Positions 1 through 64,000 of a DNA stretch of 64,000 nt are shown in pieces. The stretch is from Candidatus Sulfotelmatobacter sp. (GTDB taxonomy: Bacteria; Acidobacteriota; Terriglobia; Terriglobales; Acidobacteriaceae): the NCBI GenBank assembly GCA_036500765.1, contig DASYBM010000004.1:496001-560000 (forward strand), in the 5' to 3' direction. Each line of letters starts with the position of its first letter. The first letter of the stretch is position 1. Position numbers and translations under genes: made by a program. A model generated the notes under the pieces. It did not search any database. It was not told where the DNA came from and saw only the letters and a list, made by a program, of their open reading frames with translations.

Positions 1-104
1 ACATATTCCTCGTTGAACACGGCGCCGTAGCCTTCGATGCCTGGTTTGTCGCCGGACTTCACGGCGCGGACTTGCGCACCTTTTACAAAACGGCGTTCCA
101 TCAT
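1..104 (-). CDS. HK97-type prohead protease, N-terminal part (runs off window)
   Basis: The minus strand reads ATGATGGAACGC and then a peptide containing RFVKGAQVRA and IEGYGAVFN. This is the typical opening of the phage prohead protease family (peptidase U35), which matures the capsid after assembly. Its ATG overlaps the TGA of the portal gene in an ATGA junction, so translation is probably coupled, and portal followed by protease is the usual HK97 order. Only about 34 residues are present; the catalytic residues lie outside the window. A second in-frame ATG directly follows the first. Confidence 0.8.
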   Translation of the reverse strand, partial: MMERRFVKGAQVRAVKSGDKPGIEGYGAVFNEEY

Positions 105-1924
105 GACTCCACCTCGGTTTCTAGTTTTGCCGCGGCGGTTGCGGCATTGCGGTAAGCTTCTATGGCGAGCGCCCGAATCGCCCGGCTCAGCTCGCGCACA
201 CAGATCTCATGAGCGGATCCGTTCGCTGATGCCCAGGACTCGCCCTCAAATCGATGAAACATGGTTCCCAGGTAGCCGGCGAGGAAGCGCGAGCTCTCAA
301 GTCCGTCAGGACTCGTGACCGTGCCTAGAATCTGCGCGGCGTATTGCTCGAGCTCCTCACCGATGCTGACCAGGACCGGCAGGAAAACCTGCCGGAAAGT
401 CGATTCATCCGCCTGCGATCGCCGGCAGATGCGACCAAAAGCATCACGGAAGACGCGGGAATAAGCGCGGGAAAGGCGTGCGACAAGAAGTTCTTCCGTG
501 CGGGCAGTTCGCTTTTTGGATCCTGGCTTGGCGCCATCGTCGGCCGGTTCGTTATTTTCATCGTCGCCGGCGCCAGGCAGAGCAGGAGTCTCAAAAAGCT
601 GGTCGACCGGGGCCATATTGATCTGCATCCAGGTGGAATCGGCCGCGGGCGTATCGAGAGGATTCATGTGCATGCGCTCGCGCGCATCATTCGGCTCCCA
701 CACGCCCCACTGAATCATGGCCTGGACGAAAGCGCGCAAATCGTTAGCGGATGGAGTGACCAGAGGCCATGTGTCGAAAAACACGCCGAAGCGTTTTGCC
801 GCGTTGCGCCCGCGATCGGGAGAAGGCAACATCTTGCGCTTCACTTCCTGTTCCCAGGCGCAAAGGTCAGGAGCGAGGGAAAACGTTAAAAACTCCTGGC
901 CAATCTGTTCGGTGTTGGCACGGCTAGTCTTTTCGGTCACTCCAACCATGTGCGGCGGCGTGGTGAAAATGCGACAAAGCTCAATCACTTCGTGCTCGCG
1001 GGTTTCGAGAAACTGAGCCTCATTGGGCTTCGTCGAAGTTGCGACATATTCCATGCCGCTATCGAGCACCATGGGACGATTGGCGTTCTCTCCGCCCCAG
1101 GCTTCCTGCACTTCCTTGCGCAGATTCGCCATGTCCTCGGGAGTCAGAGTTCCGGGAATCTTGAAAACGCCGCGGCCGATCGCGCCATTGCCAAAGAACT
1201 TTGCGCCGAACTTTTCCGTAGCCAGCGCCAGGCCCACAGCGTTGCGTGCGAGCTGGATGACGTCTTGCCCAATGCGGCCGTCGAGAGAGAGGCCGGGAAT
1301 GTGCATCACGTCTTCGGGAAAGATGTAACGATCGCCATGCGGGCCGGCCGCGTCGAAAGACGGACTCTCCGGATTCATGCTTTCGGTTTCCATGCCCTCG
1401 GTAGTCACATAGACCATTTGCCCTGGACGTGCGGTCAGTACGATACCGTCCGAGGTGGTCACCGGAATCGGGGCAATCACGCGATGCGGCCGAATACGCG
1501 CCGGATTTCGCGGCCAGAGAGCAATAATTCGTCCGCTCCGATCGCGCTGTATCTCGATATAGCCATTCCCCCAAAGCATGCGGTGCACCTGCACCGTTTT
1601 CTTCATGGTGAATGCCGACATCTCGGAATTGGGCTCGTGCTCGAGGAGATCCCAGTAGTCGTGATCGTGGGCGATACGGCGCTTCAGCCGGCCACTGTCC
1701 GTCACAAGCTTCTCGAAAATCTTCAACTCAAGGGCGCCGATCGCGCCGCCCTTGATTTCGCAGCAGGCCCAGATGGTGGAAACCTGAAGAGCGGTCATCT
1801 CCGAGACGCGGATCCCGGAGTCGGTGCGACCACCGTTGAAAATATCTAACAGCCATTCGCTCGGGTAGGAGAGCGGCGTCTGCGGATTTTCCAGTGATGT
1901 GCGGGTTTCGGAGATCAGGCCCAT
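101..1924 (-). CDS. Phage portal protein, HK97 family
   Basis: A 607-residue protein with the portal pattern: an N-terminal segment with YPSEWLLDIFNGG and SEMTALQVSTIWACCEIKGG, then HDHDYWDLLEHEPN, a LWGNGYIEI segment, a LWPRNPARIRP segment and a C-terminal core with RIFTTPPHMVG. The portal is the dodecameric ring through which DNA enters the capsid. It is longer than the usual 400-450 residues: about 170 residues follow the conserved core, beginning with an acidic linker near residue 450 and then a helical region of unknown role. It sits between the terminase genes and the prohead protease, as expected. Its stop overlaps the protease start. Confidence 0.93.
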   Translation of the reverse strand: MGLISETRTSLENPQTPLSYPSEWLLDIFNGGRTDSGIRVSEMTALQVSTIWACCEIKGGAIGALELKIFEKLVTDSGRLKRRIAHDHDYWDLLEHEPNSEMSAFTMKKTVQVHRMLWGNGYIEIQRDRSGRIIALWPRNPARIRPHRVIAPIPVTTSDGIVLTARPGQMVYVTTEGMETESMNPESPSFDAAGPHGDRYIFPEDVMHIPGLSLDGRIGQDVIQLARNAVGLALATEKFGAKFFGNGAIGRGVFKIPGTLTPEDMANLRKEVQEAWGGENANRPMVLDSGMEYVATSTKPNEAQFLETREHEVIELCRIFTTPPHMVGVTEKTSRANTEQIGQEFLTFSLAPDLCAWEQEVKRKMLPSPDRGRNAAKRFGVFFDTWPLVTPSANDLRAFVQAMIQWGVWEPNDARERMHMNPLDTPAADSTWMQINMAPVDQLFETPALPGAGDDENNEPADDGAKPGSKKRTARTEELLVARLSRAYSRVFRDAFGRICRRSQADESTFRQVFLPVLVSIGEELEQYAAQILGTVTSPDGLESSRFLAGYLGTMFHRFEGESWASANGSAHEICVRELSRAIRALAIEAYRNAATAAAKLETEVES

Positions 1925-1926
1925 GG

Positions 1927-2124
1927 TTATGCCGGCTTCTTCCGCATCTCTTTTAGAACCTGGCGTGAGATGGCGCGACGCTGTCGGCGCGAAAGCGCAG
2001 GAAACCTAATCGCCTCGGGACTCTTGATGGGCGACCCGTCCGGATTGCGATAAATCTTGCACGTGAGTCTCGCATGGCCTAACGGATTCATTTCACCGAG
2101 CTGTTCAACTATCGGTTCGTTCAT
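1927..2124 (-). CDS. Small phage protein, unknown function (65 aa)
   Basis: Start chosen at the ATG (2124) that overlaps the stop of the upstream 87-residue gene as ATGA. The open frame extends further upstream but is then antisense or out of frame to real genes. The product begins MNEPIVEQLGEMNPLGHARL and ends in a very basic tail (RRQRRAISRQVLKEMRKKPA), so it could bind nucleic acid or be a small head-assembly accessory. No family recognised. It lies two bases from the portal start, inside the packaging operon. Confidence 0.6.
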   Translation of the reverse strand: MNEPIVEQLGEMNPLGHARLTCKIYRNPDGSPIKSPEAIRFPALSRRQRRAISRQVLKEMRKKPA

Positions 2125-2384
2125 CTTCGACTCCCGGAAGGGATCGACCTCAAACCCCGAATGAACCCTGTCGCGAGCTGGAGGAGAGGCAACAGCATGC
2201 AAAAAAATCCGGCAGCAATGAAGGCCCAGCTGATGCGGAGCAATCCGACGCCCGCGGTGACCAGGAGCGCTCCAGCGACGTAAAGAACATCGTCGCGGAG
2301 TTCGCTTCGCCGCTTGGCCTTGAGCAGTTTGTCCTTTTCGTTCTGCCCGCCGAGATCGCTGATGCTGACTGGTTTTGCGCTCAT
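2121..2384 (-). CDS. Small phage membrane protein, unknown function (87 aa)
   Basis: A charged N-terminal half (residues 1-30, with KDKLLKAKRRSELRDD) is followed by two close hydrophobic segments at about residues 33-70, predicted to span the membrane as a hairpin. It overlaps TerL upstream and the 65-residue gene downstream by 4 bases each (ATGA), so it is translated as part of the terminase-portal operon. Position and topology alone do not say whether it is holin-like; holins are usually with lysis genes, so I leave it unknown. Confidence 0.65.
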   Translation of the reverse strand: MSAKPVSISDLGGQNEKDKLLKAKRRSELRDDVLYVAGALLVTAGVGLLRISWAFIAAGFFCMLLPLLQLATGFIRGLRSIPSGSRR

Positions 2385-4222
2385 ACGACGTGGACTCGAG
2401 GCCGCGCGGTGACGGGATGGGCATCCATGGCTGCCGTGGCTAGAATGAAAGCAACCATGCCGTCGATCTTTTTCGGAGAACTTGGATTCGAGGGCTTCAC
2501 CGGTTTCTGATTTCCGGCTGCGTCGGCGACGATGACCAGGTTATCCGCCATCCAGGTCAGTACGGGGTTGTTGCCGTGCTCGAAGTCGCCATTCTTGATC
2601 ATGGTAAGAACGCGACTCGTCGGGTCGTGCATCGAAATAAAGCCCTGCTGATGGCCTTCCAGTCGATTCCGGTGCGCGTTGCTCTCCACGCTGAATCCAT
2701 CGCCTTGCAATTGGTTCAAAAGCAATAGGACGCGATGCGGATCGAAACGCAGTTCCTTCACATTGAAGAGCCGCGCGCAGTCGTTAATATCCTTGCGGAT
2801 AAAGTCGTCGTCGCGCACCTGGCCTGGAGTGACCTTCAGAAAGCCAAGCTGTCGCCACATCTCATAAGGGATTCGATCGCGCTGCGTGCGGAGGGCTACG
2901 CTCTCTTCCGGCGCGTAAAAGAACGGCAGAACTATCGGTTTTGCCACACCAGGCTGGCGATCGAAAAAATAGACAACGGACGTCATGTCATCGGTCGATC
3001 CCAGATCCATCCCGGCGCCGCAGTTGCGTCCGCGTAGTTGCTCGAACTGGCGAGCACGCCAGGCAACAGGATCCTCTTCTCGTGCCAGACCGCTGCAGCG
3101 AGCCCAGGCAACAGCGCCGATCGCGCGCTTCTCCCCCTGCGTCCAGAAGCAAAGATTCAGACGCCGGACGATCCCTTCCTTAGAAGGCATCGCGACGGCC
3201 TCCTGTACTTGCTCGTCCAGATACTTCACCCCGATCGAGACGCCCAGATTCGGATTGGCCTTGATCCAGACGTCCTGGTCAAGCCAGCTGTCGCAGTTGT
3301 TGCAGCCTTCTTTCGGTTGGGTGTAGCCGTTCGCCTGGCATTCTTCGCAGGCATCGAGGTGGCAGACATAGGCGAAGTGCGCGTCGGCCTCGATGATCGC
3401 ATCGAGGACCTTCCTCGAATACTCATGCTGGTAATAGCAGACGGTTTCGCGATCGAATCCCGAATTTGTAATCATGAAGATGAGTGCCTGCCGGCGCCCC
3501 TTAGTGCCAGCGCGCATCTTGTTCACAACAACATCGCTCGGGTGCTCATGCAGTTCGTCGATCAGAGCGCAGTGGACGCGCTTGCCATCAAGGCCGCGCT
3601 TCTCAGAAGAAATCGGCCGCGCAAATGAGGCGGTCGACGCAACGGAGAGATTATTGCGGTGGGCAGCGATCTTCTGGCGAAGCCAAGACGACGCGGTCCG
3701 CATATTTTCCGCATCGCGGAAAAGAATCTTCGCCTGGTCTTTCGTGACCGCGGCCGAGTATATCTCCGCGCTCTCTTCGCCGTCGGCGATGAGCATAAAG
3801 AGCAGAATTCCGGCCGCCAGCGGGGATTTGCCGTTCCCCTTGCCGATCTCAAGATAGGCCGTCCGGAACCTGCGAAAGCCATCGGCCGTCTTCCAGCCGA
3901 ACAACATTGCAAGAACAAATTGCTGCCAGGGCGACGGAATGAACGGCTTTCCGGCGTGCTCGCCCTCCGCGAAGACCAGGAAGTTTTCAAAGAATTCGAT
4001 GACATAAGCCGCGGCTGCATCGTCATAGCACAGTCCGCGCTTTTGGCCTTCAATCAGGTCGCGGACGTGGCGTTCGACCGAGAGGAAGACCAGGCGCCCG
4101 ACAGGGATGTTACCGGTGAGGACGTCGAGACAATAGCGCGCCACTGCCGGCGTGCTATTGTGTGCGCGCGCTAACAGGCTTTCGGTCGATGAAGTTTTGA
4201 AGTGCGTCTTGTGCTTTAACAT
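2381..4222 (-). CDS. Phage terminase large subunit
   Basis: A 613-residue DNA-packaging ATPase/nuclease of the Terminase_1 type. The Walker A-like motif is seen in RTAYLEIGKGNGKSPLAAGI, the acidic Walker B in VHCALIDELHEH, and the C-terminal RNase H-like nuclease in AGMDLGSTDDMTSVVYFF, with later acidic residues near RFDPHR and in ATAAMDAHP. It cuts concatemeric DNA and powers its translocation through the portal. A CxxC pair (CEECQ, CNNC) suggests a structural zinc site in the middle. The first 68 bases overlap the small subunit gene; a later GTG near residue 27 would shorten this, so the exact start is uncertain. Confidence 0.95.
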   Translation of the reverse strand: MLKHKTHFKTSSTESLLARAHNSTPAVARYCLDVLTGNIPVGRLVFLSVERHVRDLIEGQKRGLCYDDAAAAYVIEFFENFLVFAEGEHAGKPFIPSPWQQFVLAMLFGWKTADGFRRFRTAYLEIGKGNGKSPLAAGILLFMLIADGEESAEIYSAAVTKDQAKILFRDAENMRTASSWLRQKIAAHRNNLSVASTASFARPISSEKRGLDGKRVHCALIDELHEHPSDVVVNKMRAGTKGRRQALIFMITNSGFDRETVCYYQHEYSRKVLDAIIEADAHFAYVCHLDACEECQANGYTQPKEGCNNCDSWLDQDVWIKANPNLGVSIGVKYLDEQVQEAVAMPSKEGIVRRLNLCFWTQGEKRAIGAVAWARCSGLAREEDPVAWRARQFEQLRGRNCGAGMDLGSTDDMTSVVYFFDRQPGVAKPIVLPFFYAPEESVALRTQRDRIPYEMWRQLGFLKVTPGQVRDDDFIRKDINDCARLFNVKELRFDPHRVLLLLNQLQGDGFSVESNAHRNRLEGHQQGFISMHDPTSRVLTMIKNGDFEHGNNPVLTWMADNLVIVADAAGNQKPVKPSNPSSPKKIDGMVAFILATAAMDAHPVTARPRVHVV

Positions 4223-4691
4223 CTGGCTCGAGATCCCGACCTTGGCCGACGCTCAGATTTGAGCGCGCCGCTGGCGTAAGGCCGAATTCGTTTTCAAATT
4301 GACGCATGAGGCGAAGCGTATCTGCCTTCACGCGCACCGCTGGATTCTGTTTGATCTTCGCTAGGCCACTGGTCTCATCGACGTCAGCGGTGAACATGCC
4401 AAGCTTCCGAATCGCGGCCTCACACTTGACCCACTGCGAGAACAGCGCACAGTAAGCAGCCAGGCCGTCACCGTCTGCGGTTGTCAGCACGCCCATGCGA
4501 TTCAAGATCGGCACCAGCTCCTTCCACTTCGCTTTTGCGACTGGGTCCTTCGCTAGGTGTGCCGGCATCAGTGGGATGCCTGGTGTAGGCTTCGGTTCGC
4601 GATGATTAATCTTGCGCTTGCCGGCGTTGCCCTGGATCGCTTTGAGCTTCGATGGCTTTTTGTTGTGACCACCGGATCCCTTAGCGCCCAT
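4155..4691 (-). CDS. Phage terminase small subunit, P27 family
   Basis: 178 residues beginning MGAKGSGGHNKKP, then KRKINHREPKPTPGIP, LMPAHLAKDPVAKAKWKELVP and GDGLAAYCALFSQWVKCEA, the typical P27-family terminase small subunit layout. This DNA-recognition subunit brings TerL to the packaging site. ATG at 4691 is preferred over an upstream TTG because GGGGA lies just ahead of it. It precedes and overlaps TerL and follows an HNH endonuclease, a gene order common to HK97-like phages. Confidence 0.9.
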   Translation of the reverse strand: MGAKGSGGHNKKPSKLKAIQGNAGKRKINHREPKPTPGIPLMPAHLAKDPVAKAKWKELVPILNRMGVLTTADGDGLAAYCALFSQWVKCEAAIRKLGMFTADVDETSGLAKIKQNPAVRVKADTLRLMRQFENEFGLTPAARSNLSVGQGRDLEPDVKAQDALQNFIDRKPVSARTQ

Positions 4692-4787
4692 ATTTTTCCC
4701 CAATTGAAAAAAAATCGTTTGCTGCGGAATTGCGCGCGTGACTGCACATCGGTCGCAGGCCCTCGCCGGCTGGCGAAAATCAGCCCC

Positions 4788-5120
4788 CTACCCCCCACGC
4801 GCGGTCTTCGCGGTGTGGTCTGCCTTACAGACGCCCTGGAGGTTTGAGACGTCATAGAAGCGGCGCCAGTCGCCGCCGTTCTGCGCAATATAGACCGCAG
4901 CCTTGATGACATGGTCGACGTCGGTGCTGGGCTCGTTGCCGCCGCAAAGCTTCGCGATCTTGCACATCGGGTCACGCTCGAGAACGAACGGCCTGGTGCG
5001 CTCACGCCACTGCGCTGAGTCGTATAGCCGGCGAAGTCCGCTTTCGCGTCGTCGCCGCTCGCGACTGCCGTTCGCCGATTCGAACCGTGGTGGCTTTGCG
5101 ATCGGTGCACGTCGAGGCAT
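4788..5120 (-). CDS. HNH endonuclease next to terminase
   Basis: 110 residues with an HNH core: the metal-ligand Cys of DPMCKIAKLCGG, then DVDHVIKA (first H), N in VSNLQGVCKADH and the final H of ADHTAK. An Arg-rich N-terminus (RERRRRESGLRRL) probably binds DNA. HNH proteins beside TerS/TerL are frequent in cos-type phages and are required for efficient cutting of packaging sites in HK97. A 67-base stretch without a gene separates it from TerS at 4692-4787. Confidence 0.88.
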   Translation of the reverse strand: MPRRAPIAKPPRFESANGSRERRRRESGLRRLYDSAQWRERTRPFVLERDPMCKIAKLCGGNEPSTDVDHVIKAAVYIAQNGGDWRRFYDVSNLQGVCKADHTAKTARGG

Positions 5121-5138
5121 GCAGTTTCGTCTTTCACT

Positions 5139-5207
5139 TCAGCCCTCGCGAATAGTAGCGGGACCGGAGAGACGGCGGCATGGCATGATGAGGATCAAAA
5201 TTGTCAT
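5139..5207 (-). CDS. Possible 22-aa micropeptide
   Basis: ATG at 5207 overlaps the TGA of the preceding 61-residue gene as ATGA, the same junction used through this operon. The peptide starts with a short hydrophobic run (MTILILIMPC) and stops just ahead of the HNH gene. It may be only a translational bridge. There is no homology or composition support beyond the coupled start. Confidence 0.22.
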   Translation of the reverse strand: MTILILIMPCRRLSGPATIREG

Positions 5208-5389
5208 CCAGCCAACTCCATGCGGTTCAATCGGCGATCCGCTAGGACCGACTGGATCGCTTCGAGGGCAAAGGATTCCGGAGTGCAGTCACGACGCTCG
5301 TCCTTCTGGTAGCATTCGGCCGCAGCGTCGATCAGCTCGAACCACATCTCCATCGGAACATTAAGCGCGATGTGTTTTACGCGTTTCAT
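5204..5389 (-). CDS. Small phage protein, unknown function (61 aa)
   Basis: ATG at 5389 is chosen because it overlaps the upstream stop as ATGA. The product MKRVKHIALNVPMEMWFELI continues into a helical acidic segment (AAECYQKDERRD, TPESFALEAIQSVLADRR). The opening strand followed by two helices resembles the general shape of ribbon-helix-helix or Arc-like small DNA-binding proteins, but this is inference from pattern only. It lies in the late-early junction upstream of HNH and terminase. Confidence 0.55.
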   Translation of the reverse strand: MKRVKHIALNVPMEMWFELIDAAAECYQKDERRDCTPESFALEAIQSVLADRRLNRMELAG

Positions 5390-5640
5390 CGGACGAATTG
5401 AACTAGCGCCTTCAGTCCTTCCCAGCACAGGCCAGTCAGGATCGAAGTGAAGACCGCAATGATGATGCGGTCGCGCTCGACGTGGCGCCGAAGTTTGTAA
5501 TTCTCGTCAAAAACCTGAAGCACATCCTCTGCTAGCTGTTCCGGTTTCCGTTCGAGGTAAGCCTTGATCCAACGTTCCGGCAGGCGACGCGGATTATTCC
5601 GGATCGCTCGATCGCGCGCTTTTTGTTCGAGTGGAGTCAT
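5386..5640 (-). CDS. Small membrane-anchored phage protein (84 aa)
   Basis: The product opens with a charged helical region (MTPLEQKARDRAIRNNPRRL), has an amphipathic middle (KPEQLAEDVLQVFDENYKLRR) that could form a coiled coil, and ends in one hydrophobic segment at about residues 60-80 (IIIAVFTSILTGLCWEGLKAL). The stop overlaps the next gene by ATGA. Rz/spanin-like proteins have the reverse topology, so no lysis role is claimed. No family recognised. Confidence 0.6.
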   Translation of the reverse strand: MTPLEQKARDRAIRNNPRRLPERWIKAYLERKPEQLAEDVLQVFDENYKLRRHVERDRIIIAVFTSILTGLCWEGLKALVQFVR

Positions 5641-5794
5641 GGGCGGGGAACACTTCGTAGCCGTCGAACATCACCAAAGCCATCCAGGACAGGAATTCGA
5701 TCCTCTCCGGCATCATCGGCGTCCGGGCAGCCTTCAGTTGGGAAAGCAAAGTAACGCTGTCGGAAAGAGCAAGCAGTTCGATGAAGCTGGGCAC
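5594..5794 (-). CDS. Possible small phage protein, GTG start (66 aa)
   Basis: An open frame downstream of the 108-residue gene uses GTG at 5794 (seven bases past the preceding stop) and reads VPSFIELLALSDSVTLLSQL. It overlaps the following 84-residue gene by 47 bases, more than the usual 4-base junctions here, which weakens the case. The alternative is that this stretch is noncoding leader. The middle is moderately hydrophobic (IEFLSWMALVMFDGYEVF). Confidence 0.35.
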   Translation of the reverse strand: MPSFIELLALSDSVTLLSQLKAARTPMMPERIEFLSWMALVMFDGYEVFPAHDSTRTKSARSSDPE

Positions 5795-5801
5795 GCATGG
5801 C

Positions 5802-6128
5802 TCAGGCTGTGCGGAGGAAGTTCGATTTAAAAGCTTTGAGCGCGAGCTTGTGCATCTCGGCAATATAGCGGCCGGCGCGCGTGGGCACGTTCGCGAAGCG
5901 GACATTTCCGACTTCCTTCGGTGCGAGAGCGAGCCTGCCCGGCGAGGGAATAGAGCCTGGCAGGCGGCGGAATGAGGAACCAGGGGCAAAAGCTCGAATG
6001 ACTTTAGCCGAGATGCGTTCCGCAATCAATTCGCTGACGAGCCGATCGGCATCGATCCGATCGAGATACCCCCCGGAAGGCTTCGTAGCCCCAGGGAGTT
6101 GGGTGTGATCTAAAAAGGCGACTTTCAT
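5802..6128 (-). CDS. Phage protein, unknown function (108 aa)
   Basis: Begins MKVAFLDHTQLPGATKPSGG at the ATG at 6128 and continues with a helical, Arg-rich middle (DADRLVSELIAERISAKVIRAF) and a C-terminus NVPTRAGRYIAEMHKLALKAF. It is the first gene of the right-to-left transcript after the divergent region 6129-6423. I do not recognise a family. Rating rests on length, a clean start and its position in the operon. Confidence 0.5.
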   Translation of the reverse strand: MKVAFLDHTQLPGATKPSGGYLDRIDADRLVSELIAERISAKVIRAFAPGSSFRRLPGSIPSPGRLALAPKEVGNVRFANVPTRAGRYIAEMHKLALKAFKSNFLRTA

Positions 6129-6423
6129 GGCGCTGGATACACTTCAGGTAAGGGGGTGACGGGGCTTCCCGGCGTGGTGCGGGAGTACCTGGAAACTAGG
6201 CAGGCGGCAGATCGAGCGAAGAAGTCGGGGCGTCAGAGACGCGGCGCTTAGGGTCACTGGTCCGCCGCCCGTTCAGGATGCAGGATCAACGCCGAGGGGG
6301 AGACAGCGCAAGTTACGTTCGTGCTGGAACGGGTCGCCGCGCCGAGAGGCAATACATCTATACATCCTCGCGGAGACGTTGTTTGTTACTGTCTCATATC
6401 TGTGCTAATCTAAAGTCTACTTT
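6129..6423. other. Divergent intergenic region in the prophage
   Basis: About 295 bases with no convincing gene, between the minus-strand 108-residue gene and the only plus-strand prophage gene. It is the natural place for phage control sequences. A plausible plus-strand promoter lies at its right end (6383-6411). No clear operator palindrome was found by eye. Confidence 0.5.
6383..6411 (+). promoter_or_regulatory. Candidate sigma70 promoter for the 6424 gene
   Basis: TTGTTA at 6383-6388 and TAATCT at 6406-6411 are separated by exactly 17 bases. Expected initiation would fall about 6 bases before the ATG at 6424, and there is no Shine-Dalgarno sequence in the short leader, so the transcript may be leaderless or nearly so. 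The match to consensus is moderate. Confidence 0.4.
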
Positions 6424-6864
6424 ATGACCTACGAAATATTTGAACGCCCAAAGACGCGCTCACGCGGAGGACCAGCGCTTTCGATCACGCCAGATGGGCG
6501 AATCGTTCTAAATTCCACGGCCTCGCACCTGGCCAAAAGCGTCGGAGTGGGCGCGGTGCAATTCCTGTGGGACCGGAACAAGCGCAAGATCGCACTTCTG
6601 GCCGCGGATGAGGGCGAGAAGGACTCCTATAAACTCAGCTTCACCCGCGCCGACTCTCAGGCCAGCTGCACCGCGAGGAGGTTTCTACGCTCAATCGGGT
6701 GGAAGTCGAAGCGTCGGGAACGCCTAAATGCGACGTGGAACGCCGAACGCAAACTGCTGGAAGTTTCGCTAGGCGATGGGGTGAAAACCTCCCTGGGCTA
6801 TGTCACATCAAGTCTGAGCGACGAGCCTCTTCAGATATTGTTCGCCAGTCATTCCGAAGGTTGA
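6424..6864 (+). CDS. Unknown protein with AbrB-like N-terminal strand pattern (146 aa)
   Basis: The only plus-strand gene in the prophage. Residues 18-60 read ALSITPDGRIVLNSTASHLA and then a VGAVQFLWDRNKRKIAL segment. The sequence of strand, turn with DGRI, helix, strand resembles the swapped-hairpin AbrB/SpoVT fold, so a DNA-binding or regulatory role is possible; this is inference. The C-terminal half has WNAERKLLEVSLGDG. Its opposite orientation, its own promoter-like sequence and its position beside a divergent region fit a phage regulator. Its 3-prime end overlaps the convergent DUF6745 gene by 57 bases. Confidence 0.7.
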   Translation: MTYEIFERPKTRSRGGPALSITPDGRIVLNSTASHLAKSVGVGAVQFLWDRNKRKIALLAADEGEKDSYKLSFTRADSQASCTARRFLRSIGWKSKRRERLNATWNAERKLLEVSLGDGVKTSLGYVTSSLSDEPLQILFASHSEG

Positions 6865-7917
6865 CGCGACAGCATTCAGCGGCGTCGGTTTCTGCTCATC
6901 GCCAAGGCCAGCGTTCATCAGCGGCCTAATTTCCGGGTGCACGCGCAGGAAATACGGCTTCGAGCTGCCATCCATCTCCGGAGTTGAGTTGATCACCTTC
7001 ACCATCACCAACGGCTCGTCACCATCGAGTTCGGCGCGATAGAGTTCTCCGAACTCGTCCTCGGCAATCTTCTTGGCTCCGCTGTCGATCAGATAGCGAG
7101 TCAGCCCATAGCGATCGATGAATACGCGGCGCACTTCCGCGTTCGTCTCATCGGCGATGTGTTTGAGCGTGATCCACTCCGGCTTCACCACGGCGAATGC
7201 CGGCACCATCACGCCGTGCCAGAAATAGAGGTTCTCGATGTCCGAGCGGATCGCGGCGGCCTCGGAATTATGCAGGCGTCGGCCGTTGGCAGTCTCCTCT
7301 ACGTGAACCCCTGGCTTCGCAACCCAGTACAGAGTGCTTTCGGTCCAATGAAGAAACCAGGCGCCGGCGAGGAAAGCTTCAAAGATGGGTTCAGTCCAGG
7401 ACTGTACTGACTTCGGAGAGTTGAGCTGTTGCGCGCCGACGTGAGTCGACGCGATCCAGCTCAACTCGAATCTCCACCAGCCCCAGCCGCCGACTTGAAT
7501 ACACCAGGCTGCAAGGCGATGCAGCGAAGCTGCATCGCCGCGGAACGGAATGTCGAGGGCGTCGAGGGCGGCGCGGGCGTCGAGGGCGGCGCGGGCGTCG
7601 AGGGCGGCGCGGGCGTCGCGGGCATCGAGGGCGGCGCGGGCGGCGCGGGCGTCGCGGGCGTCGAGGGCGTCGCGGGCGTCGAGGGCGTCGCGGGCGGCCG
7701 TCGAGATCCTATCCAGGATCTCGCCTACATACTTCACCAGCGGCGGATGTTCCGCGAGAGTCCAGCCTTCGCGAAGGCGCACGATTTCCCGCTTCACGCC
7801 GAGCGCCCGAAGATAGCGCCGCAGCTCCGATTCGACCGCGGATTCATCGAGCCTGCCAGGATAGTTGCAGGCTTCCACATAGCGATCGAGAACGGAGGGT
7901 GGCCTAGTCTGCGACAT
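6808..7917 (-). CDS. DUF6745-type protein with low-complexity tripeptide repeat
   Basis: 369 residues from the ATG at 7917 (MSQTRPPSVLDRY). After an N-terminal helical region comes an Ala/Asp/Arg-rich repeat at about residues 75-125. The conserved part follows: WCIQVGGWGWWRFELSWIAS, ENLYFWHGVMVPAFAVVKPE, EVRRVFIDRYGLTRYL, DEFGELYRAEL and VKVINSTPEMDGSSKPYF. These blocks match what I know of DUF6745, whose function is unknown. Members commonly have a variable repetitive stretch just before the core. The gene overlaps the upstream 103-residue gene by 14 bases; the two often occur together. Why a phage carries it is unclear. Confidence 0.8.
   Translation of the reverse strand: MSQTRPPSVLDRYVEACNYPGRLDESAVESELRRYLRALGVKREIVRLREGWTLAEHPPLVKYVGEILDRISTAARDALDARDALDARDARAARAALDARDARAALDARAALDARAALDALDIPFRGDAASLHRLAAWCIQVGGWGWWRFELSWIASTHVGAQQLNSPKSVQSWTEPIFEAFLAGAWFLHWTESTLYWVAKPGVHVEETANGRRLHNSEAAAIRSDIENLYFWHGVMVPAFAVVKPEWITLKHIADETNAEVRRVFIDRYGLTRYLIDSGAKKIAEDEFGELYRAELDGDEPLVMVKVINSTPEMDGSSKPYFLRVHPEIRPLMNAGLGDEQKPTPLNAVASTFGMTGEQYLKRLVAQT
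7545..7697 (-). repeat. 9-bp tandem coding repeat (about 16 units)
   Basis: On the plus strand the stretch is built from alternating 9-mers tcgagggcg, gcgcgggcg and tcgcgggcg. On the coding strand these give tripeptides ALD, ARA and ARD inside the DUF6745 gene. The unit is a multiple of three, so unit gain or loss keeps the frame. It should be prone to slippage and is open in several frames on both strands. Confidence 0.9.
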
Positions 7918-8215
7918 TGCGGATCTCCGCCGGCGTGTATTCCTTCTGGATCTCGACTTCGTAGTTGCCGGCCGGAAGAGTGATCGCAGCGTGCTCTTCA
8001 TGGACGACGCGAACGCCTTCTTCTCCTACTCGCAGGTAAAGACCGTTCTCGATCTCGAGAACCTCGGCGACTTTCAGGTTCTCGATCTTGTGAGCATGTC
8101 CCGTCACTTCGCCGTAGGCGAGTATGCCGGTCAGCCGCGGTTGAGCCGTTTGCGTCGGCAGGCTCTGGATACGCCGAATCAGAACATCGCCTTGGCGATA
8201 GATTGCGTTTTTCAT
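7904..8215 (-). CDS. Conserved unknown protein paired with DUF6745 (103 aa)
   Basis: Starts MKNAIYRQGDVLIRRIQSLP and includes GEVTGHAHKIENL, VVHEEHAAITLPAGNYEVEIQ and a C-terminus YTPAEIRNVAD. These blocks are typical of a small family found beside DUF6745 genes; function unknown, with conserved His residues (GHAH, EEH) that could bind metal. The ATG at 8215 has a strong ribosome site (GGAGGAG, 8 bases upstream), so I choose it. The same frame stays open upstream to an ATG at 8434, giving a 176-residue form with an extra zinc-ribbon-like segment. Confidence 0.75.
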   Translation of the reverse strand: MKNAIYRQGDVLIRRIQSLPTQTAQPRLTGILAYGEVTGHAHKIENLKVAEVLEIENGLYLRVGEEGVRVVHEEHAAITLPAGNYEVEIQKEYTPAEIRNVAD

Positions 8216-8434
8216 CTTTGAAACTCCTCCGGTCAGATTGAGCACTGTCGAGCTAAGTCCACTAACGGACTTGACGGCCGTGAAAAAACATCGGGAACAA
8301 AAAGGATAGCGCACGCCAGTGCGCATGTCTGTCAAAAAAGCTGATGTGCTGGCCTTGCAGCGCCGGCAATCACGTTCGCGGATTCGCGTTGAAAACGTCC
8401 ACTCGAAATGTCGTGGCGAGTTATTAGCGCTCAT
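8216..8434 (-). other. In-frame zinc-ribbon-like extension upstream of the 103-aa gene
   Basis: From ATG 8434 (ATGA overlap with the preceding 37-residue gene) the frame encodes about 73 residues with two Cys pairs, CRRC and CSRC about 27 residues apart, and then runs without a stop into MKNAIYRQGD. Either a separate coding segment lost its stop, or a longer two-domain product is made alongside a short one started from the internal ribosome site. Confidence 0.45.
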
Positions 8435-8544
8435 TCGAGGCCCGCCCCTTTCGCAACTACCAATACCACGTATAGCCCAATCCCCGCGAAAACTCCGCCG
8501 ACAAAAGCGAAGATCAGCGTTACTCCGGTTTCCATTCGCGTCAC
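8431..8544 (-). CDS. Single-span membrane micropeptide (37 aa)
   Basis: GTG at 8544 is preceded by AAAGGAG at the right distance. The product VTRMETGVTLIFAFVGGVFA continues hydrophobic to about residue 30 and ends KGAGLE. It forms one predicted transmembrane helix. The stop overlaps the next start as ATGA. It is one of three membrane peptides in a row with the 25- and 51-residue genes. Confidence 0.55.
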   Translation of the reverse strand: MTRMETGVTLIFAFVGGVFAGIGLYVVLVVAKGAGLE

Positions 8545-8580
8545 AGAGAACTCCTTTCCGGGAGAGGGCCGAAACTTCAT

Positions 8581-8736
8581 TCACTGCATGGCGCTGACAG
8601 TCTGCGAGAACAGCATGTTGGTGTCCGATCCGACCAGACGGATCGTGCCCACGACGATGACAAGGATCACGGCCAGCATCACGGCGTATTCGGCCATGTC
8701 CTGACCAGCCTCGTCGTTCCAAAGTCTCTTCAGCAT
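8581..8736 (-). CDS. Flp/Fap-type pilin-like small protein (51 aa)
   Basis: ATG at 8736 follows a good ribosome site (AAGGAG). The product opens MLKRLWNDEAGQDMAEYAVM and continues with a hydrophobic helix (LAVILVIVVGTIRLVG) and a short polar tail. Flp pilins have this form: basic start, E-x-GQ-x-x-x-EY, then a single helix, with a prepilin peptidase cleaving after the Gly. No other pilus gene is nearby. It may be a cargo gene or a structural mimic; the EAGQDMAEY block is the main support. Confidence 0.6.
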   Translation of the reverse strand: MLKRLWNDEAGQDMAEYAVMLAVILVIVVGTIRLVGSDTNMLFSQTVSAMQ

Positions 8737-8757
8737 GAGAGTTTCTCCTTTCTCCGG

Positions 8758-8835
8758 CTAGGAATTCATCAGCCGGTATACGATCCACAAAATCCAGAGC
8801 ACACCGAGCGCGCAATTGACCAGGTACTGCGTCAT
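8758..8835 (-). CDS. Membrane micropeptide (25 aa)
   Basis: ATG at 8835 overlaps the upstream stop (ATGA). The peptide MTQYLVNCALGVLWILWIVY ends RLMNS and is nearly all one transmembrane helix. Tryptophan-rich single-span peptides in phages can be holin- or inhibitor-like, but nothing here proves a role. Confidence 0.5.
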   Translation of the reverse strand: MTQYLVNCALGVLWILWIVYRLMNS

Positions 8836-9119
8836 GCGGCCTCCAACTCGGCAGCAATCACCGCATCCATCCAGGCGCAGCGTTCGCGATAGGCTTTTTC
8901 GACGCATGCCGGCGCCGAGCAAATGTCGGGAGCGATCCAATGGCAGGGTGTGGTGAACTCCGCGACGCTTCCCGCCGGCATCAGAACGATGGGATATTCG
9001 TCGCCAAACGATTCGAGCAGGCCGGGGTCATCCGGAGTCGGCTCGTAGCGCATCGGGATCGCGCAGCTACGGCGATCGGTGCAACCGCAGAATTTGCAAT
9101 GCGCGGTTCTCGCTTTCAT
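8832..9119 (-). CDS. Cys-rich phage protein, probable zinc binder (95 aa)
   Basis: ATG at 9119 (MKARTAHCKFCGCTDRRSCA) overlaps the preceding stop by ATGA and is preferred to an upstream in-frame start. CKFCGC and the C-terminal CSAPACVEKAYRERCAW give two Cys clusters able to hold zinc. Acidic PTPDDPGLLESFGDEY lies between. Function unknown; it belongs to a run of Cys-rich products at 8832-10645. Confidence 0.7.
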   Translation of the reverse strand: MKARTAHCKFCGCTDRRSCAIPMRYEPTPDDPGLLESFGDEYPIVLMPAGSVAEFTTPCHWIAPDICSAPACVEKAYRERCAWMDAVIAAELEAA

Positions 9120-9355
9120 GCAGCCACCTCGAAGGGATTGGGAAGCGCCTGATGTTCTGGGCAGAAACAGAGGCCCTGGCGCGTGATCTTCAGGTGCGCA
9201 TCGCACATCGGCGTGTCGCAGTGGCCTGACTTCTTATTCGGCATCGGCCAATCGCAGAGCGCGACGGCCTGCTCTCCGCAAGCGCAGGCCTTGCGAAACG
9301 TGCGCAGAGCGTAGGCCATCAGGGAATCGTTAGCGATGAGAGTTGAGTCAGGCAT
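9116..9355 (-). CDS. Cys/His-rich phage protein (79 aa)
   Basis: Contains CACGEQAVALCDWP, GHCDTPMCDAHL and GLCFCPEHQ, at least eight Cys and three His spaced like a two-zinc finger. It overlaps both neighbours (8 bases upstream, 4 downstream). No enzyme motif is visible, so nucleic-acid or protein binding is the likeliest general role. Confidence 0.7.
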   Translation of the reverse strand: MPDSTLIANDSLMAYALRTFRKACACGEQAVALCDWPMPNKKSGHCDTPMCDAHLKITRQGLCFCPEHQALPNPFEVAA

Positions 9356-9779
9356 CCCGCCGCCTTTCCGTGCTCGGCTCTTCGCGCAGCGACAGCATTA
9401 GCGACCAGGGCCAGCGATAGCGAAACGCGGGATTGAACGATTCACTGCGGAGTTGCGTGTGGATCGCCAGCTCGTGCGGATAGTCGCGCTGTGGGCAGCG
9501 GCACATTTGTGGAACTGGCTGCGCATCGTGGCGAGCCAGATGAAGCAAACATTCTTCCTTCCCACAGGTGCGATGCACTTCATATTTCGGGAAGTTGGGT
9601 GGAGCGTAGACGGTGAAGGGCTGTCCGCAAACGACGCAATGCTGATCGAACTTAGGCTGCACCAGGCCGGGCTTGGGAGCAGGGAACTGGTGATCGCCAT
9701 CGTGAAATGCAGTCAGCGTGCAGCGCGGAAAACCGCATGGGGCAGGCGGTCCGAAGGGTTGGAGAGCGAAGGCGTTCAT
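9348..9779 (-). CDS. Cys-rich phage protein with zinc-finger-like core (143 aa)
   Basis: Opens MNAFALQPFGPPAPCGFPRC. Cys pairs appear in CGFPRC, CVVCGQPF, CGKEECLLHLARH and MCRCPQ. The CVVCGQPFTVYAPP... CGKEECL arrangement looks like a treble-clef or zinc-ribbon finger of the kind seen in phage HNH-related proteins, but the catalytic His residues of HNH are not evident. Coupled to both neighbours by short overlaps. Confidence 0.7.
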   Translation of the reverse strand: MNAFALQPFGPPAPCGFPRCTLTAFHDGDHQFPAPKPGLVQPKFDQHCVVCGQPFTVYAPPNFPKYEVHRTCGKEECLLHLARHDAQPVPQMCRCPQRDYPHELAIHTQLRSESFNPAFRYRWPWSLMLSLREEPSTERRRDA

Positions 9780-10162
9780 CGTGCCGCCCTTCCTTCCAAC
9801 GTTTGCGGCTCGCCTGTGTTTAGGAAACGGTCAATCGAGTCAGCCATATCTTTTGCCGGATCGGTCGCCGCATTCCCGTACTGATAACTGCGGAGGCCAT
9901 GCGATGCCGCTTCCAGCAATCGCCGCATCTCGTCCCTCTCGCCCAACTTCTTCAGCAGATCAAGCGAGTGAAGCGAGAAATAATCCATCAGCTTCAGTCC
10001 GAGTTTGTGGAACAGGTCAAAGGCTTGCCGCGTGTGCAGAAAAATTTCGAGCGGCAATCGTTCGCCCAAGTTCTCGTGCTTCGCGCGGAAAATCAGCTTG
10101 AAGCAATGCAATTCATTCTGGTCAGTCAGTTCGACCGAAATATTTTCCTCGTCTGTGCTCAC
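9776..10162 (-). CDS. Phage protein, unknown function (128 aa)
   Basis: Begins at GTG 10162, overlapping the preceding stop as GTGA, and ends with an ATGA junction. The product has a strand-rich N-terminus (ISVELTDQNELHCFKLIFRA) and a helical middle (FLHTRQAFDLFHKLGLKLMDYF, LDLLKKLGERDEMRRLLEAA). No Cys cluster, unlike its neighbours. Family not recognised. Confidence 0.65.
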   Translation of the reverse strand: MSTDEENISVELTDQNELHCFKLIFRAKHENLGERLPLEIFLHTRQAFDLFHKLGLKLMDYFSLHSLDLLKKLGERDEMRRLLEAASHGLRSYQYGNAATDPAKDMADSIDRFLNTGEPQTLEGRAAR

Positions 10163-10332
10163 GCCTGCCTCACTTTCCGGGACGCCGCCTTCGCTTTTGG
10201 CAAAAGTAATTTCGCTCCTCTTTTCTCGGCCTCACGCTGGGCGCGGCGCTCATCAAATTTGCGAAATTCTTCCAGAAGAAGCCGGTCTTTGTCCGATATG
10301 TTGTTGGCGTAGAACTCTTTGTGAGAAGTCAC
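10159..10332 (-). CDS. Basic small phage protein (57 aa)
   Basis: Starts at GTG 10332, which overlaps the previous TGA as GTGA and is preceded by GGAGGAACAAC, a strong ribosome site. The product VTSHKEFYANNISDKDRLLL turns into a highly charged helix (EEFRKFDERRAQREAEKRG) with a Lys-rich tail. A DNA-binding role is possible but not shown. Confidence 0.6.
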   Translation of the reverse strand: MTSHKEFYANNISDKDRLLLEEFRKFDERRAQREAEKRGAKLLLPKAKAASRKVRQA

Positions 10333-10478
10333 CGTTGTTCCTCCATTCCTTTCCGAGACGCCGCCGCCGCTGCCAACTGCGCCATAAACAGCGGATGCAG
10401 GTAGGTCTTCCACCCCATGTGCCATGCGTAGCACCAGCCGTCTTTTCGGGGACCGACGATTGAAACTGTGTCGCTCAC
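10329..10478 (-). CDS. Small phage protein ending in MEEQR (49 aa)
   Basis: GTG at 10478 overlaps the preceding stop (GTGA) and follows a GGAGGAACAAC ribosome site. The product VSDTVSIVGPRKDGWCYAWH is aromatic-rich and ends SRKGMEEQR. The same terminal peptide and ribosome site occur in the next gene upstream, reflecting a 26-bp direct repeat. Confidence 0.55.
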   Translation of the reverse strand: MSDTVSIVGPRKDGWCYAWHMGWKTYLHPLFMAQLAAAAASRKGMEEQR

Positions 10479-10500
10479 CGTTGTTCCTCCATTCCTTTCC
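10329..10500. repeat. 26-bp direct repeat at two gene junctions (10329-10354 and 10475-10500)
   Basis: The plus-strand copies start tcaccgttgttcctccattc. Each encodes the last residues KGMEEQR of one gene, its stop, and the ribosome site plus GTG of the next. A degenerate third trace (ttccgggacgccgcc) occurs near 10175. The arrangement suggests that start/stop cassettes were copied with the small genes. Confidence 0.85.
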
Positions 10501-10645
10501 GTGGGGCGGGGCCAGGGTTGCCTGTAAGCATCCACGGTGTTCGGCAAAACATGCATACCCACTGATTTGCTTGCCCAAAAATAGACCATCCAGTTGCAAT
10601 CCATTTGTGCGAACAAACGATAGCCGTCTGAGTTTGCATGTTCAT
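10475..10645 (-). CDS. Small zinc-ribbon-like phage protein (56 aa)
   Basis: ATG at 10645 gives MNMQTQTAIVCSHKWIATGW, followed by WVCMFCRTPW. CxH and CxxC about 20 residues apart form a plausible zinc ribbon. The end KGMEEQR and its overlap with the next GTG come from the 26-bp repeat. Upstream in-frame starts run antisense to nothing useful and were rejected. Confidence 0.6.
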   Translation of the reverse strand: MNMQTQTAIVCSHKWIATGWSIFGQANQWVCMFCRTPWMLTGNPGPAPRKGMEEQR

Positions 10646-10734
10646 CTGTCGTCCCTTTTCCGCTCCGGGCCTAGTTGCCCAGGACTCAGTTCCCGCCGAC
10701 TTGCATTTTTTGAAGGGGAACCCCGGTTTCAAAC

Positions 10735-11025
10735 TCAACTGCTTTTCCTTAACGCATTGCGGCTCGTCACCACCTGCAATCCGTCCGGGAATTCGACCAG
10801 GCAGGAGTTGCGTCCGCCGCGCACTAGAACTTTGCAGAACTGGCCTTTGCGCGTTCCGCCCAGCACGGGCATCCCGAGATACTTCGCCCAGCGAAACACG
10901 TAGAGCCGTACAGGCTTTGATTCCGCAATGACCATCAGCGCGATCCCCGGCCCCACTCCGGTGTAGAGCAAGACCTTGGCGAGGGCGCACAGCAAGAGCG
11001 AGAGGTTCAAGAGTTCGCGGTTCAT
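10735..11025 (-). CDS. Phage protein with hydrophobic N-terminus (96 aa)
   Basis: MNRELLNLSLLLCALAKVLL begins a likely membrane segment (residues 5-33). The soluble part reads LYVFRWAKYLGMPVLGGTRK and then QFCKVLVRGGRNSCLVEFPDG, strand-rich and SH3-like in rhythm. Its ATG overlaps the previous gene (ATGA). An 89-base stretch with no gene follows (10646-10734). Function unknown. Confidence 0.6.
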   Translation of the reverse strand: MNRELLNLSLLLCALAKVLLYTGVGPGIALMVIAESKPVRLYVFRWAKYLGMPVLGGTRKGQFCKVLVRGGRNSCLVEFPDGLQVVTSRNALRKSS

Positions 11026-11282
11026 GCCGGCAAGTTGCCTCGTCGACTTGAAAAAGTGATCGGCGCATCAGGGACTTGGCCAGCGAAAAACTTCTGCGAT
11101 TTCTCTTCGCGTCCAGTCACTTCGATGTACTTCACTTCGACGCGCGCCGAGTCGATGATCGTTTGCGCGGTCGAGCAAATCGCCTTCGCGCGCTCGATCT
11201 CCATTGGCTTCTCTGCGTCAGACAGCGCTTCCAGCGTGGCAAACAGATGGTCCCGCAGATCGTTCAACGTATTCTTCGCCAT
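11022..11282 (-). CDS. Phage protein, unknown function (86 aa)
   Basis: From ATG 11282: MAKNTLNDLRDHLFATLEAL, then IERAKAICSTAQTIIDSARV and EVKYIEVTGREEKSQKFF. It is a helical protein of a type I have seen repeatedly in phage early regions without known function. The ORF start overlaps the HNH gene by 65 bases; a ribosome-like GGAGAAACAGAGA lies just upstream of the ATG. Confidence 0.7.
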   Translation of the reverse strand: MAKNTLNDLRDHLFATLEALSDAEKPMEIERAKAICSTAQTIIDSARVEVKYIEVTGREEKSQKFFAGQVPDAPITFSSRRGNLPA

Positions 11283-11949
11283 TTCTCTGTTTCTCCTTGC
11301 GATTGATTTTGCGTTTAAGCGCGCCCGCCAGCTGGATGAGTTGAGGCAGCGGCGCCGGCAGCGTGTGCACCGTCGTCCGCGCCATGTGTTCCTGTGCCGA
11401 AACCAGTTCGAGATTGGACAGCGCGCAGTTCGCGTGATCGCCGTCTTTCCACCAAAGCCGCGCAATGCGCCAGTCGGGAAGCGGACCATTCGCTTGTTCC
11501 CAGATCAGCTTGTGTACAAACTCCCAGCCATCGATCGGCTTCGGGCATGGCTTGCCGGTTTTCAGCAGCAAATATCCAGGAGCCGCATCGCTGCCGCCTT
11601 GGTACCAGCGGAAGCTCCACAGCGGCATCGCATTGCGCGGAACCTGGCCTTTCTTGAACTGCGTCTCACGCATCCTGCCCGGTCCCCATCCGGGCATTCG
11701 CTTTCCCTTGTTTGCGGGGACGATGCCTTTTTTAAAACGAAAAGCCATGCCCACTTTGTCACCGCGACGCAGGCGGCACGCATCCGGACTCGCTAGATAG
11801 ATCGCGCTTTTGGAGAGTCCCTGTTTCTTCGCCTGGCCATATGTCGCCGGCACCGTCCTGTTGAGTCGCCGCGCCAACACCGGCGTCGAGATGTGTGGAT
11901 AAAACATTTGCAGCATCCAGTAATCCGCAGGCGTCCACGCGCGCACCAT
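11218..11949 (-). CDS. HNH endonuclease, phage/homing type
   Basis: 243 residues from ATG 11949, one base past the preceding stop. The N-terminus (WTPADYWMLQMFYPHISTPV, ARRLNRTVPATYGQAKKQGL) resembles a helix-turn-helix that reads DNA. The central block GRMRETQFKKGQVPRN is typical of this HNH subgroup. The catalytic part contains FVHKLIWEQANGPLPDW, KDGDHANCALSNLELVS. Such genes can be homing elements or phage recombination/packaging helpers. It is the second HNH gene of the prophage. Confidence 0.87.
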   Translation of the reverse strand: MVRAWTPADYWMLQMFYPHISTPVLARRLNRTVPATYGQAKKQGLSKSAIYLASPDACRLRRGDKVGMAFRFKKGIVPANKGKRMPGWGPGRMRETQFKKGQVPRNAMPLWSFRWYQGGSDAAPGYLLLKTGKPCPKPIDGWEFVHKLIWEQANGPLPDWRIARLWWKDGDHANCALSNLELVSAQEHMARTTVHTLPAPLPQLIQLAGALKRKINRKEKQRNGEEYVERSAGPSVCHAGSAV

Positions 11950-11950
11950 T

Positions 11951-12211
11951 TCAGGCAACCTCCGTCGTCGCGCGCGTGAATGGGACAAACGAAATCTCGC
12001 CGCATCCTAAGCAGGAGCCGATGCGTCCGGCAGCTCCCTCCAGAAATGCGACGAAGCACTCCTCGCGGCCGCAGGTAGCGCACCAGCGCATGTCTTCCAC
12101 CGGGAGATTGAGGACGGCGACGACGGGGGAACGTTGCACGCCGTCCTCGACGCCGACCGGGCCACGATCAGTCGGCGAAGTCGAAGTCAAACTTATGCGA
12201 TCGGGATTCAT
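11951..12211 (-). CDS. Small zinc-ribbon phage protein (86 aa)
   Basis: Two Cys pairs, CATCGREECF and CLGCGEISF, about 24 residues apart, form a classic zinc-ribbon spacing in the C-terminal half. The N-terminal half is Pro/Ser/Thr-rich. It overlaps the upstream winged-helix gene by ATGA. Function unknown; nucleic-acid binding is the usual role for such ribbons. Confidence 0.65.
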   Translation of the reverse strand: MNPDRISLTSTSPTDRGPVGVEDGVQRSPVVAVLNLPVEDMRWCATCGREECFVAFLEGAAGRIGSCLGCGEISFVPFTRATTEVA

Positions 12212-12408
12212 ACGAGCTTGGCGCCCGTAGTCCGATAGCGCACGATGTTGTACTCATCGCGAAAGGCTTCCAGCAGGCCCATTTCGCAGAGCTGCTCTAA
12301 ATCGCGGCAGACCTGGTGAAGCGTGGCCGGGCGCGGGTTTTGTTCGGTGTGGACTTCGAGTGTGAGCGCGGGCGCTGGTGCAATGCGACGGCAGGCTGCT
12401 GAGGCCAT
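12208..12408 (-). CDS. Small winged-helix-like protein (66 aa)
   Basis: Residues 28-66 (TLHQVCRDLEQLCEMGLLEA ... YRTTGAKLV) form a helix-turn-helix and wing pattern. It closely parallels the C-terminus of the ATPase encoded just upstream (VYRELDKLAEMGFLTKEG ... YRTVSGMKV). It is therefore probably a free copy of that domain. Possible roles are DNA binding or regulation of the ATPase; neither is shown. Confidence 0.65.
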   Translation of the reverse strand: MASAACRRIAPAPALTLEVHTEQNPRPATLHQVCRDLEQLCEMGLLEAFRDEYNIVRYRTTGAKLV

Positions 12409-12453
12409 GACGTTGTTTCCTCCATTGGCGGTTGAGATTTACGAACAAACTTT

Positions 12454-14004
12454 TCAGGCGACGGTGCGGACCTCTTTCACGTTCACCTTCATGCCGGAAA
12501 CGGTGCGATAGCCTTCGGTGCCTTCCTTCGTCAGGAAGCCCATTTCCGCGAGCTTATCGAGTTCGCGATACACATTCGGCTTCGCGGTCGAGAATCCGCG
12601 GCGCTGCATCTCGACGTAGGCAGCGTTTCCGGTTTTCGCGGAATCGAAAAAGTTCTGCGAGATCAGCACGGCGAGGCGTCCTTTGAGCGTGCTGTCGTCG
12701 GCCTCAATCACGTACTTGCGCACACTGACATCGATCACCGGAATTCTGCGTTCCAGAGCCATCGCGACTTCGCCGTTGATGTCGGCAGGGGAACGCTTCA
12801 CGGTGTTGCCGTTGGCGGGCTCATTCGCGCGTGCGGCCGGCGCCGGAGCTTTCCGCTCTTGAGCCATGCTGTTTCGGAGCATCAGCCCTTCTAAGTCGGC
12901 GATCCTCGTCTCCAGCTCGCGAATTGTTTTCTGCGCTTCTGAGAGGCTTGCTGCTTCTTGCTCGTAGGCGGCTTTGAAGTCCATATTTTCATCCTCGCTT
13001 TTGGCCGGAGATATCCGGATAAAGTTATGCGCGTCAGCTTCGCCCATGGCGATCGAACGGGCATCGTCCGCATACATCCACGCCGGCTGTACATACACTT
13101 TTTCAACGTGCTGCCCCCAACATGCAAAGAATTCGCCCAGGCCGAGCCGCGGGATCTCGCCGGCGTCGGGACGCTTGATGCCTTTGGGAATCGACTTCAA
13201 CGCGCGCTCGATCTCATTGGCTTCGCGCTGCACGCCCAGCAGCCACACCGCGGCGCCGCGCAGAATTTCTTTTTCCACGCCGGCGATGTCCTGGGAATCG
13301 ATCCAGAGATAATTCTTGAGTCCAGCGCCCTCGCGCGCGATCTTGCGCACTTCGACAATTACCGGAGTATTGCGGCCTTGCGGAGCAAACTTCCAGGCCT
13401 CCGGCAGAACCGTAATTACTTCGTCTTCTCGCTGATGCACCCAGCGGACGCTGGAAGAAACGATCAGCATCTGAAGTTCTTCCGGATATTGCCGCAAGTC
13501 CATCACATTCAGCCCAGGCTGCAGATCGATGCGATCGGCCTTGGGAAGCCGCGCCAGCAGCGGCAGAATCTTATCCAGGTACTCGCCCAGCATCATGTAG
13601 ACATCGGCATCCAGACCGCGCTTCGCCTTCTCCATCGCCGTGGCGACGTTGAGCCGGACGTCGGCAAGAGTGTGCGCGCCGCGCGTTGCGCGCACGATCC
13701 AGGCACGCTCGAACTTCATTTTCTGGCGCATGATCGCTTCGAGGATGGACTCGACAAACTCCCAGTCAACGCGCTCCTGAAAGTAGGGAGGAATTTTGCG
13801 GCCGCTCTCGAAGCTCTTCTCGCCACGCTTGGTGACAAAGGCGATCGCCTTTTTGCCGCTGCGCGCAATCAGCGCTTCGAGCGCCGTCGTTTTCCCGGCT
13901 TCTTGCGTTTGCCCGGTCACGCAGAGATGGCGCAGAGGAATCGTCACCGGCTCTCCGCTGCCAACTTTGTAGCCGAGCAAAACGCCATGTTCTTTGGCTG
14001 TCAT
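12454..14004 (-). CDS. HerA/FtsK-like P-loop ATPase with C-terminal winged helix
   Basis: 516 residues from ATG 14004 (ATGA with the upstream gene). Near residue 35 lies a P-loop CVTGQTQEAGKTTALEALIA; it has five residues between G and GKT, one more than the usual four. A Walker-B-like EVITVLPEAWKFAPQG and a LWIDSQDIAGVEKEILRGA segment match the HerA/VirB4 order. A coiled coil (about residues 350-385), a Pro/Ala linker and a winged helix at about 455-516 follow. Such ATPases pump or process DNA. Here, next to a replication-type gene, it may serve phage DNA replication or segregation. Confidence 0.8.
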   Translation of the reverse strand: MTAKEHGVLLGYKVGSGEPVTIPLRHLCVTGQTQEAGKTTALEALIARSGKKAIAFVTKRGEKSFESGRKIPPYFQERVDWEFVESILEAIMRQKMKFERAWIVRATRGAHTLADVRLNVATAMEKAKRGLDADVYMMLGEYLDKILPLLARLPKADRIDLQPGLNVMDLRQYPEELQMLIVSSSVRWVHQREDEVITVLPEAWKFAPQGRNTPVIVEVRKIAREGAGLKNYLWIDSQDIAGVEKEILRGAAVWLLGVQREANEIERALKSIPKGIKRPDAGEIPRLGLGEFFACWGQHVEKVYVQPAWMYADDARSIAMGEADAHNFIRISPAKSEDENMDFKAAYEQEAASLSEAQKTIRELETRIADLEGLMLRNSMAQERKAPAPAARANEPANGNTVKRSPADINGEVAMALERRIPVIDVSVRKYVIEADDSTLKGRLAVLISQNFFDSAKTGNAAYVEMQRRGFSTAKPNVYRELDKLAEMGFLTKEGTEGYRTVSGMKVNVKEVRTVA

Positions 14005-15026
14005 GAGCCTTCCTCCGCATTCCGCTCCCACAGCTCGTTTCCGCGCTCTACGCTTATGCCGGCAAAACGGCAGGCCCGCGCAAAAATGTCTTCGCCACTA
14101 AGACCCGACCCAACCGAGGCCTCGCGCGCGTTGATGATGGCGCGGCTCAGGCGTTGCCACGCTTGCGCGTCGGTAGCCTGCATTTGTTCCCGCGCGCGTT
14201 CCTGCCGATGCTCTTGTTTCGGGCCGGCGATCTTCACTGCGAAGTCGATATCATCGCCGGAGTAGCGCCCCTTGAATTGCCGGTGCACTTCTCCGATCGC
14301 GGCATCGTGCGCCATCCCCGATTTCTTGAGAGCGATATAGGCGCTGAACAGCGCGAAGCGTTCGTCGCGCGTGATGCGGCGCTGAGATTGATCATGGGCG
14401 GCATCAGCCTCCGGCGGAGCTGCTGCTGCTGGCGGCTGGGGATCCGACGACGCGGCCTGCGACGGCTTGCGGATCGGGGTAACGTTCGTCTCGTATTGCG
14501 CTTCGCAGCGGCAGCGGCGTTTATAAGAGTGCCGGCTCTGCAATTCACAGCCGCACACGTTCGAACCTTGGTGACTATGCCCACATGCCGGACACAATCC
14601 ATCATCCCGCCGCGGCCGGACGAGCCGGTCGGTGTTGAGCTTGTGAGTCGACGGCCGGCGAATCGTGTTGTGACGTCGATCCAACTGAAATAAGGCAACG
14701 CTGCGGCATTGCTCGCAATAAGGGTCAGGCCCGTCCACGTGGACCTCGCAGGTGCCGAAAAGCCGCTCCAGTTGCCGCATATGAGACCGCATGGTGCGCT
14801 CGCAGACTCCGGCGCGCTTAGCGTATGCCTTCATGGTTTTGAAGCAGCGAATCTCGGTGCCGGTTGGACTGGTCGATGCTTCCCAGACGCAAAAGGCGCT
14901 CAGCCGAAGGCGTGGTTTACAGGGCAGTGACAGCAAAAGCGCGCGAATCTTTTGCTCCGTGAAAACGTCGCGGTTTCCACTTTGCGAACTGGCCGATTTG
15001 GGATATGCTGTCGCTGTCGAGACCAT
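14001..15026 (-). CDS. Phage helix-turn-helix / zinc-cluster protein, replication-initiator-like
   Basis: 341 residues. The N-terminal 100 residues show a winged-helix pattern (SLPCKPRLRLSAFCVWEAS, MKAYAKRAGVCERTMRSHMR), as in phage replication initiators that start with a plasmid-type HTH. A middle region carries many Cys (CEQC, CPACGH, CGCEL, CRCE), likely binding two zincs. After an Ala/Pro linker a helical C-terminus (RYSGDDIDFAVKIAG) follows. It directly precedes and overlaps the ATPase. The initiator role is inferred from order and fold only. Confidence 0.6.
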   Translation of the reverse strand: MVSTATAYPKSASSQSGNRDVFTEQKIRALLLSLPCKPRLRLSAFCVWEASTSPTGTEIRCFKTMKAYAKRAGVCERTMRSHMRQLERLFGTCEVHVDGPDPYCEQCRSVALFQLDRRHNTIRRPSTHKLNTDRLVRPRRDDGLCPACGHSHQGSNVCGCELQSRHSYKRRCRCEAQYETNVTPIRKPSQAASSDPQPPAAAAPPEADAAHDQSQRRITRDERFALFSAYIALKKSGMAHDAAIGEVHRQFKGRYSGDDIDFAVKIAGPKQEHRQERAREQMQATDAQAWQRLSRAIINAREASVGSGLSGEDIFARACRFAGISVERGNELWERNAEEGS

Positions 15027-15083
15027 GGCGGTTGAGACACTGCATCAAAGCGGCGCGGAGTGCTGATCCGCGCCGTTCGCTTT

Positions 15084-15587
15084 TCAGGCGGTTCGTCGCC
15101 CCCTCAGCTCTCCCAAACTGACCGATCGAACCGGCTTTTTCGGCGAAGAAACTCCGCCGAAGAAATCTTCGTATTCGCTGCCCAGAAGCGCTTTCCGGCG
15201 CGCTACGATGCGCGTCCAGACCTGATCGGGGTGAACGCCCAGCACGCGGTAGGTCGCGTCTACATGCGGCTGAGAATTGCCGCGTGAGGCTTCCAGCGTA
15301 GTGATCCAGGCGATGCGGATATCGTCACGCAGCCATGGATCGATTTCTTTTTTCTCGGCGTGTTCCAGGTACAGCAGAATTCTCTGAGTGTGTTCTTTCT
15401 CGGTTAAGTGCTGAGCCTCCACGGGCGCGCTCCTTGGGGGAAGCGCGGCAACCGTTGTACGCCCCAGGACTTCGAGTTGGAAAGAAAGCTGAGCGACCGG
15501 CGCCGGCAGCGGCGAGAGGGCAAAGACAAACAGCCAGATGGCGACGCGGACGAAGAGCGGACCGGGCAGCAGCAGGCGGCGGTTCAT
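15084..15587 (-). CDS. Phage early protein, unknown function (167 aa or 112 aa)
   Basis: Two starts compete. ATG 15587 overlaps the preceding 42-residue gene as ATGA and gives a hydrophobic leader (RVAIWLFVFALSPLP). GTG 15422 has an AAGGAG site seven bases upstream and gives a soluble 112-residue protein (VEAQHLTEKEHTQRILLYLE). The body includes DIRIAWITTLEASRGNSQPH, HPDQVWTRIVARRKALLGSE and a basic tail. Family not recognised. Both forms end at 15084. Confidence 0.55.
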   Translation of the reverse strand: MNRRLLLPGPLFVRVAIWLFVFALSPLPAPVAQLSFQLEVLGRTTVAALPPRSAPVEAQHLTEKEHTQRILLYLEHAEKKEIDPWLRDDIRIAWITTLEASRGNSQPHVDATYRVLGVHPDQVWTRIVARRKALLGSEYEDFFGGVSSPKKPVRSVSLGELRGRRTA

Positions 15588-15712
15588 GCGGCCACCTGGT
15601 CGGAATTGCTGGGAACGGAGACTGAGGGTTTGCGGTCCGGAACAGGCTTAACAGAATACTTCTTATCGGACGTTAGATCCCCGGACGCAACTTTGTACTG
15701 CGTGCGGACCAT
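15584..15712 (-). CDS. Small first gene of the prophage transcript (42 aa)
   Basis: ATG 15712 opens MVRTQYKVASGDLTSDKKYS, continues polar and Ser/Pro-rich, and ends at a TGA that overlaps the next ATG. It is the gene nearest the prophage right edge, 7 bases from the end of the host glycosyltransferase gene. There is no clear ribosome site, so support is mainly the coupled junction. Confidence 0.4.
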   Translation of the reverse strand: MVRTQYKVASGDLTSDKKYSVKPVPDRKPSVSVPSNSDQVAA

Positions 15713-15719
15713 TCTGGGA

Positions 15720-16430
15720 TCATTTCTGCGATTCGGTGACAGTGTACTTCAGCAGACAGAAGAGGGCGCGTGCGCCATCCTTCCAGGTGATCTTTTTCCC
15801 TTCTTCGTAGGTGCGCCCCCAATAGCTGATGCCGACTTCGTAGACACGGAGGCGGCGTTTCGCGATTTTTACGGTGATTTCTGGTTCGAAGCCGAAGCGA
15901 TCTTCTTCGAGGGGAATCGATTGCAGAATTTCGCGGCGGAAGATTTTGTAGCAGGTCTCCATATCGGTGAGGTTCATGTTGGTGAGGGCGTTGGAGATGA
16001 GCGTGAGGATCTTATTGGCGACGGAGTGCCAGAAGTAGAGAACGCGGTGCGGCCCCGAGCCGAGGAAGCGGGAGCCGTAGACGACGTCGGCTTTGCCCTC
16101 GAGCAGCGGGTGAAGGAGCGCGGGATAGTCGGAGGGATCGTACTCGAGGTCGGCATCCTGAATGATGATGAAGTCTCCGGTGGCTTGCTGAATGCCGCGG
16201 CGGAGGGCTGCGCCCTTGCCTGTGTTCTTGGGCTGAAGAAGCACCTGAAGTTGGGGATAAGTTGATTGCAGAGTGGAAAGAACTTCGCGGGAGCTGTCGG
16301 TCGAGCCGTCGTCGACGCAGATGAGTTCGATCTCCATGCTTGTCTGAAGCGGTACGGCAATGACTCGGGCAATGACTTCCCGGAGAGTTGCCTCCTCGTT
16401 GTAGACGGGCATCACCACAGAGAGTTTCAT
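15720..16430 (-). CDS. Family 2 glycosyltransferase, dolichyl-phosphate mannosyltransferase-like
   Basis: 236 residues. [20 protein letters not shown] opens the GT-A fold, followed by [31 protein letters not shown], the metal-binding [16 protein letters not shown] (D-x-D-like) and [12 protein letters not shown]-terminal [20 protein letters not shown] block is typical of the DPMS group. It transfers a sugar from a nucleotide donor to a polyprenyl phosphate on the cytosolic membrane face. There are no C-terminal membrane spans, as in the short subgroup. The prophage begins right after its stop codon. Confidence 0.92.
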
Positions 16431-16592
16431 GGGATAGAGGAACAGTAAAGGGGACGGGAGTTGGGGTCAAGGGAGGGACGGCGGAGAGGCGTATCGTTTC
16501 GGAAAGAAAAAACAGGTACCCCGACTGCGCACGCCGTCGCGCTCCGCTTGCCGGCGGGCATCGCTCGGAATGACAAATCAGCGGTTGAGCGC

Positions 16593-16631
16593 CCCCACTT
16601 CTCGCGCAAAGAGCGCGCGAGAGAAGTGGGG
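16593..16631. repeat. REP-like hairpin, family B (copy 1)
   Basis: Arms ccccacttctcgcgc (16593-16607) and gcgcgagagaagtgggg (16615-16631) pair with a two-base bulge, followed by cacccgg. A relative lies at 23567-23602. It sits 14 bases past the stop of the FG-GAP/Ig gene, where it could also stop transcription, although there is no T-run. Confidence 0.75.
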
Positions 16632-16644
16632 CACCCGGAAGGAA

Positions 16645-19620
16645 TTAGTGGACTGTTTGAGTGACCGAGGCGGAAGATTTCCCGATGTTTGAGTCTCCGT
16701 TGTAGGCGGCGGTGACGACGGTTGAGCCTGAGGACAGCGATGAAGTTGTGAGAGTGGCTTTCTCATTGCTGAGATTAACGGTCCCCAGAATCGTCTTCCC
16801 TGCTGAGAAAGTTACCGGCCCCGTGGGCTTGGCCGTGAGGGATGTAATGGTTGCGGTGAAGGTGACGGCTTGGCCGACGTTAGATGGATTCGGCGACGAC
16901 GTCAGCATAGCGCTGCTGGTTGCCTGCTGGACAACCTGATTCACAATCGCGGATGTACTACCGAGGTTGTTGGCGTCGCCTTTGTATATGGCGGTAAGGG
17001 GATAGGTGTCGGCGTTGAGATTGGTTTTGGTGAGAGTGGCTACGCCGCTGCTGTTCAGGGTAGCGCTGCCAATGTTGTAACCGGACCAAGTGAAGATGAC
17101 GGTGCCAGTGGGAGGAAGCGACCCTGTGGTGGTGACGACCGCGGTGAAGGTGACGCTTTGACCGTAGGTGGACGGGTTGAGGCTGGAGGTGAGAGTGGTT
17201 GAGGTGGCGGACTTGGTGGTGGAATTCACGACCTGGCGGAGTGCGGGCGAGGTGCTGCCGGCGAAGGTGGAATCTCCTGGGTAGGTGGCTGTGACGAAGT
17301 AGATTCCGGCGGCAAGCGATGAGGTTGCGAAGTTGGCCACTCCGCCGGCAAGTGAGCCGACGCCGAGGATGGCGGATCCGTTGTAGAAAGTGATGGACTC
17401 GCCGTTGGGCGGAGGTCCGGTGCTTGAGCTTACCGTGGCGGTGAAGGTTACGGTTTGGCCGGCCAGCGACGGGTTCGGAGACGAGGAAAGGGTGGTTGTG
17501 GTGGACGTGATGATGGTCTGGATCAGAGCGCTGGAGGCGCTGCCGGTATTGTTGGTGTCGCCCGTATATTTTGCGGTGATGGTGTAGGCGCCCGCGGTCG
17601 CGAACGATGTCGTAAGCGTGGCGCGATTGTTGCTGAGCGAGCCGGCGCCGAGGGATTGCGATCCGTTGTAGAAGGTGACTGAACCGGTGGCGAAGCCTCC
17701 GTATTGACTGGTGACGGTTGCGGTGAAGGTGATGGATTGGCCGTTTGCGGCGGGATTGAGCGATGAAGCCAATGTGGTGGAGGTGGCCGCTCGGGCGACC
17801 GTTTGAGCGACGGGAGACGAGGTGCTGGGTGCAAAAGTCGAGGAGCCCTGATATGCCGCGGTGATGGAGTGGGAGCCTGCGGGCAGCGATGAAACCGCGA
17901 TTGAGGCTTTGCCGTTGGCGAGGGTGCCGCTACCGATGTTGGCTGTGCCGTTGTAGAAGATGACAGTTCCGGTGGGTGTGCCTGAAGTTGAGGTGACCGT
18001 CGCGGTGAAGATGACGGACTGACCGTAGGTGGATGGGTTAAGCGATGAGGCCACTGTGGAAGCGGTCGAGAACCGTGAGGCGTTGGTGTTATTGATCAGC
18101 ACACCCAATGTGCCGCTGCTGACTGTCAGCAAGTCCGGCATGCCGTCCCCGTTCAAGTCGGCGATGGCAAATGCGGGTCCTACACCGACAAATCCGCCAT
18201 CACCGGGGTTGAAACTCTCTTCTTGCTGAAGGGTTCCATCGCCATTGCCGAGCAGCACTTCCAGCGGTTCCCAGGTCAGCACAACTACGTCCGGGATATT
18301 GTCGCCATTCAGGTCTGCGACCAGAGCAGAGTTGCTGTGGTTGACGCCACCCGCTCCATAGCTTGTCACCGCTTGGAAGGTTCCGTCTCCCTTGCCCAGC
18401 AAGACGCCTATCGTCCCACTGAAGTCGGTCAGCACCAAGTCGGCAACGCCATCCTCGTTCAAATCTGCGACCAATATCGAATTGGCCCAATCCCCGCCCG
18501 AATCATAAGTCACAACTGGCTGAAAAGTTCCGTCGCCATTCCCCAAGAGCACTCCGGCCGAACCCTCACCGTTGCCATTGTCGCCGCCTTCATTTGCAAC
18601 CAACAGATCAGGTTTGCCATCCCCGTTTACGTCTGCGACGGCGATCCTCGTAAAAAAGAACTCCTGGGCTCCGGAGCTGTAGTCAACGGCGGCCTGAAAA
18701 GTCCCATCGCCCTTGCCCAAGAGGACGCCAATCGTCCCGTTTCCAGTTGTTCCCGTTTCCGGTGCACAGTTGGTCGCGCCGATGCTACCGCAATTGGTTA
18801 CTGCCAGGTCAGGAATGCCATCGCCATTAAAATCAGCCAGCGCCAGACCGGAAGCAAGGTAACCGCCGGATGAGTAGGAGACCGCCGGTTGGAACGTGCC
18901 GTTGCCATTGCCTAAAAGCACGCTAACCGATCCATTCATGCACGCACTGTCGGCGCACTGGTTCGTCAAAACCAAGTCCGGCTTGCCGTCGAGATTCACG
19001 TCCGCTACGAGGATTTGCGAAGGTTCGGCGTAACCGTAGCCGCCGGATGAGTAAGTGACCGCAGGTTGAAATGTTCCGTCGCCGTTGGCCAGAAGTACTG
19101 CAACCGTAATCGCCTCCTCGTCGCCGACGACGATCAAATCCGGCTTATGATCCCCATTCACATCTGCGATGGTTATCGATGAAGCCCCGCCGCCTACGCT
19201 GTAAACGACAACGTTCCGGAGCGTACCATCTCCATTACCGAGCAACACACCTACGGTGCCGTCGAACTGGTTTGTGACAACCACGTCCAGCGTGCCATCG
19301 CCGGTCAAGTCCGCCACGGCTACCGACGACGCCCCGGAGCCGCCGGTGCTGTACGATGCCGGCGCCAGGAAGCTGACGGTTCGAGGAAGGGTTGAACCGG
19401 AGTTCGGTTTCTGTTTTCGGAAGCCAGATGCGGTCACGGTTTTTGAATTTAAAGTCGCTGGAGCCGCGACGAGTTGACGCCCTGCGAGTGAGCGCGTTGC
19501 CGATGCTCGGGCTGCATCGCTTTGCTGGGCTTGCGGTGTGGGAGCCAGAATCATGATCGATGCGTGGAGTATGGTGACAATGGTGAAAATGCGGGCAGGA
19601 GCGAAAGCGTTGCAGGTCAT
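16645..19620 (-). CDS. Secreted FG-GAP (VCBS) and Ig-like repeat protein
   Basis: 991 residues from ATG 19620, which has GAGGAGG upstream; an earlier in-frame start lacks one. A signal peptide (FTIVTILHASIMILAPTPQA) is followed by about eight FG-GAP/VCBS repeats at residues 60-500 (VADLTGDGTLDVVVTNQ, LLGNGDGTF), which form a beta-propeller with Ca-binding DxDxDG loops. Five Ig-like Big_3-type repeats of about 95 residues follow (SLNPSTYGQSVTFTA ... TGTVIFYNG ... YKGD). No sorting signal ends the chain. It probably acts outside the cell in adhesion or surface binding; the ligand is unknown. Confidence 0.92.
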   Translation of the reverse strand: MTCNAFAPARIFTIVTILHASIMILAPTPQAQQSDAARASATRSLAGRQLVAAPATLNSKTVTASGFRKQKPNSGSTLPRTVSFLAPASYSTGGSGASSVAVADLTGDGTLDVVVTNQFDGTVGVLLGNGDGTLRNVVVYSVGGGASSITIADVNGDHKPDLIVVGDEEAITVAVLLANGDGTFQPAVTYSSGGYGYAEPSQILVADVNLDGKPDLVLTNQCADSACMNGSVSVLLGNGNGTFQPAVSYSSGGYLASGLALADFNGDGIPDLAVTNCGSIGATNCAPETGTTGNGTIGVLLGKGDGTFQAAVDYSSGAQEFFFTRIAVADVNGDGKPDLLVANEGGDNGNGEGSAGVLLGNGDGTFQPVVTYDSGGDWANSILVADLNEDGVADLVLTDFSGTIGVLLGKGDGTFQAVTSYGAGGVNHSNSALVADLNGDNIPDVVVLTWEPLEVLLGNGDGTLQQEESFNPGDGGFVGVGPAFAIADLNGDGMPDLLTVSSGTLGVLINNTNASRFSTASTVASSLNPSTYGQSVIFTATVTSTSGTPTGTVIFYNGTANIGSGTLANGKASIAVSSLPAGSHSITAAYQGSSTFAPSTSSPVAQTVARAATSTTLASSLNPAANGQSITFTATVTSQYGGFATGSVTFYNGSQSLGAGSLSNNRATLTTSFATAGAYTITAKYTGDTNNTGSASSALIQTIITSTTTTLSSSPNPSLAGQTVTFTATVSSSTGPPPNGESITFYNGSAILGVGSLAGGVANFATSSLAAGIYFVTATYPGDSTFAGSTSPALRQVVNSTTKSATSTTLTSSLNPSTYGQSVTFTAVVTTTGSLPPTGTVIFTWSGYNIGSATLNSSGVATLTKTNLNADTYPLTAIYKGDANNLGSTSAIVNQVVQQATSSAMLTSSPNPSNVGQAVTFTATITSLTAKPTGPVTFSAGKTILGTVNLSNEKATLTTSSLSSGSTVVTAAYNGDSNIGKSSASVTQTVH

Positions 19621-20026
19621 GGCAGACCCTCCTCGGACAATTCGGACGGGGCCCGGGTCGTTCTTCCGATAAGGCGTTCGTATATTCAGGGCCAAGGGCG
19701 GCCCTGCGAACTAAAGCTGCGGACTGAAAACTTGCACGGGGAGGGTCACGAAATGGCAGGCAGAGCTTAGCATGAAAAGCTGGCCAGAGCTATACGCGCA
19801 TTTGTGGCGCTTATCCGGACTCTCCTTCGAAGGCCGGACTGGGTAATCCAAGAGACGGCTAACTCTTGAGTTATCGACCCGCTGGATGCTGACAACCCCG
19901 GGAGTGCGGGTAAGTTGCGGGAAAATTATTAAGGGCTCGTGAATCGTTGAGAAAGCGAGGGCAAGGGTAGAGGCAAAGGCAAAGCAAAAAACGACGGACA
20001 GGAGTGTCCGTCGTACATTTACTTGG
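19621..20026. other. Intergenic region after truB
   Basis: About 400 bases with no supported gene. It holds the truB terminator-like hairpin (19985-20014) near its right end and the ribosome site of the FG-GAP/Ig gene at its left end. The rest shows only short fragments and no obvious promoter match. Confidence 0.6.
19985..20014 (-). terminator. Terminator-like hairpin downstream of truB (repeat family D, copy 1)
   Basis: Arms acgacggaca (19991-20000) and tgtccgtcgt (20005-20014) match over 10 bases around a ggag loop. In the minus-strand transcript the stem is followed by a run of six U. It starts 13 bases past the truB stop. A near-copy lacking the U-run lies at 28711-28728, just after copA. 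Confidence 0.75.
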
Positions 20027-21022
20027 CTATGCCAGGACGATTTTGGGGTGGAATAACGTGCCGGCGATGCGGGTGGCGATGGCGATGATGGTGCGCTGGC
20101 CGGTAAAGACCTTAACCTGAGGAGCACGTGAGAAGTCGGGGAGGTTGACGGTGCGTCCGCTGCGGATGAAGGCGGCGGCCGAGTCGTCGGCGGTGACGGA
20201 GGGAAAGTTGGGCAGGAGTTTGCGGGGGTGGATGAAGAAAGACTCCAGCTCTGGCGAGGTTGGGTTCGAGGAGAGCAGATTTGAAGAGATCACGTTTGAG
20301 GCGGCCTCAACCGGAGGTCGTTCGACTGCGCTTTGCTCTCCCTGTGGGGGAGCAGAGCTTCGGCCGGGATGACACTGATTTGAGAGTTGGGCGAGTTCTT
20401 CGAGGGTGTGGGCATCTTCGAGGGTGAACTCGGCGACGGCGGTGCGGCGGAGGGATTCGAGGTGGGCGCCGCAGGCCAATTCCCTGCCCATGTCGTGAGC
20501 GACGGAGCGCATGTAGGTGCCGGAGGCTACTCGGGCGCGGAAATGGACGCGATCGGAGTCGACGGCGAGGATCGCGAATTCTTTGATTTCGACTTGCACC
20601 GGTTGCAGGACGACTTCTTTTTGCCGGCGTGCCAGTTTGTAGGCAGGAACGCCTTTTATTTTCTTGGCGGAAAATGGGGGTGGAATTTGTTCGATCACAC
20701 CGCGGAAGCGGCCGGCGAGTGACTCAATCTGGCCCGCGTCGAGGTGAATTTCTTGCGGAGTCGTGGTGGGTTCGCCCGCGGCGTCGTAGGTGTCGGTGGC
20801 GAATCCGAAGCGGATGACGCCTTCGTAGGTTTTTTCGGACGCAGTGTAGAACTGCGCGATGCGGGTGAGATTGCCGGTAACCAGTGGAAGCACGCCGGTG
20901 GCCAGGGGATCGAGGGTGCCGAGATGGCCGATGGAGCGTTCGTGCAAAATGCGGCGAGCCCGGTTGACCACGTCGTGCGAGGTGAGTCCGGCGGGCTTGT
21001 CGATGATGAGGACGGCATTCAT
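20027..21022 (-). CDS. truB: tRNA pseudouridine(55) synthase TruB
   Basis: 331 residues from ATG 21022 (MNAVLIIDKPAGLTSHDVVN). The catalytic Asp is in HLGTLDPLATGVLPL; YTASEKTYEGVIRFG and PPPFSAKKIKGVPAYKLAR are the next conserved blocks, and GTYMRSVAHDMG the C-terminal one. It isomerises U55 in the T-loop of tRNAs. Residues near 216-250 contain an Arg/Pro/Ser-rich insert (CHPGRSSAPPQGEQSAVERP) matching a dispersed DNA repeat read in frame. A C-terminal PUA-like stretch follows. Upstream in-frame starts lie in an AT-rich repeat and were rejected. Confidence 0.93.
   Translation of the reverse strand: MNAVLIIDKPAGLTSHDVVNRARRILHERSIGHLGTLDPLATGVLPLVTGNLTRIAQFYTASEKTYEGVIRFGFATDTYDAAGEPTTTPQEIHLDAGQIESLAGRFRGVIEQIPPPFSAKKIKGVPAYKLARRQKEVVLQPVQVEIKEFAILAVDSDRVHFRARVASGTYMRSVAHDMGRELACGAHLESLRRTAVAEFTLEDAHTLEELAQLSNQCHPGRSSAPPQGEQSAVERPPVEAASNVISSNLLSSNPTSPELESFFIHPRKLLPNFPSVTADDSAAAFIRSGRTVNLPDFSRAPQVKVFTGQRTIIAIATRIAGTLFHPKIVLA
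20316..20374. repeat. REP-like element, family A, inside truB
   Basis: The plus strand shows ggtcgttcgactgcg, an inner GC-rich hairpin (ctctccctgtgggggagcag), and cgggatgacac. This matches the dispersed element seen at 21907, 24936, 49359 and 62489. Here it is read in frame as part of TruB between the catalytic and C-terminal parts. Confidence 0.7.
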
Positions 21023-21029
21023 CAGGAAA

Positions 21030-21155
21030 TTTGGTAATTTAGTGATTGAGTAATTTGGTAATTGAACATCCCGAAGCCTTTTCGCGAATGGCGGCGGAGA
21101 CCTGTCAGGTTTTTCAATTTCCCAATTACAAATTACCAAATTACTAAATTCCCGA
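21030..21155. repeat. AT-rich inverted repeat between truB and rhomboid gene (family E)
   Basis: The left side has ttggtaatttagtgattgag and aatttggtaattg; the right side has tttcccaattacaaattacc and aaattactaaattccc, which are complementary in blocks. A relative lies upstream of mdh (58010-58110). It fills the divergent promoter region of truB and the rhomboid gene. Confidence 0.7.
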
Positions 21156-21156
21156 T

Positions 21157-21852
21157 ATGTTTCCTATCAAAGACGATCAGCCGAGCTACAGCACACCGTT
21201 TGTGAACTACTTTTTGATCGCGCTGAATATTCTGGTTTATCTGTTTCAATCCCTGCTGGACCCGCAGAGTTACGAACTGTTTGCGCGGCAGTTTGGGGTG
21301 GTGCCCAACCATCTGGCGCTGGCGCTGGCGGGGTCGCCGAAATATTCCGTGGGCGCGGTGGCCCTTACTTTTCTGACGTCGATGTTTGTGCATGCGGGCT
21401 GGATGCACGTACTGGGCAATATGTGGTTTCTGTTTATTTTTGGCGACAACGTTGAAGATTATCTGGGGCACTTTTCGTACCTGCTGTTTTACTTGTTGTG
21501 CGGATTGATTGCGATGAGCGCGCAGGTGGCGATTTATCCCCACTCGACCCTGCCGACGGTGGGGGCCAGCGGGGCGATTGCGGGGATTCTGGGAGCTTAC
21601 TTTCTGGTCTATCCACGGGCCCGGGTGCTGACGTGGTTCTTTGTGTTCGTCATGTATCTGCCGGCCTGGGTGGTGTTGGGCGAGTGGTTTGTGTTGCAGT
21701 TTCTTTCCGGGGCGGAGACCCTGTCCATGGCGCATCGGGGAGATATGGGAGGCGTTGCGGTGTGGGCGCACGTTGGAGGATTTGTGGCCGGGATGGTGAT
21801 GGTTAAGTTGTTTCCGGAGCGGGCGCGACGAACGCCGTATGCGTATCGGTAG
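21157..21852 (+). CDS. Rhomboid-family intramembrane serine protease
   Basis: 231 residues and about six or seven membrane segments. The catalytic Ser is S138 in GASGAIAG and the catalytic His is H205 in VWAHVGGFVAG; a HAGWMHVLGNMWFLFIFG block forms the L1/TM2 signature. It cleaves transmembrane segments of other proteins inside the membrane. The substrate is unknown. It is transcribed divergently from truB, starting two bases after the AT-rich inverted repeat. Both catalytic residues are intact, so it should be active. Confidence 0.94.
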   Translation: MFPIKDDQPSYSTPFVNYFLIALNILVYLFQSLLDPQSYELFARQFGVVPNHLALALAGSPKYSVGAVALTFLTSMFVHAGWMHVLGNMWFLFIFGDNVEDYLGHFSYLLFYLLCGLIAMSAQVAIYPHSTLPTVGASGAIAGILGAYFLVYPRARVLTWFFVFVMYLPAWVVLGEWFVLQFLSGAETLSMAHRGDMGGVAVWAHVGGFVAGMVMVKLFPERARRTPYAYR

Positions 21853-21906
21853 CTCTTTGCCTGCACCAAGAATCCCCTTCAAACTTGGGCCTCAGGCAGA
21901 GTAGAG

Positions 21907-21968
21907 ATCCTTCGACTGTGTTGAGGCTCCGCTTTTAGCGGAGCCTCAATCCTCGCTCAGGATGACAA
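21907..21968. repeat. REP-like element, family A (clean copy with 12-bp stem)
   Basis: Outer parts gatccttcgactgtg and cgctcaggatgac flank a perfect inner hairpin, ttgaggctccgc (21921-21932) and gcggagcctcaa (21938-21949), with a 5-base loop. It lies between the rhomboid and DinB genes, which converge, so it may also act as a bidirectional stop. Confidence 0.85.
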
Positions 21969-22007
21969 TCCTCTTTTTCCTGCTTCAACTTCTTACTTCT
22001 TGGGTGC

Positions 22008-22577
22008 TTACTTCTTCGGTCGCGACTCGGGCGGGACCAGGCCTGCCAGGCGGTAGTAGACGGCGAGTTGGCCGTAGTGCTCGCCACAGTGTTCGACGAA
22101 GCCGTAAGCCCAATCGATCACGCGGACTTGCTGATGGGCAAACGGATCGACCACAAGGTCGGACAAGCCTTTGTCGCCTTTGGCCTTGATGGCGGCGGCG
22201 CCGTCGGCGAAAGACTTTTTTACGAAGGCGACGATGTCGGCTTTGGTCTTGTATCGGTCACGGCTGGGATTTTCATCGACTTTCTCGTTGTTGCCCATCG
22301 TCGGATTCGTGAAGTAGTAGTTGGCGCCGGCCATGTGCAGCAGTTGCTGGGCAAAGCTGCGCTGCGCGGGCGTGGGCTTGAAGTCATACTTGTCTTCGGG
22401 AAAATCTTCGGCCATCGCGATGAGCTTGCGTCCGATGTCGTTCCAGGAATCGAGGACGACTTTGGACGGAGGATCGGGCGGTTTGACGGCTGTGTCTTTC
22501 TTCATGGCGTCTTGCGCATGCGCCGGGAAAGACAGGATCGCGGCGAACAGGGCTACAGCTAGAAACGGTTTCATCAT
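22008..22577 (-). CDS. Exported DinB-family protein
   Basis: 189 residues from ATG 22577, which has GGAGG eight bases upstream. The signal peptide MMKPFLAVALFAAILSFPAH is cut near AHAQ. The mature part is a DinB four-helix bundle: WNDIGRKLIAMAEDFPEDKY, FAQQLLHMAGANYYF and a C-terminal WAYGFVEHCGEHYGQLAVYY. His residues in LLHM and in EHCGEHY are the likely metal triad. DinB/YfiT-like enzymes are metal-dependent transferases or hydrolases, and some use bacillithiol or mycothiol. Export makes a thiol-transfer role less likely. Substrate unknown. Confidence 0.88.
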   Translation of the reverse strand: MMKPFLAVALFAAILSFPAHAQDAMKKDTAVKPPDPPSKVVLDSWNDIGRKLIAMAEDFPEDKYDFKPTPAQRSFAQQLLHMAGANYYFTNPTMGNNEKVDENPSRDRYKTKADIVAFVKKSFADGAAAIKAKGDKGLSDLVVDPFAHQQVRVIDWAYGFVEHCGEHYGQLAVYYRLAGLVPPESRPKK

Positions 22578-22758
22578 TGAGATTTCCTCCAGGGGAAATG
22601 AGCGGGGTAATTGTAGCTGGAGTTGGGGTGGGAGGAAAGGCGAGCCAAGAGCAGTTGTAAAAAGCGAGGGAGGCATGCGCCTTTGCGGCCGAGGGCGAGG
22701 ACGCGCTCGGGACAGCCGGCGGGACGCCGGCGCTACTTTTGAGTGCGTTGTTGATCAC

Positions 22759-23541
22759 CTATAAGGTTCCGCCTGTGGGACGGATTTCCAGATTTTCCAT
22801 CGTTGCATTTTCGGGTAGCAGGATGGCTTGGACTACCGCTTGCGCGACGGTTTCGGGATCGAGCATTTTCTTGCGGGGGGCTTGGGGCCAGAGAGTCGTC
22901 CAGATGTCGGTGTTGGTGGCGCCGGGAAGAAGGGCGATGACGCGGATGCCGCGCGGACGAAGTTCTTCGCGCAGAGTGTTGGTAAGGCCGAGGGCGGCAT
23001 GCTTCGAGGCGTTATAGGCGGCGGAGCCTGGGAAAACGCGAGTGGCAGCGATAGAGAGATTGTTCACGACTGCGGATCCGCATTTCATCATCGCGAGCGC
23101 GGCCTGCGTGACCAGGAATGTGCCGTCGAGATTGGTGGCGAGGACATCTTTCCAGACGGGATATGGGAGTTTCTCGACTGGAAGATTGGGGTGCGCGATG
23201 CCGGCGTTGTTGATGAGAATATCAAGGCGCTGGAATTGGCGGCGTGCGGCGCGGAAGAGTGCCTCGACGGAGTGCGGGTCGCGGACATCGCACGCCTGAG
23301 TGCGGACTTTTATTTTCTTGCGCGCCACTTCTCTGTTGATTTTGGCGAGAGCGGCTTCATCGCGGGCGGCAAGCATCAGATTGCAGCCTTCGGCAGCGAG
23401 GGCGCGAGCGATGGCAAGTCCGATGCCGCGAGTCGCGCCGGTGATGAGGGCGACCTGGCCCCGAAGGGGCTTAGGTGGAGTGCGCTTCGTCGGAATTGTG
23501 AGCCTCCGTGGGTCGACACATCTTAACGCAGGGCCCAACAT
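22759..23541 (-). CDS. Short-chain dehydrogenase/reductase (SDR)
   Basis: 260 residues. NAD(P) binding is shown by ALITGATRGIGLAIARALA, the NNAG motif by DILINNAGIAHPN, and the catalytic Ser-Tyr-Lys by NNLSIAATRVFPGSAAYNAS followed by K. The Arg after the Gly motif (LAARDE) suggests NADPH. It is a classical SDR oxidoreductase. Its place upstream of a RibD-like reductase, folE and two PTPS genes makes a pterin reductase (sepiapterin-reductase-like) role possible, but the sequence alone does not prove it. The start is uncertain; the first 25 residues look unstructured. Confidence 0.85.
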   Translation of the reverse strand: MLGPALRCVDPRRLTIPTKRTPPKPLRGQVALITGATRGIGLAIARALAAEGCNLMLAARDEAALAKINREVARKKIKVRTQACDVRDPHSVEALFRAARRQFQRLDILINNAGIAHPNLPVEKLPYPVWKDVLATNLDGTFLVTQAALAMMKCGSAVVNNLSIAATRVFPGSAAYNASKHAALGLTNTLREELRPRGIRVIALLPGATNTDIWTTLWPQAPRKKMLDPETVAQAVVQAILLPENATMENLEIRPTGGTL

Positions 23542-23566
23542 TGTCCCGACTCGGTGAGCTCAAAAT

Positions 23567-23602
23567 CCCCATCCTCTCGCAGAGAACGCGAGAAGGATGG
23601 GG
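23567..23602. repeat. REP-like hairpin, family B (copy 2)
   Basis: Arms ccccatcctctcgc and gcgagaaggatgggg, with a 7-base loop (agagaac) and one mismatch, followed by caacc. It resembles 16593-16631 in layout. It sits between the SDR gene and the reductase gene, so it may reduce read-through between them. Confidence 0.75.
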
Positions 23603-23616
23603 CAACCGCAGCTCAG

Positions 23617-24150
23617 TCAGGCAATTTCGTATTCGGTTTGTACCAGCCCGCTGGGATAGGACTGGGTGCGGATGTGGCGGAGCCTCACGTCATGCAGCAG
23701 GGTACCGAAGAGAGGGATGCCTTGGCCGATGAGAACTGGGACGCGGGTGATGATCAAGCGGTGGATGAAACCGGCGCGGAGGAATTGTTGAATGGTAACG
23801 CCTCCGTCGATGTAGACATGATGGATGCCGCTAGCGGCGAGTTTAGCTACGATCTCGGAGGGAGGCCCGGACATTTGCTCGACAACCGGTTCGACTACGC
23901 CTCCGCGCACTCCGGAAAAATTGATGGGGTTCGAGCTGAGGACTACGACGCGTTTATTACCGTAGGGCCATTCGGGAAAGGCGAGAACGGTCTCGAAGGT
24001 TCTGCGGCCGACGACGATGGCGTCGAGGCTGGCGAAGAACTCGGTATAGCCGTGCGGTTCGCCGCCGCCGGGCGGCAGAAAGTCAAGTGCGTCGTTGGGA
24101 CGGGCGATGAAGCCGTCGACGCTGGTGCCGATGAAGACAGAGCAAAGCAT
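23617..24150 (-). CDS. Dihydrofolate-reductase/RibD-C family reductase
   Basis: 177 residues from ATG 24150 (AAGGA seven bases upstream). MLCSVFIGTSVDGFIARPND is the first strand-helix of the RibD-C/DHFR fold; DAIVVGRRTFETVLAFPEWP, VVVLSSNPINF, HVYIDGGVTIQQFLRAGFI and PVLIGQGIPLFG are the remaining signatures. Members are NADPH-dependent reductases of pterin- or pyrimidine-like compounds; most are uncharacterised. It lies next to SDR and folE genes, consistent with reduced-pterin metabolism, but the specific substrate is not deducible. Confidence 0.88.
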   Translation of the reverse strand: MLCSVFIGTSVDGFIARPNDALDFLPPGGGEPHGYTEFFASLDAIVVGRRTFETVLAFPEWPYGNKRVVVLSSNPINFSGVRGGVVEPVVEQMSGPPSEIVAKLAASGIHHVYIDGGVTIQQFLRAGFIHRLIITRVPVLIGQGIPLFGTLLHDVRLRHIRTQSYPSGLVQTEYEIA

Positions 24151-24177
24151 AGGGGAATCCTTCTCCAAGTGACCCCA

Positions 24178-24240
24178 GGGGCTAAAGCCCGCATCATTCT
24201 ATCTATTTTCTTTACGCGGCCCTAAAGGGCCGCTCTTCCA
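24178..24240. repeat. Bipartite hairpin repeat, family C (copy 1)
   Basis: ggggctaaagccc forms a first small hairpin and gcggccc-taaa-gggccgc (24216-24233) the second, ending with ctcttcca. The same two-hairpin layout occurs at 27965-28023. It occupies the gap between folE and the reductase gene. Confidence 0.8.
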
Positions 24241-24287
24241 CTGCTCTCGTGACGCGTCGATGGAGCTTGACCCTTCCACCGACACCA

Positions 24288-24902
24288 TTACATGCCGTTG
24301 GGGCGCTGGCGGATCAGGGAGAGGAATTCGGAGCGGGTTTCTTCTTCATTGCGGAAACAGCCCAGCATCGAAGACGTGACGGCGGCGGAGTGCTGTTTTT
24401 CGACGCCGCGCATCATCATGCAGAGGTGGCGGGCTTCGATGACGACACCGACGCCTTGCGGTTCGATGACTTTCTGAATGGTTTCGGCGATCTGGGTAGT
24501 GAGGCGCTCCTGAATTTGCAGGCGACGCGAGAACAGTTCGATGAGGCGCGGAATTTTGCTGAGCCCGATGACGCGTCCGTTGGGAATGTAGGCGACGTGA
24601 ACTTTGCCGAAAAAGGGCAGCAGGTGGTGTTCGCACAGGCTGAACATCTCGATGTCTTTGACGATGACCATTTCGTCGTAGCTCACGGTGAAGAGCGCGC
24701 CTTTGAGCAAGGTGTCGGGATCTTGTTGGTAGCCCTTGGTCAGGAACTTCATGGCTTTGTGAACGCGTTCGGGTGTGGCGTTGAGGCCTTCGCGATCGGG
24801 ATCTTCGCCGAGACGGACGAGCATTTCGTGGACGAGATCTTCGAAGGTGGCGCTGGTGAGGGTGGGAGGTTCGATTGTGGGTTGAGTCGTGGCTGGCTTC
24901 AT
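24288..24902 (-). CDS. folE: GTP cyclohydrolase I (FolE)
   Basis: 204 residues. Zinc and active-site motifs are seen in [40 protein letters not shown] and [20 protein letters not shown]. It makes dihydroneopterin triphosphate from GTP, the first step of folate and tetrahydrobiopterin synthesis. It is followed upstream (on the minus strand order) by two PTPS-family genes (25001-25910), which act on this product. All catalytic Cys and His residues are present, and length is normal. Upstream, 24936-24996 carries a REP-like element of family A. Confidence 0.95.
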
Positions 24903-24935
24903 AGTTTAAGTGTGCTCAGCTTTCCGGAATTGCAT

Positions 24936-24996
24936 AGGTCCCTTCGACTTCGCTCAGGGCAGGCTCTTCGGCGCAAAGGACGCGCCTCAGGATGAC
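24936..24996. repeat. REP-like element, family A
   Basis: gtcccttcgacttcgctcag opens and cgcctcaggatgacac closes the element, with a GC-rich centre (ggctcttcggcgcaaaggac). It lies between folE and the first PTPS gene, 34 bases upstream of the folE start and close to the PTPS stop. Confidence 0.65.
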
Positions 24997-25000
24997 ACGG

Positions 25001-25423
25001 CTAATGCCGCAATTTATTTTCTCCGCAGTATTCGAAGCTGTTCATCATAGTCTCTTCCAGTTTCACTCTTTCCAGATGCGCGTTGTGGAAGCCGCGCTGC
25101 AATATTTCGAAGATTTCGATGGAGAGATTTTCCGTGGTGGGCACGAGTTGGGCGAATTCTGTCTGCATGTTCAAATTCTCGAGATCATAGCGGGAGATCA
25201 CTTCCCTTTCGACGAATCCGTCGAGATCGACGAGATTGCAAACCATGCCGGTGGAGCGGTCGACGGGACCGCTGACGGTGACTTCAAGTGTGTAATTGTG
25301 ACCGTGTCCGTGAGGGTTGTTGCACTTGCCGTAAGTGGCGAGGTTTTCGGCGAGCGACATGGCCGCGCTGTCGAGGCGGTGGGAGGCGGAGAAGCGGTAG
25401 CGGCGGGTGAGGTGGGCTTTCAT
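25001..25423 (-). CDS. 6-pyruvoyl-tetrahydropterin synthase family protein, paralogue 1
   Basis: 140 residues. Zinc ligands are in RFSASHRLDS and in GKCNNPHGHGHNYTLEVTV, with the catalytic Cys before NNPHGHGH; Glu is kept in VKLEETMMNSFEY. The Asp-His pair of the usual proton relay is replaced: the aligned stretch reads SRYDLENLN, so His is Leu. The tail ENKLRH is short. Family members make 6-pyruvoyl-tetrahydropterin or 6-carboxy-tetrahydropterin. The lost His suggests altered chemistry. A CGTTAGT microsatellite precedes its start. Confidence 0.87.
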   Translation of the reverse strand: MKAHLTRRYRFSASHRLDSAAMSLAENLATYGKCNNPHGHGHNYTLEVTVSGPVDRSTGMVCNLVDLDGFVEREVISRYDLENLNMQTEFAQLVPTTENLSIEIFEILQRGFHNAHLERVKLEETMMNSFEYCGENKLRH

Positions 25424-25429
25424 TTCGAT

Positions 25430-25455
25430 CGTTAGTCGTTAGTCGTTAGTCGTTG
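25430..25455. repeat. 7-bp microsatellite (gttagtc) between the PTPS genes
   Basis: Three to four head-to-tail copies of gttagtc lie seven bases upstream of the ATG of PTPS paralogue 1. Such short tandem runs occur before other genes here (25921-25999, 52241-52262, 56163-56205). Confidence 0.7.
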
Positions 25456-25496
25456 GCCGTTTGCTTTCCAGTTCATCTTGTCCCTCTTCGTTTTTT

Positions 25497-25910
25497 CTAG
25501 CTGGCTTCTCCATAGAAATCTACGAACAGGTCTGGGGTTTCGTAGACGCGGACGCGGTGTAGTTGCGCTTGCTGGAGCTTCGGTTCCAGGCGCTGCCAGA
25601 TGGCGATGGCTAGATTTTCGGTGGTCGGAATCTGCGTGAAGAATTCGGGGACTTCTTTGTTGAGGAAGCGGTGGTCCATGGCGTCGAGAACTTCGCGGTG
25701 CATGATTTCTTTGAGCTGTTTGAGATCGACGACGAAGCCGGAGCGGGGATCGACTTCGCCTTTCACCGTAACTTCCAGCGTGTAATTGTGGCCGTGACCG
25801 TAAGGGTTGTTGCATTTGCCGAAGAGTCGGAGGTTTTCTTCCGGAGTGAAGTCGGGATTGTGGTAGTAGTGCGAGGCGGAGAATTCGGCTTTGCGGGTTA
25901 GGAAGACCAT
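25497..25910 (-). CDS. 6-pyruvoyl-tetrahydropterin synthase family protein, paralogue 2
   Basis: 137 residues from ATG 25910 (MVFLTRKAEFSASHYYHNPD). All key residues of PTPS are present: zinc His in FSASHYYHN and in CNNPYGHGHNY, catalytic Cys of GKCNNP, the Asp-His pair in LDAMDHRFLNKEV, and Glu of VRVYETPDLFVDFYGE. It is very like the eukaryote-type enzyme. It converts dihydroneopterin triphosphate to 6-pyruvoyl-tetrahydropterin (or makes 6-carboxy-tetrahydropterin, if QueD-like; no other queuosine gene is near). Confidence 0.9.
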   Translation of the reverse strand: MVFLTRKAEFSASHYYHNPDFTPEENLRLFGKCNNPYGHGHNYTLEVTVKGEVDPRSGFVVDLKQLKEIMHREVLDAMDHRFLNKEVPEFFTQIPTTENLAIAIWQRLEPKLQQAQLHRVRVYETPDLFVDFYGEAS

Positions 25911-26079
25911 AGAAAACCAGAAAGGCGATTGTCGATTGATGATTTTTGATTGTCGATTGAAAACAAAAAGCACGAAGTCTTGGAGTTTCAATCAACAATC
26001 AAAATTTGACGATTCCACAGTGGAGCTGCGCCTTCGCAAGTCCAGTGTACGAAAAACGGCAAAAAACAGTTACCCCTCA

Positions 26080-26787
26080 CTATTGATTGGGAGCCAATTC
26101 GATTGGGGGTTCGAGCGAATAGGGGCGAATGGATTGCCACTTGGGCGAAGCGGTGGTTTCCTCCTCGGGACAGAAAGTTTTGTTAGGTTCGAAGACGACG
26201 ATTTTATAGAGATAACGCTTGTGCTCTTTGGGATAGTAGGCGAAGACGAAGGCGATTCCCTTTTTCTTGTCGATCCAGAAGACGAGCGGGCGGTCGCCCA
26301 AGGCCGGGACGGGGGGTGTCAAGAGTGTGTAGGCGGTCAGGTTCTTGTAGGCTTCGGCGACTTTCTCGGCATGGTCGAAGGTGGTGATACCTTCGGCGGT
26401 GTGAAAGCGCGTGGTGGCGGATTCGATTTGAAAAACTTTGCCTTTCTTGTTGAGGCGGATGAATAGGTCGCCGCGGCCGGTGCGGTTGGTGGAGTCGACC
26501 CAGTCGAGCGTGCCGCCGCAACTGCCGGTCCACTCCTGGTCTTCGTCTTTCTTGGGGAAAAGTTCGAGGGCGCGTTCGCGGGAGTCGCCGAGTCTCAGGG
26601 GGCCGATGCTTAGGCCGGGCTCGATAGTGGTTTCGGTGAAGCCGGGCCCGGAGTTCTGCCTGGCGGCGGCTTCTGGTTTCGAGGCAAAGGGCGCGCGAGA
26701 AACGGGGCACCCGGCCTGGCTGGATGATGTGAGCAGGAAAATCACGGGAAGAACGATTAGGGCAAGTTTCATGAGAGCTGCTTTCAT
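26080..26787 (-). CDS. Exported protein, unknown function (235 aa)
   Basis: MKAALMKLALIVLPVIFLLT starts a signal peptide ending near SSQAGCP; the Cys could be lipidated but the residue at -3 is Gln, so this is doubtful. The mature part includes IEPGLSIGPLRLGDSRERAL (a motif common in exported acidobacterial proteins), WVDSTNRTGRGDLFIRLNKK, and FVFAYYPKEHKRYLYKIVVF. Strand-rich. Its ATG overlaps the glycosyltransferase stop by ATGA, so they are co-translated. No enzyme motif. Confidence 0.75.
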   Translation of the reverse strand: MKAALMKLALIVLPVIFLLTSSSQAGCPVSRAPFASKPEAAARQNSGPGFTETTIEPGLSIGPLRLGDSRERALELFPKKDEDQEWTGSCGGTLDWVDSTNRTGRGDLFIRLNKKGKVFQIESATTRFHTAEGITTFDHAEKVAEAYKNLTAYTLLTPPVPALGDRPLVFWIDKKKGIAFVFAYYPKEHKRYLYKIVVFEPNKTFCPEEETTASPKWQSIRPYSLEPPIELAPNQ

Positions 26788-27905
26788 GACAGTCGTCCTG
26801 CGGCGATGGCCTGATCGGGGAGTTCGGCGGTGGAACGATCTTTAGCAGAATCAGAATCGATATCAATCCGATCCTTTCCTGGAGGGTCAGGCGGCCCGTA
26901 GATTCTTCCCTTCCAGGAAACTTTTCCAGTGGCATGCGCGATTTTCGAACGAAGCAGAAGGTAGGCGAACATGGGCATGCCGAAAATTGCGCCTAGAACT
27001 TCCATGTCCCAGGTGAAGCTAGCGCGGCGGAGCCTCAGAGTCAGCATAAGAATTGCGGCGACGATGGCCTCGTCCCACCAAGAAGGCCATGAATGATTCG
27101 CGACGCCGACATGAAGCATGAGGAGCGCCCACGGGATTGCCCATAAAACTAGCGTCCTCACAGCGAGCCGCCCGGGATTGGGAAAAAGGAGCGCGAGGTT
27201 CTTGGTCCAGCCTTCGCGGAGTTGTGCGAAATTGCGATACATGCGGGTGCGGACTTTGTCGGCGGCGTAGCGGAAAAGAATTTTGCGGCCTGAGTTTTTT
27301 ACGGCGTGAGCCAGAGCGACGTCTTCGAGGATGTCTTTTGCAACGGCGGCATGGCCTCCTACGGCGTCATAGGTTTCGCGGCGGACGAGGATGTATTGGC
27401 CGTTGGCGGCGGCGATGGGTGAGTTTGGATCGCTTACTTTTTTCGGCGGATATCGGCGGGCGAGTTCGGCGAAGACTACCGGAAGAGTCGCCATCTCCCA
27501 GAAAGTGACGGCGATTTGTTCCGGCGAATAGGAGAGCAGTTCGGCATCGTTCTCTTGCGCTTCTTTTAGCGCGGCGGCGATCGAGCCGGGGAGATGCACG
27601 GTATCGGCGTCGGTGAACAGGAGCCACCGGCCGCGCGCGTGGCGGGCGCCGGTGTTGACGGCGTTGTTTTTGCCGGTCCAGCCGTCGGGGAGTGGGGCGG
27701 CTTCGACGACTTGGACTCCTGCGAATGATTGCGCGATTTCGCGGGTGCGGTCGGTGGAGTGGTCATCGACCACAATGATTTCAAAAGACACGCCGGACTG
27801 TGTGGTGAGCGATTGCAGGCAGTCGGCGAGCGAGGCTTCCTCGTTGCGCGCGGGCACGATGACGGATACCAGCGGTTGTTCTGGAGCGATTTCCGTTCCG
27901 GCCAT
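26784..27905 (-). CDS. Family 2 glycosyltransferase with membrane C-terminus
   Basis: 373 residues from ATG 27905. GT-A core: LVSVIVPARNEEASLADCLQ, FEIIVVDDHSTDRTREIA, LPDGWTGKNNAVNTGARHAR, the DxD-like LLFTDADTVHLPGS and acceptor-site IDs such as VAKDILEDVALAHAVK. Two or three membrane spans follow (LVLWAIPWALLMLHVG, FGMPMFAYLLLRS). This layout resembles hopanoid- or carotenoid-linked glycosyltransferases (HpnB-like), inferred only. It is followed by a co-translated exported protein. Confidence 0.9.
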   Translation of the reverse strand: MAGTEIAPEQPLVSVIVPARNEEASLADCLQSLTTQSGVSFEIIVVDDHSTDRTREIAQSFAGVQVVEAAPLPDGWTGKNNAVNTGARHARGRWLLFTDADTVHLPGSIAAALKEAQENDAELLSYSPEQIAVTFWEMATLPVVFAELARRYPPKKVSDPNSPIAAANGQYILVRRETYDAVGGHAAVAKDILEDVALAHAVKNSGRKILFRYAADKVRTRMYRNFAQLREGWTKNLALLFPNPGRLAVRTLVLWAIPWALLMLHVGVANHSWPSWWDEAIVAAILMLTLRLRRASFTWDMEVLGAIFGMPMFAYLLLRSKIAHATGKVSWKGRIYGPPDPPGKDRIDIDSDSAKDRSTAELPDQAIAAGRLS

Positions 27906-27964
27906 AGATTGAATCGAAAATCTGTTTTCTAAGCACACAAGTCGAAACCGAGTCGGCGGAACGT

Positions 27965-28069
27965 GGGGGCTAAAGCCCAATCGTGTGTTGCGATTGACGC
28001 GGCGCTAAAGCGCCGCTCTTCCACGCCTCCAAGAACCGCTCTTCCAAGAACCGCTCTTCCCAAGAACCA
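27965..28069. repeat. Bipartite hairpin repeat, family C (copy 2), plus tandem tail
   Basis: gggggctaaagccc, then gcggcgc-taaa-gcgccgc (27999-28016) and ctcttccac, the same plan as 24178-24240. It is followed by two to three copies of a 15-bp unit ccaagaaccgctctt (28025-28069), seemingly duplicates of the element end. It lies between divergent genes. Confidence 0.8.
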
Positions 28070-28090
28070 CGAATCCATTATTATAGCTGT

Positions 28091-28591
28091 GTGCGACGCC
28101 CTGCTCATTTCCAAACTGCTTTAGCGGCATGCCTTTTGTTCACGCTTTCGGCGTGTTACAGCGGATCGCGGCCGCCCCGGATTGGGTCGAACGCGCCGGA
28201 GTTAACGGTTCAGGATGCGACGAATAAAGTCACGTTGAGCCAGTTTCGCGGACAGGTGGTAGTGCTGAATTTCTGGGCGACGTGGTGTCCACCGTGCATC
28301 GAGGAACTGCCGTCGCTGATGGAGATGCAGCGGCGCATGAAGGCGAAAGGCGTGACTGTACTCGCGGTCAGTGTGGATGTGGATGAGGGCAAGTATCGAC
28401 AGTTTGTTAAAGATCACAACGTGAATCTGCTGACTGTGCGGGATCCGAGTGGGAAGAGTAATCAGCTGTTTGGCACGAGATTATTTCCGGAGACGTACAT
28501 CATCGACCGCAACGGCGTAATGCGACGTAAGTTTATTGGGGCGGTGGATTGGACGGAGCCGGAGATTACGGATTTTCTGGGCAAGTTGTAG
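28091..28591 (+). CDS. Lipoprotein thioredoxin, TlpA/ResA type
   Basis: 166 residues from GTG 28091. The signal peptide ends in a lipobox, LFTLSAC, so it is probably a membrane-anchored lipoprotein. The redox motif is C66-P-P-C69 in [18 protein letters not shown], in a thioredoxin fold ([35 protein letters not shown]). Such proteins reduce disulfides outside the membrane, often in cytochrome c maturation. The gene stands alone and divergent from the glycosyltransferase; no ccm genes are near. Confidence 0.92.
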
Positions 28592-28596
28592 CGGCT

Positions 28597-28667
28597 GGAG
28601 TTCCAGCGCCTTAAGGCGCTGATTGGTTGTGCACGGTTTTTCACCGCGGCTAGAAGCCGCGCCCTAT
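28597..28667. repeat. Second bipartite hairpin repeat after the TlpA gene
   Basis: agcgccttaaggcgct forms one stem and ccgcggctagaagccgcg another, separated by gattggttgtgcacggtttt. The plan resembles family C but the sequence differs. It may help terminate transcription of the TlpA gene. Confidence 0.6.
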
Positions 28668-28710
28668 GATGAAGCAGGATTTGAAAGAGTCAACATCAAC
28701 ATCAAAGGCG

Positions 28711-28728
28711 ACGGACAGGAGTGTCCGT
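28711..28728. repeat. Palindromic hairpin, family D (copy 2)
   Basis: acggaca-ggag-tgtccgt, the core of the truB terminator (19991-20014), nine bases past the copA stop on the minus strand. There is no T-run here, so termination is uncertain. Confidence 0.75.
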
Positions 28729-28736
28729 CCTACACG

Positions 28737-31277
28737 CTACAGTTTTGCATTTCGCAGGCGGAGGGCGTTGGCGATTACGCTGACGGAGCTGAAGCTCATG
28801 GCAGCGGCGGCGAAGATGGGGCTGAGCAGGATGCCGAAGAATGGGTAGAGGACGCCCGCCGCAAGCGGCACTCCGAGGGCGTTATAGATAAAGGCGAAGA
28901 AAAGATTCTGGCGAATGTTGCGCATCGTCGCCTGGCTGAGTTTGCGGGCGCGGAGGATTCCGGTGAGGTCGCCTTTGACGAGCGTGATGCCGCCGCTTTC
29001 CATGGCCACGTCGGTGCCGGTGCCCATGGCGACGCCCACGTTGGCTTGAACGAGAGCGGGAGCGTCGTTGATGCCGTCTCCAGCCATGGCGACGACTCTT
29101 CCCTGCTGCTGAAGTTTGCGGATGATCTCTAGTTTTCGTTCCGGTAGGACTTCGGCTTCGAATTCATCGATGCCGAGCCGTGAGGCAATCGTTTCGGCAA
29201 CGGATTTGTTGTCGCCGGTGAGCATCACGATGCGAAGGCCCGCGGCTTTGAGATCGTGCAGCGCGGAAGGCGTAGAACCCTTCAGCTGATCAGCTACTCC
29301 GAAGTTACCGACGTATTTGCCGTCAATGGCGATGAAGAGAACCGTGCTGCCAGGCCCGGCGCCCACAATCAGAACGCCTTTTTGCTGTGCTCCGACTTCG
29401 GTCATCAGGGCCATCGTGCCGATGGCGACGCGGCGGCCGTCGACGATGCCAGTGATTCCCTTCCCCGTTATCGAGCGAAACTCCTGCGGCTGCGAAAGTT
29501 GCATTCCGCGCTCAGCTGCAGCCGCCACGATGGCGCTGCCCAGCGGATGTTCACTGGCTTGTTCGAGGCTGGCGGCGAGGCGAAGAATCTCCGGATCATT
29601 CACCACAGAATCGGGCATGCTTATGACGCGCGGCTTGCCTTCGGTGAGCGTGCCGGTTTTATCGACGACGAGCGTGTCAACTTTCTCTAACGTTTCCAAG
29701 GCTTCGGCGTTTTTGATCAGGACACCGGCGTGGGCGCCGCGTCCGGTGCCGACCATGATGGCCATAGGCGTGGCGAGGCCGAGGGCGCAGGGGCAGGCGA
29801 TGATCAGGACTGCGACCGCGTTTACGAGCGCATGCGCGAGCCGTGGTTGCGGGCCGAAGAAGAACCACACGAGGAATGTGACGGCGGCGACGGCGACCAC
29901 AGTCGGCACGAACCAGACGGCAACGCGATCAGCTAATTGCTGGATGGGAGCGCGGCTGCGCTGGGCCTGGCCTACAAGTTGCACGATGCGCGCGAGCAAG
30001 GTTTCAGAGCCGACTCGTTCGGCTTGCATGACGAACGATCCGGCTGAGTTGATCGTCGCCCCGATGGCTTTGCTGCCCGGCTCTTTCTCGACGGGGATGG
30101 ATTCGCCCGTGATCATGGATTCGTCGACGGAGCTGCGGCCTTCGAGGACGGTGCCGTCGACGGGAATTTTCTCTCCTGGGCGGACGCGGAGGCGGTCGCC
30201 GGGCCGGACTGTTTCTAAAGAAACATCTTTTTCAGCGCCGTCGGGACCGACCAAACGCGCTGTTTTTGGGCTGAGGTCGAGCAGGGCGCGGATGGCGGCG
30301 CTGGTGCGGCTGCGGGCGCGAAGTTCCATGACCTGGCCGAGCAGAACAAGCGTGGTGATGGCGGCGGCGGCTTCGAAATAGACGTCGGGGTATCCGCCCA
30401 TGCCGCGGAGTGACGCGGGAAAAATCTGCGGCGCGAGGATCGCTACTACGCTGTACACATAGGCGACTCCGCTGCCCAGGCCGATCAGGGTAAACATGTT
30501 CGGGCTGCGGTTCACAAGCGAAGTCCAGAAGCGCTGGAAGAATGGCAGGCCGCACCAGAGGACGACCGGAGTGGCAAGGACCAATTCAAGCCAGGGCAGA
30601 CTCAGCCAAGGCTGGCCTAGCTTGGCGTTCACGATCGAGATGAAGTTGAGGTCGTTGAGAAGCTGAGGCCAAAGCATGCTTCCCATCGCGATCGCGAGTA
30701 GCGGTGTCGTGAGCACGACGCCGATCCAGAAACGCCGCGTCATGTCGACGAGTTCGGGATTTTCTTCTGGCGCCGCTGTGATGGTGCGAGGCTCGAGAGC
30801 CATGCCGCAGATGGGGCAGGAACCGGGGCCGGGGCGCACGATTTCAGGGTGCATGGGGCAGGTGTATTCGGTGCGCGTGGAGGCGACAGGGACGTCGGGC
30901 TCCAGGGCCATGCCGCAAGAGGGGCAGGCTCCGGGCTTCGGCTCACGGACCTCGGGGCACATGGGGCAGACGTAGGCGGGCGGGCTTCCGTCCGAAGATC
31001 GGACGTCAGACCTCGGACCTCGGACCTCGGACGTTGGCGCGATTTTCGCGGCATGCGAATGGGCGGGCTTCGCCGGCATGCCGAGCATCACCAAGTTGGA
31101 CGCGGGATTGTTCAGGTATGCGGCGGGATTGGTCTTGAATTTTTCCGCGCAGCTGGCGCAGCAAAAGTAATATTTTTCCCCGGCGTGTTCGTGGAAGTGC
31201 TTGGCCGTGGCGGGATTCACGCTCATTCCGCAGACGGGGTCTCGTTCGAGAGCCGGGGATGGGTTCGTGGAGGTCAA
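28737..31277 (-). CDS. copA: Copper-translocating P-type ATPase with YHS and HMBD domains
   Basis: 846 residues. Order: YHS domain (residues 12-58, [16 protein letters not shown] ... CCASCAEKF), a Ser/Arg linker, two heavy-metal-binding CPMxPE ... CPxCGMALEP domains (about 101-163), and a P1B ATPase core. Core motifs are TGES, the metal-binding CPC (495-497), the phosphorylated D539 in DKTGT, SEHPLG and [10 protein letters not shown]. It exports Cu(I) from the cytosol. There is no classic N-terminal HMA CxxC domain. The linker near residues 75-97 derives from a 7-bp repeat. A small HMA-like gene is divergent. Confidence 0.95.
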
Positions 31278-31491
31278 GCGTTCAAGGTACAGCGCGAAAT
31301 CAGTGCCGTCCCATACGGGACTCGATTGCTAATTTTCGTTCATACCGGCACTGCCGAGCCGGGCTATGCCATGCCGCCGTTGCGCGGCGGCGAGCGATCA
31401 CCTGTGTTGTTGGATTGGCGATGCACTATATTGGATTCAGCCGGCGGATGGGCCGGGACTTCTGCAACATCATACTCAAAGGTGCAACGGC

Positions 31492-31719
31492 ATGACTTAT
31501 CTGGAAGTAGTTTTCAACTACGGGGCGATTCCGGGGGAGAATGAAATGCGGGCGATTGACGCGATGCGGGAGGTATATGGCATCCGGCGAGTGCAATTCA
31601 ACGCGAAGGAGCGCACGGTGCGCGTGGAGTTTGACGCATCGCGGCTAAAACAGGACGCGGTGGCAAAGTTGTTGCGGAATGCGGGGATCGATGTGCGAGA
31701 ACCGGTGGTGCTGGCCTAG
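31492..31719 (+). CDS. Small HMA-like protein without CxxC (75 aa)
   Basis: ATG 31492 gives MTYLEVVFNYGAIPGENEMR, then AIDAMREVYGIRRVQFNAKE and VRVEFDASRLKQDAVAKLLR. The beta-alpha-beta-beta-alpha-beta rhythm and the closing AGIDV strand match heavy-metal-associated domains. Yet the metal-binding CxxC loop is replaced by YGAIPGEN, and there is no Cys. It is divergent from copA, so a role in copper handling is suggested only by location. It may sense or dock rather than carry metal. Confidence 0.7.
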   Translation: MTYLEVVFNYGAIPGENEMRAIDAMREVYGIRRVQFNAKERTVRVEFDASRLKQDAVAKLLRNAGIDVREPVVLA

Positions 31720-32283
31720 CGACCAACTCTGACTGCGCAAAGGGGGTTTCGCGCTTTCGCAAAATGGCGCGCTAAAAGGCGCGTCATTATTTTTCTGCGC
31801 TCACAATGACAGACTTTGGAGGAGAGATAAATAAGGGAGGGAGTCCCTGCCGAAGAAAAAGCAAGGGGTGCTCACAGAGAACCTCTGGCCGAAGTTATTC
31901 TCTGAGCACCCCGTTGCGCGCCACTTCGTCTGGCTTTGTATAGTGCAAGCGACATGCCATCCGTAAACTATTCAAAATAAGAGTGTATAAGGTGTTTGCC
32001 CCCTGTAGGAATTGCTTGGCCGCGGGAAAGAATTACTTCGGGCGATGAAGGCAACAAAGGGGCCATAGCAGGGGCTGTTGAAAAGAGTTTTTCTTTTTCT
32101 CAATCTGCGCTTTCCGGATGCTTTTTCCCTTATGGCCAGCCATCACCGAGGGCGCGTAAAGAGGCTCCGGTCGGGGCTCCGGGTATCCACCAAGAAAACC
32201 TCGAACCGCAAAGTCGCCGAGAAATGTTATAGACGCGAAGTTTGAAGCGGAACGCGAAGGGCAGTTTCGCCTTCAGGTCGTCG
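31720..32283. other. Noncoding region before tRNA
   Basis: About 560 bases with no convincing gene. It contains the inverted repeat at 31865-31912 and several short simple stretches. A small ORF at 31996-32232 (78 residues) has no composition or motif support. Confidence 0.5.
31865..31912. repeat. Long inverted repeat, 15 bp arms
   Basis: ggggtgctcacagagaa and ttctctgagcacccc pair over 15 bases with bulged bases around a 16-base loop. It lies about 150 bases past the HMA-like gene in a 600-base noncoding stretch. It could be a terminator without T-run or an RNA element. Confidence 0.7.
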
Positions 32284-32312
32284 TTTTCAGGCCGGAGAAA
32301 CTTCGTTATAAT
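32284..32312 (+). promoter_or_regulatory. Candidate sigma70 promoter for tRNA-Arg
   Basis: A perfect TATAAT at 32307-32312 is preceded, 17 bases upstream, by TTTTCA (32284-32289). The tRNA begins 29 bases past the -10 box. The -10 match is strong and the -35 weak. Confidence 0.55.
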
Positions 32313-32341
32313 CGAGATGCAGTTTTCTTCCGCGAGAGTCT

Positions 32342-32418
32342 GCGCCCTTAGCTCAGCTGGATAGAGCGTCTGGCTACGAACCAGAAGGTCGGGAGTTCGA
32401 ATCTCTCAGGGCGCACCA
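32342..32418 (+). tRNA. tRNA-Arg (anticodon ACG)
   Basis: The acceptor arms GCGCCCT and AGGGCGC pair perfectly, the anticodon stem is TCTGG/CCAGA with loop CTACGAA, and the T-arm GGGAG-TTCGAAT-CTCTC is standard. The loop gives anticodon ACG, read as ICG after deamination. The CCA end is encoded (32416-32418). A clean A-box-like AGCTCAGCTGGATAGA is present. There is no adjacent integrase. Confidence 0.97.
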
Positions 32419-32772
32419 TTTCGTTGGCAGCGGTCCTATTCTTTCCCGCAGATCGCCATCGTTTTTATCACATGCGTGGCTCTTGTGAAGACTCACGGCC
32501 GCCTAATCCTGGAGCGCTTAACCCTCACGAAGACGCCGCTACAGTGCTATTTACTTGGGGGGGGCAAAGAACTTAGAATCGTGGGCAGTTTTGCGCGGAG
32601 ATGAGTTTTTCTGGGGCATTCATCAGTTGTTGGCGCGCACCACTGTGGGCCACGGCATTCCTGGTCCATCAGTCTTGTCCGGATCAGTCTTGGGGCGTGC
32701 CAGTGTTGAAAGCGCACCGGTCTTGAGTAAACCCATCTTAAGCAAATCAGCAACAGTGCCCAGGATTGAGAC
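32419..32772. other. Noncoding region between tRNA and kinase gene
   Basis: About 350 bases without a supported gene. The last bases hold AGGA upstream of the TTG start at 32773. No promoter was convincing by eye. Confidence 0.5.
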
Positions 32773-35700
32773 TTGTCGAATCAGCCGGCAAAGATCGGGA
32801 AATACGACATCCTGCGCCTGATCGGGCGCGGGGGCATGGGCGTGGTGTACGAGGCGCTGGATCCGAAGCTGGAGCGGCACGTTGCGATCAAGATGATCCT
32901 GGGGGCCACCCCGGGACTGCTGGCGAGATTCGACCGGGAGGCGCGGTCGACCGGCAGCTTACAGCACCAGAATATCGTCACCATCTACGAATTTGGCGAT
33001 CAGGACGGAAGCCCTTACCTGGTGATGGAGTATCTGGAGGGGATGAGTCTGGATGCCGCGCTCTCCTCGGGGCGGAAGCTAAGCCTGGCGACCAAACTCA
33101 GCATTTGCGTGGATGTGTGCAACGGGCTGAACTATGCGCACGACCGCGGCATTATTCATCGCGACATCAAGCCGGGCAACATCATGTTGCTGGAAGACGG
33201 CAACGTGAAGATCGTGGATTTTGGGATCGCGCGCATCGGGGATACCGGCGCCAGCCACACCGAGGTTGTGGGCAGCCTGCACTATATGTCGCCGGAGCAG
33301 TTTCAAAGTCAGCCGCTGGACCGGCGAACTGATATTTTTTCCACCGGGGTGGTTTTGTATCAAATGCTGACGGGCACCCTTCCGTTCCAGGCGTCGGGCG
33401 GCGAGGCGGCCGTAATGTATCGAATTATCCATGAAGACCCGGCGCCGCTGAGTTCCTACCTGCAAGATTATCCGGCGGAGTTAGATGAGATTCTGCGCAA
33501 AGTTCTGGCCAAGAACCGCGACCAGCGCTATACCAGCGCGCGCGATCTCTCGTTCGATCTGATGGCGGTGATGGAGCGGGAGAAGCACGAAGAAGTCGCC
33601 GCCTGGATGAAGCGGGCCGACCTGGCGATGCAGAGGACGGAGTGGAGCAAGGCCGAAGACTGCCTGCGGCAGGTGCTGAAGGTCGATAAGAACCATACTC
33701 CCGCGCACCAGTTGCTGAGTCATGTGCAGCTGCGGATTCGCGAGCAGAAGAAAGTCGATCAGGTTCGCCAGTTGCGGATGCAGGCGGACGAGGCGTTTCT
33801 GGAGCGGCGCTACGACGAAGCGTTGCGGACGATTGAGCAGGCCGTAGCCATCGACGAAACCAATAAGGATCTGATCAAACTTCGAGCCGCGATTCAGGAA
33901 GCGAAGTCGCGGGCGATGCGGTTCAAGCTGGCGCTGCGGCGGGCGGAAGAAGCGCACCGGGCAAGCGATCTGGAAGAAGCGAAGCTGGCGGTTCGGGAAG
34001 CGCTGGAGATCGATCCGACGGAGACGTCTGCGAAAGCGCTCCAAATGGTGATTCTGAAACAGGTGGAGGAACAGGATCGGCAGCAGCGGCTGCGAATGCT
34101 GTTTGACAATGCGAGGGACCAGATCTCGGCGCGGAATTTGACGGCCGCATTCCAAATGCTGAAAGAAGCGGAGCAGATGGACCCGGCGTCGGTGGAGTTG
34201 TATTCGCTGATGAAAGTGGTCAGCGCCGCGCGCGAAGAACAACTCCGCAAGCAGGAAATGGAAAGGTTTACTCGCGAGATCGAGGAGGCGCTGAACCGCG
34301 AGGACTATGCCGCAGCCGTCGCCGTAGCAAGTGAAGGATTGCAACGCTATCCGCGCGAACAGGGATTGTCGCGGCTGAAGGCACTGGCAGAGACGCAGCA
34401 GCAGCGGGCGCAGATGAAAGCGTATGCACGCGATCAATTTCTCGCCGCGAATGGACTGCTGGAATCCGGGAGATCGGGCGAGGCGTTGTCGGCGATTGAA
34501 AATGCGCTGCGTACGATTCCGGGGGACGCGCAACTGGAGAGGTTGCGAGGCATTGTCAAAGATCGGCTGGAGGCGGAGGAGGCGGAGGAGCGAAAGCGCC
34601 AATTGCTGGAGCACGCGCAGGAGTTGGTCGTAGCTGAACAGTTCGACCATGCGCTGCGGATTTTGGAGAGCGCGCAACGAGATTTTTCGGGCTCAGAAGA
34701 AGTTGACTTACTGCTGAACCGCGTGCGGGCCAAAGCGTCCACGGCGAAAGCGGTGCGGCACGCGCTGGAGCGGGCCCATCAACTTCTGAGTCAGGGCAAC
34801 GCGGAACAGGCGGTGCAGTTTCTCGAGGACAGGACGCTGGAGCTTTCCGATGCCCGCCTTTTCGATTTGCTGGAGCAGGCGCGGGAGCAGCGGGAACAAT
34901 TCCGAGCGGGATTGCAGCGAGCGATCGAGGAAGGCAAACGAATCCTCGAGACGCAGGGCGCGACGGAAGCGGCTCGACATCTGGCGGTGCAGCCGGCGAA
35001 ATATCGCGAGATCACCGCTTTCCGCGCGCTGGCGGAAGTGGTTGCGCATCGCGTGGCCTGGGAGGCGTTGGATCAGGAGTTGATGGGCAAGACAGATCCG
35101 GATTCGCAAGTTCGACTGGCCGAGGCGGCGCTGCGTGCCAATCCAGGCAATGAGGAGATCAAGAAGCGGCTGGTCACGGTGCGCAGCCGCAAGGAGCAGA
35201 TCGCCGCGCTTGCAGGAAAAGCGCGTGCGCTGGAGAGCTCAGGAGAATACACCGAAGCCGCGAAACAGTTGCAGTCATTGCGGCAGCTGTACTCACAGTA
35301 TCCCGGGCTGGAGTCGGAGATTCGGCGGTTGGAGCGTCTGGAAGAACAGCGGGTGCTGGACAGCGTGCGGCGGCAGCAAGAGCAGTTTCGTCTGGCCGTG
35401 CAGACTGCAATTGAAGAAGGCACGCGAATCCTGCATAGGCAAGGCGTTGCGGAAGCGACGAAATATCTGGGGGCGCAACCGGTACGGTACCAGGAGACGC
35501 CGGACTTTAAGACTTTTTCTGAGATGGTGCTCAGGCGCGCCGCTTGGGAGGCGCTGGACCGCGACCTTGCCGGTAAAACGGACGCGGATGAGCAGATTCG
35601 TTTAGCCGAGGCGGCACTGCGCCAGAGCCCGGCGAACGAAGAAATCAAGAAAAAACTGGCGACGCTGCGCAGCCGCAAGGATCGAATCAATGCGATTGCC

Positions 35701-38700
35701 GCCAAGGCCCGGACGCTGGAAGAGGCTGGGCACTATGGGGACGCCGCGGGAGAACTAGAACAGCTGCGACAGATTCATGCTCAATATCCCAATATCGATT
35801 CCGAAATTGCCCGGCTCGGGCGACTCGAAGAGCAAAGGCGGGCGGAGGAGGCGCGGCGCGAACTAGATCTCTTCCAGTTGGGCGTGCGCAAGGCGATCGA
35901 GGAAGCCAGGGGGATTCTCGAGGGAGAGGGAGCTGTAGAGGCGGGGCGGCATCTGGCGGCGCAGCCGGCGAGATATCGCGAGGTGACGGAATTTCGGACG
36001 CTGGCAGAAATTGTGGCGGCTCGGATGGCCAGCGAAGCTCTGGAACAGGAATTGTTGCGCAAGCCTGATCCGGAGTCGCAGGTTCGTGCGGCGGAGGCGG
36101 CGCTCGGAGAAAATCCAGGGAACGAGGCGATTCAGGCGATCCTCACGGCGGCGCGGAGCCGGCGATATCGGATTCGGGCGATCACAGAGAAAGCGGGCAA
36201 ACTGGAAGCCTCGCGGCAATATAGCGAAGCCGCGAAGCAACTGGAGCAGGTGCGCCAGATTCTTCCGCAGTATCCCAATCTTGAATTGGAGATTCGTCGG
36301 CTGGAACGGCTCGAAGAGCAGCGGGCGCTGGAAGTTGCCCGGCGCGAAGCGGAGGAATTTCAAGCGGCGGTGCGAAGCGCGGCGCAAGAAGGCCAGCGCA
36401 TTCTGCAAGAGCGCGGAGTCGCCGAGGCTGAAACATACTTGCGAACGCAAGCGGCAAAATACCGCGAGACGCCGGAGTTGCGGGGATTGGCCGAAATAGT
36501 AGCCAGGCGCGCGGCCTGGGAAGCGCTCGACCGCGATCTGGCGGGCAATACCGACCCCGAAGCGCAGATTCGTTTAGCCGAAGGGGCGCTGCGCGAGAGT
36601 CCGGGAAATGAGGAGATCAGAAAAAGACTGGCAGCGCTGCGCGACCGCGAGGAGCAGATCAATGCAATTGCAGAAAAAGTTCGCGCTCTGGAAGAGTCGT
36701 GGCGATATGGAGATGGCGCGAAGGAGTTGCAGCGGCTGCGGCAGCTTTATCCTCAATATCGCAATATCGATTCGGAAATCCAGCGACTGGAGCGGCTGGA
36801 CGAACAGCAGCGGGCGGAGGAAGCACGGCGGGCGGCCAAGCGATTCGAGGCGAGCGTGCGCGCGGTGGTGGATGAAGGCAAAAGTATCCTACAAAAACAG
36901 GGAGCATTGGAGGCGGCCCGATATTTGAGCGCGCAGCCGGCAAGCTATCGCGAGGTGGTGGAGTTCAGTGGACTCGCGGAAGTAGTTGCGCAAAGCGTCG
37001 CCAGCGCTGCGCTGGAGCAGGAACTTTTGCGCCAGCCCGATCCGGAGGCACAGGTCCGGATGGCGGAAACGGTGGTTCGAGAAAATCCGGGAAATGAGGA
37101 CTTAAAGAAGAAGCTGGCGGCAACGCGCAGCCGACGGGATCGGATTCAAGCGATTGCGCAGAAGGCGCGGACGCTGGAAGGCTCGCAGCAATACGGTGAA
37201 GCCGCGAAAGAGCTGGAGCGATTGCGTGAGCTTCATCCCGGGTATCCCAATCTCGAGTCGGAGATTCGGCGGCTGGAGCGACTCGAGGAGCGGCGGGTGC
37301 TGGAGGTTGCCCGGCGCGAAGCGGAGCAGTTTCAAGCGGCGGTACGAGGCGCAATCGAGGAAGGCCAGCGAATTCTACAGACGCGCGGAGGAGCGGACGC
37401 AGCGCGTTATCTGACCACGCAAACGCAGAAGTGTCGGGAGACCCCGGAGTTCCAGGTGTTTGCCGCGGCGGTCGCCAAGCGCGCCGCCTGCGAGGCTCTC
37501 GACCATAACTTAGCGGCGAGCTTCGATCCGGAGGCGCAAGTTCGGGCGGCGGAGATCTCGTTCCGAGAGAATCCGGGCAACGAGGAGATCAAGAAAAGAT
37601 TTGCTGCACTACGCAGTCGCCGGGACCAAGTGGAAGCCATTGCGGAAAAAGCGCGCGCGCTGGAAGGCTCGCAGAAATACGGAAGGGCCGCGAAGGAACT
37701 TCAGCGCATGCGCCAGGTCTATGCCGAATATCCGGGTCTGGAGTCGGAGATCCGGCGGTTGGACGGACTGGAAGAAGAATCGAAACGACCGCGGCGCAAG
37801 GTCGAAACCGCAAAGCTGAAAGCTGAGACGCCGGTGTTCGAGCCCCCCGCCCATCTTGAGACAACCGAGAAAGAACTGGGGGCCACGGTCATTATGGGCC
37901 GGCTTCCTGCGGCGAAGGCGCAGACCGATCTGGCGAAGGCGACGCCGACGGAGGAAGGGCGAGCATTTTCGGTGGTTCCGGGCGCGGCAGAAGAAGTTCT
38001 CCCGAGTCCGCGCTTTTCGCCGAAGATCTGGCTGATCGCCGCCGCGGTGGTTGTGGTGTTGGCGAGTATCGGGATCGTGTATCGAATTTCCAGCCGACCC
38101 GCCGATGTTCTGGTCGGCGTGAATCCCACTCCGGAGGACAGCACGGTGGTGATCGATGGCTCGGCGTGCCCGATTCCCTGTCAGCGGCGATTGTCGGTAG
38201 GAGAGCATAGGGTGATGGCAGACCACGCCGGCTACAAGCGCGCTATCGAAACGATTCAAGTTAAGAGTGGAGCCTCGCCGAATTTCTCCGTGAATCTCGC
38301 GCCCATCAATCTTGCCCCAGGCGAAGCATCTACCGGGAATGTTTCAACTCGGAATGGTGGGCAAACGACCGCAACGAAATCCGGCGGACAGGATCGCAAT
38401 GCGAGAGTTCCGGCCTCACATGATTCCGCAACGGCGGCTGCATCTATAAGTCAAGGAAGCACAGGCGAGAGTCCGACGATCTCGGCCAGGGTAGTTTCGC
38501 CGGCAGCGAACGTTCCGGCAACGCTGTCCGCAACGCAGCCAAACCCTCCAGCGACTCCGCCGAAGGCGACGGAAGTGATTGACTCGGAAGGGCCGGAATG
38601 GGCGAAGGTCGAGTCTACGAATGATATGGCTGCGCTTCAGGGATTTCTAAACAGCTTCCCAAAAGGAAAAGATGCACAGCAAGCGCAGTCGAAGTTGGAC

Positions 38701-39150
38701 AAACTGGTCGCCGGGAGCACATCGGAAGCGGAACTTAAAGCATTTTCCACCCGCTTTCCGAATACTCCGGCCGGGGCAGCGGCAAAAAGCCGGACGGAAT
38801 CGATGGCGGCAGAAGCGGGGAAAAAAGAACAGGATCGCCAAGCCATCCTGGGAATGTTGCAGCAGTATCGAACCGCCTTTGAGAGCCTCGACTTGAAGGC
38901 TCTCAGAGGAATCTATCCAGAGTGGGCATCGCGCAAGGCGACCCAGAACAAGTTCAAGAACACCGCCTCGGTAAAGGTCACCTTAAACTATGAAGCGCCG
39001 AACATAAACGGCGAACAAGCTAATGTCAGAGTCACTCAAAAAGTGGACTGGAAACAAAAGGGCGGAGCGCAAAGCTCCGATGAAACCCCGCCGCTCACCT
39101 GGCAGTTGATTAAGAAAGATGGGCGCTGGCTGATTCAAGCCGGACCGTGA
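32773..39150 (+). CDS. Giant Ser/Thr protein kinase with six tandem 162-aa repeats and PEGA domain
   Basis: 2125 residues; TTG start at 32773 with AGGA upstream. The kinase domain (residues 10-270) has the Gly loop IGRGGMGVVYE, VAIK (K40), HRD (D131) and DFG (D149), so it should be active. Residues 275-700 are TPR-like helical repeats. Six 162-residue units follow (708-1679). Then a short linker, one membrane span (about 1752-1772, KIWLIAAAVVVVLASIGI), a PEGA domain (VGVNPTPEDSTVVIDGSACP), a Ser/Thr-rich linker and a C-terminal NTF2-like part (LKALRGIYPEWASR). The kinase is cytosolic; PEGA and the tail are outside. Target unknown. Confidence 0.93.
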   Translation: MSNQPAKIGKYDILRLIGRGGMGVVYEALDPKLERHVAIKMILGATPGLLARFDREARSTGSLQHQNIVTIYEFGDQDGSPYLVMEYLEGMSLDAALSSGRKLSLATKLSICVDVCNGLNYAHDRGIIHRDIKPGNIMLLEDGNVKIVDFGIARIGDTGASHTEVVGSLHYMSPEQFQSQPLDRRTDIFSTGVVLYQMLTGTLPFQASGGEAAVMYRIIHEDPAPLSSYLQDYPAELDEILRKVLAKNRDQRYTSARDLSFDLMAVMEREKHEEVAAWMKRADLAMQRTEWSKAEDCLRQVLKVDKNHTPAHQLLSHVQLRIREQKKVDQVRQLRMQADEAFLERRYDEALRTIEQAVAIDETNKDLIKLRAAIQEAKSRAMRFKLALRRAEEAHRASDLEEAKLAVREALEIDPTETSAKALQMVILKQVEEQDRQQRLRMLFDNARDQISARNLTAAFQMLKEAEQMDPASVELYSLMKVVSAAREEQLRKQEMERFTREIEEALNREDYAAAVAVASEGLQRYPREQGLSRLKALAETQQQRAQMKAYARDQFLAANGLLESGRSGEALSAIENALRTIPGDAQLERLRGIVKDRLEAEEAEERKRQLLEHAQELVVAEQFDHALRILESAQRDFSGSEEVDLLLNRVRAKASTAKAVRHALERAHQLLSQGNAEQAVQFLEDRTLELSDARLFDLLEQAREQREQFRAGLQRAIEEGKRILETQGATEAARHLAVQPAKYREITAFRALAEVVAHRVAWEALDQELMGKTDPDSQVRLAEAALRANPGNEEIKKRLVTVRSRKEQIAALAGKARALESSGEYTEAAKQLQSLRQLYSQYPGLESEIRRLERLEEQRVLDSVRRQQEQFRLAVQTAIEEGTRILHRQGVAEATKYLGAQPVRYQETPDFKTFSEMVLRRAAWEALDRDLAGKTDADEQIRLAEAALRQSPANEEIKKKLATLRSRKDRINAIAAKARTLEEAGHYGDAAGELEQLRQIHAQYPNIDSEIARLGRLEEQRRAEEARRELDLFQLGVRKAIEEARGILEGEGAVEAGRHLAAQPARYREVTEFRTLAEIVAARMASEALEQELLRKPDPESQVRAAEAALGENPGNEAIQAILTAARSRRYRIRAITEKAGKLEASRQYSEAAKQLEQVRQILPQYPNLELEIRRLERLEEQRALEVARREAEEFQAAVRSAAQEGQRILQERGVAEAETYLRTQAAKYRETPELRGLAEIVARRAAWEALDRDLAGNTDPEAQIRLAEGALRESPGNEEIRKRLAALRDREEQINAIAEKVRALEESWRYGDGAKELQRLRQLYPQYRNIDSEIQRLERLDEQQRAEEARRAAKRFEASVRAVVDEGKSILQKQGALEAARYLSAQPASYREVVEFSGLAEVVAQSVASAALEQELLRQPDPEAQVRMAETVVRENPGNEDLKKKLAATRSRRDRIQAIAQKARTLEGSQQYGEAAKELERLRELHPGYPNLESEIRRLERLEERRVLEVARREAEQFQAAVRGAIEEGQRILQTRGGADAARYLTTQTQKCRETPEFQVFAAAVAKRAACEALDHNLAASFDPEAQVRAAEISFRENPGNEEIKKRFAALRSRRDQVEAIAEKARALEGSQKYGRAAKELQRMRQVYAEYPGLESEIRRLDGLEEESKRPRRKVETAKLKAETPVFEPPAHLETTEKELGATVIMGRLPAAKAQTDLAKATPTEEGRAFSVVPGAAEEVLPSPRFSPKIWLIAAAVVVVLASIGIVYRISSRPADVLVGVNPTPEDSTVVIDGSACPIPCQRRLSVGEHRVMADHAGYKRAIETIQVKSGASPNFSVNLAPINLAPGEASTGNVSTRNGGQTTATKSGGQDRNARVPASHDSATAAASISQGSTGESPTISARVVSPAANVPATLSATQPNPPATPPKATEVIDSEGPEWAKVESTNDMAALQGFLNSFPKGKDAQQAQSKLDKLVAGSTSEAELKAFSTRFPNTPAGAAAKSRTESMAAEAGKKEQDRQAILGMLQQYRTAFESLDLKALRGIYPEWASRKATQNKFKNTASVKVTLNYEAPNINGEQANVRVTQKVDWKQKGGAQSSDETPPLTWQLIKKDGRWLIQAGP
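34894..37809 (+). repeat. Six gapless tandem 486-bp (162-codon) repeats
   Basis: Unit starts at 34894, 35380, 35866, 36352, 36838 and 37324, each exactly 486 bases apart (EQFRAGL, EQFRLAV, DLFQLGV, EEFQAAV, KRFEASV, EQFQAAV). Each unit then has QG..EA..YL..QP, R..E, a LAEAALRANPGNEEIKKRL-like block and an ALE...Y..AAKELQ.LRQ segment. Units 2-3 and 4-5 resemble each other as pairs. Confidence 0.97.
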
Positions 39151-39187
39151 ATCGGCGCGAGCGCCCCGTTTAGCCTGACGTGGCTAC

Positions 39188-42100
39188 CTAGAACTGAATT
39201 CTGGCGGAGAACTGTAGTTGCCGCTGGAATGCTCCCGGAGCCGTAGTTGAAATCAAGCCTGCGTTCCCGCCGTCAACCACAGGATTCGGCAAACCGAGAT
39301 TTACTTTGTTGAAGGCGTTGAAAGCGTCAGCGCGCAGCCGCAACGAGACGCGTTCGGTAATAGCGAAATCTTTCATGATGGAAAGATCGCTCTGGAAGAA
39401 TTGCGGTCCGCGAAGCGAATTTCTGCCGGCGTTTCCGATTTGCCCGCATCCGGGACGTTGCCACGGACCGCTGGCCTGTCCGGGCTGGGGATTGCCGCTG
39501 GAATCGAGCCCACAGCTTGCAGTTGGATCCGTTCCAGTTTGCTGGTAATAGGGCAGCGGTCCGCTGGCAATCGTGTAGTAGTCCTGGCGGTTGCCGGTGA
39601 TGGAGACGTGACCTACTTCGTTGGGACGACAGGGTGGGATATTGACGCCCTGATCGTTGAAGTCGGTGGGGCAGTTCGAGTACTGCGGCGTGAAAGGCAA
39701 TCCGCTGTACCAGGTGGTAAGGGCTTGAATTGACCAACCGCCAAGTGCCGCATCGGCGGCACGACCTATGTCATGCAAAAAAGGGCGGCCGCGCCCAATG
39801 GGCAGGTTCCAGACGTTGGCCATGGTGAAATTGTGGCGCCGGTCGAAGGTCCCCGGGCCGTAGCCGATGGCCGGCTGAATGGCGTAGTAATTGCTGTCGA
39901 AGTCGAACACTTTGGAATAAATGTAGTTGGCGAGAATGCTATATCCACCAGCGAAACGCTTGTTGAATTTCGCTTGCAGGGATTCGTAGTGATTGGAGGC
40001 ATCGTTGCCGAAATAGTTGACGGGCTGATTCCAAGGCGCGAGCGCGGTACGCTCAAATTCCTTCGCCAGGCAGTAATTGGGATTGGACGCGATGATCTTG
40101 CACGAGAAGCCAGCCGGCGTGGTCCCGTTAGAGCCTACAGTCAGGACGTTGGGCTGAACCACTCCCTGCACGGTTGCCTGGTTCAGATTGTAGTAGGACG
40201 CGGCAGCCAGACTGATGGGGCCTGTGCCCGCGGAGGGATCGGTGAGAACGTGCGTTCCCTTATTGCCAATGTAGGCGACCTCGAAATACATGTTGGGCGA
40301 CAGTTGATGCTGCACGGTGAGGTTCCAGGCGTCCACGGTGGGGACCCGCAGGGTGGCCGGCAAGGCGTTCAGAGCTGTGGCGAACTCGGGTGCGGCTCCG
40401 GTTGCGGAAGTAAGGGCGCAATTGTTGGAATCGAAGAGATTGGTTTGATTGCAGAGATCTTGTACGGTAAAGGAAGCGGTTGGCCGCGATATTGAGGTCG
40501 GGAGAGCAAAGAAGTTCGTGCACGGCTGGCCGGTTCCGGTGGCCCCCAGAAAGCATCCGTTGCGGTTGATCAAGAGGGAGGACACGGGCGGGTTCTGGGT
40601 GGCGGCGATTCCGAACAAAGACCCGCTGTAGCCGACGTCGAAGGTGCGTCCGAAGCCGGCACGGATTACGGTTTTGCTCCCGGCGAGATAGGCGAAGCCG
40701 ATTCGCGGTCCGAAATTCTTATATGTATTCTGGACGTTCCCTTGCAGATTTACGCCCGAAGTCCCGGCCACGTTAATGGTTGCTGCGCTAATGCCCGGCA
40801 GTGCATTGTTGTGAATCAGAAGGAAGCCTCCTGCTCCATCCTGATTCACATATTGCGGGAAGTAAATCTCCCATCGTAAACCGTAGTTGACGGTCAGACG
40901 GGAATTGATCCGCCAAGTATCCTCTCCGTAGAAAAAAGCCCGCCTTTGGCGTTCCGCGGCGTTGAACGAAACCGGATTCGCAGGATCGCTGTAGGTGCGA
41001 GAGAAGTAGTCAAGTTGGCCGCTGACGAAAGCCGAAGGACCGGCGAACTCAAGGTATCCTGAACGGCTATTGGCGCTATCCAGACGGAAATTCTGAATGT
41101 AGCGGAAATCGCCGCCCCAGCGGATGGTGTGACGCCCGGCCAGTCGGGTCCAATTGTTTACGAATTGAAGCTGCTGTTCACGCTCCCGCAGCGGACAGTT
41201 ACAGTTATTCAGAGCCGAGGAGTAACCGAATTCCCAATTGGGCGTAGTCGCCGTGCTGATAACGTGAACGTCGGGCAGGTTCGACGAGTAGAGTGAGTCG
41301 TTCAGATCGGGCAGAACGCTTTGCACGGGATAGGTCCCGAAATCAAGGGCATCCAGGCTAAGGTGATAGCGGAAGAAGCCAAACCGAAAATCCGTCAGCA
41401 GATTGGGACTGAACGAATACGAGAATCCTGAGGCCAGGCTTTGGTTGTAGGTGCGAGCGCGACCGGCGAAGCTATCTGGATTTGTGCCAGGGCCACCGGC
41501 GATCCCAAAGGCGGGTGCGCCGTCCTGACGGAAGATGTCATAACTGTAGCGGGCAAACAGTTTCAACCGCTGCGCGGGATTGTAGTCCAACCGCAGATCG
41601 GAGGTATCGCTGTTCAGCCCTTCGGTTCCGCTCGTCCGGTACTGCTGCGAGCCGACGTTTGGTTCCGGCAAGAGAGTCAACAAGGCGGCGGTCGCCGGAT
41701 TCGCGGTCAGGTTCGTACCGCCGCCGTAATCGGACAAGTTGCAGGTCCCGGGGGCCGCATTGGAATCACAGGAATTGTGCATGGTTTGGGTGGGCACATT
41801 GAGAAGCGTGGTGGCGCCGGAAGCGCCACGTTCTCCGCGATAGTCGCCAAAGAAAAAAAGGCGTTCCTTAATGATGGGTCCACCCAGGGATGCGCCGAAC
41901 TGGTTTCGCTTCACCGTGAGATTGTTGAGCTGAGGAGAAAGAAATGGACTTGAGGCTTCGCCCACCGCAGACTCGCTATAGTCGAAGAGGCTGCCATGCA
42001 GCGAGTTCGACCCGGACTTGGTCTGAACCGTGACGACTCCGGCGGTTGCTTCGCCGAATTCCGCACTGTAATTTGAGGTGGTGATCTTCATTTCCTCGAC

Positions 42101-42757
42101 CGCGTCTTGATTCGGATTGATGACCACGATGCCTTCTAGGGGGTCTCGGTTGTCGGTGCCGTCCAGTTGGTAAGCGGTTCCGCTGAAAAGTTGGCCATTG
42201 ACATTGATGTATGTGCCCTGTTGCGGATTCTGCGCGCGGGAGAGGACCTGGGTCACAGGAATCGCGCCGGGAGCGAGTACCTCGAGATTGGACGTGTTCT
42301 GTTCATGCAGCGGCAAGTCTGCAATCTGCGTGCGATCGAGGATGGTCGCGACGTCGGTTCGGTCGATTTTCAATACGCTAACGTCGGCCGCGCTCCCGGT
42401 AACGATGTCAGACTTACTGCCCGGAACAAGTTTAGGATTTACTCCGGTCGAATTGTCGGCGTACACGGTGACTTGCGAATTTTGAAAGGTTTTGTATCCG
42501 CCCGCTTCAATTTTCAAACTGTACTCGTCAGGAGGTACGTCGTTCAAAGCGTAAAATCCCGAACTGTCGGTGACCGTGGTAAATCTGGTGCCTTTTCCAA
42601 CCGATGTGATGGTTACTTTGGCGCCGCTGATCGGCTTTCCGGAGAGATCGGTGAGTGCACCCTTAACGTTTCCGTAGACAGCTTGCGCTGAGGTGAATGG
42701 GCCCGTGGCGACTACCATTGCAACCAATAGCACCGCAGTTAGGGACGGGAGTCTCAT
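39188..42757 (-). CDS. TonB-dependent receptor with N-terminal carboxypeptidase-regulatory domain (Oar-like)
   Basis: 1189 residues; ATG 42757 has AAGGAG upstream. A signal peptide (LTAVLLVAMVVATGPFTSAQ) precedes a CarboxypepD_reg domain (YGNVKGALTDLSGKPISGAK), a plug (VLDRTQ-like segments IADLPLHEQ, NVNGQLFSGTAYQLDGTDNR) and a large beta-barrel that ends in aromatic F (FSARIQF). It sits in the outer membrane. It imports large molecules, perhaps polysaccharide or peptides. No TonB box is identified. It converges on the kinase gene. Confidence 0.92.
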   Translation of the reverse strand: MRLPSLTAVLLVAMVVATGPFTSAQAVYGNVKGALTDLSGKPISGAKVTITSVGKGTRFTTVTDSSGFYALNDVPPDEYSLKIEAGGYKTFQNSQVTVYADNSTGVNPKLVPGSKSDIVTGSAADVSVLKIDRTDVATILDRTQIADLPLHEQNTSNLEVLAPGAIPVTQVLSRAQNPQQGTYINVNGQLFSGTAYQLDGTDNRDPLEGIVVINPNQDAVEEMKITTSNYSAEFGEATAGVVTVQTKSGSNSLHGSLFDYSESAVGEASSPFLSPQLNNLTVKRNQFGASLGGPIIKERLFFFGDYRGERGASGATTLLNVPTQTMHNSCDSNAAPGTCNLSDYGGGTNLTANPATAALLTLLPEPNVGSQQYRTSGTEGLNSDTSDLRLDYNPAQRLKLFARYSYDIFRQDGAPAFGIAGGPGTNPDSFAGRARTYNQSLASGFSYSFSPNLLTDFRFGFFRYHLSLDALDFGTYPVQSVLPDLNDSLYSSNLPDVHVISTATTPNWEFGYSSALNNCNCPLREREQQLQFVNNWTRLAGRHTIRWGGDFRYIQNFRLDSANSRSGYLEFAGPSAFVSGQLDYFSRTYSDPANPVSFNAAERQRRAFFYGEDTWRINSRLTVNYGLRWEIYFPQYVNQDGAGGFLLIHNNALPGISAATINVAGTSGVNLQGNVQNTYKNFGPRIGFAYLAGSKTVIRAGFGRTFDVGYSGSLFGIAATQNPPVSSLLINRNGCFLGATGTGQPCTNFFALPTSISRPTASFTVQDLCNQTNLFDSNNCALTSATGAAPEFATALNALPATLRVPTVDAWNLTVQHQLSPNMYFEVAYIGNKGTHVLTDPSAGTGPISLAAASYYNLNQATVQGVVQPNVLTVGSNGTTPAGFSCKIIASNPNYCLAKEFERTALAPWNQPVNYFGNDASNHYESLQAKFNKRFAGGYSILANYIYSKVFDFDSNYYAIQPAIGYGPGTFDRRHNFTMANVWNLPIGRGRPFLHDIGRAADAALGGWSIQALTTWYSGLPFTPQYSNCPTDFNDQGVNIPPCRPNEVGHVSITGNRQDYYTIASGPLPYYQQTGTDPTASCGLDSSGNPQPGQASGPWQRPGCGQIGNAGRNSLRGPQFFQSDLSIMKDFAITERVSLRLRADAFNAFNKVNLGLPNPVVDGGNAGLISTTAPGAFQRQLQFSARIQF

Positions 42758-42812
42758 AATTCTCTCCTTGCTTCTTAGCGATGTAGGGGCCCAGACTAGG
42801 AGGACGAAATGA

Positions 42813-42829
42813 GCACATCGAGCATGTGC
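42813..42829. repeat. Short palindrome upstream of TonB receptor gene
   Basis: gcacat-cgagc-atgtgc, 6-bp arms with a 5-base spacer, lies about 55 bases upstream of the receptor start. It could be an operator; no partner regulator is next to it. Confidence 0.35.
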
Positions 42830-43022
42830 GCATTGGGGGCATTACATTAACCTGAGAACTGGATGGCAGTCAAGCCCGGGTTGAGCAAGATCCTCAGCGC
42901 CAGGGCTCGCATCTCGTGGAAGGGCGCAAAAGAAATTCACAACTCTAGAAATTGACAGATGCCAGTCACGAGGCGAAAAGCTGGGAGTGTGCTAGCCTAA
43001 CAGGGCTAGCGCAGGCTGCGGC

Positions 43023-43994
43023 GTGCGCCAGCAGGCCGATCCGGGCAACGCGAAAAATTCTTCCGTGGTGCACTTCGTCAATCTCGATCTCGTCCATCTC
43101 GGTCTCGTCCATCTCGATTTTGCCGACCTCAGTCTCGCCAATCTGAATCCTGCCAATTTGAATCCAACCAATTTAAGACTGGCATTGTTGTCAGCGGCGG
43201 TGCTGGGCTTCCGACACGGCCTAGACTACGACCATATCGCGGCGATCACCGATATCAGCAGCGTGCAACTGAGGGCCCGCGACGCGATGCGCTACGGGCT
43301 GCTGTACGTGGCTGGACATGCAACCACGGTCGCCCTGTTGGGCTCGGCTGCCGTGATGTTCCGAATTGCTTTGCCCGCGGCCAGCGATCGCTGGGCGGAG
43401 CGCCTGGTCGGGATCACTCTGCTGGTGCTGGGGCTATACGTGCTGGGGACGTTCTTCCGTCCGTCGACTCACAGCCATGGGCATCCTCGGGCGCGCACAC
43501 GCATCACGCTGCTGATGAATGGGGCGTTGTGGGTTTACTGGCGGTTGAGCCGCATTTTTGGCGGTACCCGCGTGGAAGCTCCAGAAGTATTTAAGGACGG
43601 CTATGGTACGAGTTCGACCTTTGTGGTGGGAGTAATTCATGGCCTGGGAGCGGAGACACCGACGCAAATTCTGCTGTTCTTGATGGCAGCGAATCTCGGT
43701 GGGACAGGCGCCGGGTTGCTCGGCCTGACGATGTTTATTTTGGGGCTGGTATTGATGAATACATTGATGTGCGGGATGGCGGCAGGTTTGTTCTCGATGG
43801 ATAAGGTGCTGGGCTGGCTGGCGACGAACGGGGCCTCGAGCGGGCGGCTTTCGCGGGCGTTCGGTTCCCTGCTGCCGGCCTTCCGTGCACACGCCGTGAG
43901 CGGTTTCACGCTACTTACTTCGGCGTACAGCATTGTTGTGGGAGCGATTTTCTTGTTTGGGTCGGCCGGTAAACTGCCTTCGCTGACGGGATGA
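43023..43994 (+). CDS. NicO-type nickel/cobalt transporter with pentapeptide-like N-terminus
   Basis: 323 residues with start uncertain (GTG 43023, or a later GTG at 43065-43070). The metal signature is LGFRHGLDYDHIAAITDIS (HX4DH), followed by multiple membrane segments (LLYVAGHATTVALLGSAAV, ERLVGITLLVLGLYVLGTF, VGVIHGLGAETPTQILLFLM). A His-rich loop (RPSTHSHGHPRARTR) lies between. It belongs to the NiCoT/NicO family, which moves nickel or cobalt. The N-terminus has about eight A/V-N/D-L-x-x units (residues 19-53). Confidence 0.9.
   Translation: MRQQADPGNAKNSSVVHFVNLDLVHLGLVHLDFADLSLANLNPANLNPTNLRLALLSAAVLGFRHGLDYDHIAAITDISSVQLRARDAMRYGLLYVAGHATTVALLGSAAVMFRIALPAASDRWAERLVGITLLVLGLYVLGTFFRPSTHSHGHPRARTRITLLMNGALWVYWRLSRIFGGTRVEAPEVFKDGYGTSSTFVVGVIHGLGAETPTQILLFLMAANLGGTGAGLLGLTMFILGLVLMNTLMCGMAAGLFSMDKVLGWLATNGASSGRLSRAFGSLLPAFRAHAVSGFTLLTSAYSIVVGAIFLFGSAGKLPSLTG
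43077..43181 (+). repeat. 15-bp tandem coding repeat (pentapeptide type)
   Basis: Seven units of about 15 bases, such as gtccatctcggtctc, gccgacctcagtctc and gccaatctgaatcct, encode VNLDL, VHLGL, VHLDF, ADLSL, ANLNP, ANLNP and TNLRL. Sequence decays gradually rather than being identical, suggesting an old duplication series. Confidence 0.8.
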
Positions 43995-44258
43995 AGGGAT
44001 CGGACGGAGCGGTGTACTGAAATCCTCTTTGCCCTTCCACTCTTGAGCCAGCGTCGGCAGCCGATACCAGATGGGACGCAAAAGGATGTTTCATGTGTGC
44101 ATCGGTTTGCACTTGAAGAACCGCCGGAGTAGTCGGCAGATTAACTAACCATATATGCTGCAATGAGTTACAATGATTCCTAGTTTGGCACTCCGGGTGC
44201 TCCGAGTGAGATGGGGTTTTGTCTGTAACTCTGTTGCATTCGATTCAGGAGGAGTTTT
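43995..44258. other. Intergenic region upstream of PEP-CTERM gene
   Basis: 264 bases, no gene. It ends in a strong ribosome site AGGAGGAG eight bases before ATG 44259. A TACAAT at 44169-44174 may be a -10 box, but there is no -35 at proper distance. Confidence 0.45.
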
Positions 44259-44864
44259 ATGAAGCGCATACTGTGGATGGCTTTGCTCATGCTGGCACTG
44301 CCAATGGCCGCTTTCGCCGCCAGTTCAGTCGATTTCACCAACGGTGGTGGCACCCTGTCTGGCAGCAGCGCCGGGTTAAGCCTTAGCGGTTCAGAGTTGA
44401 TTGCCGTCAATGGCCTCAATGGTCTCGGCCTGGTTACAGGCGATTTAGGCACAGTGACGTTCTCTACCGGAGCGTTGACCTCCGGCAGCCTACAGATGGG
44501 CGGCACCTTTGCAAGCGGTGGAAGTTTTGTGATCACCGGCAACGGCATGAATGGAATTCCCAATAGTGCGATCTTCACAGGAACGTTTAACGGGCCTGTG
44601 ACTTGGACGCTGGTAACGTTGGCGAACGGCACCCATAACTACACCCTGTCGGGTTCGCTCGGCGGTAGTTGGTACAACGGAAGTAGCGTTTTCGGAGCGA
44701 CCGTGCAGTTGACGATCAATACCGGGAAGGGCTTTTTTGACGGCTCAACGACGATCTCGAGCGGGGACACCAATATTGTGGTTCCCGAGCCGGGTAGCCT
44801 GACTCTTCTAGGCACGGGGTTGGTCGGTCTTGCTGGACTGCTGCACCGCAAACTGAAGGTATAA
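44259..44864 (+). CDS. PEP-CTERM exported protein
   Basis: 201 residues. A signal peptide (MKRILWMALLMLALPMAAFA) precedes Gly/Ser/Thr-rich, strand-rich sequence with internal similarity (GGTLSGSSAG, GSLQMGGTFASGG, TGTFNGPVTWTLV, SGSLGGSWYNGSS). The C-terminal sorting signal is VPEPGSLTLLGTGLVGLAGL followed by HRKLK, so it should be processed by an exosortase after export. Such proteins often go to the extracellular polysaccharide layer. A strong terminator follows. Confidence 0.94.
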   Translation: MKRILWMALLMLALPMAAFAASSVDFTNGGGTLSGSSAGLSLSGSELIAVNGLNGLGLVTGDLGTVTFSTGALTSGSLQMGGTFASGGSFVITGNGMNGIPNSAIFTGTFNGPVTWTLVTLANGTHNYTLSGSLGGSWYNGSSVFGATVQLTINTGKGFFDGSTTISSGDTNIVVPEPGSLTLLGTGLVGLAGLLHRKLKV

Positions 44865-44890
44865 CTGCCAACTTTACGATCCTGAATCGA

Positions 44891-44920
44891 GCCCCGCCAA
44901 GGACTGGCGGGGCTTTTCTT
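44891..44920 (+). terminator. Rho-independent terminator of PEP-CTERM gene
   Basis: gccccgcca-aggac-tggcggggc is a perfect 9-bp GC stem followed by tttt ctt. It starts 26 bases past the TAA. Confidence 0.93.
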
Positions 44921-44994
44921 TGTCCTTAATCTGCTTTGTTCTTTCTTACCTGTTTATCCCGAGATGGGAGCTGTCCGTTTTCTTTCCATTACCC

Positions 44995-45020
44995 CGGTAA
45001 TCTGGCCGAGGGGATTACCG
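44995..45020. promoter_or_regulatory. Inverted repeat upstream of the 88-aa gene
   Basis: cggtaatc (44995-45002) and gattaccg (45013-45020), 8-bp perfect arms with a 10-base spacer (tggccgaggg). It lies about 45 bases before ATG 45066. It could be an operator or a transcript hairpin. No further copy was seen in the window. Confidence 0.45.
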
Positions 45021-45065
45021 TTGACCCACCCGGCAGGCCCTCTTAGATTGCCAACAGGGGGTTGT

Positions 45066-45332
45066 ATGAAAGATATTCATGAGGTCCTGCGGCAAAAGCA
45101 GGCGAAATACGCCCAACTTGGCAAACAGATCGAGATGCTCCAGCAGGCCGCAGAAAAGCTGCGCGAAGTAGCTCCGCTGCTGGCCGAGAATGACGATGAC
45201 GACAACGGAGTTCTTGCCGAAGTTGACGATGCCGCCCTGCAAGGGGATGCGATGTCGGCGAAGGCTGGAGCTGGTTCCGGCAGTGCTACCGCGTCGAAGG
45301 CGGCGCGGCCCACAGCTCCTCGCTGGCCGTAA
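45066..45332 (+). CDS. Small coiled-coil protein (88 aa)
   Basis: ATG 45066 gives MKDIHEVLRQKQAKYAQLGK and a leucine-zipper-like helix (QIEMLQQAAEKLREVAPLLA), then an acidic stretch (ENDDDDNGVLAEVDDAALQG) and a Gly/Ala/Ser tail. No catalytic motif. It precedes a receiver-PilZ protein by 75 bases, likely in one transcript, so it may assist a c-di-GMP-related function (inference). Confidence 0.7.
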   Translation: MKDIHEVLRQKQAKYAQLGKQIEMLQQAAEKLREVAPLLAENDDDDNGVLAEVDDAALQGDAMSAKAGAGSGSATASKAARPTAPRWP

Positions 45333-45407
45333 ACGGTCGGGGCAGCGACGCTGACGAATCGTGAAGCTGACAATCGTGAATCTGAGTAACAGCGAACCCA
45401 AGCAACT

Positions 45408-46547
45408 ATGAATCTTCAGGCATTACTGGTTTCGACCGACGATAGCGCCTCGGATGTGTTGGGCAGAGTCTTGTCCGGCTACGGCGTCATTATGGACCGA
45501 TCGAGCGATCCGGAGACGACGCTGGCTCGAATCCAGGCGCAGAAGTTCGAAGCACTGATCGTCGATTTCGATAATCCTGAAATGGCGGAAGACGTGTTGC
45601 AGCAGGCGCAGAAGTTGGGCACCGACCCGTTAACCGTTGCTTTAGTGGCGGATACGGCGAAGGTGCGCGAGATTCTGAGCGACGGGGCGCACTTTGTCGT
45701 CTACAAACCTATCTCTGAGGATGCGGCGAAGGCCGGACTGCGGGCAGCGGCGGCTCTACTAAGCCGGGAGCGGCGCAGGGCGATCCGGATTCCAGTGCAG
45801 GCGCCTGTAGAAATTACGCTGCCGGATACGCGGAAAGTGGATGGCATCCTTCTCGATCTTTCGGAAACGGGTATGGACGTATTGACCGCGGAACAGCAGG
45901 TTGCGGGTTCCCTGCTGGCCTTTCACTTTCAACTGCCGGATGCCGGACTGGAAGTGGAGGCGCACGGGCAGGTGGCATGGGCTAATCCCAACGGCCAGAC
46001 TGGAGTGCATTTCCTGGATGTGGCGGAGACGACCCAGACGGCTTTGAAGGCATGGTTGCAGGCGGCAGCCAACGCTGCCGGCAATAGCGCGGACGAGACC
46101 GTCCCCCACTGCAAGTTGACCGATCTGAGCCTGGGTGGTTGCTATGTGCAAACCGACGCGCCGTTTCCGGAGCGGGCATTGGTCGACCTTTGCCTGAAAG
46201 CCGAGGAGCACGAAGTTCACACCGAAGGCATGGTGCGTGTGGTGCATCCGGGACATGGCATGGGAGTAGAGTTTCCTTCCCGGACGCCGGAGCAGCGCGC
46301 CCAGGTCGGCAGCCTGATCGACTTTCTGCGCAACTGTCCGGCGACCATGCTACAACTGATTATTTCTCCGCGTGCGCTGGTGGCGGACATCGCTCAGTTT
46401 GAATCGGGCGAGAAAAAGTCGGAAGAGGTCACCGACGAAATGGAAGATCCTCTTCTCGAGCTACTGCGGCGGGGCTCTTCGTTACAGCAGGAAGCCTTTC
46501 TGTCGGAGCTTCAGCATCAGCGCAGTCCGGAAGAAGCGGCCGTCTAG
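45408..46547 (+). CDS. Receiver-like / double PilZ protein
   Basis: 379 residues. Residues 1-115 resemble a response-regulator receiver (LQALLVSTDDSASDVLGRVL, LIVDFDNPEMAEDVL, KPISEDAAK), but the classic phosphorylatable Asp context is atypical. A first PilZ domain follows at about 118-215 with RRRAIRIPV (RxxxR) and DLSETGMDV (D/NxSxxG), the c-di-GMP-binding motifs. A second one (about 232-305) has DLSLGGCYVQTD and lacks a clear RxxxR, so may not bind. The C-terminal 70 residues are acidic and helical. It should respond to c-di-GMP. A terminator follows. Confidence 0.87.
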   Translation: MNLQALLVSTDDSASDVLGRVLSGYGVIMDRSSDPETTLARIQAQKFEALIVDFDNPEMAEDVLQQAQKLGTDPLTVALVADTAKVREILSDGAHFVVYKPISEDAAKAGLRAAAALLSRERRRAIRIPVQAPVEITLPDTRKVDGILLDLSETGMDVLTAEQQVAGSLLAFHFQLPDAGLEVEAHGQVAWANPNGQTGVHFLDVAETTQTALKAWLQAAANAAGNSADETVPHCKLTDLSLGGCYVQTDAPFPERALVDLCLKAEEHEVHTEGMVRVVHPGHGMGVEFPSRTPEQRAQVGSLIDFLRNCPATMLQLIISPRALVADIAQFESGEKKSEEVTDEMEDPLLELLRRGSSLQQEAFLSELQHQRSPEEAAV

Positions 46548-46573
46548 ATTTTTCCATACAAAAAAAACACTAT

Positions 46574-46615
46574 GGCTGCCACTCACCCACCGTGGGCGAC
46601 TGGGCAGCCTTTTTT
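46574..46615 (+). terminator. Rho-independent terminator after PilZ gene
   Basis: ggctgcc (46574-46580) pairs with ggcagcc (46603-46609), with an inner GC stem (cccaccgtggg) and a run of six T at 46610-46615. It starts 27 bases past the stop. Confidence 0.85.
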
Positions 46616-47024
46616 GGCTTTGCGGTTCAAAAAAGCCTCCCGCGCGGGTTCTGGGCAGTTGAACTTCAAGGAGGAACTTGTAGGCGGGGCACTCGAGGAT
46701 TACAGCATGAGGAGAGCGGGAGGCTGTTGCGGTGGCGGCTTCCGAAATCGAAGGAACCCGGACCCCGTCTATTGACCCGGGCCCCTTCCACGTTCGGTGT
46801 CTGTTCCACCCCGTTGCAACTACAGTAGTCCAAGCCGGTTACGTAATGATTTCATCCATGTTAAACCTGCGTTAAATAAGTAGGTTGAAGGTAGACTGTG
46901 TTGGGCGGCCGGAGAGACAAGTCTGGAGAAAAAGAGCACGGCGGCAGATCGTTCGACCGACAATTCGACACGACCATCCGGAAATTCTCGTCCTGGTGAG
47001 CGACTACTATGGACCCCGCTGCTT
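46616..47024. other. Noncoding region upstream of the PTPS-related membrane gene
   Basis: About 400 bases with no supported gene. No terminator, promoter or repeat is convincing. The region directly before 47025 lacks a good ribosome site, so the start of the membrane protein is uncertain. Confidence 0.45.
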
Positions 47025-48638
47025 ATGATCGGGACAGCGGCATTTGCGGTAGAGATTCCCTTCTTCTTTCTGGGCACGCCGTCGGGGCACGACGTGGAGT
47101 TTCATCTCTACTCGTGGCTCGAAGTTCTCGCGCAATGGAAGCAGGGCATTTTGTATCCACGTTGGGCCGCGCAGGCGAACTTTGGGTATGGCGAGCCGCG
47201 ATTCTTGTTCTATCCACCGGCATCATGGACGCTGGGAGCGGCGATCACGGCAGTCTTTCCCTGGATTGTGGCGTCCGATATTTACATCTGGATCGCGCTG
47301 GTGGCAGCGGGCATGTCGATGTTTATGCTGGTCCGACAATGGCTGGACCCACGCAATGCGATCTTCGCGGGTGTGCTTTATGCGGTGAATCCTTACCATC
47401 TGGTGATTGTTTACTGGCGCAGCGCGTTCGCCGAATTGCTGGCCAGTTGCCTGCTGCCGTTGTTGCTGATGTTTGCGCTGAAGTTGGCCGATGAAAATGT
47501 GCGCGAGAGGCGACGCGCGATTTTGCCGCTGGGGCTGGGGCTGGTGCTGGCGGCGGCGTGGCTGACGAATGCGCCGGCGGCGGTGATGATTCACTATTCG
47601 GCTGCCCTGCTGCTTGTTTACTTGTCATGGCGACAGCGTTCGGTTCGTCCCGTGGTGATGGGAGCGGCTGCGGTTTTGATTGGCGCGTGCCTGGCTTCCT
47701 TCTATCTGGTTCCGGCGATCTACGAACAGAAGTGGATCAATATCGCGCAGGCGGTTGCGGTGGGATTTCGACCAGTAGATAGCTTTTTGTTTGCTCATAC
47801 GCCGGACGCCGCTCACGATGCATTCAACCATCTGATTTCGTGGGTGGCAGTGTGGGAAATTGCGATTGTGTTTTTCGCGGCATGGGCGGCACACGGTTGG
47901 CGGGAAGCAAGAAGCGATGTCTGGAACATGCTGCTGGTTTGGGCAATCGGGTGCAGCCTGCTTATGTTTCCGGTGACAGTCGTGCTGTGGAAAATTCTTC
48001 CTAAGATGCAATTCATGCAGTTTCCGTGGCGCTGGCTGTTGTGCCTGAGCCTGATCTTCTCCATTTTCGTAACCTTTGGATTGCGGCGCTGGTGGTGGCG
48101 CGCGGGGGTTTGCGCAATCTCGCTTCTAGTTCTTGCCCTGGTGTGGCACCGCGAGCAGGCACCGTGGTGGGACCAGTCTGGCGACCTTTACGAGATGCAG
48201 GACAACCTGGCGAGTGGTGCGGGATACGAAGGGACCGACGAGTACACACCCGCAGGGGCGCACCCTGAGGACGCCGATAAAGACGCGCGTAACGTTACCG
48301 TCAGTGGGCCGGCGCATGGGGCGATTCATGTCTCTCGCTGGAGCCCGGAATCGAGAATGTTTACAGCGGAGATGTCGGCGCGCGATCATTTGGCGGTGAA
48401 GTTGTTGGCTTATCCTGCGTGGCGGGTGGAGGTGAATGGGCGGGAGGTGGAAACATCTGCAACGGATGCGGGGCAGATGCTCGTTCCGGTCGAGGCGGGG
48501 ATGAATCGCGTACAGATTAGTTTCGCGCGTACTTGGGATCGGACGGTGGGAGGATGGATTTCGATTCTCAGCGCGCTGTTTGTGGGAGTTTGGGTAGTAA
48601 GGATACGAAAGTCGGCGGGCTCGAAGGTTAACGTCTGA
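47025..48638 (+). CDS. Polytopic membrane protein of the PTPS-related family
   Basis: 537 residues with about 10-11 membrane spans. Near the start GTPSGHDVEFHLYSWLEVLA and GILYPRWAAQANFGYGEPRF (then LFYPPASW) match PF10131, a membrane family named PTPS_related; despite the name it has no pterin synthase motif. Its topology and the acidic GHDVEFH resemble polyprenyl-sugar glycosyltransferases (GT-C). A C-terminal soluble domain (LKLLAYPAWRVEVNGREVE) would be outside the membrane. It is probably a sugar transferase, inferred by topology. Confidence 0.85.
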   Translation: MIGTAAFAVEIPFFFLGTPSGHDVEFHLYSWLEVLAQWKQGILYPRWAAQANFGYGEPRFLFYPPASWTLGAAITAVFPWIVASDIYIWIALVAAGMSMFMLVRQWLDPRNAIFAGVLYAVNPYHLVIVYWRSAFAELLASCLLPLLLMFALKLADENVRERRRAILPLGLGLVLAAAWLTNAPAAVMIHYSAALLLVYLSWRQRSVRPVVMGAAAVLIGACLASFYLVPAIYEQKWINIAQAVAVGFRPVDSFLFAHTPDAAHDAFNHLISWVAVWEIAIVFFAAWAAHGWREARSDVWNMLLVWAIGCSLLMFPVTVVLWKILPKMQFMQFPWRWLLCLSLIFSIFVTFGLRRWWWRAGVCAISLLVLALVWHREQAPWWDQSGDLYEMQDNLASGAGYEGTDEYTPAGAHPEDADKDARNVTVSGPAHGAIHVSRWSPESRMFTAEMSARDHLAVKLLAYPAWRVEVNGREVETSATDAGQMLVPVEAGMNRVQISFARTWDRTVGGWISILSALFVGVWVVRIRKSAGSKVNV

Positions 48639-48690
48639 GTAAATCCTCTGTGCGCTCTGTGGCCTCTGTGGTTATGCTCTTGATCTTACC

Positions 48691-49320
48691 ATGCGAAGAA
48701 TTCTGATTGCCACTTCCAATCCGGGTAAGCTGCGCGACTTTGCCGGAGCCGCGACGCCGCATGGAATCGAGATTGAAGGCATTCGCAGCTTCTCTTTCCT
48801 GCCGCTGGTGGTCGAGGATGGGCTCACGTTTGAAGACAACGCGCGCAAGAAGGCTGAGCAGTACAGCCGACACGCCGCGGGAGAGGTCGTAGTAGCCGAC
48901 GACTCCGGACTCGAAGTGGATGCGTTGAACGGAGCGCCGGGCGTGCATTCGGCGCGCTATGCCGCCGATCTCCCTCACTTAGCGGAAGAAAACACCGACG
49001 ACGAGGCGAATAATGCGCGCGTACTGCGCGAGCTTCGGAATGTGGCGCCCGCGAAACGTACGGGACGCTTCGTCTGCGTGTTGGCGGCGGCGCGCGATGG
49101 CAAGACGCTCGCCACTTTTCGAGGAACCGCGGAAGGCGTTATTCTCGGTGCTCCGCGAGGAACGGGCGGGTTCGGGTACGATCCGCTGTTTTATTTTCCG
49201 CAGATTCAGAAGACGTTTGCGGAGCTGAGCGCGGAGGAGAAGGCAAAATACAGCCACCGCGGAGCGGCGTTTCGGCGATTTTTAGAGTGGTGCGAACAGA
49301 CGGATGATGGTTCGACGTGA
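48691..49320 (+). CDS. rdgB: XTP/dITP diphosphatase (RdgB/HAM1 family)
   Basis: 209 residues. MRRILIATSNPGKLRDFAGA opens the family signature; DGLTFEDNARKKAEQYS, VVVADDSGLEVDALNGAPGV, HSARYA and GTGGFGYDPLFYFP complete it. It hydrolyses non-canonical purine triphosphates (ITP, XTP), protecting DNA and RNA. Length is typical. A possible ribosome site is absent or weak near ATG 48691 (ttatgctcttgatcttacc). It lies 52 bases after the membrane protein gene and before a REP-like element. Confidence 0.95.
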   Translation: MRRILIATSNPGKLRDFAGAATPHGIEIEGIRSFSFLPLVVEDGLTFEDNARKKAEQYSRHAAGEVVVADDSGLEVDALNGAPGVHSARYAADLPHLAEENTDDEANNARVLRELRNVAPAKRTGRFVCVLAAARDGKTLATFRGTAEGVILGAPRGTGGFGYDPLFYFPQIQKTFAELSAEEKAKYSHRGAAFRRFLEWCEQTDDGST

Positions 49321-49358
49321 GAATTTCTCTCATCGCCAATGGCCGCTAAGCAGATGCA

Positions 49359-49423
49359 GGGATCTTTCGACTGCATCGTCGCTCGCTTTGCGCGCGACGA
49401 CTTCCTTCAGGATGACAAGACTC
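49359..49423. repeat. REP-like element, family A
   Basis: gggatctttcgactgcatcg and ccttcaggatgacaagactc flank a GC-rich partly palindromic centre (gtcgctcgctttgcgcgcgac). It lies in the 216-base gap between rdgB and sdhC and may mark an operon boundary. Confidence 0.75.
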
Positions 49424-49536
49424 ATAGATTGCGGCGTGGTACGTATCGCGAAATCGCGCAGCTTCCTTGACTTCACTTTCTCGCCGCCCGATAATACAGG
49501 GTTCTTTTCTCATCGTTGAACTCATAAGGAGCGTTT

Positions 49537-50292
49537 GTGGCGTCAGCCAGTTCTACCCCCGCAGGAACCACAGTTGCGGCGCACGGGGTGGCTCCATTGC
49601 GCGCGGGCCAGGGATCATCCTTTGTGTTGCGCCGGCTGCATTCTCTTTCGGGGATTGTTCCGGTCGGCGCATTTCTTTTCGAGCACATTCTGATTTCGAA
49701 TTCGACCGCCATCGGCGCCAACGGGCCGGAGGTTTATGCGCGGCAGGTCAGTTTTCTGGCCAATCTTCCGCTGGTATTTTTTCTCGAGCTGTTCGGGATC
49801 TGGCTGCCTATCGCGTTTCATGGGCTCTATGGTTTTTATATCTGGTTCCGCGGAGATGGGAACACCATTGCGTATCCGTGGAGCGGCAACTGGATGTACA
49901 CGGCCCAGCGCTGGACGGGCGGAATCGCTTTCGCCTACATCGTTTGGCATACCTATACGATGCGGTTTACCGGCGTCGACCTGCATGATAATCCGATGGC
50001 GTCGTTTGGCAAGGTGCAGTTGGAGGTGTTGCACACGCCGTTGTTTTTGTTTTACGTGCTCGGGCTGATCGCGGCTTCGTGGCACTTCGCTTACGGCATC
50101 TGGCTTTTCTCGGCGAAGTGGGGAATTGTTTCCGGAGACAAGGCGCAGAAGCGGCTGCTGACAGCGTGTTTGGTGTTCTTCTTTGTGTTGACAGCGGCGG
50201 GACTGGCGAGCTTGACTTCGTTCCGGTCGCACGCGCAACAATCGATTGAGCCGCGAGGGGCGTCGGAGGCGATTAGGCGGGGCGGTAGGTGA
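49537..50292 (+). CDS. sdhC: Succinate dehydrogenase cytochrome b subunit
   Basis: 251 residues from GTG 49537 (AAGGAG upstream). Five membrane spans and His residues near FVLRRLHSLSGIVPVGAFLF, HGLYGFYIWFRG, IVWHTYTMRF and SWHFAYGIW are the expected haem ligands of the B-type enzyme (two haems). It anchors the flavoprotein and iron-sulfur subunits and reduces quinone. It is the first gene of sdhCAB, followed by sdhA 65 bases later. The C-terminal tail (SFRSHAQQSIEPRGASEAIR) is unusual but not striking. Confidence 0.93.
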   Translation: MASASSTPAGTTVAAHGVAPLRAGQGSSFVLRRLHSLSGIVPVGAFLFEHILISNSTAIGANGPEVYARQVSFLANLPLVFFLELFGIWLPIAFHGLYGFYIWFRGDGNTIAYPWSGNWMYTAQRWTGGIAFAYIVWHTYTMRFTGVDLHDNPMASFGKVQLEVLHTPLFLFYVLGLIAASWHFAYGIWLFSAKWGIVSGDKAQKRLLTACLVFFFVLTAAGLASLTSFRSHAQQSIEPRGASEAIRRGGR

Positions 50293-50356
50293 AATGGCGG
50301 CCTGGACGGACAAATGCGTCCGTTGCCACGTGAGCAGTGATGGACCATAAATAAAA

Positions 50357-52126
50357 ATGGCAACTCCTAGAATTATCGTGGTGGGTGGCGGGCTGGCGGG
50401 ACTGTCCGCGACGATCAAGATCGCGGAGATGGGCGCAAGTGTCGACCTGTTTTCGATCGTGCCGGTAAAGCGTTCGCACTCGGTGTGCGCGCAGGGTGGA
50501 ATTAATGCCGCCAAGAATCTGAAGGGCGAAGGCGATTCCACGTGGAAGCATTTTGACGACACGGTTTACGGCGGAGATTTTCTGGGCAACCAGCCTCCGA
50601 TTAAAGATATGTGCGACGCCGCGCCAGGAATTATCGATCTGCTCGATCGCATGGGCGTGCCATTTAATCGAACGCCGGAAGGGCTGCTCGATTTTCGGCG
50701 TTTCGGCGGGACCTTGTATAACCGCACAGCTTTCGCCGGCGCGACGACCGGCCAGCAGTTGCTGTATGCGTTGGATGAGCAGGTCCGGCGATATGAGTCT
50801 GAAGGCAAGGTGAAGAAGTACGAGCACTGGGAATTTTTGTCGGCGGTGCTCGACGGGAATCGCGTCTGCCGCGGCGTCTGCGCGATGGATTTGCGGTCGA
50901 TGGAGGTGCGGACGTTCCCGGCCGACGCGATCATTATTGCGACCGGCGGCAACGGAGCGATCTTCGGCAAATCTACGAATTCAGTTGTATGTACGGGGTC
51001 GGCGCAGTCGGCGCTCTATCAGCAGGGCTGCTATTACGCGAACGGTGAGTTTATTCAGGTTCATCCCACGTGCATTCCGGGTGAGGATAAGTTGCGGTTG
51101 ATGTCGGAATCGGCTCGCGGCGAGGGCGGACGCGTCTGGGTGCCGAAGGCGGCGGGGGACAAACGCGATCCGAAATCGATTCCGGAAAAAGAGCGATGGT
51201 ATTTCCTGGAAGAGTGGTATCCGAAGTACGGCAATCTGGTGCCGCGCGATATTGCGACCCGCGCCATTTTTAAAGTTGTCTTCGAGTACAACCTCGGCAT
51301 TGACGGCAAGCCGATGGTGTATCTCGACCTGACGCACATTGACCGCAAGATTCTCGACAAGAAGCTGGAAGGGATTCTCGAAATTTACGAGAAGTTTGTG
51401 GGCGACGATCCGCGCGATACGCCGATGAAGATTTTTCCCGGCATGCATTACACCATGGGCGGACTTTGGGTCGACTACAAACAGGCGACCAACGTTGCCG
51501 GAATTTTTGCGGCGGGAGAATGCGAATATCAGTATCACGGCGCGAACCGGCTGGGCGCGAATTCGCTGGTGTCGTGCATCTTCGGCGGAGCAATTGCGGG
51601 GCCGAATGCTGTGCAATATGCGCGGGGATTGCAAGCGCTGGCCGACGGGAACGGATGCTTCGACGCCGAGAAGAAGAAGCAGGAAGAAAATAACGCGCTG
51701 CTGATGAAGAATGACGGGACGGAGAATCCGGTCAAGCTGTGGCGCGAACTGGGCGAGTTGATGACCAAGGACTGCACGGTTATCCGCTATAACAAAACCT
51801 TGAAGCAGACTGATGGGAAGCTGGTCGAGCTGCTCGAACGGTATCGCAAGGTCAACCTAAGCGATCGCACGATGTGGGCGAACACGACCGTGGTATTTGC
51901 GCGGCAGCTTTATAACATGCTGCAACTGGCGCGGGTGATCGCGCAAGGCGCGGGCATGCGCGATGAATCGCGCGGCGCACATTACAAGCCGGACTTTCCC
52001 GAGCGCGACGACAAGAATTGGCTGAAGACGACGAAGGCGTATTTCGCGCCGGATGCGGACGAGCCGAAGTTCGAGTTTGAACCGGTGGATGTGTCGCTGA
52101 TTCCGCCAAGAGCGAGGAAGTATTGA
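50357..52126 (+). CDS. sdhA: Succinate dehydrogenase flavoprotein subunit
   Basis: 589 residues. The FAD-binding fold starts PRIIVVGGGLAGLSATIKIA, and the FAD-attachment His is in the SHSVCAQGGINAA region. GEFIQVHPTCIPG, the substrate-binding KIFPGMHYTMGGLWVDYKQA and ECEYQYHGANRLGANSLVSC complete the family set. It oxidises succinate to fumarate. The length and the absence of the shorter E. coli-type segments place it in the B. subtilis-type (class B) group. It sits between sdhC and sdhB; a repeat region separates it from sdhB. Confidence 0.96.
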   Translation: MATPRIIVVGGGLAGLSATIKIAEMGASVDLFSIVPVKRSHSVCAQGGINAAKNLKGEGDSTWKHFDDTVYGGDFLGNQPPIKDMCDAAPGIIDLLDRMGVPFNRTPEGLLDFRRFGGTLYNRTAFAGATTGQQLLYALDEQVRRYESEGKVKKYEHWEFLSAVLDGNRVCRGVCAMDLRSMEVRTFPADAIIIATGGNGAIFGKSTNSVVCTGSAQSALYQQGCYYANGEFIQVHPTCIPGEDKLRLMSESARGEGGRVWVPKAAGDKRDPKSIPEKERWYFLEEWYPKYGNLVPRDIATRAIFKVVFEYNLGIDGKPMVYLDLTHIDRKILDKKLEGILEIYEKFVGDDPRDTPMKIFPGMHYTMGGLWVDYKQATNVAGIFAAGECEYQYHGANRLGANSLVSCIFGGAIAGPNAVQYARGLQALADGNGCFDAEKKKQEENNALLMKNDGTENPVKLWRELGELMTKDCTVIRYNKTLKQTDGKLVELLERYRKVNLSDRTMWANTTVVFARQLYNMLQLARVIAQGAGMRDESRGAHYKPDFPERDDKNWLKTTKAYFAPDADEPKFEFEPVDVSLIPPRARKY

Positions 52127-52137
52127 AAATCCCTAAA

Positions 52138-52260
52138 CGTTGTCACCCTGGAACAAAGCGAAGGATCCATGCAGTTTGCTGGCGGCAGCAGAATGCATAG
52201 ATTCTTCGCCTCGCTCAGAATGACAAGAGTTTTTTTGCTAGGAGCTAAGAGCTAGAAGCT
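52138..52260. repeat. REP-like family A half-elements plus tandem spacer between sdhA and sdhB
   Basis: ttgtcaccctggaacaaagcgaag, a palindrome-like centre and cttcgcctcgctcagaatgacaag resemble an inverted family A element. It ends with a short tandem stretch (ctaggagctaagagctagaagcta) that abuts ATG 52262. It may reduce sdhB coupling to sdhA. Confidence 0.6.
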
Positions 52261-52261
52261 A

Positions 52262-53011
52262 ATGGCTGATAAATCCGTCATCATAAAGATCAAGCGACAG
52301 GCGACTCCGACTTCCAAGTCGGATTGGGAGGAGTTCTCCCTTCCCCACCGGCCGAACATGAACGTGATTTCGGCGTTGATGGATATTGCTGCCGATCCGG
52401 TCACCCGCGACGGGAAGGCGACTACGCCCATCACTTACGATTCGAATTGCCTGGAGGAAGTGTGCGGATCGTGCGCCATGCTGATCAATGGCAAGGCGCG
52501 GATGGCTTGCTCGGCGCTGATTGACAATCTCGAGCAGCCGATTCGGCTGGAGCCGTTCTCGAAGTTTCCGGTGGTGCGCGATCTGGCGACGGATCGCAGC
52601 GTGATTTTTGAAAATCTGAAAGCCGTGAAGGCCTGGGTGCCCATTGACGGTACTTACGATCTGGGCCCCGGTCCACGCATGACGGCCGAGGAACAGGAAG
52701 CCGCGTATCCCATTTCGCGATGCATTTCCTGTTGCTGTTGCATGGAGGCTTGTCCGCAATTTAATGAAAGCACGGGCTTCGTGGGCGCGGCGACCATTGC
52801 GCAGGTGCGGCTCTTCAATACGCATCCGACGGGCAAGGCGCTCGAACGGGAGCGACTGGCGGCACTGATGGGCGACGGCGGCATACAGGAATGCGGCTAC
52901 GCGCAGAACTGCGTGGAGGTTTGTCCCAAGGATATTCCCCTGACCAAGTCCATCTCCGAGGTGGGCGGGCAGGTGATGAAGCAGGCGCTGAGTGACCTTT
53001 TGCGGCGCTGA
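52262..53011 (+). CDS. sdhB: Succinate dehydrogenase iron-sulfur subunit
   Basis: 249 residues. The [2Fe-2S] site lies in SNCLEEVCGSCAMLINGKAR. The C-terminal clusters are RCISCCCCMEACPQFN (here four Cys in a row) and CGYAQNCVEVCPKDIP. It passes electrons from the flavoprotein to the quinone site. Family-type spacing is otherwise normal. The extra Cys residues near CxxC are unusual compared with the common CxxCGxC pattern. Confidence 0.95.
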   Translation: MADKSVIIKIKRQATPTSKSDWEEFSLPHRPNMNVISALMDIAADPVTRDGKATTPITYDSNCLEEVCGSCAMLINGKARMACSALIDNLEQPIRLEPFSKFPVVRDLATDRSVIFENLKAVKAWVPIDGTYDLGPGPRMTAEEQEAAYPISRCISCCCCMEACPQFNESTGFVGAATIAQVRLFNTHPTGKALERERLAALMGDGGIQECGYAQNCVEVCPKDIPLTKSISEVGGQVMKQALSDLLRR

Positions 53012-53340
53012 ATTTTGTCGTTTTTCGCACAAACTACCCAACCAGGCTGACTGAAGTCTCATCCAAATTCTGCCAAGTTGCGGCTGGCCAGGTAGATAGC
53101 CAGTCGGTGTGAAACCCGCGGAATGGCCCGTCATTTGCCGCTCAAACCGTCGGTGATTGTCACTCGAAGAACTGGGTAATCATTCGACGGCGATGTTTTG
53201 ATTACTCGTTTTGGGTACTCAAGTAAGGATCCGCCAGTAGTCTTTGATTGGACCGGTTGACACGATGGCTTAGAATAACCGCTACTCACACAGACACAAA
53301 CTTGTGAGGGCGCTGGGCGAGCGACACGGAAGCAGACTTC
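53012..53340. other. Noncoding region after sdhB
   Basis: About 330 bases without a supported gene. Near the right end GGAAG precedes the TTG start at 53341. No terminator was evident downstream of sdhB. Confidence 0.5.
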
Positions 53341-54120
53341 TTGAGACGCTTCATTCGATTCCAATCCGCAGCCGTATTCTTCTTGCTTCTGGCCGTGGTC
53401 TGCACGGGGATGTCGGGCAGCGCCTTCGCGGTGCATCGCGCCAATGCGCATCACAAGCATTTCCGCTGGCTGCGGTGGAATCCTATGTTCCGGCCTTCGC
53501 ACGAATCTTTGCTGATTCAGAATGCCGAGATCAATCGGCTCGATCTGCCGCGCATACAGAATGAAACTGAGTTGGAGGCCCTGAAGGCGGACGGTTCCCT
53601 GCTCGAAATTCGCTCAGGGGAAATGTTGCGCTTCGATCCGCGGCTCGATCCTACGCGGCGTTATTGCCGTCCGTGGACCCTGGATTTTGTGAATGACCTG
53701 AGCCAGGCCTACTACAACCGCTTCCATGAGCAGATTCAGGTGAACTCGGCAGTGCGGACCGTGCAGGTTCAGAAGAAGCTGCGCCGTCACAACCGCAATG
53801 CCGCTCCGGCCGACGGCGACACGGCATCGTCGCACCTCGCGGGCGTGACGGTCGACCTGCAACGCCGCGGCTTGAGTAAAGATCAGATTCACTGGATGGA
53901 ACACTATCTGTTTTACATGAAAGCGCTTGGACTTGTGGAACCCGAAGAAGAGCGCCGCCACTGGTGCTTCCACATCATGGTGAGCGGGCTTTATTCCGAC
54001 TGGCGCGAGACGCAGACGATTGTTCCGCTGGAGCGTCGAGAGATCGAACGCCATGATCTGGAGCGACCGGAGAACGACTCCGTGCCGGCGCAGGTTGCCG
54101 TGGATAGTCAGACGAAGTAA
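53341..54120 (+). CDS. Exported DUF5715 / M15-like peptidase family protein
   Basis: 259 residues from TTG 53341. A signal peptide (FQSAAVFFLLLAVVCTGMSG) ends near SAFA. H165 and D172 in TASSHLAGVTVDLQRRG and H211 in WCFHIMVSGLYSDW are spaced like the zinc ligands of M15/VanX peptidases, and RRYCRPWTLDFV fits the substrate-side region. So it may be a periplasmic D,D- or L,D-peptidase acting on peptidoglycan; activity is inferred. Nothing next to it in the window supports a cell-wall operon. Confidence 0.8.
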   Translation: MRRFIRFQSAAVFFLLLAVVCTGMSGSAFAVHRANAHHKHFRWLRWNPMFRPSHESLLIQNAEINRLDLPRIQNETELEALKADGSLLEIRSGEMLRFDPRLDPTRRYCRPWTLDFVNDLSQAYYNRFHEQIQVNSAVRTVQVQKKLRRHNRNAAPADGDTASSHLAGVTVDLQRRGLSKDQIHWMEHYLFYMKALGLVEPEEERRHWCFHIMVSGLYSDWRETQTIVPLERREIERHDLERPENDSVPAQVAVDSQTK

Positions 54121-54181
54121 CAGCGGCAGCGCCAAGCACTAAATTCCTCCTTCGCGGTAAATCCGTTACGATTCTTTTCTT

Positions 54182-54700
54182 ATGCTTGTATTGATGGCGG
54201 GACTTCCCGGCACCGGCAAAAGCACACTCGCGCGTGAGCTGGCGGCGCGAACGTCAGGGCGTGTCGTGAGCAAGGATGAGATTCGCCACGCGCTCTTTGC
54301 TGCCGATGAGATCGAATACTCGACGCGGCAGGATGATTGCTGCATGCAGATCATGCTGGAAACTGCGGGATATTTATTGGCGCGGAATCCGGGGCGTACG
54401 ATTTTTCTCGATGGACGTCCGTTTTCGGGGCGTTATCAAATCGAAAACGTATTGTCGGCGGCGGCCGCGATGCAGCAGCCGTGGCGGATTCTTGAGTGCG
54501 TGTGCTCGGAGGATACGGCGCGGAGTAGGATCGAGACCGATGCGGACGACGGAGCGCACGTTGCGGGCAATCGTGATTGGCAGCTTTATCTTGAAGTGAA
54601 GGCGCGATTCGAAGCGATTGTGCATACAAAGACGATGATCGACACAGACCTTTCTTTGGAAGCCTGCCTAGAGCTTGCGCTTGCTGCCCTGGACCGATGA
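54182..54700 (+). CDS. P-loop kinase of the AAA/ATP-binding group
   Basis: 172 residues. MLVLMAGLPGTGKSTLAREL contains a clean Walker A (GLPGTGKST). A SKDEIRHALFAADEIEYSTR segment and LDGRPFSGRYQIENVL follow, with a nucleoside-kinase-like lid region (CSEDTARSRIETD). It probably phosphorylates a small molecule; substrate unknown. Its stop overlaps the in-frame upstream start of the next coding region at 54697, but that gene more likely starts at 54763. Confidence 0.85.
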   Translation: MLVLMAGLPGTGKSTLARELAARTSGRVVSKDEIRHALFAADEIEYSTRQDDCCMQIMLETAGYLLARNPGRTIFLDGRPFSGRYQIENVLSAAAAMQQPWRILECVCSEDTARSRIETDADDGAHVAGNRDWQLYLEVKARFEAIVHTKTMIDTDLSLEACLELALAALDR

Positions 54701-54762
54701 TTGACCATGATGCGGGTACGGTTCTTTGCTTACGCGAGATCCGTGCTATATGCTGTGGGACC

Positions 54763-55128
54763 ATGAAGGTTGCGTGGCTATCATTCGTAGGGGCCGTACT
54801 CACTATCCCGGTCGCTCTGCTCTTGAGCTGCGGAAGCGGAAAAAAAACTCTGACGATAGAGCCCACATCCGAGACCATCACCGTCAATCTGCAGACGGGC
54901 ACCATGACGGGGCAGACGCAACTGGTGGCTCTGCTCAATAACAATCCGCTGCCGGCTGGCAGCGTTCTTTGGTACTCGAACAATGCGGCAGTTTTAACGG
55001 TTGATCAGGAAGGAAACCCAACCTGTGAGGTGACCTACGGCATTGCGGGCAACCAAGCGAATGCCGCCATCGCAGCGAGCTGGCGAGAGCTGACTGCTGC
55101 CGTCGGCATCACTTGTCAATACCAGTAA
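54763..55128 (+). CDS. Probable lipoprotein, unknown function (121 aa)
   Basis: ATG 54763 gives MKVAWLSFVGAVLTIPVALL and a lipobox LLLSC with GSGKK following, so it is likely lipidated at Cys23. The mature domain (IEPTSETITVNLQTGTMTGQ, LPAGSVLWYSNNAAVLTVDQ) resembles a bacterial Ig-like (Big_2-type) fold. There is no enzyme motif. An upstream start at 54697 would add a Cys-rich segment and lacks a signal-peptide start. Confidence 0.7.
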   Translation: MKVAWLSFVGAVLTIPVALLLSCGSGKKTLTIEPTSETITVNLQTGTMTGQTQLVALLNNNPLPAGSVLWYSNNAAVLTVDQEGNPTCEVTYGIAGNQANAAIAASWRELTAAVGITCQYQ

Positions 55129-55134
55129 CTCCAA

Positions 55135-55260
55135 GCGATTCGCGGCTACAGCGCCGAGGACATCAAGAAACTTCTCGGCGGAAACCTGATGCGCGTGTTT
55201 CGCGAGGTGGAGGGCGTGAGCCACGAGTTGCAGGCACAGGCGACGAGCGCGACAAAATAG
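55135..55260 (+). pseudogene. C-terminal remnant of an M19 membrane dipeptidase
   Basis: An open stretch translates as AIRGYSAEDIKKLLGGNLMR, then VFREVEGVSHELQAQATS, ending in TAG at 55258-55260. RGYS-x-x-D-I-x-K-x-LGGN is the characteristic C-terminus of renal-dipeptidase (peptidase M19) proteins. No ribosome site or start codon begins it, and the catalytic domain is missing, so it is a 3-prime fragment. It begins just 6 bases after the stop of the lipoprotein gene. Confidence 0.75.
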
Positions 55261-55372
55261 CCGTGGGGACGAGTTTCTTCGGTTCCGCCGCGAGAAATGC
55301 GAGCCGCTGCTATCGTACAATGCAACGTTGTCCACAAATACGGAGACATCATCTCCGGTATCAGGAGTTTTC

Positions 55373-56101
55373 ATGCGTAGGGTATTTGCGATCTTAATAT
55401 TGATTTTGGCTGTGGGCTTGTCGGGATGGGCGCAAACTGCCCCTGCGGCTAAGCCGAGCGCCGCGGCGAAGCCAGCCACGCCGGCCGCTTCGACGAAGCC
55501 CATCGCCGTCATTGACACGACAGTTGGCAAGATGACGTGCACGCTGTTCCCTGACAAGGCGCCTATTGGCGTGGCGAACTTTATTGGCCTGGCCAATGGG
55601 ACCAAGGATTGGAAGAATCCGGTCAGCGGATCGACTAAGCACGGCGTGCCGTTGTATGACGGGACAATTTTTCATCGTGTCATTCCCGACTTTATGATTC
55701 AGGGCGGAGATCCCGCGGGTAACGGCTCGGGCGATCCGGGATACAAGTTCAAGAACGAGGTGTCCGACGACTTGACGTTCGATCAGCCGGGGCGGCTGGC
55801 TTACGCCAACGCAGGGCCTGGCACGAATGGTTCGCAATTCTTTATCACCGAAGTGGCGACGCCTCATTTGAACGGAGGCTACACGATCTTCGGGCAGTGC
55901 GACGAGGCTACGGTGACGCTGGTGAAGCAGATCGCGCGCATGGCGTCCGATCCAGCGACCAACAAGCCGTTTCGTCCGGTGAAGATCAATCACATCAGTA
56001 TTGTGCGCGGAGGGGCGGCGAAGACGGGAACGACAGCAACGAAGAAGCCGGCGGCGGCAACTCCGGCAACAACTCCAAAGGCTCCGACTTCACCGAACTA
56101 G
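55373..56101 (+). CDS. Exported cyclophilin-type peptidyl-prolyl isomerase
   Basis: 242 residues from ATG 55373 (AGGAG upstream). The signal peptide MRRVFAILILILAVGLSGWA ends near AQTAP; an Ala/Pro linker leads to the cyclophilin domain: AVIDTTVGKMTCTLFPDKAP, LYDGTIFHRVIPDFMIQGGD (catalytic Arg in FHRV), NGSGDPGYKF, TNGSQFFITEVATPHLNGGY. It speeds proline isomerisation outside the cytosol. A low-complexity Ala/Thr/Pro/Lys tail follows the domain. It precedes a second, cytosolic cyclophilin. Confidence 0.94.
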   Translation: MRRVFAILILILAVGLSGWAQTAPAAKPSAAAKPATPAASTKPIAVIDTTVGKMTCTLFPDKAPIGVANFIGLANGTKDWKNPVSGSTKHGVPLYDGTIFHRVIPDFMIQGGDPAGNGSGDPGYKFKNEVSDDLTFDQPGRLAYANAGPGTNGSQFFITEVATPHLNGGYTIFGQCDEATVTLVKQIARMASDPATNKPFRPVKINHISIVRGGAAKTGTTATKKPAAATPATTPKAPTSPN

Positions 56102-56162
56102 GCGGAGATGCGCGGGCGAGTCGCCCTCGCGTCAGCCGGCAAGGTGCCGGCGCTACGAGACT

Positions 56163-56220
56163 CGACTTTCGTCTCGCGACCGACGACCAAAGACCGACGA
56201 CTGACGACTTTTTAATAACG
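56163..56220. repeat. Short tandem spacer between the two cyclophilin genes
   Basis: ctcgcgaccgacgaccaaag and accgacgactgacgactttt are repeats of a cgacgac/gaccgac motif. The same kind of simple tandem spacer appears at 25430 and 52241. It carries no coding signal. Confidence 0.5.
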
Positions 56221-56234
56221 ACTGAAAGGATCTC

Positions 56235-56762
56235 ATGACGCGACAACCCGGACTCTACGCTACATTTGAAACCAGTGAAGGAACCATCGTTTGCCGGCTG
56301 TTTGAAAAGGACGCGCCCAAGACGGTCGCTAATTTCGTCGAACTCGCCGAGGGCAAGCGGGAATGGAAGCATCCGTCGACGGGCAAGAAATCAAAAGACC
56401 GTCTGTACGACGGAACGATTTTTCATCGCGTGATCCCCGATTTCATGGTGCAAGGCGGCGATCCGCAGGGCACGGGGACGGGTGGTCCTGGCTATCAGTT
56501 CGAAGATGAGACCAAGGGCTCGCCGCATAAATTTGATAAGCCGGGCAAGCTGGCCATGGCGAACGCGGGGCCGAATACGAACGGCTCGCAGTTTTTCATC
56601 ACTACGGTGCCGACTACGTGGCTGACAGGCAAACATACGATTTTCGGGGAAGTCGTCGAAGGACAGGAGGTCGCGGAAAAGATTACGCGCGTTCCGCAGA
56701 ATCGCCAGAACAAACCGAACAAGGATGTGGTGCTGAAGAGGGTGACGATCGAGACGGTGTAA
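56235..56762 (+). CDS. Cytosolic cyclophilin-type peptidyl-prolyl isomerase
   Basis: 175 residues; ATG 56235 has GAAAGGA upstream. No signal peptide. YATFETSEGTIVCRLFEKDA, LYDGTIFHRVIPDFMVQGGD, TGTGGPGYQFEDE, MANAGPNTNGSQFFITTVPT and TGKHTIFGEVVEGQEVAEKI are the whole cyclophilin core with the catalytic Arg. It shares the KREWKHPSTG insertion with the exported copy (TKDWKNPVSG), so the two are paralogues. Confidence 0.95.
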   Translation: MTRQPGLYATFETSEGTIVCRLFEKDAPKTVANFVELAEGKREWKHPSTGKKSKDRLYDGTIFHRVIPDFMVQGGDPQGTGTGGPGYQFEDETKGSPHKFDKPGKLAMANAGPNTNGSQFFITTVPTTWLTGKHTIFGEVVEGQEVAEKITRVPQNRQNKPNKDVVLKRVTIETV

Positions 56763-56764
56763 AG

Positions 56765-57028
56765 TTACTTCGCTGAAAACAAGTTTTTCGCGTCGCCGTC
56801 CCAATCGTCTAGGCTGCCGGTCGGGCCGACGATGTCGCCGACAATCTTCGCTGTACCTGCCATGCCGCCGAGACGGCGCGTCGAACTCTTTGCCACCGGT
56901 GACGGAGGAATGATGTCGGCGACGATCTTGCCGAATCGGGTCACGCGAATAGGCTGACGCGTCTTACGGACGCGCTCAAGGATTGCGCAACACTTCGCCC
57001 TGAACCCGGTGATCCCGATTTCCTTCAT
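56765..57028 (-). CDS. Phd/YefM-like antitoxin, orphan (87 aa)
   Basis: MKEIGITGFRAKCCAILERV begins the Phd/YefM fold (residues 1-45, with RQPIRVTRFGKIVADIIPP), a dimeric DNA-binding and toxin-neutralising module. The C-terminus (GPTGSLDDWDGDAKNLFSAK) is acidic, as in antitoxins that fold on the toxin. No toxin gene overlaps or follows: the gene ends 3 bases from a convergent cyclophilin stop. Either the toxin was lost or it works in trans. Confidence 0.8.
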   Translation of the reverse strand: MKEIGITGFRAKCCAILERVRKTRQPIRVTRFGKIVADIIPPSPVAKSSTRRLGGMAGTAKIVGDIVGPTGSLDDWDGDAKNLFSAK

Positions 57029-57058
57029 GGGGTTCCCAGCTTACTTATCGGCAAACAA

Positions 57059-58110
<1,052 letters not shown>

Positions 58111-58111
58111 C

Positions 58112-59530
58112 CTAGGCCAGCACGCCCACGCCCATGTTCTCGATGATATGTCCGGCAAATTCGCTGGTTTTGACTTTGGTGGCGCCGGGCATCAGGCGCT
58201 CGAAATCGTAGGTAACTACTTTTTGTTCGATCGTGCGCTCCAGGCTTAGCTCGATCAGGTCGGCGGCTTCGTTCCAGCCGAGGTGACGAAACATCATGAC
58301 CCCGGAGAGGATCACCGAGCCGGGATTGATGACGTCTTTGTCGGCATACTTGGGCGCGGTGCCGTGCGTGGCTTCGAAGATCGCGTAGCCATCGCCGACG
58401 TTCGCGCCGGGGGCGATGCCGAGTCCGCCGACTTGTGCGGCGCAGGCGTCAGAGATGTAATCGCCGTTGAGGTTGGGTGTGGCCAGCACCGAATATTCGT
58501 CGGCGCGAGTGACGACCTGCTGGAAGATCGAGTCGGCGATGCGGTCATTGATCATCACTTTTTTCTTCCACGCGCCGTTGCCGTGCGTCGAGTAAATCGC
58601 GTCGAGCACTTGTTTGACTTCTTTTTCGACAGCCTGGCGAAACTCCGGAGGCGCGAACTCCATGCCGGGCTCGATCATATCGGCGTTCTGCGCAACGGTC
58701 AGGCTGGGATTTTTATCTTTGTTGTCGATGATCCAGCTTTCGCGCTCGGTGACAACCTGGTCCCGGAATTCTTCGGTGGCGACTTCGTATCCCCACTTGC
58801 GGAACGCGCCTTCGGTGAATTTCTGAATGTTGCCTTTGTGCACCAGCGTCACACTTTTTCTGCCGGATTCAAGCGCGTGCTGAATGGCCATGCGCACCAG
58901 GCGTTTGGTTCCAGTTACAGAAATCGGTTTGATACCGACGCCGGAGTCGAGCCGAATTTGCTTTTTGCCGCCCTTCAGCATGTCTTTGTTGAGGAACTCG
59001 ATGAGGCGGGCGCAGTCGGCAGTTCCCTGCTCCCATTCGACGCCGGCGTAGACGTCTTCGGTGTTTTCGCGGAAGATCACAACGTCCATGCGCTCGGGAT
59101 GCTTCACCGGCGAAGGCACGCCCTTGTAATACTTCACGGGACGGATGCAGGCATAGAGATCGAGGATCTGGCGCAGCGCTACGTTGAGCGAGCGGATGCC
59201 GCCGCCGACGGGCGTGGTCAGCGGGCCCTTGATTGCCACTCGAAATTCGCGGACGGCTGAGACGGTGTCATCGGGCAGCCAGGTATCGAACTTGGCTTTG
59301 GCTTTTTCGCCGGCGAAGACTTCATACCAGGCCACGCGGCGCTTGCCCCTGTAGGCTTTCTCGACCGCCGCGTTGAAAACTCGCAACGAGGCCTTCCAGA
59401 TGTCGCGGCCGGTGCCGTCACCTTCAATGAAAGGGATGATGGGATTGTCGGGAACCTGATACTTCCCGTCGGCATATCCAATTATTTTTCCGTCGGCAGG
59501 TGCGGCGACGCCGTTATAAGTGCCAGACAT
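58112..59530 (-). CDS. icd: NADP-dependent isocitrate dehydrogenase
   Basis: 472 residues from ATG 59530, with GGAGGA directly upstream (the GTG 12 bases earlier overlaps it). [20 protein letters not shown], the substrate residues in [40 protein letters not shown], and the NADP/metal part [38 protein letters not shown] identify it. It makes 2-oxoglutarate from isocitrate. The monocistronic-looking icd-mdh pair and sdhCAB are all in this 10-kb stretch. Confidence 0.95.
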
Positions 59531-59711
59531 GAAGTCCTCCACCCAGGTAGTGCGAGATGCGATTTATAAAACTTTCAATTATAGAGAAAGCTCCCGGCGC
59601 GGGGTGAATATTATTGTGCTCGAGCTTGGATTCGTTTTCAGGACTTGCAGCGATGGGCGTGAGATTTCCTTCGCCTGAAGAAGCGGCTCCGCTCGGAATC
59701 GGGCCAAGAGC

Positions 59712-59739
59712 TTGCAGTATTGCAGGGCTATGCCATAAT
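59712..59739 (+). promoter_or_regulatory. Candidate sigma70 promoter for the 59796 gene
   Basis: TTGCAG (59712-59717) and CATAAT (59734-59739) with a 16-base spacer; the gene starts 56 bases later, with GGGAGA at the ribosome site. The -10 matches consensus at five of six bases and the -35 at four. Confidence 0.55.
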
Positions 59740-59795
59740 TCTGTGCTGAGACAGGTTTGCCGAAACAGCTTCAGTGCGCTTCCGGGAGATTTCTT

Positions 59796-60299
59796 ATGAG
59801 CTACTCTTCTCTTTCTCGCCCGCTCATCGCGTGCCTGGTCTCGTGGATTGTGTTGGCGCCGGCGGCTTGGGCTCAGAAAGATCGCGATCGGACCCAGGTC
59901 GGACACAACATCACGATCGGGCCCAACGAACAGGTCAGCGATGCGACTTGTTTTGGTTGCGGTGTTCGCGTCCGCGGGCACGTATCGAGCGATGTGACGA
60001 CGTTCGGCGGCAGCGTCGTGATTGAGGAGGGTGGGCAGGTTGACGGCGACATCACGACGTTTGGCGGTGGCATTCGGCTGGGGAAAGACGCGAATGTCAA
60101 AGGCGACGTCACAGTATTCGGAGGGCGAATTCAACGAGATCCTGAAGCCACAATTGGCGGGGACGTCACCAACATGGGTGGGCCGGGTTGGATTGCATTG
60201 ATCGTCCTGGCACCGTTCATTTTTTTGGGATTAGTCGCGGCGTTGATCGTATGGGTGATTCGCAGACTGTTGCGGCCGTCAATGCCGGCTGCGGCGTAG
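59796..60299 (+). CDS. Exported/membrane protein with bactofilin-like repeats (167 aa)
   Basis: ATG 59796 with GGGAGA upstream. A signal peptide (RPLIACLVSWIVLAPAAWAQ) precedes short repeats: GHVSSDVTTFGGSVVIEEGG, QVDGDITTFGGGIRLGKDAN, VKGDVTVFGGRIQ. Each unit of about 18-20 residues has the G-x-V-x-x-D-V-x-x-FGG pattern of bactofilin/polymer-forming beta-helices. One membrane span near the end (WIALIVLAPFIFLGLVAALI) anchors it. Likely a periplasmic-side helix next to the membrane. Cys55 and Cys58 could link. Confidence 0.8.
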   Translation: MSYSSLSRPLIACLVSWIVLAPAAWAQKDRDRTQVGHNITIGPNEQVSDATCFGCGVRVRGHVSSDVTTFGGSVVIEEGGQVDGDITTFGGGIRLGKDANVKGDVTVFGGRIQRDPEATIGGDVTNMGGPGWIALIVLAPFIFLGLVAALIVWVIRRLLRPSMPAAA

Positions 60300-60314
60300 A
60301 GCGTATGCCGGAGA

Positions 60315-60980
60315 TCACCAGCGGCGAGTACCGAAAGTCTTGCGGACGCCCAGCGTGACGTACCGGCCCCAGGGGCTGTTGGTGCCGAGGTCGGCAGGGC
60401 CAAGGTTGGTATCACGGGCGCCGAGACGGTCGAACAGGAAGTGCTGGTTCACGCGAAACTCGAATCCTCGGTTCAGATAAATGCCGATTCCCCAGGAGTG
60501 GTCGACCCCGATGGCATCGGGCGACCAGGTGTACAGGGTCTTGGGAATCGTCTTGCCAAACAGGAAAGTCGGCGCGCCATAGACCATGAAGCGGCGCAGC
60601 GGGCCGCGGCCAAAGGGGCGGACTTCGAGAATTCCAGAAAGAATGTAGCGGGCGAATAAGCTGCACGGGGCATTGACTCCTCCGTAATTGCCGGCAGTGC
60701 CGGCACACTGGTTAGGATCAACTTCGTTGTGCGGAGGGGCGAGGTCGAGTTCGGCCCACCCCCAGAACATATCCCTGGGAAAGAACATGCGGTCCTGAGC
60801 TTTCAGATCGGATTCCGGCTCGTGGGCCTGCCTCGGCGCACTGCTGGTGGGCGCTGGGTTACTCTGGGAACTGAGCGTCGTAGAAGATACTTGCGCGCCC
60901 GCAAACGAAATCAACACAGGAACTGCCAAGAACCACGCACACCTTTTCGCTGTGCCTGTTTCCATTGCGCCTCTTTTCAT
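60315..60980 (-). CDS. Exported protein, possible outer-membrane beta-barrel (221 aa)
   Basis: ATG 60980 has GGAGG at a good distance; the signal peptide CAWFLAVPVLISFAGAQ follows. The mature part is Ser/Pro/Gln-rich at first, then aromatic, alternating strands (DMFWGWAELDLAPPHNEVDP, YLNRGFEFRVNQHFLFDRLG, PWGRYVTLGVRKTFGTRRW) that end in an aromatic-basic residue. Such strands suggest a small outer-membrane barrel, but fewer than 12 strands are clear. No function is known. It converges on the bactofilin-like gene. Confidence 0.65.
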   Translation of the reverse strand: MKRGAMETGTAKRCAWFLAVPVLISFAGAQVSSTTLSSQSNPAPTSSAPRQAHEPESDLKAQDRMFFPRDMFWGWAELDLAPPHNEVDPNQCAGTAGNYGGVNAPCSLFARYILSGILEVRPFGRGPLRRFMVYGAPTFLFGKTIPKTLYTWSPDAIGVDHSWGIGIYLNRGFEFRVNQHFLFDRLGARDTNLGPADLGTNSPWGRYVTLGVRKTFGTRRW

Positions 60981-61245
60981 TAAGCCTCCAGATTAATGCC
61001 GGTTTGGGCAGAGCGAGTCATTGTACCCCCGAGGAAAGAGTGGCGGCTAAGCGGCAAGCGTCGAGGATGGGAGAGGGCATTGGAAGCCTAAGAGATTCCT
61101 TCCAGAATTCATATTTTGGAAGGGATTTATTCCATTCATAGTACGTTCACATTAGGCCAATTTGACTAAAGTACGCCAAAACATGAGCTTCCACATTTGG
61201 TTGGCCGATTGCACAGTGAGAAGCAACCGCCGGACCAGGAACCTT

Positions 61246-61587
61246 ATGCCCCAAGAAATTTCGGTATCGTACCAGGCAATCAAGAGCAAAGTGTATCGTT
61301 TGGTTGATTCTCTGGTTGTCGGTGAAAAGACTGAATCCGAGGTACAGGAGTCGATACGAAGGTGGTGGGCGCTCATTCATCCGGCGGACCGCCCGATTGC
61401 ACAGAAGTATCTGCTGATGGTGCTGGGGCGCTCGGCCTCGGCGCTGGACTGCATGGGCGACGCATTTCTTTCCGTTGGCAGCTGCGAAGTTACTCGCCCG
61501 CAAATGACCGAGACCACGCTGCCTGCGAAGCGCATGCGACTGCTGGAGCGGATGGTGAAGGAAAGCAACGTTCGCACAGTCGTTTAG
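61246..61587 (+). CDS. Unknown helical protein (113 aa)
   Basis: ATG 61246 has AGGAA 4-5 bases upstream; an earlier TTG is possible but poor. The product MPQEISVSYQAIKSKVYRLV continues with TESEVQESIRRWWALIHPAD, RPIAQKYLLMVLGRSASALD. All helical, no motif. It faces the vapBC operon and may be host chromosomal. Confidence rests on the ribosome site. Confidence 0.5.
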   Translation: MPQEISVSYQAIKSKVYRLVDSLVVGEKTESEVQESIRRWWALIHPADRPIAQKYLLMVLGRSASALDCMGDAFLSVGSCEVTRPQMTETTLPAKRMRLLERMVKESNVRTVV

Positions 61588-61628
61588 TCGATATGTGCGC
61601 GGAAACCTCTCGGCGTTAATTCTGTGGC

Positions 61629-62039
61629 TCACTCATCAATCGTCCAGTTTTCGAGCGTCAGATTGCAAACTCGGCGGAACTCTCTCGTATTATTCGTCAC
61701 CAGGGTCAAGCCGAGGGCGCGCGCATGTGCGGCGATGAACAAGTCGTTTGCGCCAATCATCCTGCCAAGTTTTTGCAAATTCGCGCGAATCTCGGCGTAG
61801 TGAATCGAAGCCTCGTCAGGAAAGTCCAGAACTTCGACGTAGCGGAGAAATGCGCTCAAGGCTGCCTCATCCTGCTGCCGTCGCGGAGACACTTCCACGC
61901 CGAATAGAAGTTCTGACTTTGTGATTACCGAAATGCACACGTCGCTGACGGGAACTCGCTGCAATCGTTTCAACACCGCATCGCTTGAGCGCTTCATGAT
62001 GTAGGAGCACGTGTCCGTGTCCAGCATGTAGCGCGGCAT
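61629..62039 (-). CDS. vapC: VapC-type PIN-domain toxin
   Basis: 136 residues. PIN acidic residues are in MLDTDTCSYIMKR (D7, D9), SVITKSELLFGVEV (E), and GANDLFIAAHARALG (D); LGLTLVTNNTREFRRV is the C-terminal conserved block. It is an endoribonuclease that blocks translation when free. It overlaps the vapB stop by one base (TAATG), so the two are translated together. The ATG follows the VapB TAA directly. Confidence 0.94.
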   Translation of the reverse strand: MPRYMLDTDTCSYIMKRSSDAVLKRLQRVPVSDVCISVITKSELLFGVEVSPRRQQDEAALSAFLRYVEVLDFPDEASIHYAEIRANLQKLGRMIGANDLFIAAHARALGLTLVTNNTREFRRVCNLTLENWTIDE

Positions 62040-62266
62040 TACGGCTTACGCTCCTGCACGGGCAAGTCTTCCACTTCGTCCATGAAGGTCGCCGAGGCAG
62101 CGGGAGCCTCGTCCAGGTACGACTTCCAGTCCGATGGCGCTGCCGACAGGATCACGTCGCTGCCCTCCTTCCGGATGAATACCTCCGTGGTTCGAAACTG
62201 AAACTCCTTCGGCAGTCGGACCGCTTGACTGCGGTTGTTCATGAAGATTTTGGCTTTACGCTGCAT
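62039..62266 (-). CDS. vapB: VapB-type antitoxin, AbrB-like
   Basis: 75 residues. The N-terminal MQRKAKIFMNNRSQAVRLPK ... FQFRTTEVFIRKEG is the swapped-hairpin AbrB/SpoVT DNA-binding domain, and the acidic C-terminus (LDEAPAASATFMDEVEDLPV) binds the toxin. It neutralises VapC and represses the operon. The palindrome at 62287-62314 lies 21 bases upstream of its start and is the likely operator. Confidence 0.92.
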   Translation of the reverse strand: MQRKAKIFMNNRSQAVRLPKEFQFRTTEVFIRKEGSDVILSAAPSDWKSYLDEAPAASATFMDEVEDLPVQERKP

Positions 62267-62286
62267 GGCTTCCTCCCACAGACGAG

Positions 62287-62314
62287 CGTGGCATATACAT
62301 TAGTATATGCCACG
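62287..62314. promoter_or_regulatory. 12-bp perfect palindrome, probable VapB operator
   Basis: cgtggcatatac (62287-62298), a 4-base spacer atta, gtatatgccacg (62303-62314). It starts 21 bases upstream of vapB (minus strand). The AT-rich half-sites overlap a promoter-like position, so binding would block transcription. Position and symmetry are as known for vapBC loci. Confidence 0.85.
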
Positions 62315-62330
62315 GGAAAACGGGATAGCA

Positions 62331-62398
62331 AGAGTCATCCTGAGCGCAGGGATTGGTCCGCGAAGCGGAGCAATCTCGAAGTGGAAGGATCCCTTACC
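62331..62398. repeat. REP-like element, family A (inverted)
   Basis: gtcatcctgagcgcagggat and gcggagcaatctcgaagtgg, with a hairpin-like ggtccgcgaagcggagc centre. It follows the vapB operator and is in the opposite orientation to 62489-62552. Together they flank about 90 bases. Confidence 0.7.
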
Positions 62399-62488
62399 TG
62401 CTTTGCAGCGCTCAAAGCACGGCGAGGAGTCCTCACTTCGGCTTGGGCCTGCCGCAGAATTCCTTGAATCAACAGGATGCGGTTTAGG

Positions 62489-62552
62489 GTGTAGGGATCC
62501 TTCGACTGCGTTGTCGTCAGCTTCGCGGACGACAACTTCGCTCAGGATGACA
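62489..62552. repeat. REP-like element, family A (clean copy, 9-bp stem)
   Basis: ggtgtagggatccttcgactg and cgctcaggatgacaagc flank a perfect stem gttgtcgtc (62510-62518) and gacgacaac (62528-62536). Its right end enters the stop region of the antitoxin gene at 62542. Confidence 0.85.
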
Positions 62553-62793
62553 AGCCTTTGGTGCCATTGAGGATGGCTGAAACTTGGCGGCGCACTTCTG
62601 CCCACGGGATCGGCTTCACTTTGCCCGAGTCTAATTCCTCGATGCGCTTGGCGATTTCGCGGCCCCATTCCTCTTCAGCGGATGCGTCAACGGTCTCGTC
62701 GAGGCTTTCCAAAAGCGAGCCTGCAAGAGCGGCACGCGCTTCGGGCGGAAGTGCGAGAGCCTTTTCGAGCAGTTCTGAAACTTCGCGTGTCAT
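62542..62793 (-). CDS. Orphan addiction-module antitoxin (Unstab_antitox type, 83 aa)
   Basis: ATG 62793 gives MTREVSELLEKALALPPEAR, then LAGSLLESLDETVDASAEEE and WGREIAKRIEELDSGKVKPI. ALxLPxxxRxxLAxxLLxSL is the hallmark of PF09720 antitoxins, usually before a RelE/ParE toxin. No toxin follows: downstream lie two REP-like elements and then vapB. The final residues (NGTKGLSS) and the stop come from the repeat end (ggatgacaagc). Confidence 0.8.
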   Translation of the reverse strand: MTREVSELLEKALALPPEARAALAGSLLESLDETVDASAEEEWGREIAKRIEELDSGKVKPIPWAEVRRQVSAILNGTKGLSS

Positions 62794-62887
62794 GCCTGTC
62801 ATCCCAGATGCCCTAGCGCAACGCAAACGCGCAGGTTGCAAGTCGAATCAGCAAAAACGGGCTGCCGACGCCTGCGGGACTCGGATT

Positions 62888-63181
62888 TCATATTCCCTGC
62901 AACCTAATCGCGGCCATTCCGCCTGCTGATTTGTTGTCTATCTCGACGAGCGCAGCGTGATACTTGTCGAAAAATTCTACGATTGCTTGCCATGAGGTCC
63001 AGTCGGGTTCCTCGCAATACTTGACGGTAACGCTGCTTGAGAGCAGATTCGTAAGGCTCTCTGTTCTGTATGCGAACAATTCTTGTGCGTCGGCGATATC
63101 GGCTACCGACGGCTGGCCAAAAGAAGTCCTAGCCCTTTCCGCTAGCGCGGCGGTTGCTGCCCGTAAATCAGTTCTGTTCAT
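62888..63181 (-). CDS. Unknown protein (97 aa)
   Basis: MNRTDLRAATAALAERARTS opens a helical protein with VADIADAQELFAYRTESLTN and a strand-like VTVKYCEEPDWTSW, then IVEFFDKYHAALVEID. No family recognised. A convergent or overlapping gene is not present on the other strand. The start codon lacks a strong ribosome site. Confidence 0.45.
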   Translation of the reverse strand: MNRTDLRAATAALAERARTSFGQPSVADIADAQELFAYRTESLTNLLSSSVTVKYCEEPDWTSWQAIVEFFDKYHAALVEIDNKSAGGMAAIRLQGI

Positions 63182-63218
63182 GATAGGGAAAGTGTATCAT
63201 CGGGCCGCACGATCGCAA

Positions 63219-63644
63219 CTACCTTGGTGGCTGCTGCGTAAGCCCCTCAACCGTCTTTCCGAGGATCACTCCCATGACGTTAATTCGGCATCGGTCGGCG
63301 GCCAGCGTTAGGCTTGCTTGGCCCACGTGCGGATATTTCTTGGCTGATTGCGCGGCAAAATATTCACATGCATCGCCCAGCTTCTTTTCGCCTTCCTCGG
63401 TTTCCTTCCACGGCGGGGCCAACGGCCTGGGAAAGCCATCCCGCTCACATTCAAGAAACTCGTCCGCCCCTAGCAACCGCGCCACGTCATGCCTTTCGGC
63501 CCGCTCGGGAAGCAGGATGCCGCATTCTGGTTTTCGAGGTATTAGCTCCAATGCTTTGGCTGACGTTTTCTCTTGTTGTGGATGGGCGGTGGCAACCAAC
63601 AGGCCGAAGGAAACTGTCAGGGCAAACACGGATGGCTTCAACAT
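63219..63644 (-). CDS. Exported protein, unknown function (141 aa)
   Basis: ATG 63644 gives a signal peptide MLKPSVFALTVSFGLLVATA ending near AHPQ. The mature region (LELIPRKPECGILLPERAER, GADEFLECERDGFPRPLAPP, YFAAQSAKKYPHVGQASLTL) has two to three Cys and is not recognised. The upstream in-frame start is antisense-like and rejected. A divergent gene begins at 63716. Confidence 0.6.
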   Translation of the reverse strand: MLKPSVFALTVSFGLLVATAHPQQEKTSAKALELIPRKPECGILLPERAERHDVARLLGADEFLECERDGFPRPLAPPWKETEEGEKKLGDACEYFAAQSAKKYPHVGQASLTLAADRCRINVMGVILGKTVEGLTQQPPR

Positions 63645-63715
63645 GAGAACCAGCTCCGCCGCGGATTCTATCACCAGTTTTAGAACCCTTCGCCATGCCG
63701 GAGTAGAATAGGCCC

Positions 63716-64000
63716 ATGAGCACAATTGAAGGCAGCCTAGACATTTTTTGGGAAAACAATGCGCAACGTACAGCCACGCCCCGGTACATGCTGGTGTTTG
63801 CCCGATATCAGAACTTCAAAAGCGGCGCGCAACCAGCCAAGCATTTGGTGGGTGCCGATGCTTTAGAATCCTACCTAGCTGAAATCGGATTCGACGCCAC
63901 GGATGCGAAGGATTGGGTTAAACAGTTGCAGGCGGCAGGCAGCGTTTCGATCCCTCATATTTGGATGCCCGAAGAACAGATGGCGGCATATGAGCAGTCA
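63716..64000 (+). CDS. Unknown protein, N-terminal part (runs off window)
   Basis: ATG 63716 with GGAG about 14 bases upstream. The visible 95 residues read MSTIEGSLDIFWENNAQRTA, PRYMLVFARYQNFKSGAQPA and then FDATDAKDWVKQLQAAGSVS. No known domain; the frame stays open to the window end. The start is supported by the open frame and divergence from 63644. Confidence 0.55.
   Translation, partial: MSTIEGSLDIFWENNAQRTATPRYMLVFARYQNFKSGAQPAKHLVGADALESYLAEIGFDATDAKDWVKQLQAAGSVSIPHIWMPEEQMAAYEQS

Follow-up and report, generated by a model that had tools for sequence, protein, structure and literature searches.

Planctomycetota have Ser/Thr kinases that carry long tandem TPR arrays, usually together with one membrane span, and the TPRs of these kinases are mostly predicted to be periplasmic (PMC11032199, available part). 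In PknG, a TPR domain following the kinase domain couples signal and substrate (PMC8546545, available part), and a Clostridium thermocellum kinase of 1826 aa bears six TPRs and GGDEF (PMC1262709, available part). On the growth of such arrays, Bjorklund et al. 2006 reported that repeat proteins duplicate several domains together, often in mid-array, that two-domain steps are the commonest overall, and that TPR is among the families that mostly grow singly, domain by domain (PMC1553488, available part). Here we describe a 2125-aa Ser/Thr kinase, encoded in a 64,000-nucleotide stretch of acidobacterial DNA (the window), in which a much longer unit is repeated six times between the kinase domain and the membrane span.

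Results

The features of the gene are as follows (window coordinates).

32773 to 39150, + strand: open reading frame of the 2125-aa Ser/Thr kinase (TTG start, AGGA at -11 to -8)
32803 to 33540, + strand: protein kinase domain, residues 11-256 (Pfam PF00069, E=1.8e-54, and motifs)
33559 to 34869, + strand: cytosolic TPR stretch of ~56-aa repeats, residues 263-699 (56-aa profile, Pfam TPR families)
34870 to 35355, + strand: unit 1, residues 700-861 (self-comparison, alignment)
35356 to 35841, + strand: unit 2, residues 862-1023 (self-comparison, alignment)
35842 to 36327, + strand: unit 3, residues 1024-1185 (self-comparison, alignment)
36328 to 36813, + strand: unit 4, residues 1186-1347, an apparent chimera (codon permutation)
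36814 to 37299, + strand: unit 5, residues 1348-1509 (self-comparison, alignment)
37300 to 37785, + strand: unit 6, residues 1510-1671, counterpart of V4, the last unit of the ortholog G021 (tree, 95/93)
37867 to 37902, + strand: conserved EKELGATVIMGR patch, residues 1699-1710, in the interval between array and span (three-ortholog alignments)
38026 to 38082, + strand: single membrane span, residues about 1752-1770 (hydropathy)
38119 to 38304, + strand: PEGA domain (Pfam PF08308)
38818 to 39147, + strand: C-terminal alpha+beta domain, NTF2-like candidate (AF2, Foldseek, DUF4440)

TTG also occupies the aligned start position in the orthologs G021 and G028, and the RNA fold of the start region is unremarkable (z 0.71). 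Judged by profile (PF00069 positions 1-255 of 263 are covered) and by the catalytic motifs HRDIKPGN, DFG and VAIK visible in its sequence, the protein is a Hanks-type Ser/Thr kinase; it scores 310.1 bits, over residues 9-308 only, against the cut-off of 450 for the NCBIfam equivalog of PASTA kinases (Stk1/PknB). A 56-aa repeat profile built from four paralogs finds seven matching stretches from residue 285 to 659. Beyond the array, the strict pattern of the EKELGATVIMGR patch is present in three of 30 frames, and the span reaches a hydropathy of 2.65 over 19 residues, against 1.23 for the runner-up segment of the protein. PF08308 is matched at E 0.0002 with the whole protein and 1.3e-05 with the segment alone, and PEGA presumably lies across the membrane from the kinase. 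The C-terminal domain was modelled at a pLDDT of 61-84 (blocks of ten). Foldseek returned nothing for it at E<=0.001 (top entry 3rob, 0.0017, TM by target 0.50), and NTF2-like-titled or CaMKII hub entries appear from 0.0085, above that threshold. Pfam gives DUF4440 at E=0.067 for the tail in the window and TcpC at 0.012 in G028, with no match in G021. Kinase and PEGA (by Pfam), TPRs and one span (by hydropathy) bear out the predicted order of domains, while the model and profile comparisons weakly suggest that the tail is NTF2-like. Function was not read from gene neighbours, since those examined differ among the loci: in the window the gene is preceded by a P-type metal ATPase and followed by a TonB-type outer-membrane protein, G021 has a downstream ORF without Pfam match, and G028 has an upstream sulfate permease.

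The array comprises residues 700-1671 (34870-37785), in six ungapped units of 162 aa. The original prediction of a phased repeat was recovered independently, with six copies at five 486-nt spacings; the length it gave was right, but its limits (34894-37809) sit 24 nt off the in-frame ones. Compared with itself over residues 270-1740, the protein shows peaks at offsets of 162, 324, 486, 648 and 810, with a score of 2123 at 162 and 131 at the best non-peak offset. Since similarity at offset 162 starts at ~701 and stops at ~1511, the units number six whole ones. MAFFT places no gap among the six, nor when five ortholog units are added (11 units). The wide divergence noticed at the outset is likewise real: between units, amino-acid identity is 48.1-63.0% and DNA identity 60-70%, with first, second and third codon positions 70, 76 and 46% identical. 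dN/dS is 0.10-0.29 in 10 of 12 unit pairs (the pairs where it was calculable), ratios that are rough because dS is 0.92-3.22. By these sequence measures, the units have diverged yet are under purifying selection.

Whether the units are an ordinary known repeat such as TPR has a divided answer. TPR_14 matches eight of the 11 units and TPR_19 four (E<=0.01); in unit 1 the match lies in the last third (columns 112-145), with a score of 23.9 against a cut-off of 23.5. However, no Pfam family covers the whole 162-aa unit, and the 34-residue period typical of TPRs does not run through the array, whose period is 162. An AlphaFold2 model, for which alignments A1, A3 and A4 were not used (in A1 and A3 because whole units slipped register) and A6 served only to be inspected, is all helical (pLDDT 88, pTM 0.33), with six main helices per unit and helices of 44-45 residues spanning the unit boundaries; at that pTM the model does not give the overall shape and rigidity of the array. 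The six predicted helices may be read as three TPR-like hairpins, with second helices starting at 193, 239, 289, 355, 401, 451 and 517 in the model; in units 2 and 3 the starts of these short helices are spaced by 46, 50 and 66 residues. TPR proteins are the top structural neighbours in both structural comparisons, VIA-align giving 5omp at 1.6 A over 63 residues (Z 8.7) and 2nc9 at 1.5 A over 56 (Z 7.9), values that the tool rates as middling for helical repeats, most rows having very large rmsd and the model a pTM of 0.33. The idea that the unit forms a new fold class was dropped, because TPR proteins lead the structural comparisons and TPR_14 occurs in most units; the units are not a new repeat class.

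A PDB search with the array alone found no relative (best E 0.75), and the unit profile retrieved designed helical repeats first (best E 7.7e-05), followed chiefly by coiled-coil constructs. Division of the unit into three equal TPRs of 54-56 aa is unsupported by sequence, and the three-hairpin reading depends on the model. The 56-aa TPR profile has one match in the array, in unit 3, above the shuffles (9.8 bits; the highest of 200 shuffled arrays scores 6.3), all remaining matches being <=5.0 bits, and profile-profile comparison gives a probability of 2.1% (columns 115-162). Predicted helices and hydropathy support the proposal that a helical segment of solenoid type lies between the kinase and the membrane span. 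A rod or spacer function is plausible.

Within the genus, the orthologs G028 and G021 have one and four unit copies and the window protein six; no further multi-unit array of this kind was found among 45 genus genomes, and the 972-aa array as query against genome contigs matched a single locus, which is identical with the G021 contig. Among 28 family kinase frames, which had been picked because of matches to window queries, the best stretch reaches <=1e-5 against the unit profile in 27, one frame (L070) has two strong copies and the rest at most one. These matches mark the unit as native to an acidobacterial kinase-TPR-membrane-PEGA family. The combination of domains, not recognised as a known one at first, is not unique. 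Pkinase, TPR and PEGA occur within one frame in four of five hand-picked relatives (the fifth has TPR and PEGA, its kinase being in a frame that an N run severs), and a clear membrane span (hydropathy >=2.0) is found in 26 of 29 frames. L024, a sister kinase in the same genome, shares kinase, TPRs, unit-like segment, span and PEGA with the window protein, but has a single unit copy, six residues longer over the matched part. The distance from kinase motif to span is 723-931 residues in 20 of the 26 clear-span frames and 1623 in the window protein; in L061, at 1635, a 36-aa-period ER/K-rich stretch lies ahead of the span, and two other kinases have a 314-aa offset repeat in place of the 162-aa units.

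Discussion

We consider it probable, with moderate confidence, that in this membrane-anchored Ser/Thr kinase the array is an expanded stretch of the cytosolic TPR arm, which has grown by crossover and acts as an elongated arm. The elongated array would distance the kinase from the inner membrane and bear an interaction surface, and the PEGA/NTF2-like tail would receive a signal across the membrane from the kinase. Identity to G021 declines from the kinase (95.4%) through early TPR (84.9%) and late TPR (75.9%), with 78% in unit 1 and 57-66% in later counterpart units, as expected if the distal units act mainly as an arm. The foremost alternative is a docking array, in which every unit offers a surface for a protein to bind, so that added units raise binding capacity rather than reach. 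The TPR-type signal and helices, the purifying selection on the units and their 23 columns invariant across the 11 window and ortholog units (nine of them charged) fit a binding role, as does the PknG TPR domain, which couples signal to substrate phosphorylation (PMC8546545, available part). However, divergence is faster in the distal units than in the TPR stretch and in unit 1, and the long member L061 has its ER/K-rich stretch, devoid of a TPR groove, over the equivalent interval. Docking is a serious possibility that we hold to be somewhat unlikely. A broader, speculative version of the arm reading is that stalk length itself evolves, lineages lengthening the arm by 162-aa units, an ER/K-rich helix or a 314-aa duplication, and that the arm is a recombination-tuned spacer setting the reach of the kinase from the membrane.

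Growth by a two-unit step of 324 aa, as originally suggested, is supported by the four units of G021 against six in the window. The similarity pattern behind the earlier pairing of neighbouring units is real, but alternation describes it better, with units 1, 3 and 5 alike and 2, 4 and 6 alike. In a tree of window (U) and G021 (V) units, U6 groups with V4 (95/93) and U3 with U5 and V3 (99/97). Unit 4 is an apparent chimera: its first ~27 codons are unit-6/V4-like and the remainder mostly unit-2/V2-like, a contrast reached in 13 of 20,000 codon permutations (one of 12 contrasts tested) and less marked at the amino-acid level (184 of 10,000). Codons 31-60 do not discriminate, and half-unit trees place unit 4 without strong resolution. 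A chimeric unit 4 matches what an unequal crossover adding two in-phase units would leave. From a four-unit ancestor in the order 1-2-3-4, a misaligned crossover of unit 4 with unit 2 would give 1-2-3-(4/2)-3-4, gaining exactly 324 residues with the phase unchanged. The placing of TPR among families that mostly grow singly (PMC1553488, available part) speaks against the model. Plain tandem duplication of units 3-4 into 5-6, without recombination between different units, accounts for the copy-number difference of two, for the likeness of 3 to 5 and 4 to 6, and for the closing 29 codons of unit 4, which are not notably unit-2-like (V3 is closest at 77%, then U2 at 72% and V2 at 64%). It predicts a unit 4 nearest unit 6 throughout, whereas codons 61-100 are nearer U2 and V2, and we regard it as unlikely. 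On the sequence pattern, unit copies were apparently added stepwise through recombination among copies.

Selection was originally held to fix the unit at exactly 162 residues, as in a molecular ruler. In keeping with this, the 11 units at 42-78% identity contain no indel, and sister kinases are also steady. Their units are longer in 16 of 16 non-orthologous frames, by exactly six residues in 12 and by 12-20 in four (frames matching at least 140 positions; the count leaves aside the ortholog L018 and one weak stretch that lies upstream in L068, E 0.05). The claim is unsupported, because the adjoining 436-residue TPR stretch, 58.7% identical to that of G028, aligns with it just as free of gaps, and unit length varies from clade to clade by 6-20 residues, so exact phasing needs no special selection on length; the 314-aa repeat used instead in two other kinases also speaks against a ruler, which we consider improbable. 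Unit length is steady inside a clade, yet not fixed at 162, and recombination between homologous units alone preserves the phase. That the copy number is an assembly artefact is barely credible: although the G021 sequence is a MAG contig that is short and has an N run in the TPR stretch, the window genome is in 17 contigs and 99.3% complete, and units sharing just 60-70% DNA identity are too dissimilar to have been collapsed or falsely expanded.

The locus offers a view of intragenic repeat expansion in a bacterial signalling protein, with intermediates (one, four and six units) and a likely crossover scar, in which the arm between kinase and membrane is lengthened by whole structural units. 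It also draws attention to very large transmembrane kinases of Acidobacteriota that form a family and whose cytosolic TPR arm varies in length; we found no description of this family in the available parts of the literature searched. Should the length of the arm tune reach or the choice of substrate, these orthologs would form a natural length series for testing it. PknG has, to our knowledge, no multi-unit array, membrane span or PEGA. Like the window protein, it has a kinase domain followed by a TPR domain (PMC8546545, available part). The C. thermocellum kinase is similarly very large and TPR-bearing but differs in its C-terminal half, and the word PEGA is absent from its description (PMC1262709, available part). 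The available part of PMC11032199 holds no mention that we found of a 162-aa composite unit. The Planctomycetota kinases it describes resemble the window protein in combining a kinase with long tandem TPR arrays and usually one membrane span; their TPRs are mostly predicted to be periplasmic, whereas those of the window protein, lying between kinase and span, are cytosolic. Compared with TPR proteins as surveyed in the available part of PMC1553488, the window protein differs in its step of growth, which is one or two long composite units, the genus-mates having one, four and six copies.

Results

The six 162-residue repeats in phase that the original prediction described in a long Ser/Thr kinase are real and well observed. 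They run without a gap over residues 700-1671, and in a self-comparison of the protein, offset 162 scores 2123 and offset 324 scores 1968; outside the multiples of 162, no offset scores above 131. The kinase, its array and the neighbouring genes are as follows:

32773-39150, forward strand: reading frame of the kinase, 2125 residues, TTG start
34870-37785: six-unit array, residues 700-1671, gap-free 162-residue units
28737-31277, reverse strand: metal-type P-type ATPase with YHS and heavy-metal-binding domains
39188-42757, reverse strand: outer-membrane beta-barrel protein with a carboxypeptidase-regulatory-like domain

Units are 48-63% identical in pairwise amino-acid comparison and fall into two sets, 1/3/5 and 2/4/6. 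Codon agreement among them is 70%, 76% and 46% at positions 1, 2 and 3, and dN/dS, calculable for all but two of the 12 pairs compared, lies at 0.10-0.29 in those ten, ratios that are rough given a dS of 0.92-3.22. The genome holds 23 Pkinase matches above the family cut-off, among which the array kinase is the longest frame (2126 codons; the next has 1635).

We conclude that the units are divergent TPR-like repeats. Residues 263-699, upstream of the array, form a TPR array with repeats of about 56 residues (seven profile hits, residues 285-659). The original prediction had set the units apart from ordinary repeats such as TPR, which holds only in part: across the six window and five ortholog units, Pfam TPR_14 matches 8/11 and TPR_19 4/11 (E<=0.01), the match in unit 1 lying at columns 112-145, its last third, whereas the 56-residue profile finds a single hit in the array, in unit 3 (9.8 bits), that outscores all 200 shuffled arrays (maximum 6.3 bits). 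An AlphaFold2 model of units 1-4, for which the alignment was completed solely by units 5-6 and the four units of the G021 ortholog (V1-V4), gave a mean pLDDT of 88.3 and a pTM of 0.33, so that its local helices are credible and its overall shape is not. Modelled helices of 44-45 residues bridge all three unit boundaries, and behind each come five further helices, alternately short and long and beginning and ending with a short one, a series that may represent three unequal hairpins. The high-ranking structures in both Foldseek and VIA-align include TPR proteins (P58(IPK), FKBP51, Cyp40, APC/C subunits and consensus TPRs); local fits are 1.5-1.6 A across 56-63 residues, and Z is at most 9.3.

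Close copies of the unit among 45 genus genomes (profile search, 1e-12) occur only in the window genome (6), G021 (4) and G028 (1); 14 genomes have any match, the other 11 with one each. The G021 contig is identical to public record QIAK01000301.1, an Acidobacteria gp1 MAG. Scoring at most nine candidates per genome in samples of larger groups, we found matches in 20/398 family-level genomes (1e-14) and 4/396 phylum-level genomes (1e-10). The matches listed from the 398 family genomes include no array besides those of the window and G021. One sister-kinase frame, G391:C208:3245-3517, carries a single TAG within its match.

Unit length is steady inside clades, at 162 residues here and mostly six more in sister kinases, and differs between them. 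Among 28 kinase frames, fetched through matches to window queries, the best unit stretch reaches 1e-5 or better in 27, and only L070 has two strong stretches. Matches cover at least 140 positions in 17 frames: the G028 ortholog unit is exactly 162, and the remaining 16 exceed the unit model by 6 residues in 12 (L019-L022, L024-L030 and L074, in the matched part of a single unit), 12 in two, 13 in one and 20 in one. Several shorter matches (about 100 positions) have no extra residues. Against G028, no gap falls in the 436 residues of the TPR stretch (58.7% identity) or in unit 1 (54.9%), whereas the kinase domain has one and the part C-terminal to the array 17; the late TPR stretch is likewise gap-free against G021 (166 residues, 75.9%). 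The absence of indels is therefore common to the whole helical arm. Selection for exactly 162 residues, as originally proposed, is not supported in view of this equally gap-free neighbour and the 6-20 additional residues in sister kinases; exact spacing is expected because recombination of homologous units preserves phase.

Discussion

The simplest history of unit number is 1 to 4 to 6, in which unit 4 would have crossed over with unit 2 at the last growth step. The tree joins unit 6 with V4 (support 95/93) and units 3 and 5 with V3 (99/97), groups units 2 and 4 with V2 (88/92) without inner resolution, and splits odd from even units weakly (78/84). Along unit 4, DNA identity over codons 1-30 is 82% to unit 6 and 77% to V4 (58% to unit 2, 62% to V2), codons 31-60 do not discriminate between candidate parents, and codons 61-100 are 78-79% identical to units 2/V2 against 67-68% to units 6/V4. 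In a codon permutation test, 13/20,000 permutations were as extreme as this main contrast, one of 12 run; two narrower unit-4 contrasts gave 28 and 232, and the remaining eight 1276 to 11326. A contrast of unit 1 against V1/V3 (75) may mark another exchange. The unit-4 contrast is weaker on amino acids (184/10,000). We moderately favour an array that represents the expanded TPR arm of a membrane-anchored kinase, lengthened by the unit 4/unit 2 crossover, with slightly less confidence because unit 4 ends in 29 codons that are nearest V3 (77%; unit 2 72%, V2 64%, unit 6 64%, V4 58%).

Since the one membrane span lies C-terminal to the array, a cytosolic position is expected for the kinase, the TPRs and the units, and an outside position for PEGA and the tail. 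The tail, modelled at pLDDT 61-84 and without a Foldseek match at E<=0.001, is probably NTF2-like. Identity to G021 declines along the protein, from 95.4% in the kinase through 84.9% then 75.9% in the TPRs and 78% in unit 1 to 57-66% in later units. Between array and span (window 37867-37902), an EKE(L/V)GAT(V/R)I(M/I)G patch is kept in 3/3 orthologs within an otherwise indel-rich linker, the strict pattern occurring in 3/30 frames; its threonine is possibly an autophosphorylation or FHA-docking site.

Kinase motif and span lie 723-931 residues apart in 20 of 26 frames (29 counted, three lacking a clear span; G021, split by a run of N, left out), the exceptions being 1084, 1095, 1183, 1453, 1623 (window) and 1635 (L061). 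L061, a 2268-residue sister kinase encoded in G022 (frame 4213-11016), has three near-identical copies of a 36-residue ER/K-rich repeat between TPRs and span. Kinases L062 (frame +10206) and L070 (frame -3718), from other genera, show a 314-residue offset repeat of about 31% identity, which in L070 takes in two copies of the unit. We read this as an arm between kinase and span that varies in length by several routes. That the units serve as a docking array rather than a length-setting arm is a serious rival.

An account of the acidobacterial kinase-TPR-membrane-PEGA family was not found in the literature searched. Repeat proteins usually grow by duplicating several domains at once, often mid-array, and TPR is placed among families mostly adding one domain (PMC1553488). 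A kinase survey includes an 1826-residue kinase with six TPRs (PMC1262709), in Planctomycetota the TPRs of a kinase number as many as 15 and are for the most part predicted to be periplasmic (PMC11032199), and PknG is a known kinase with TPRs (PMC8546545). Kinases with TPR arrays are, on these sources, already known, and the window array is an expanded form of such an arrangement.
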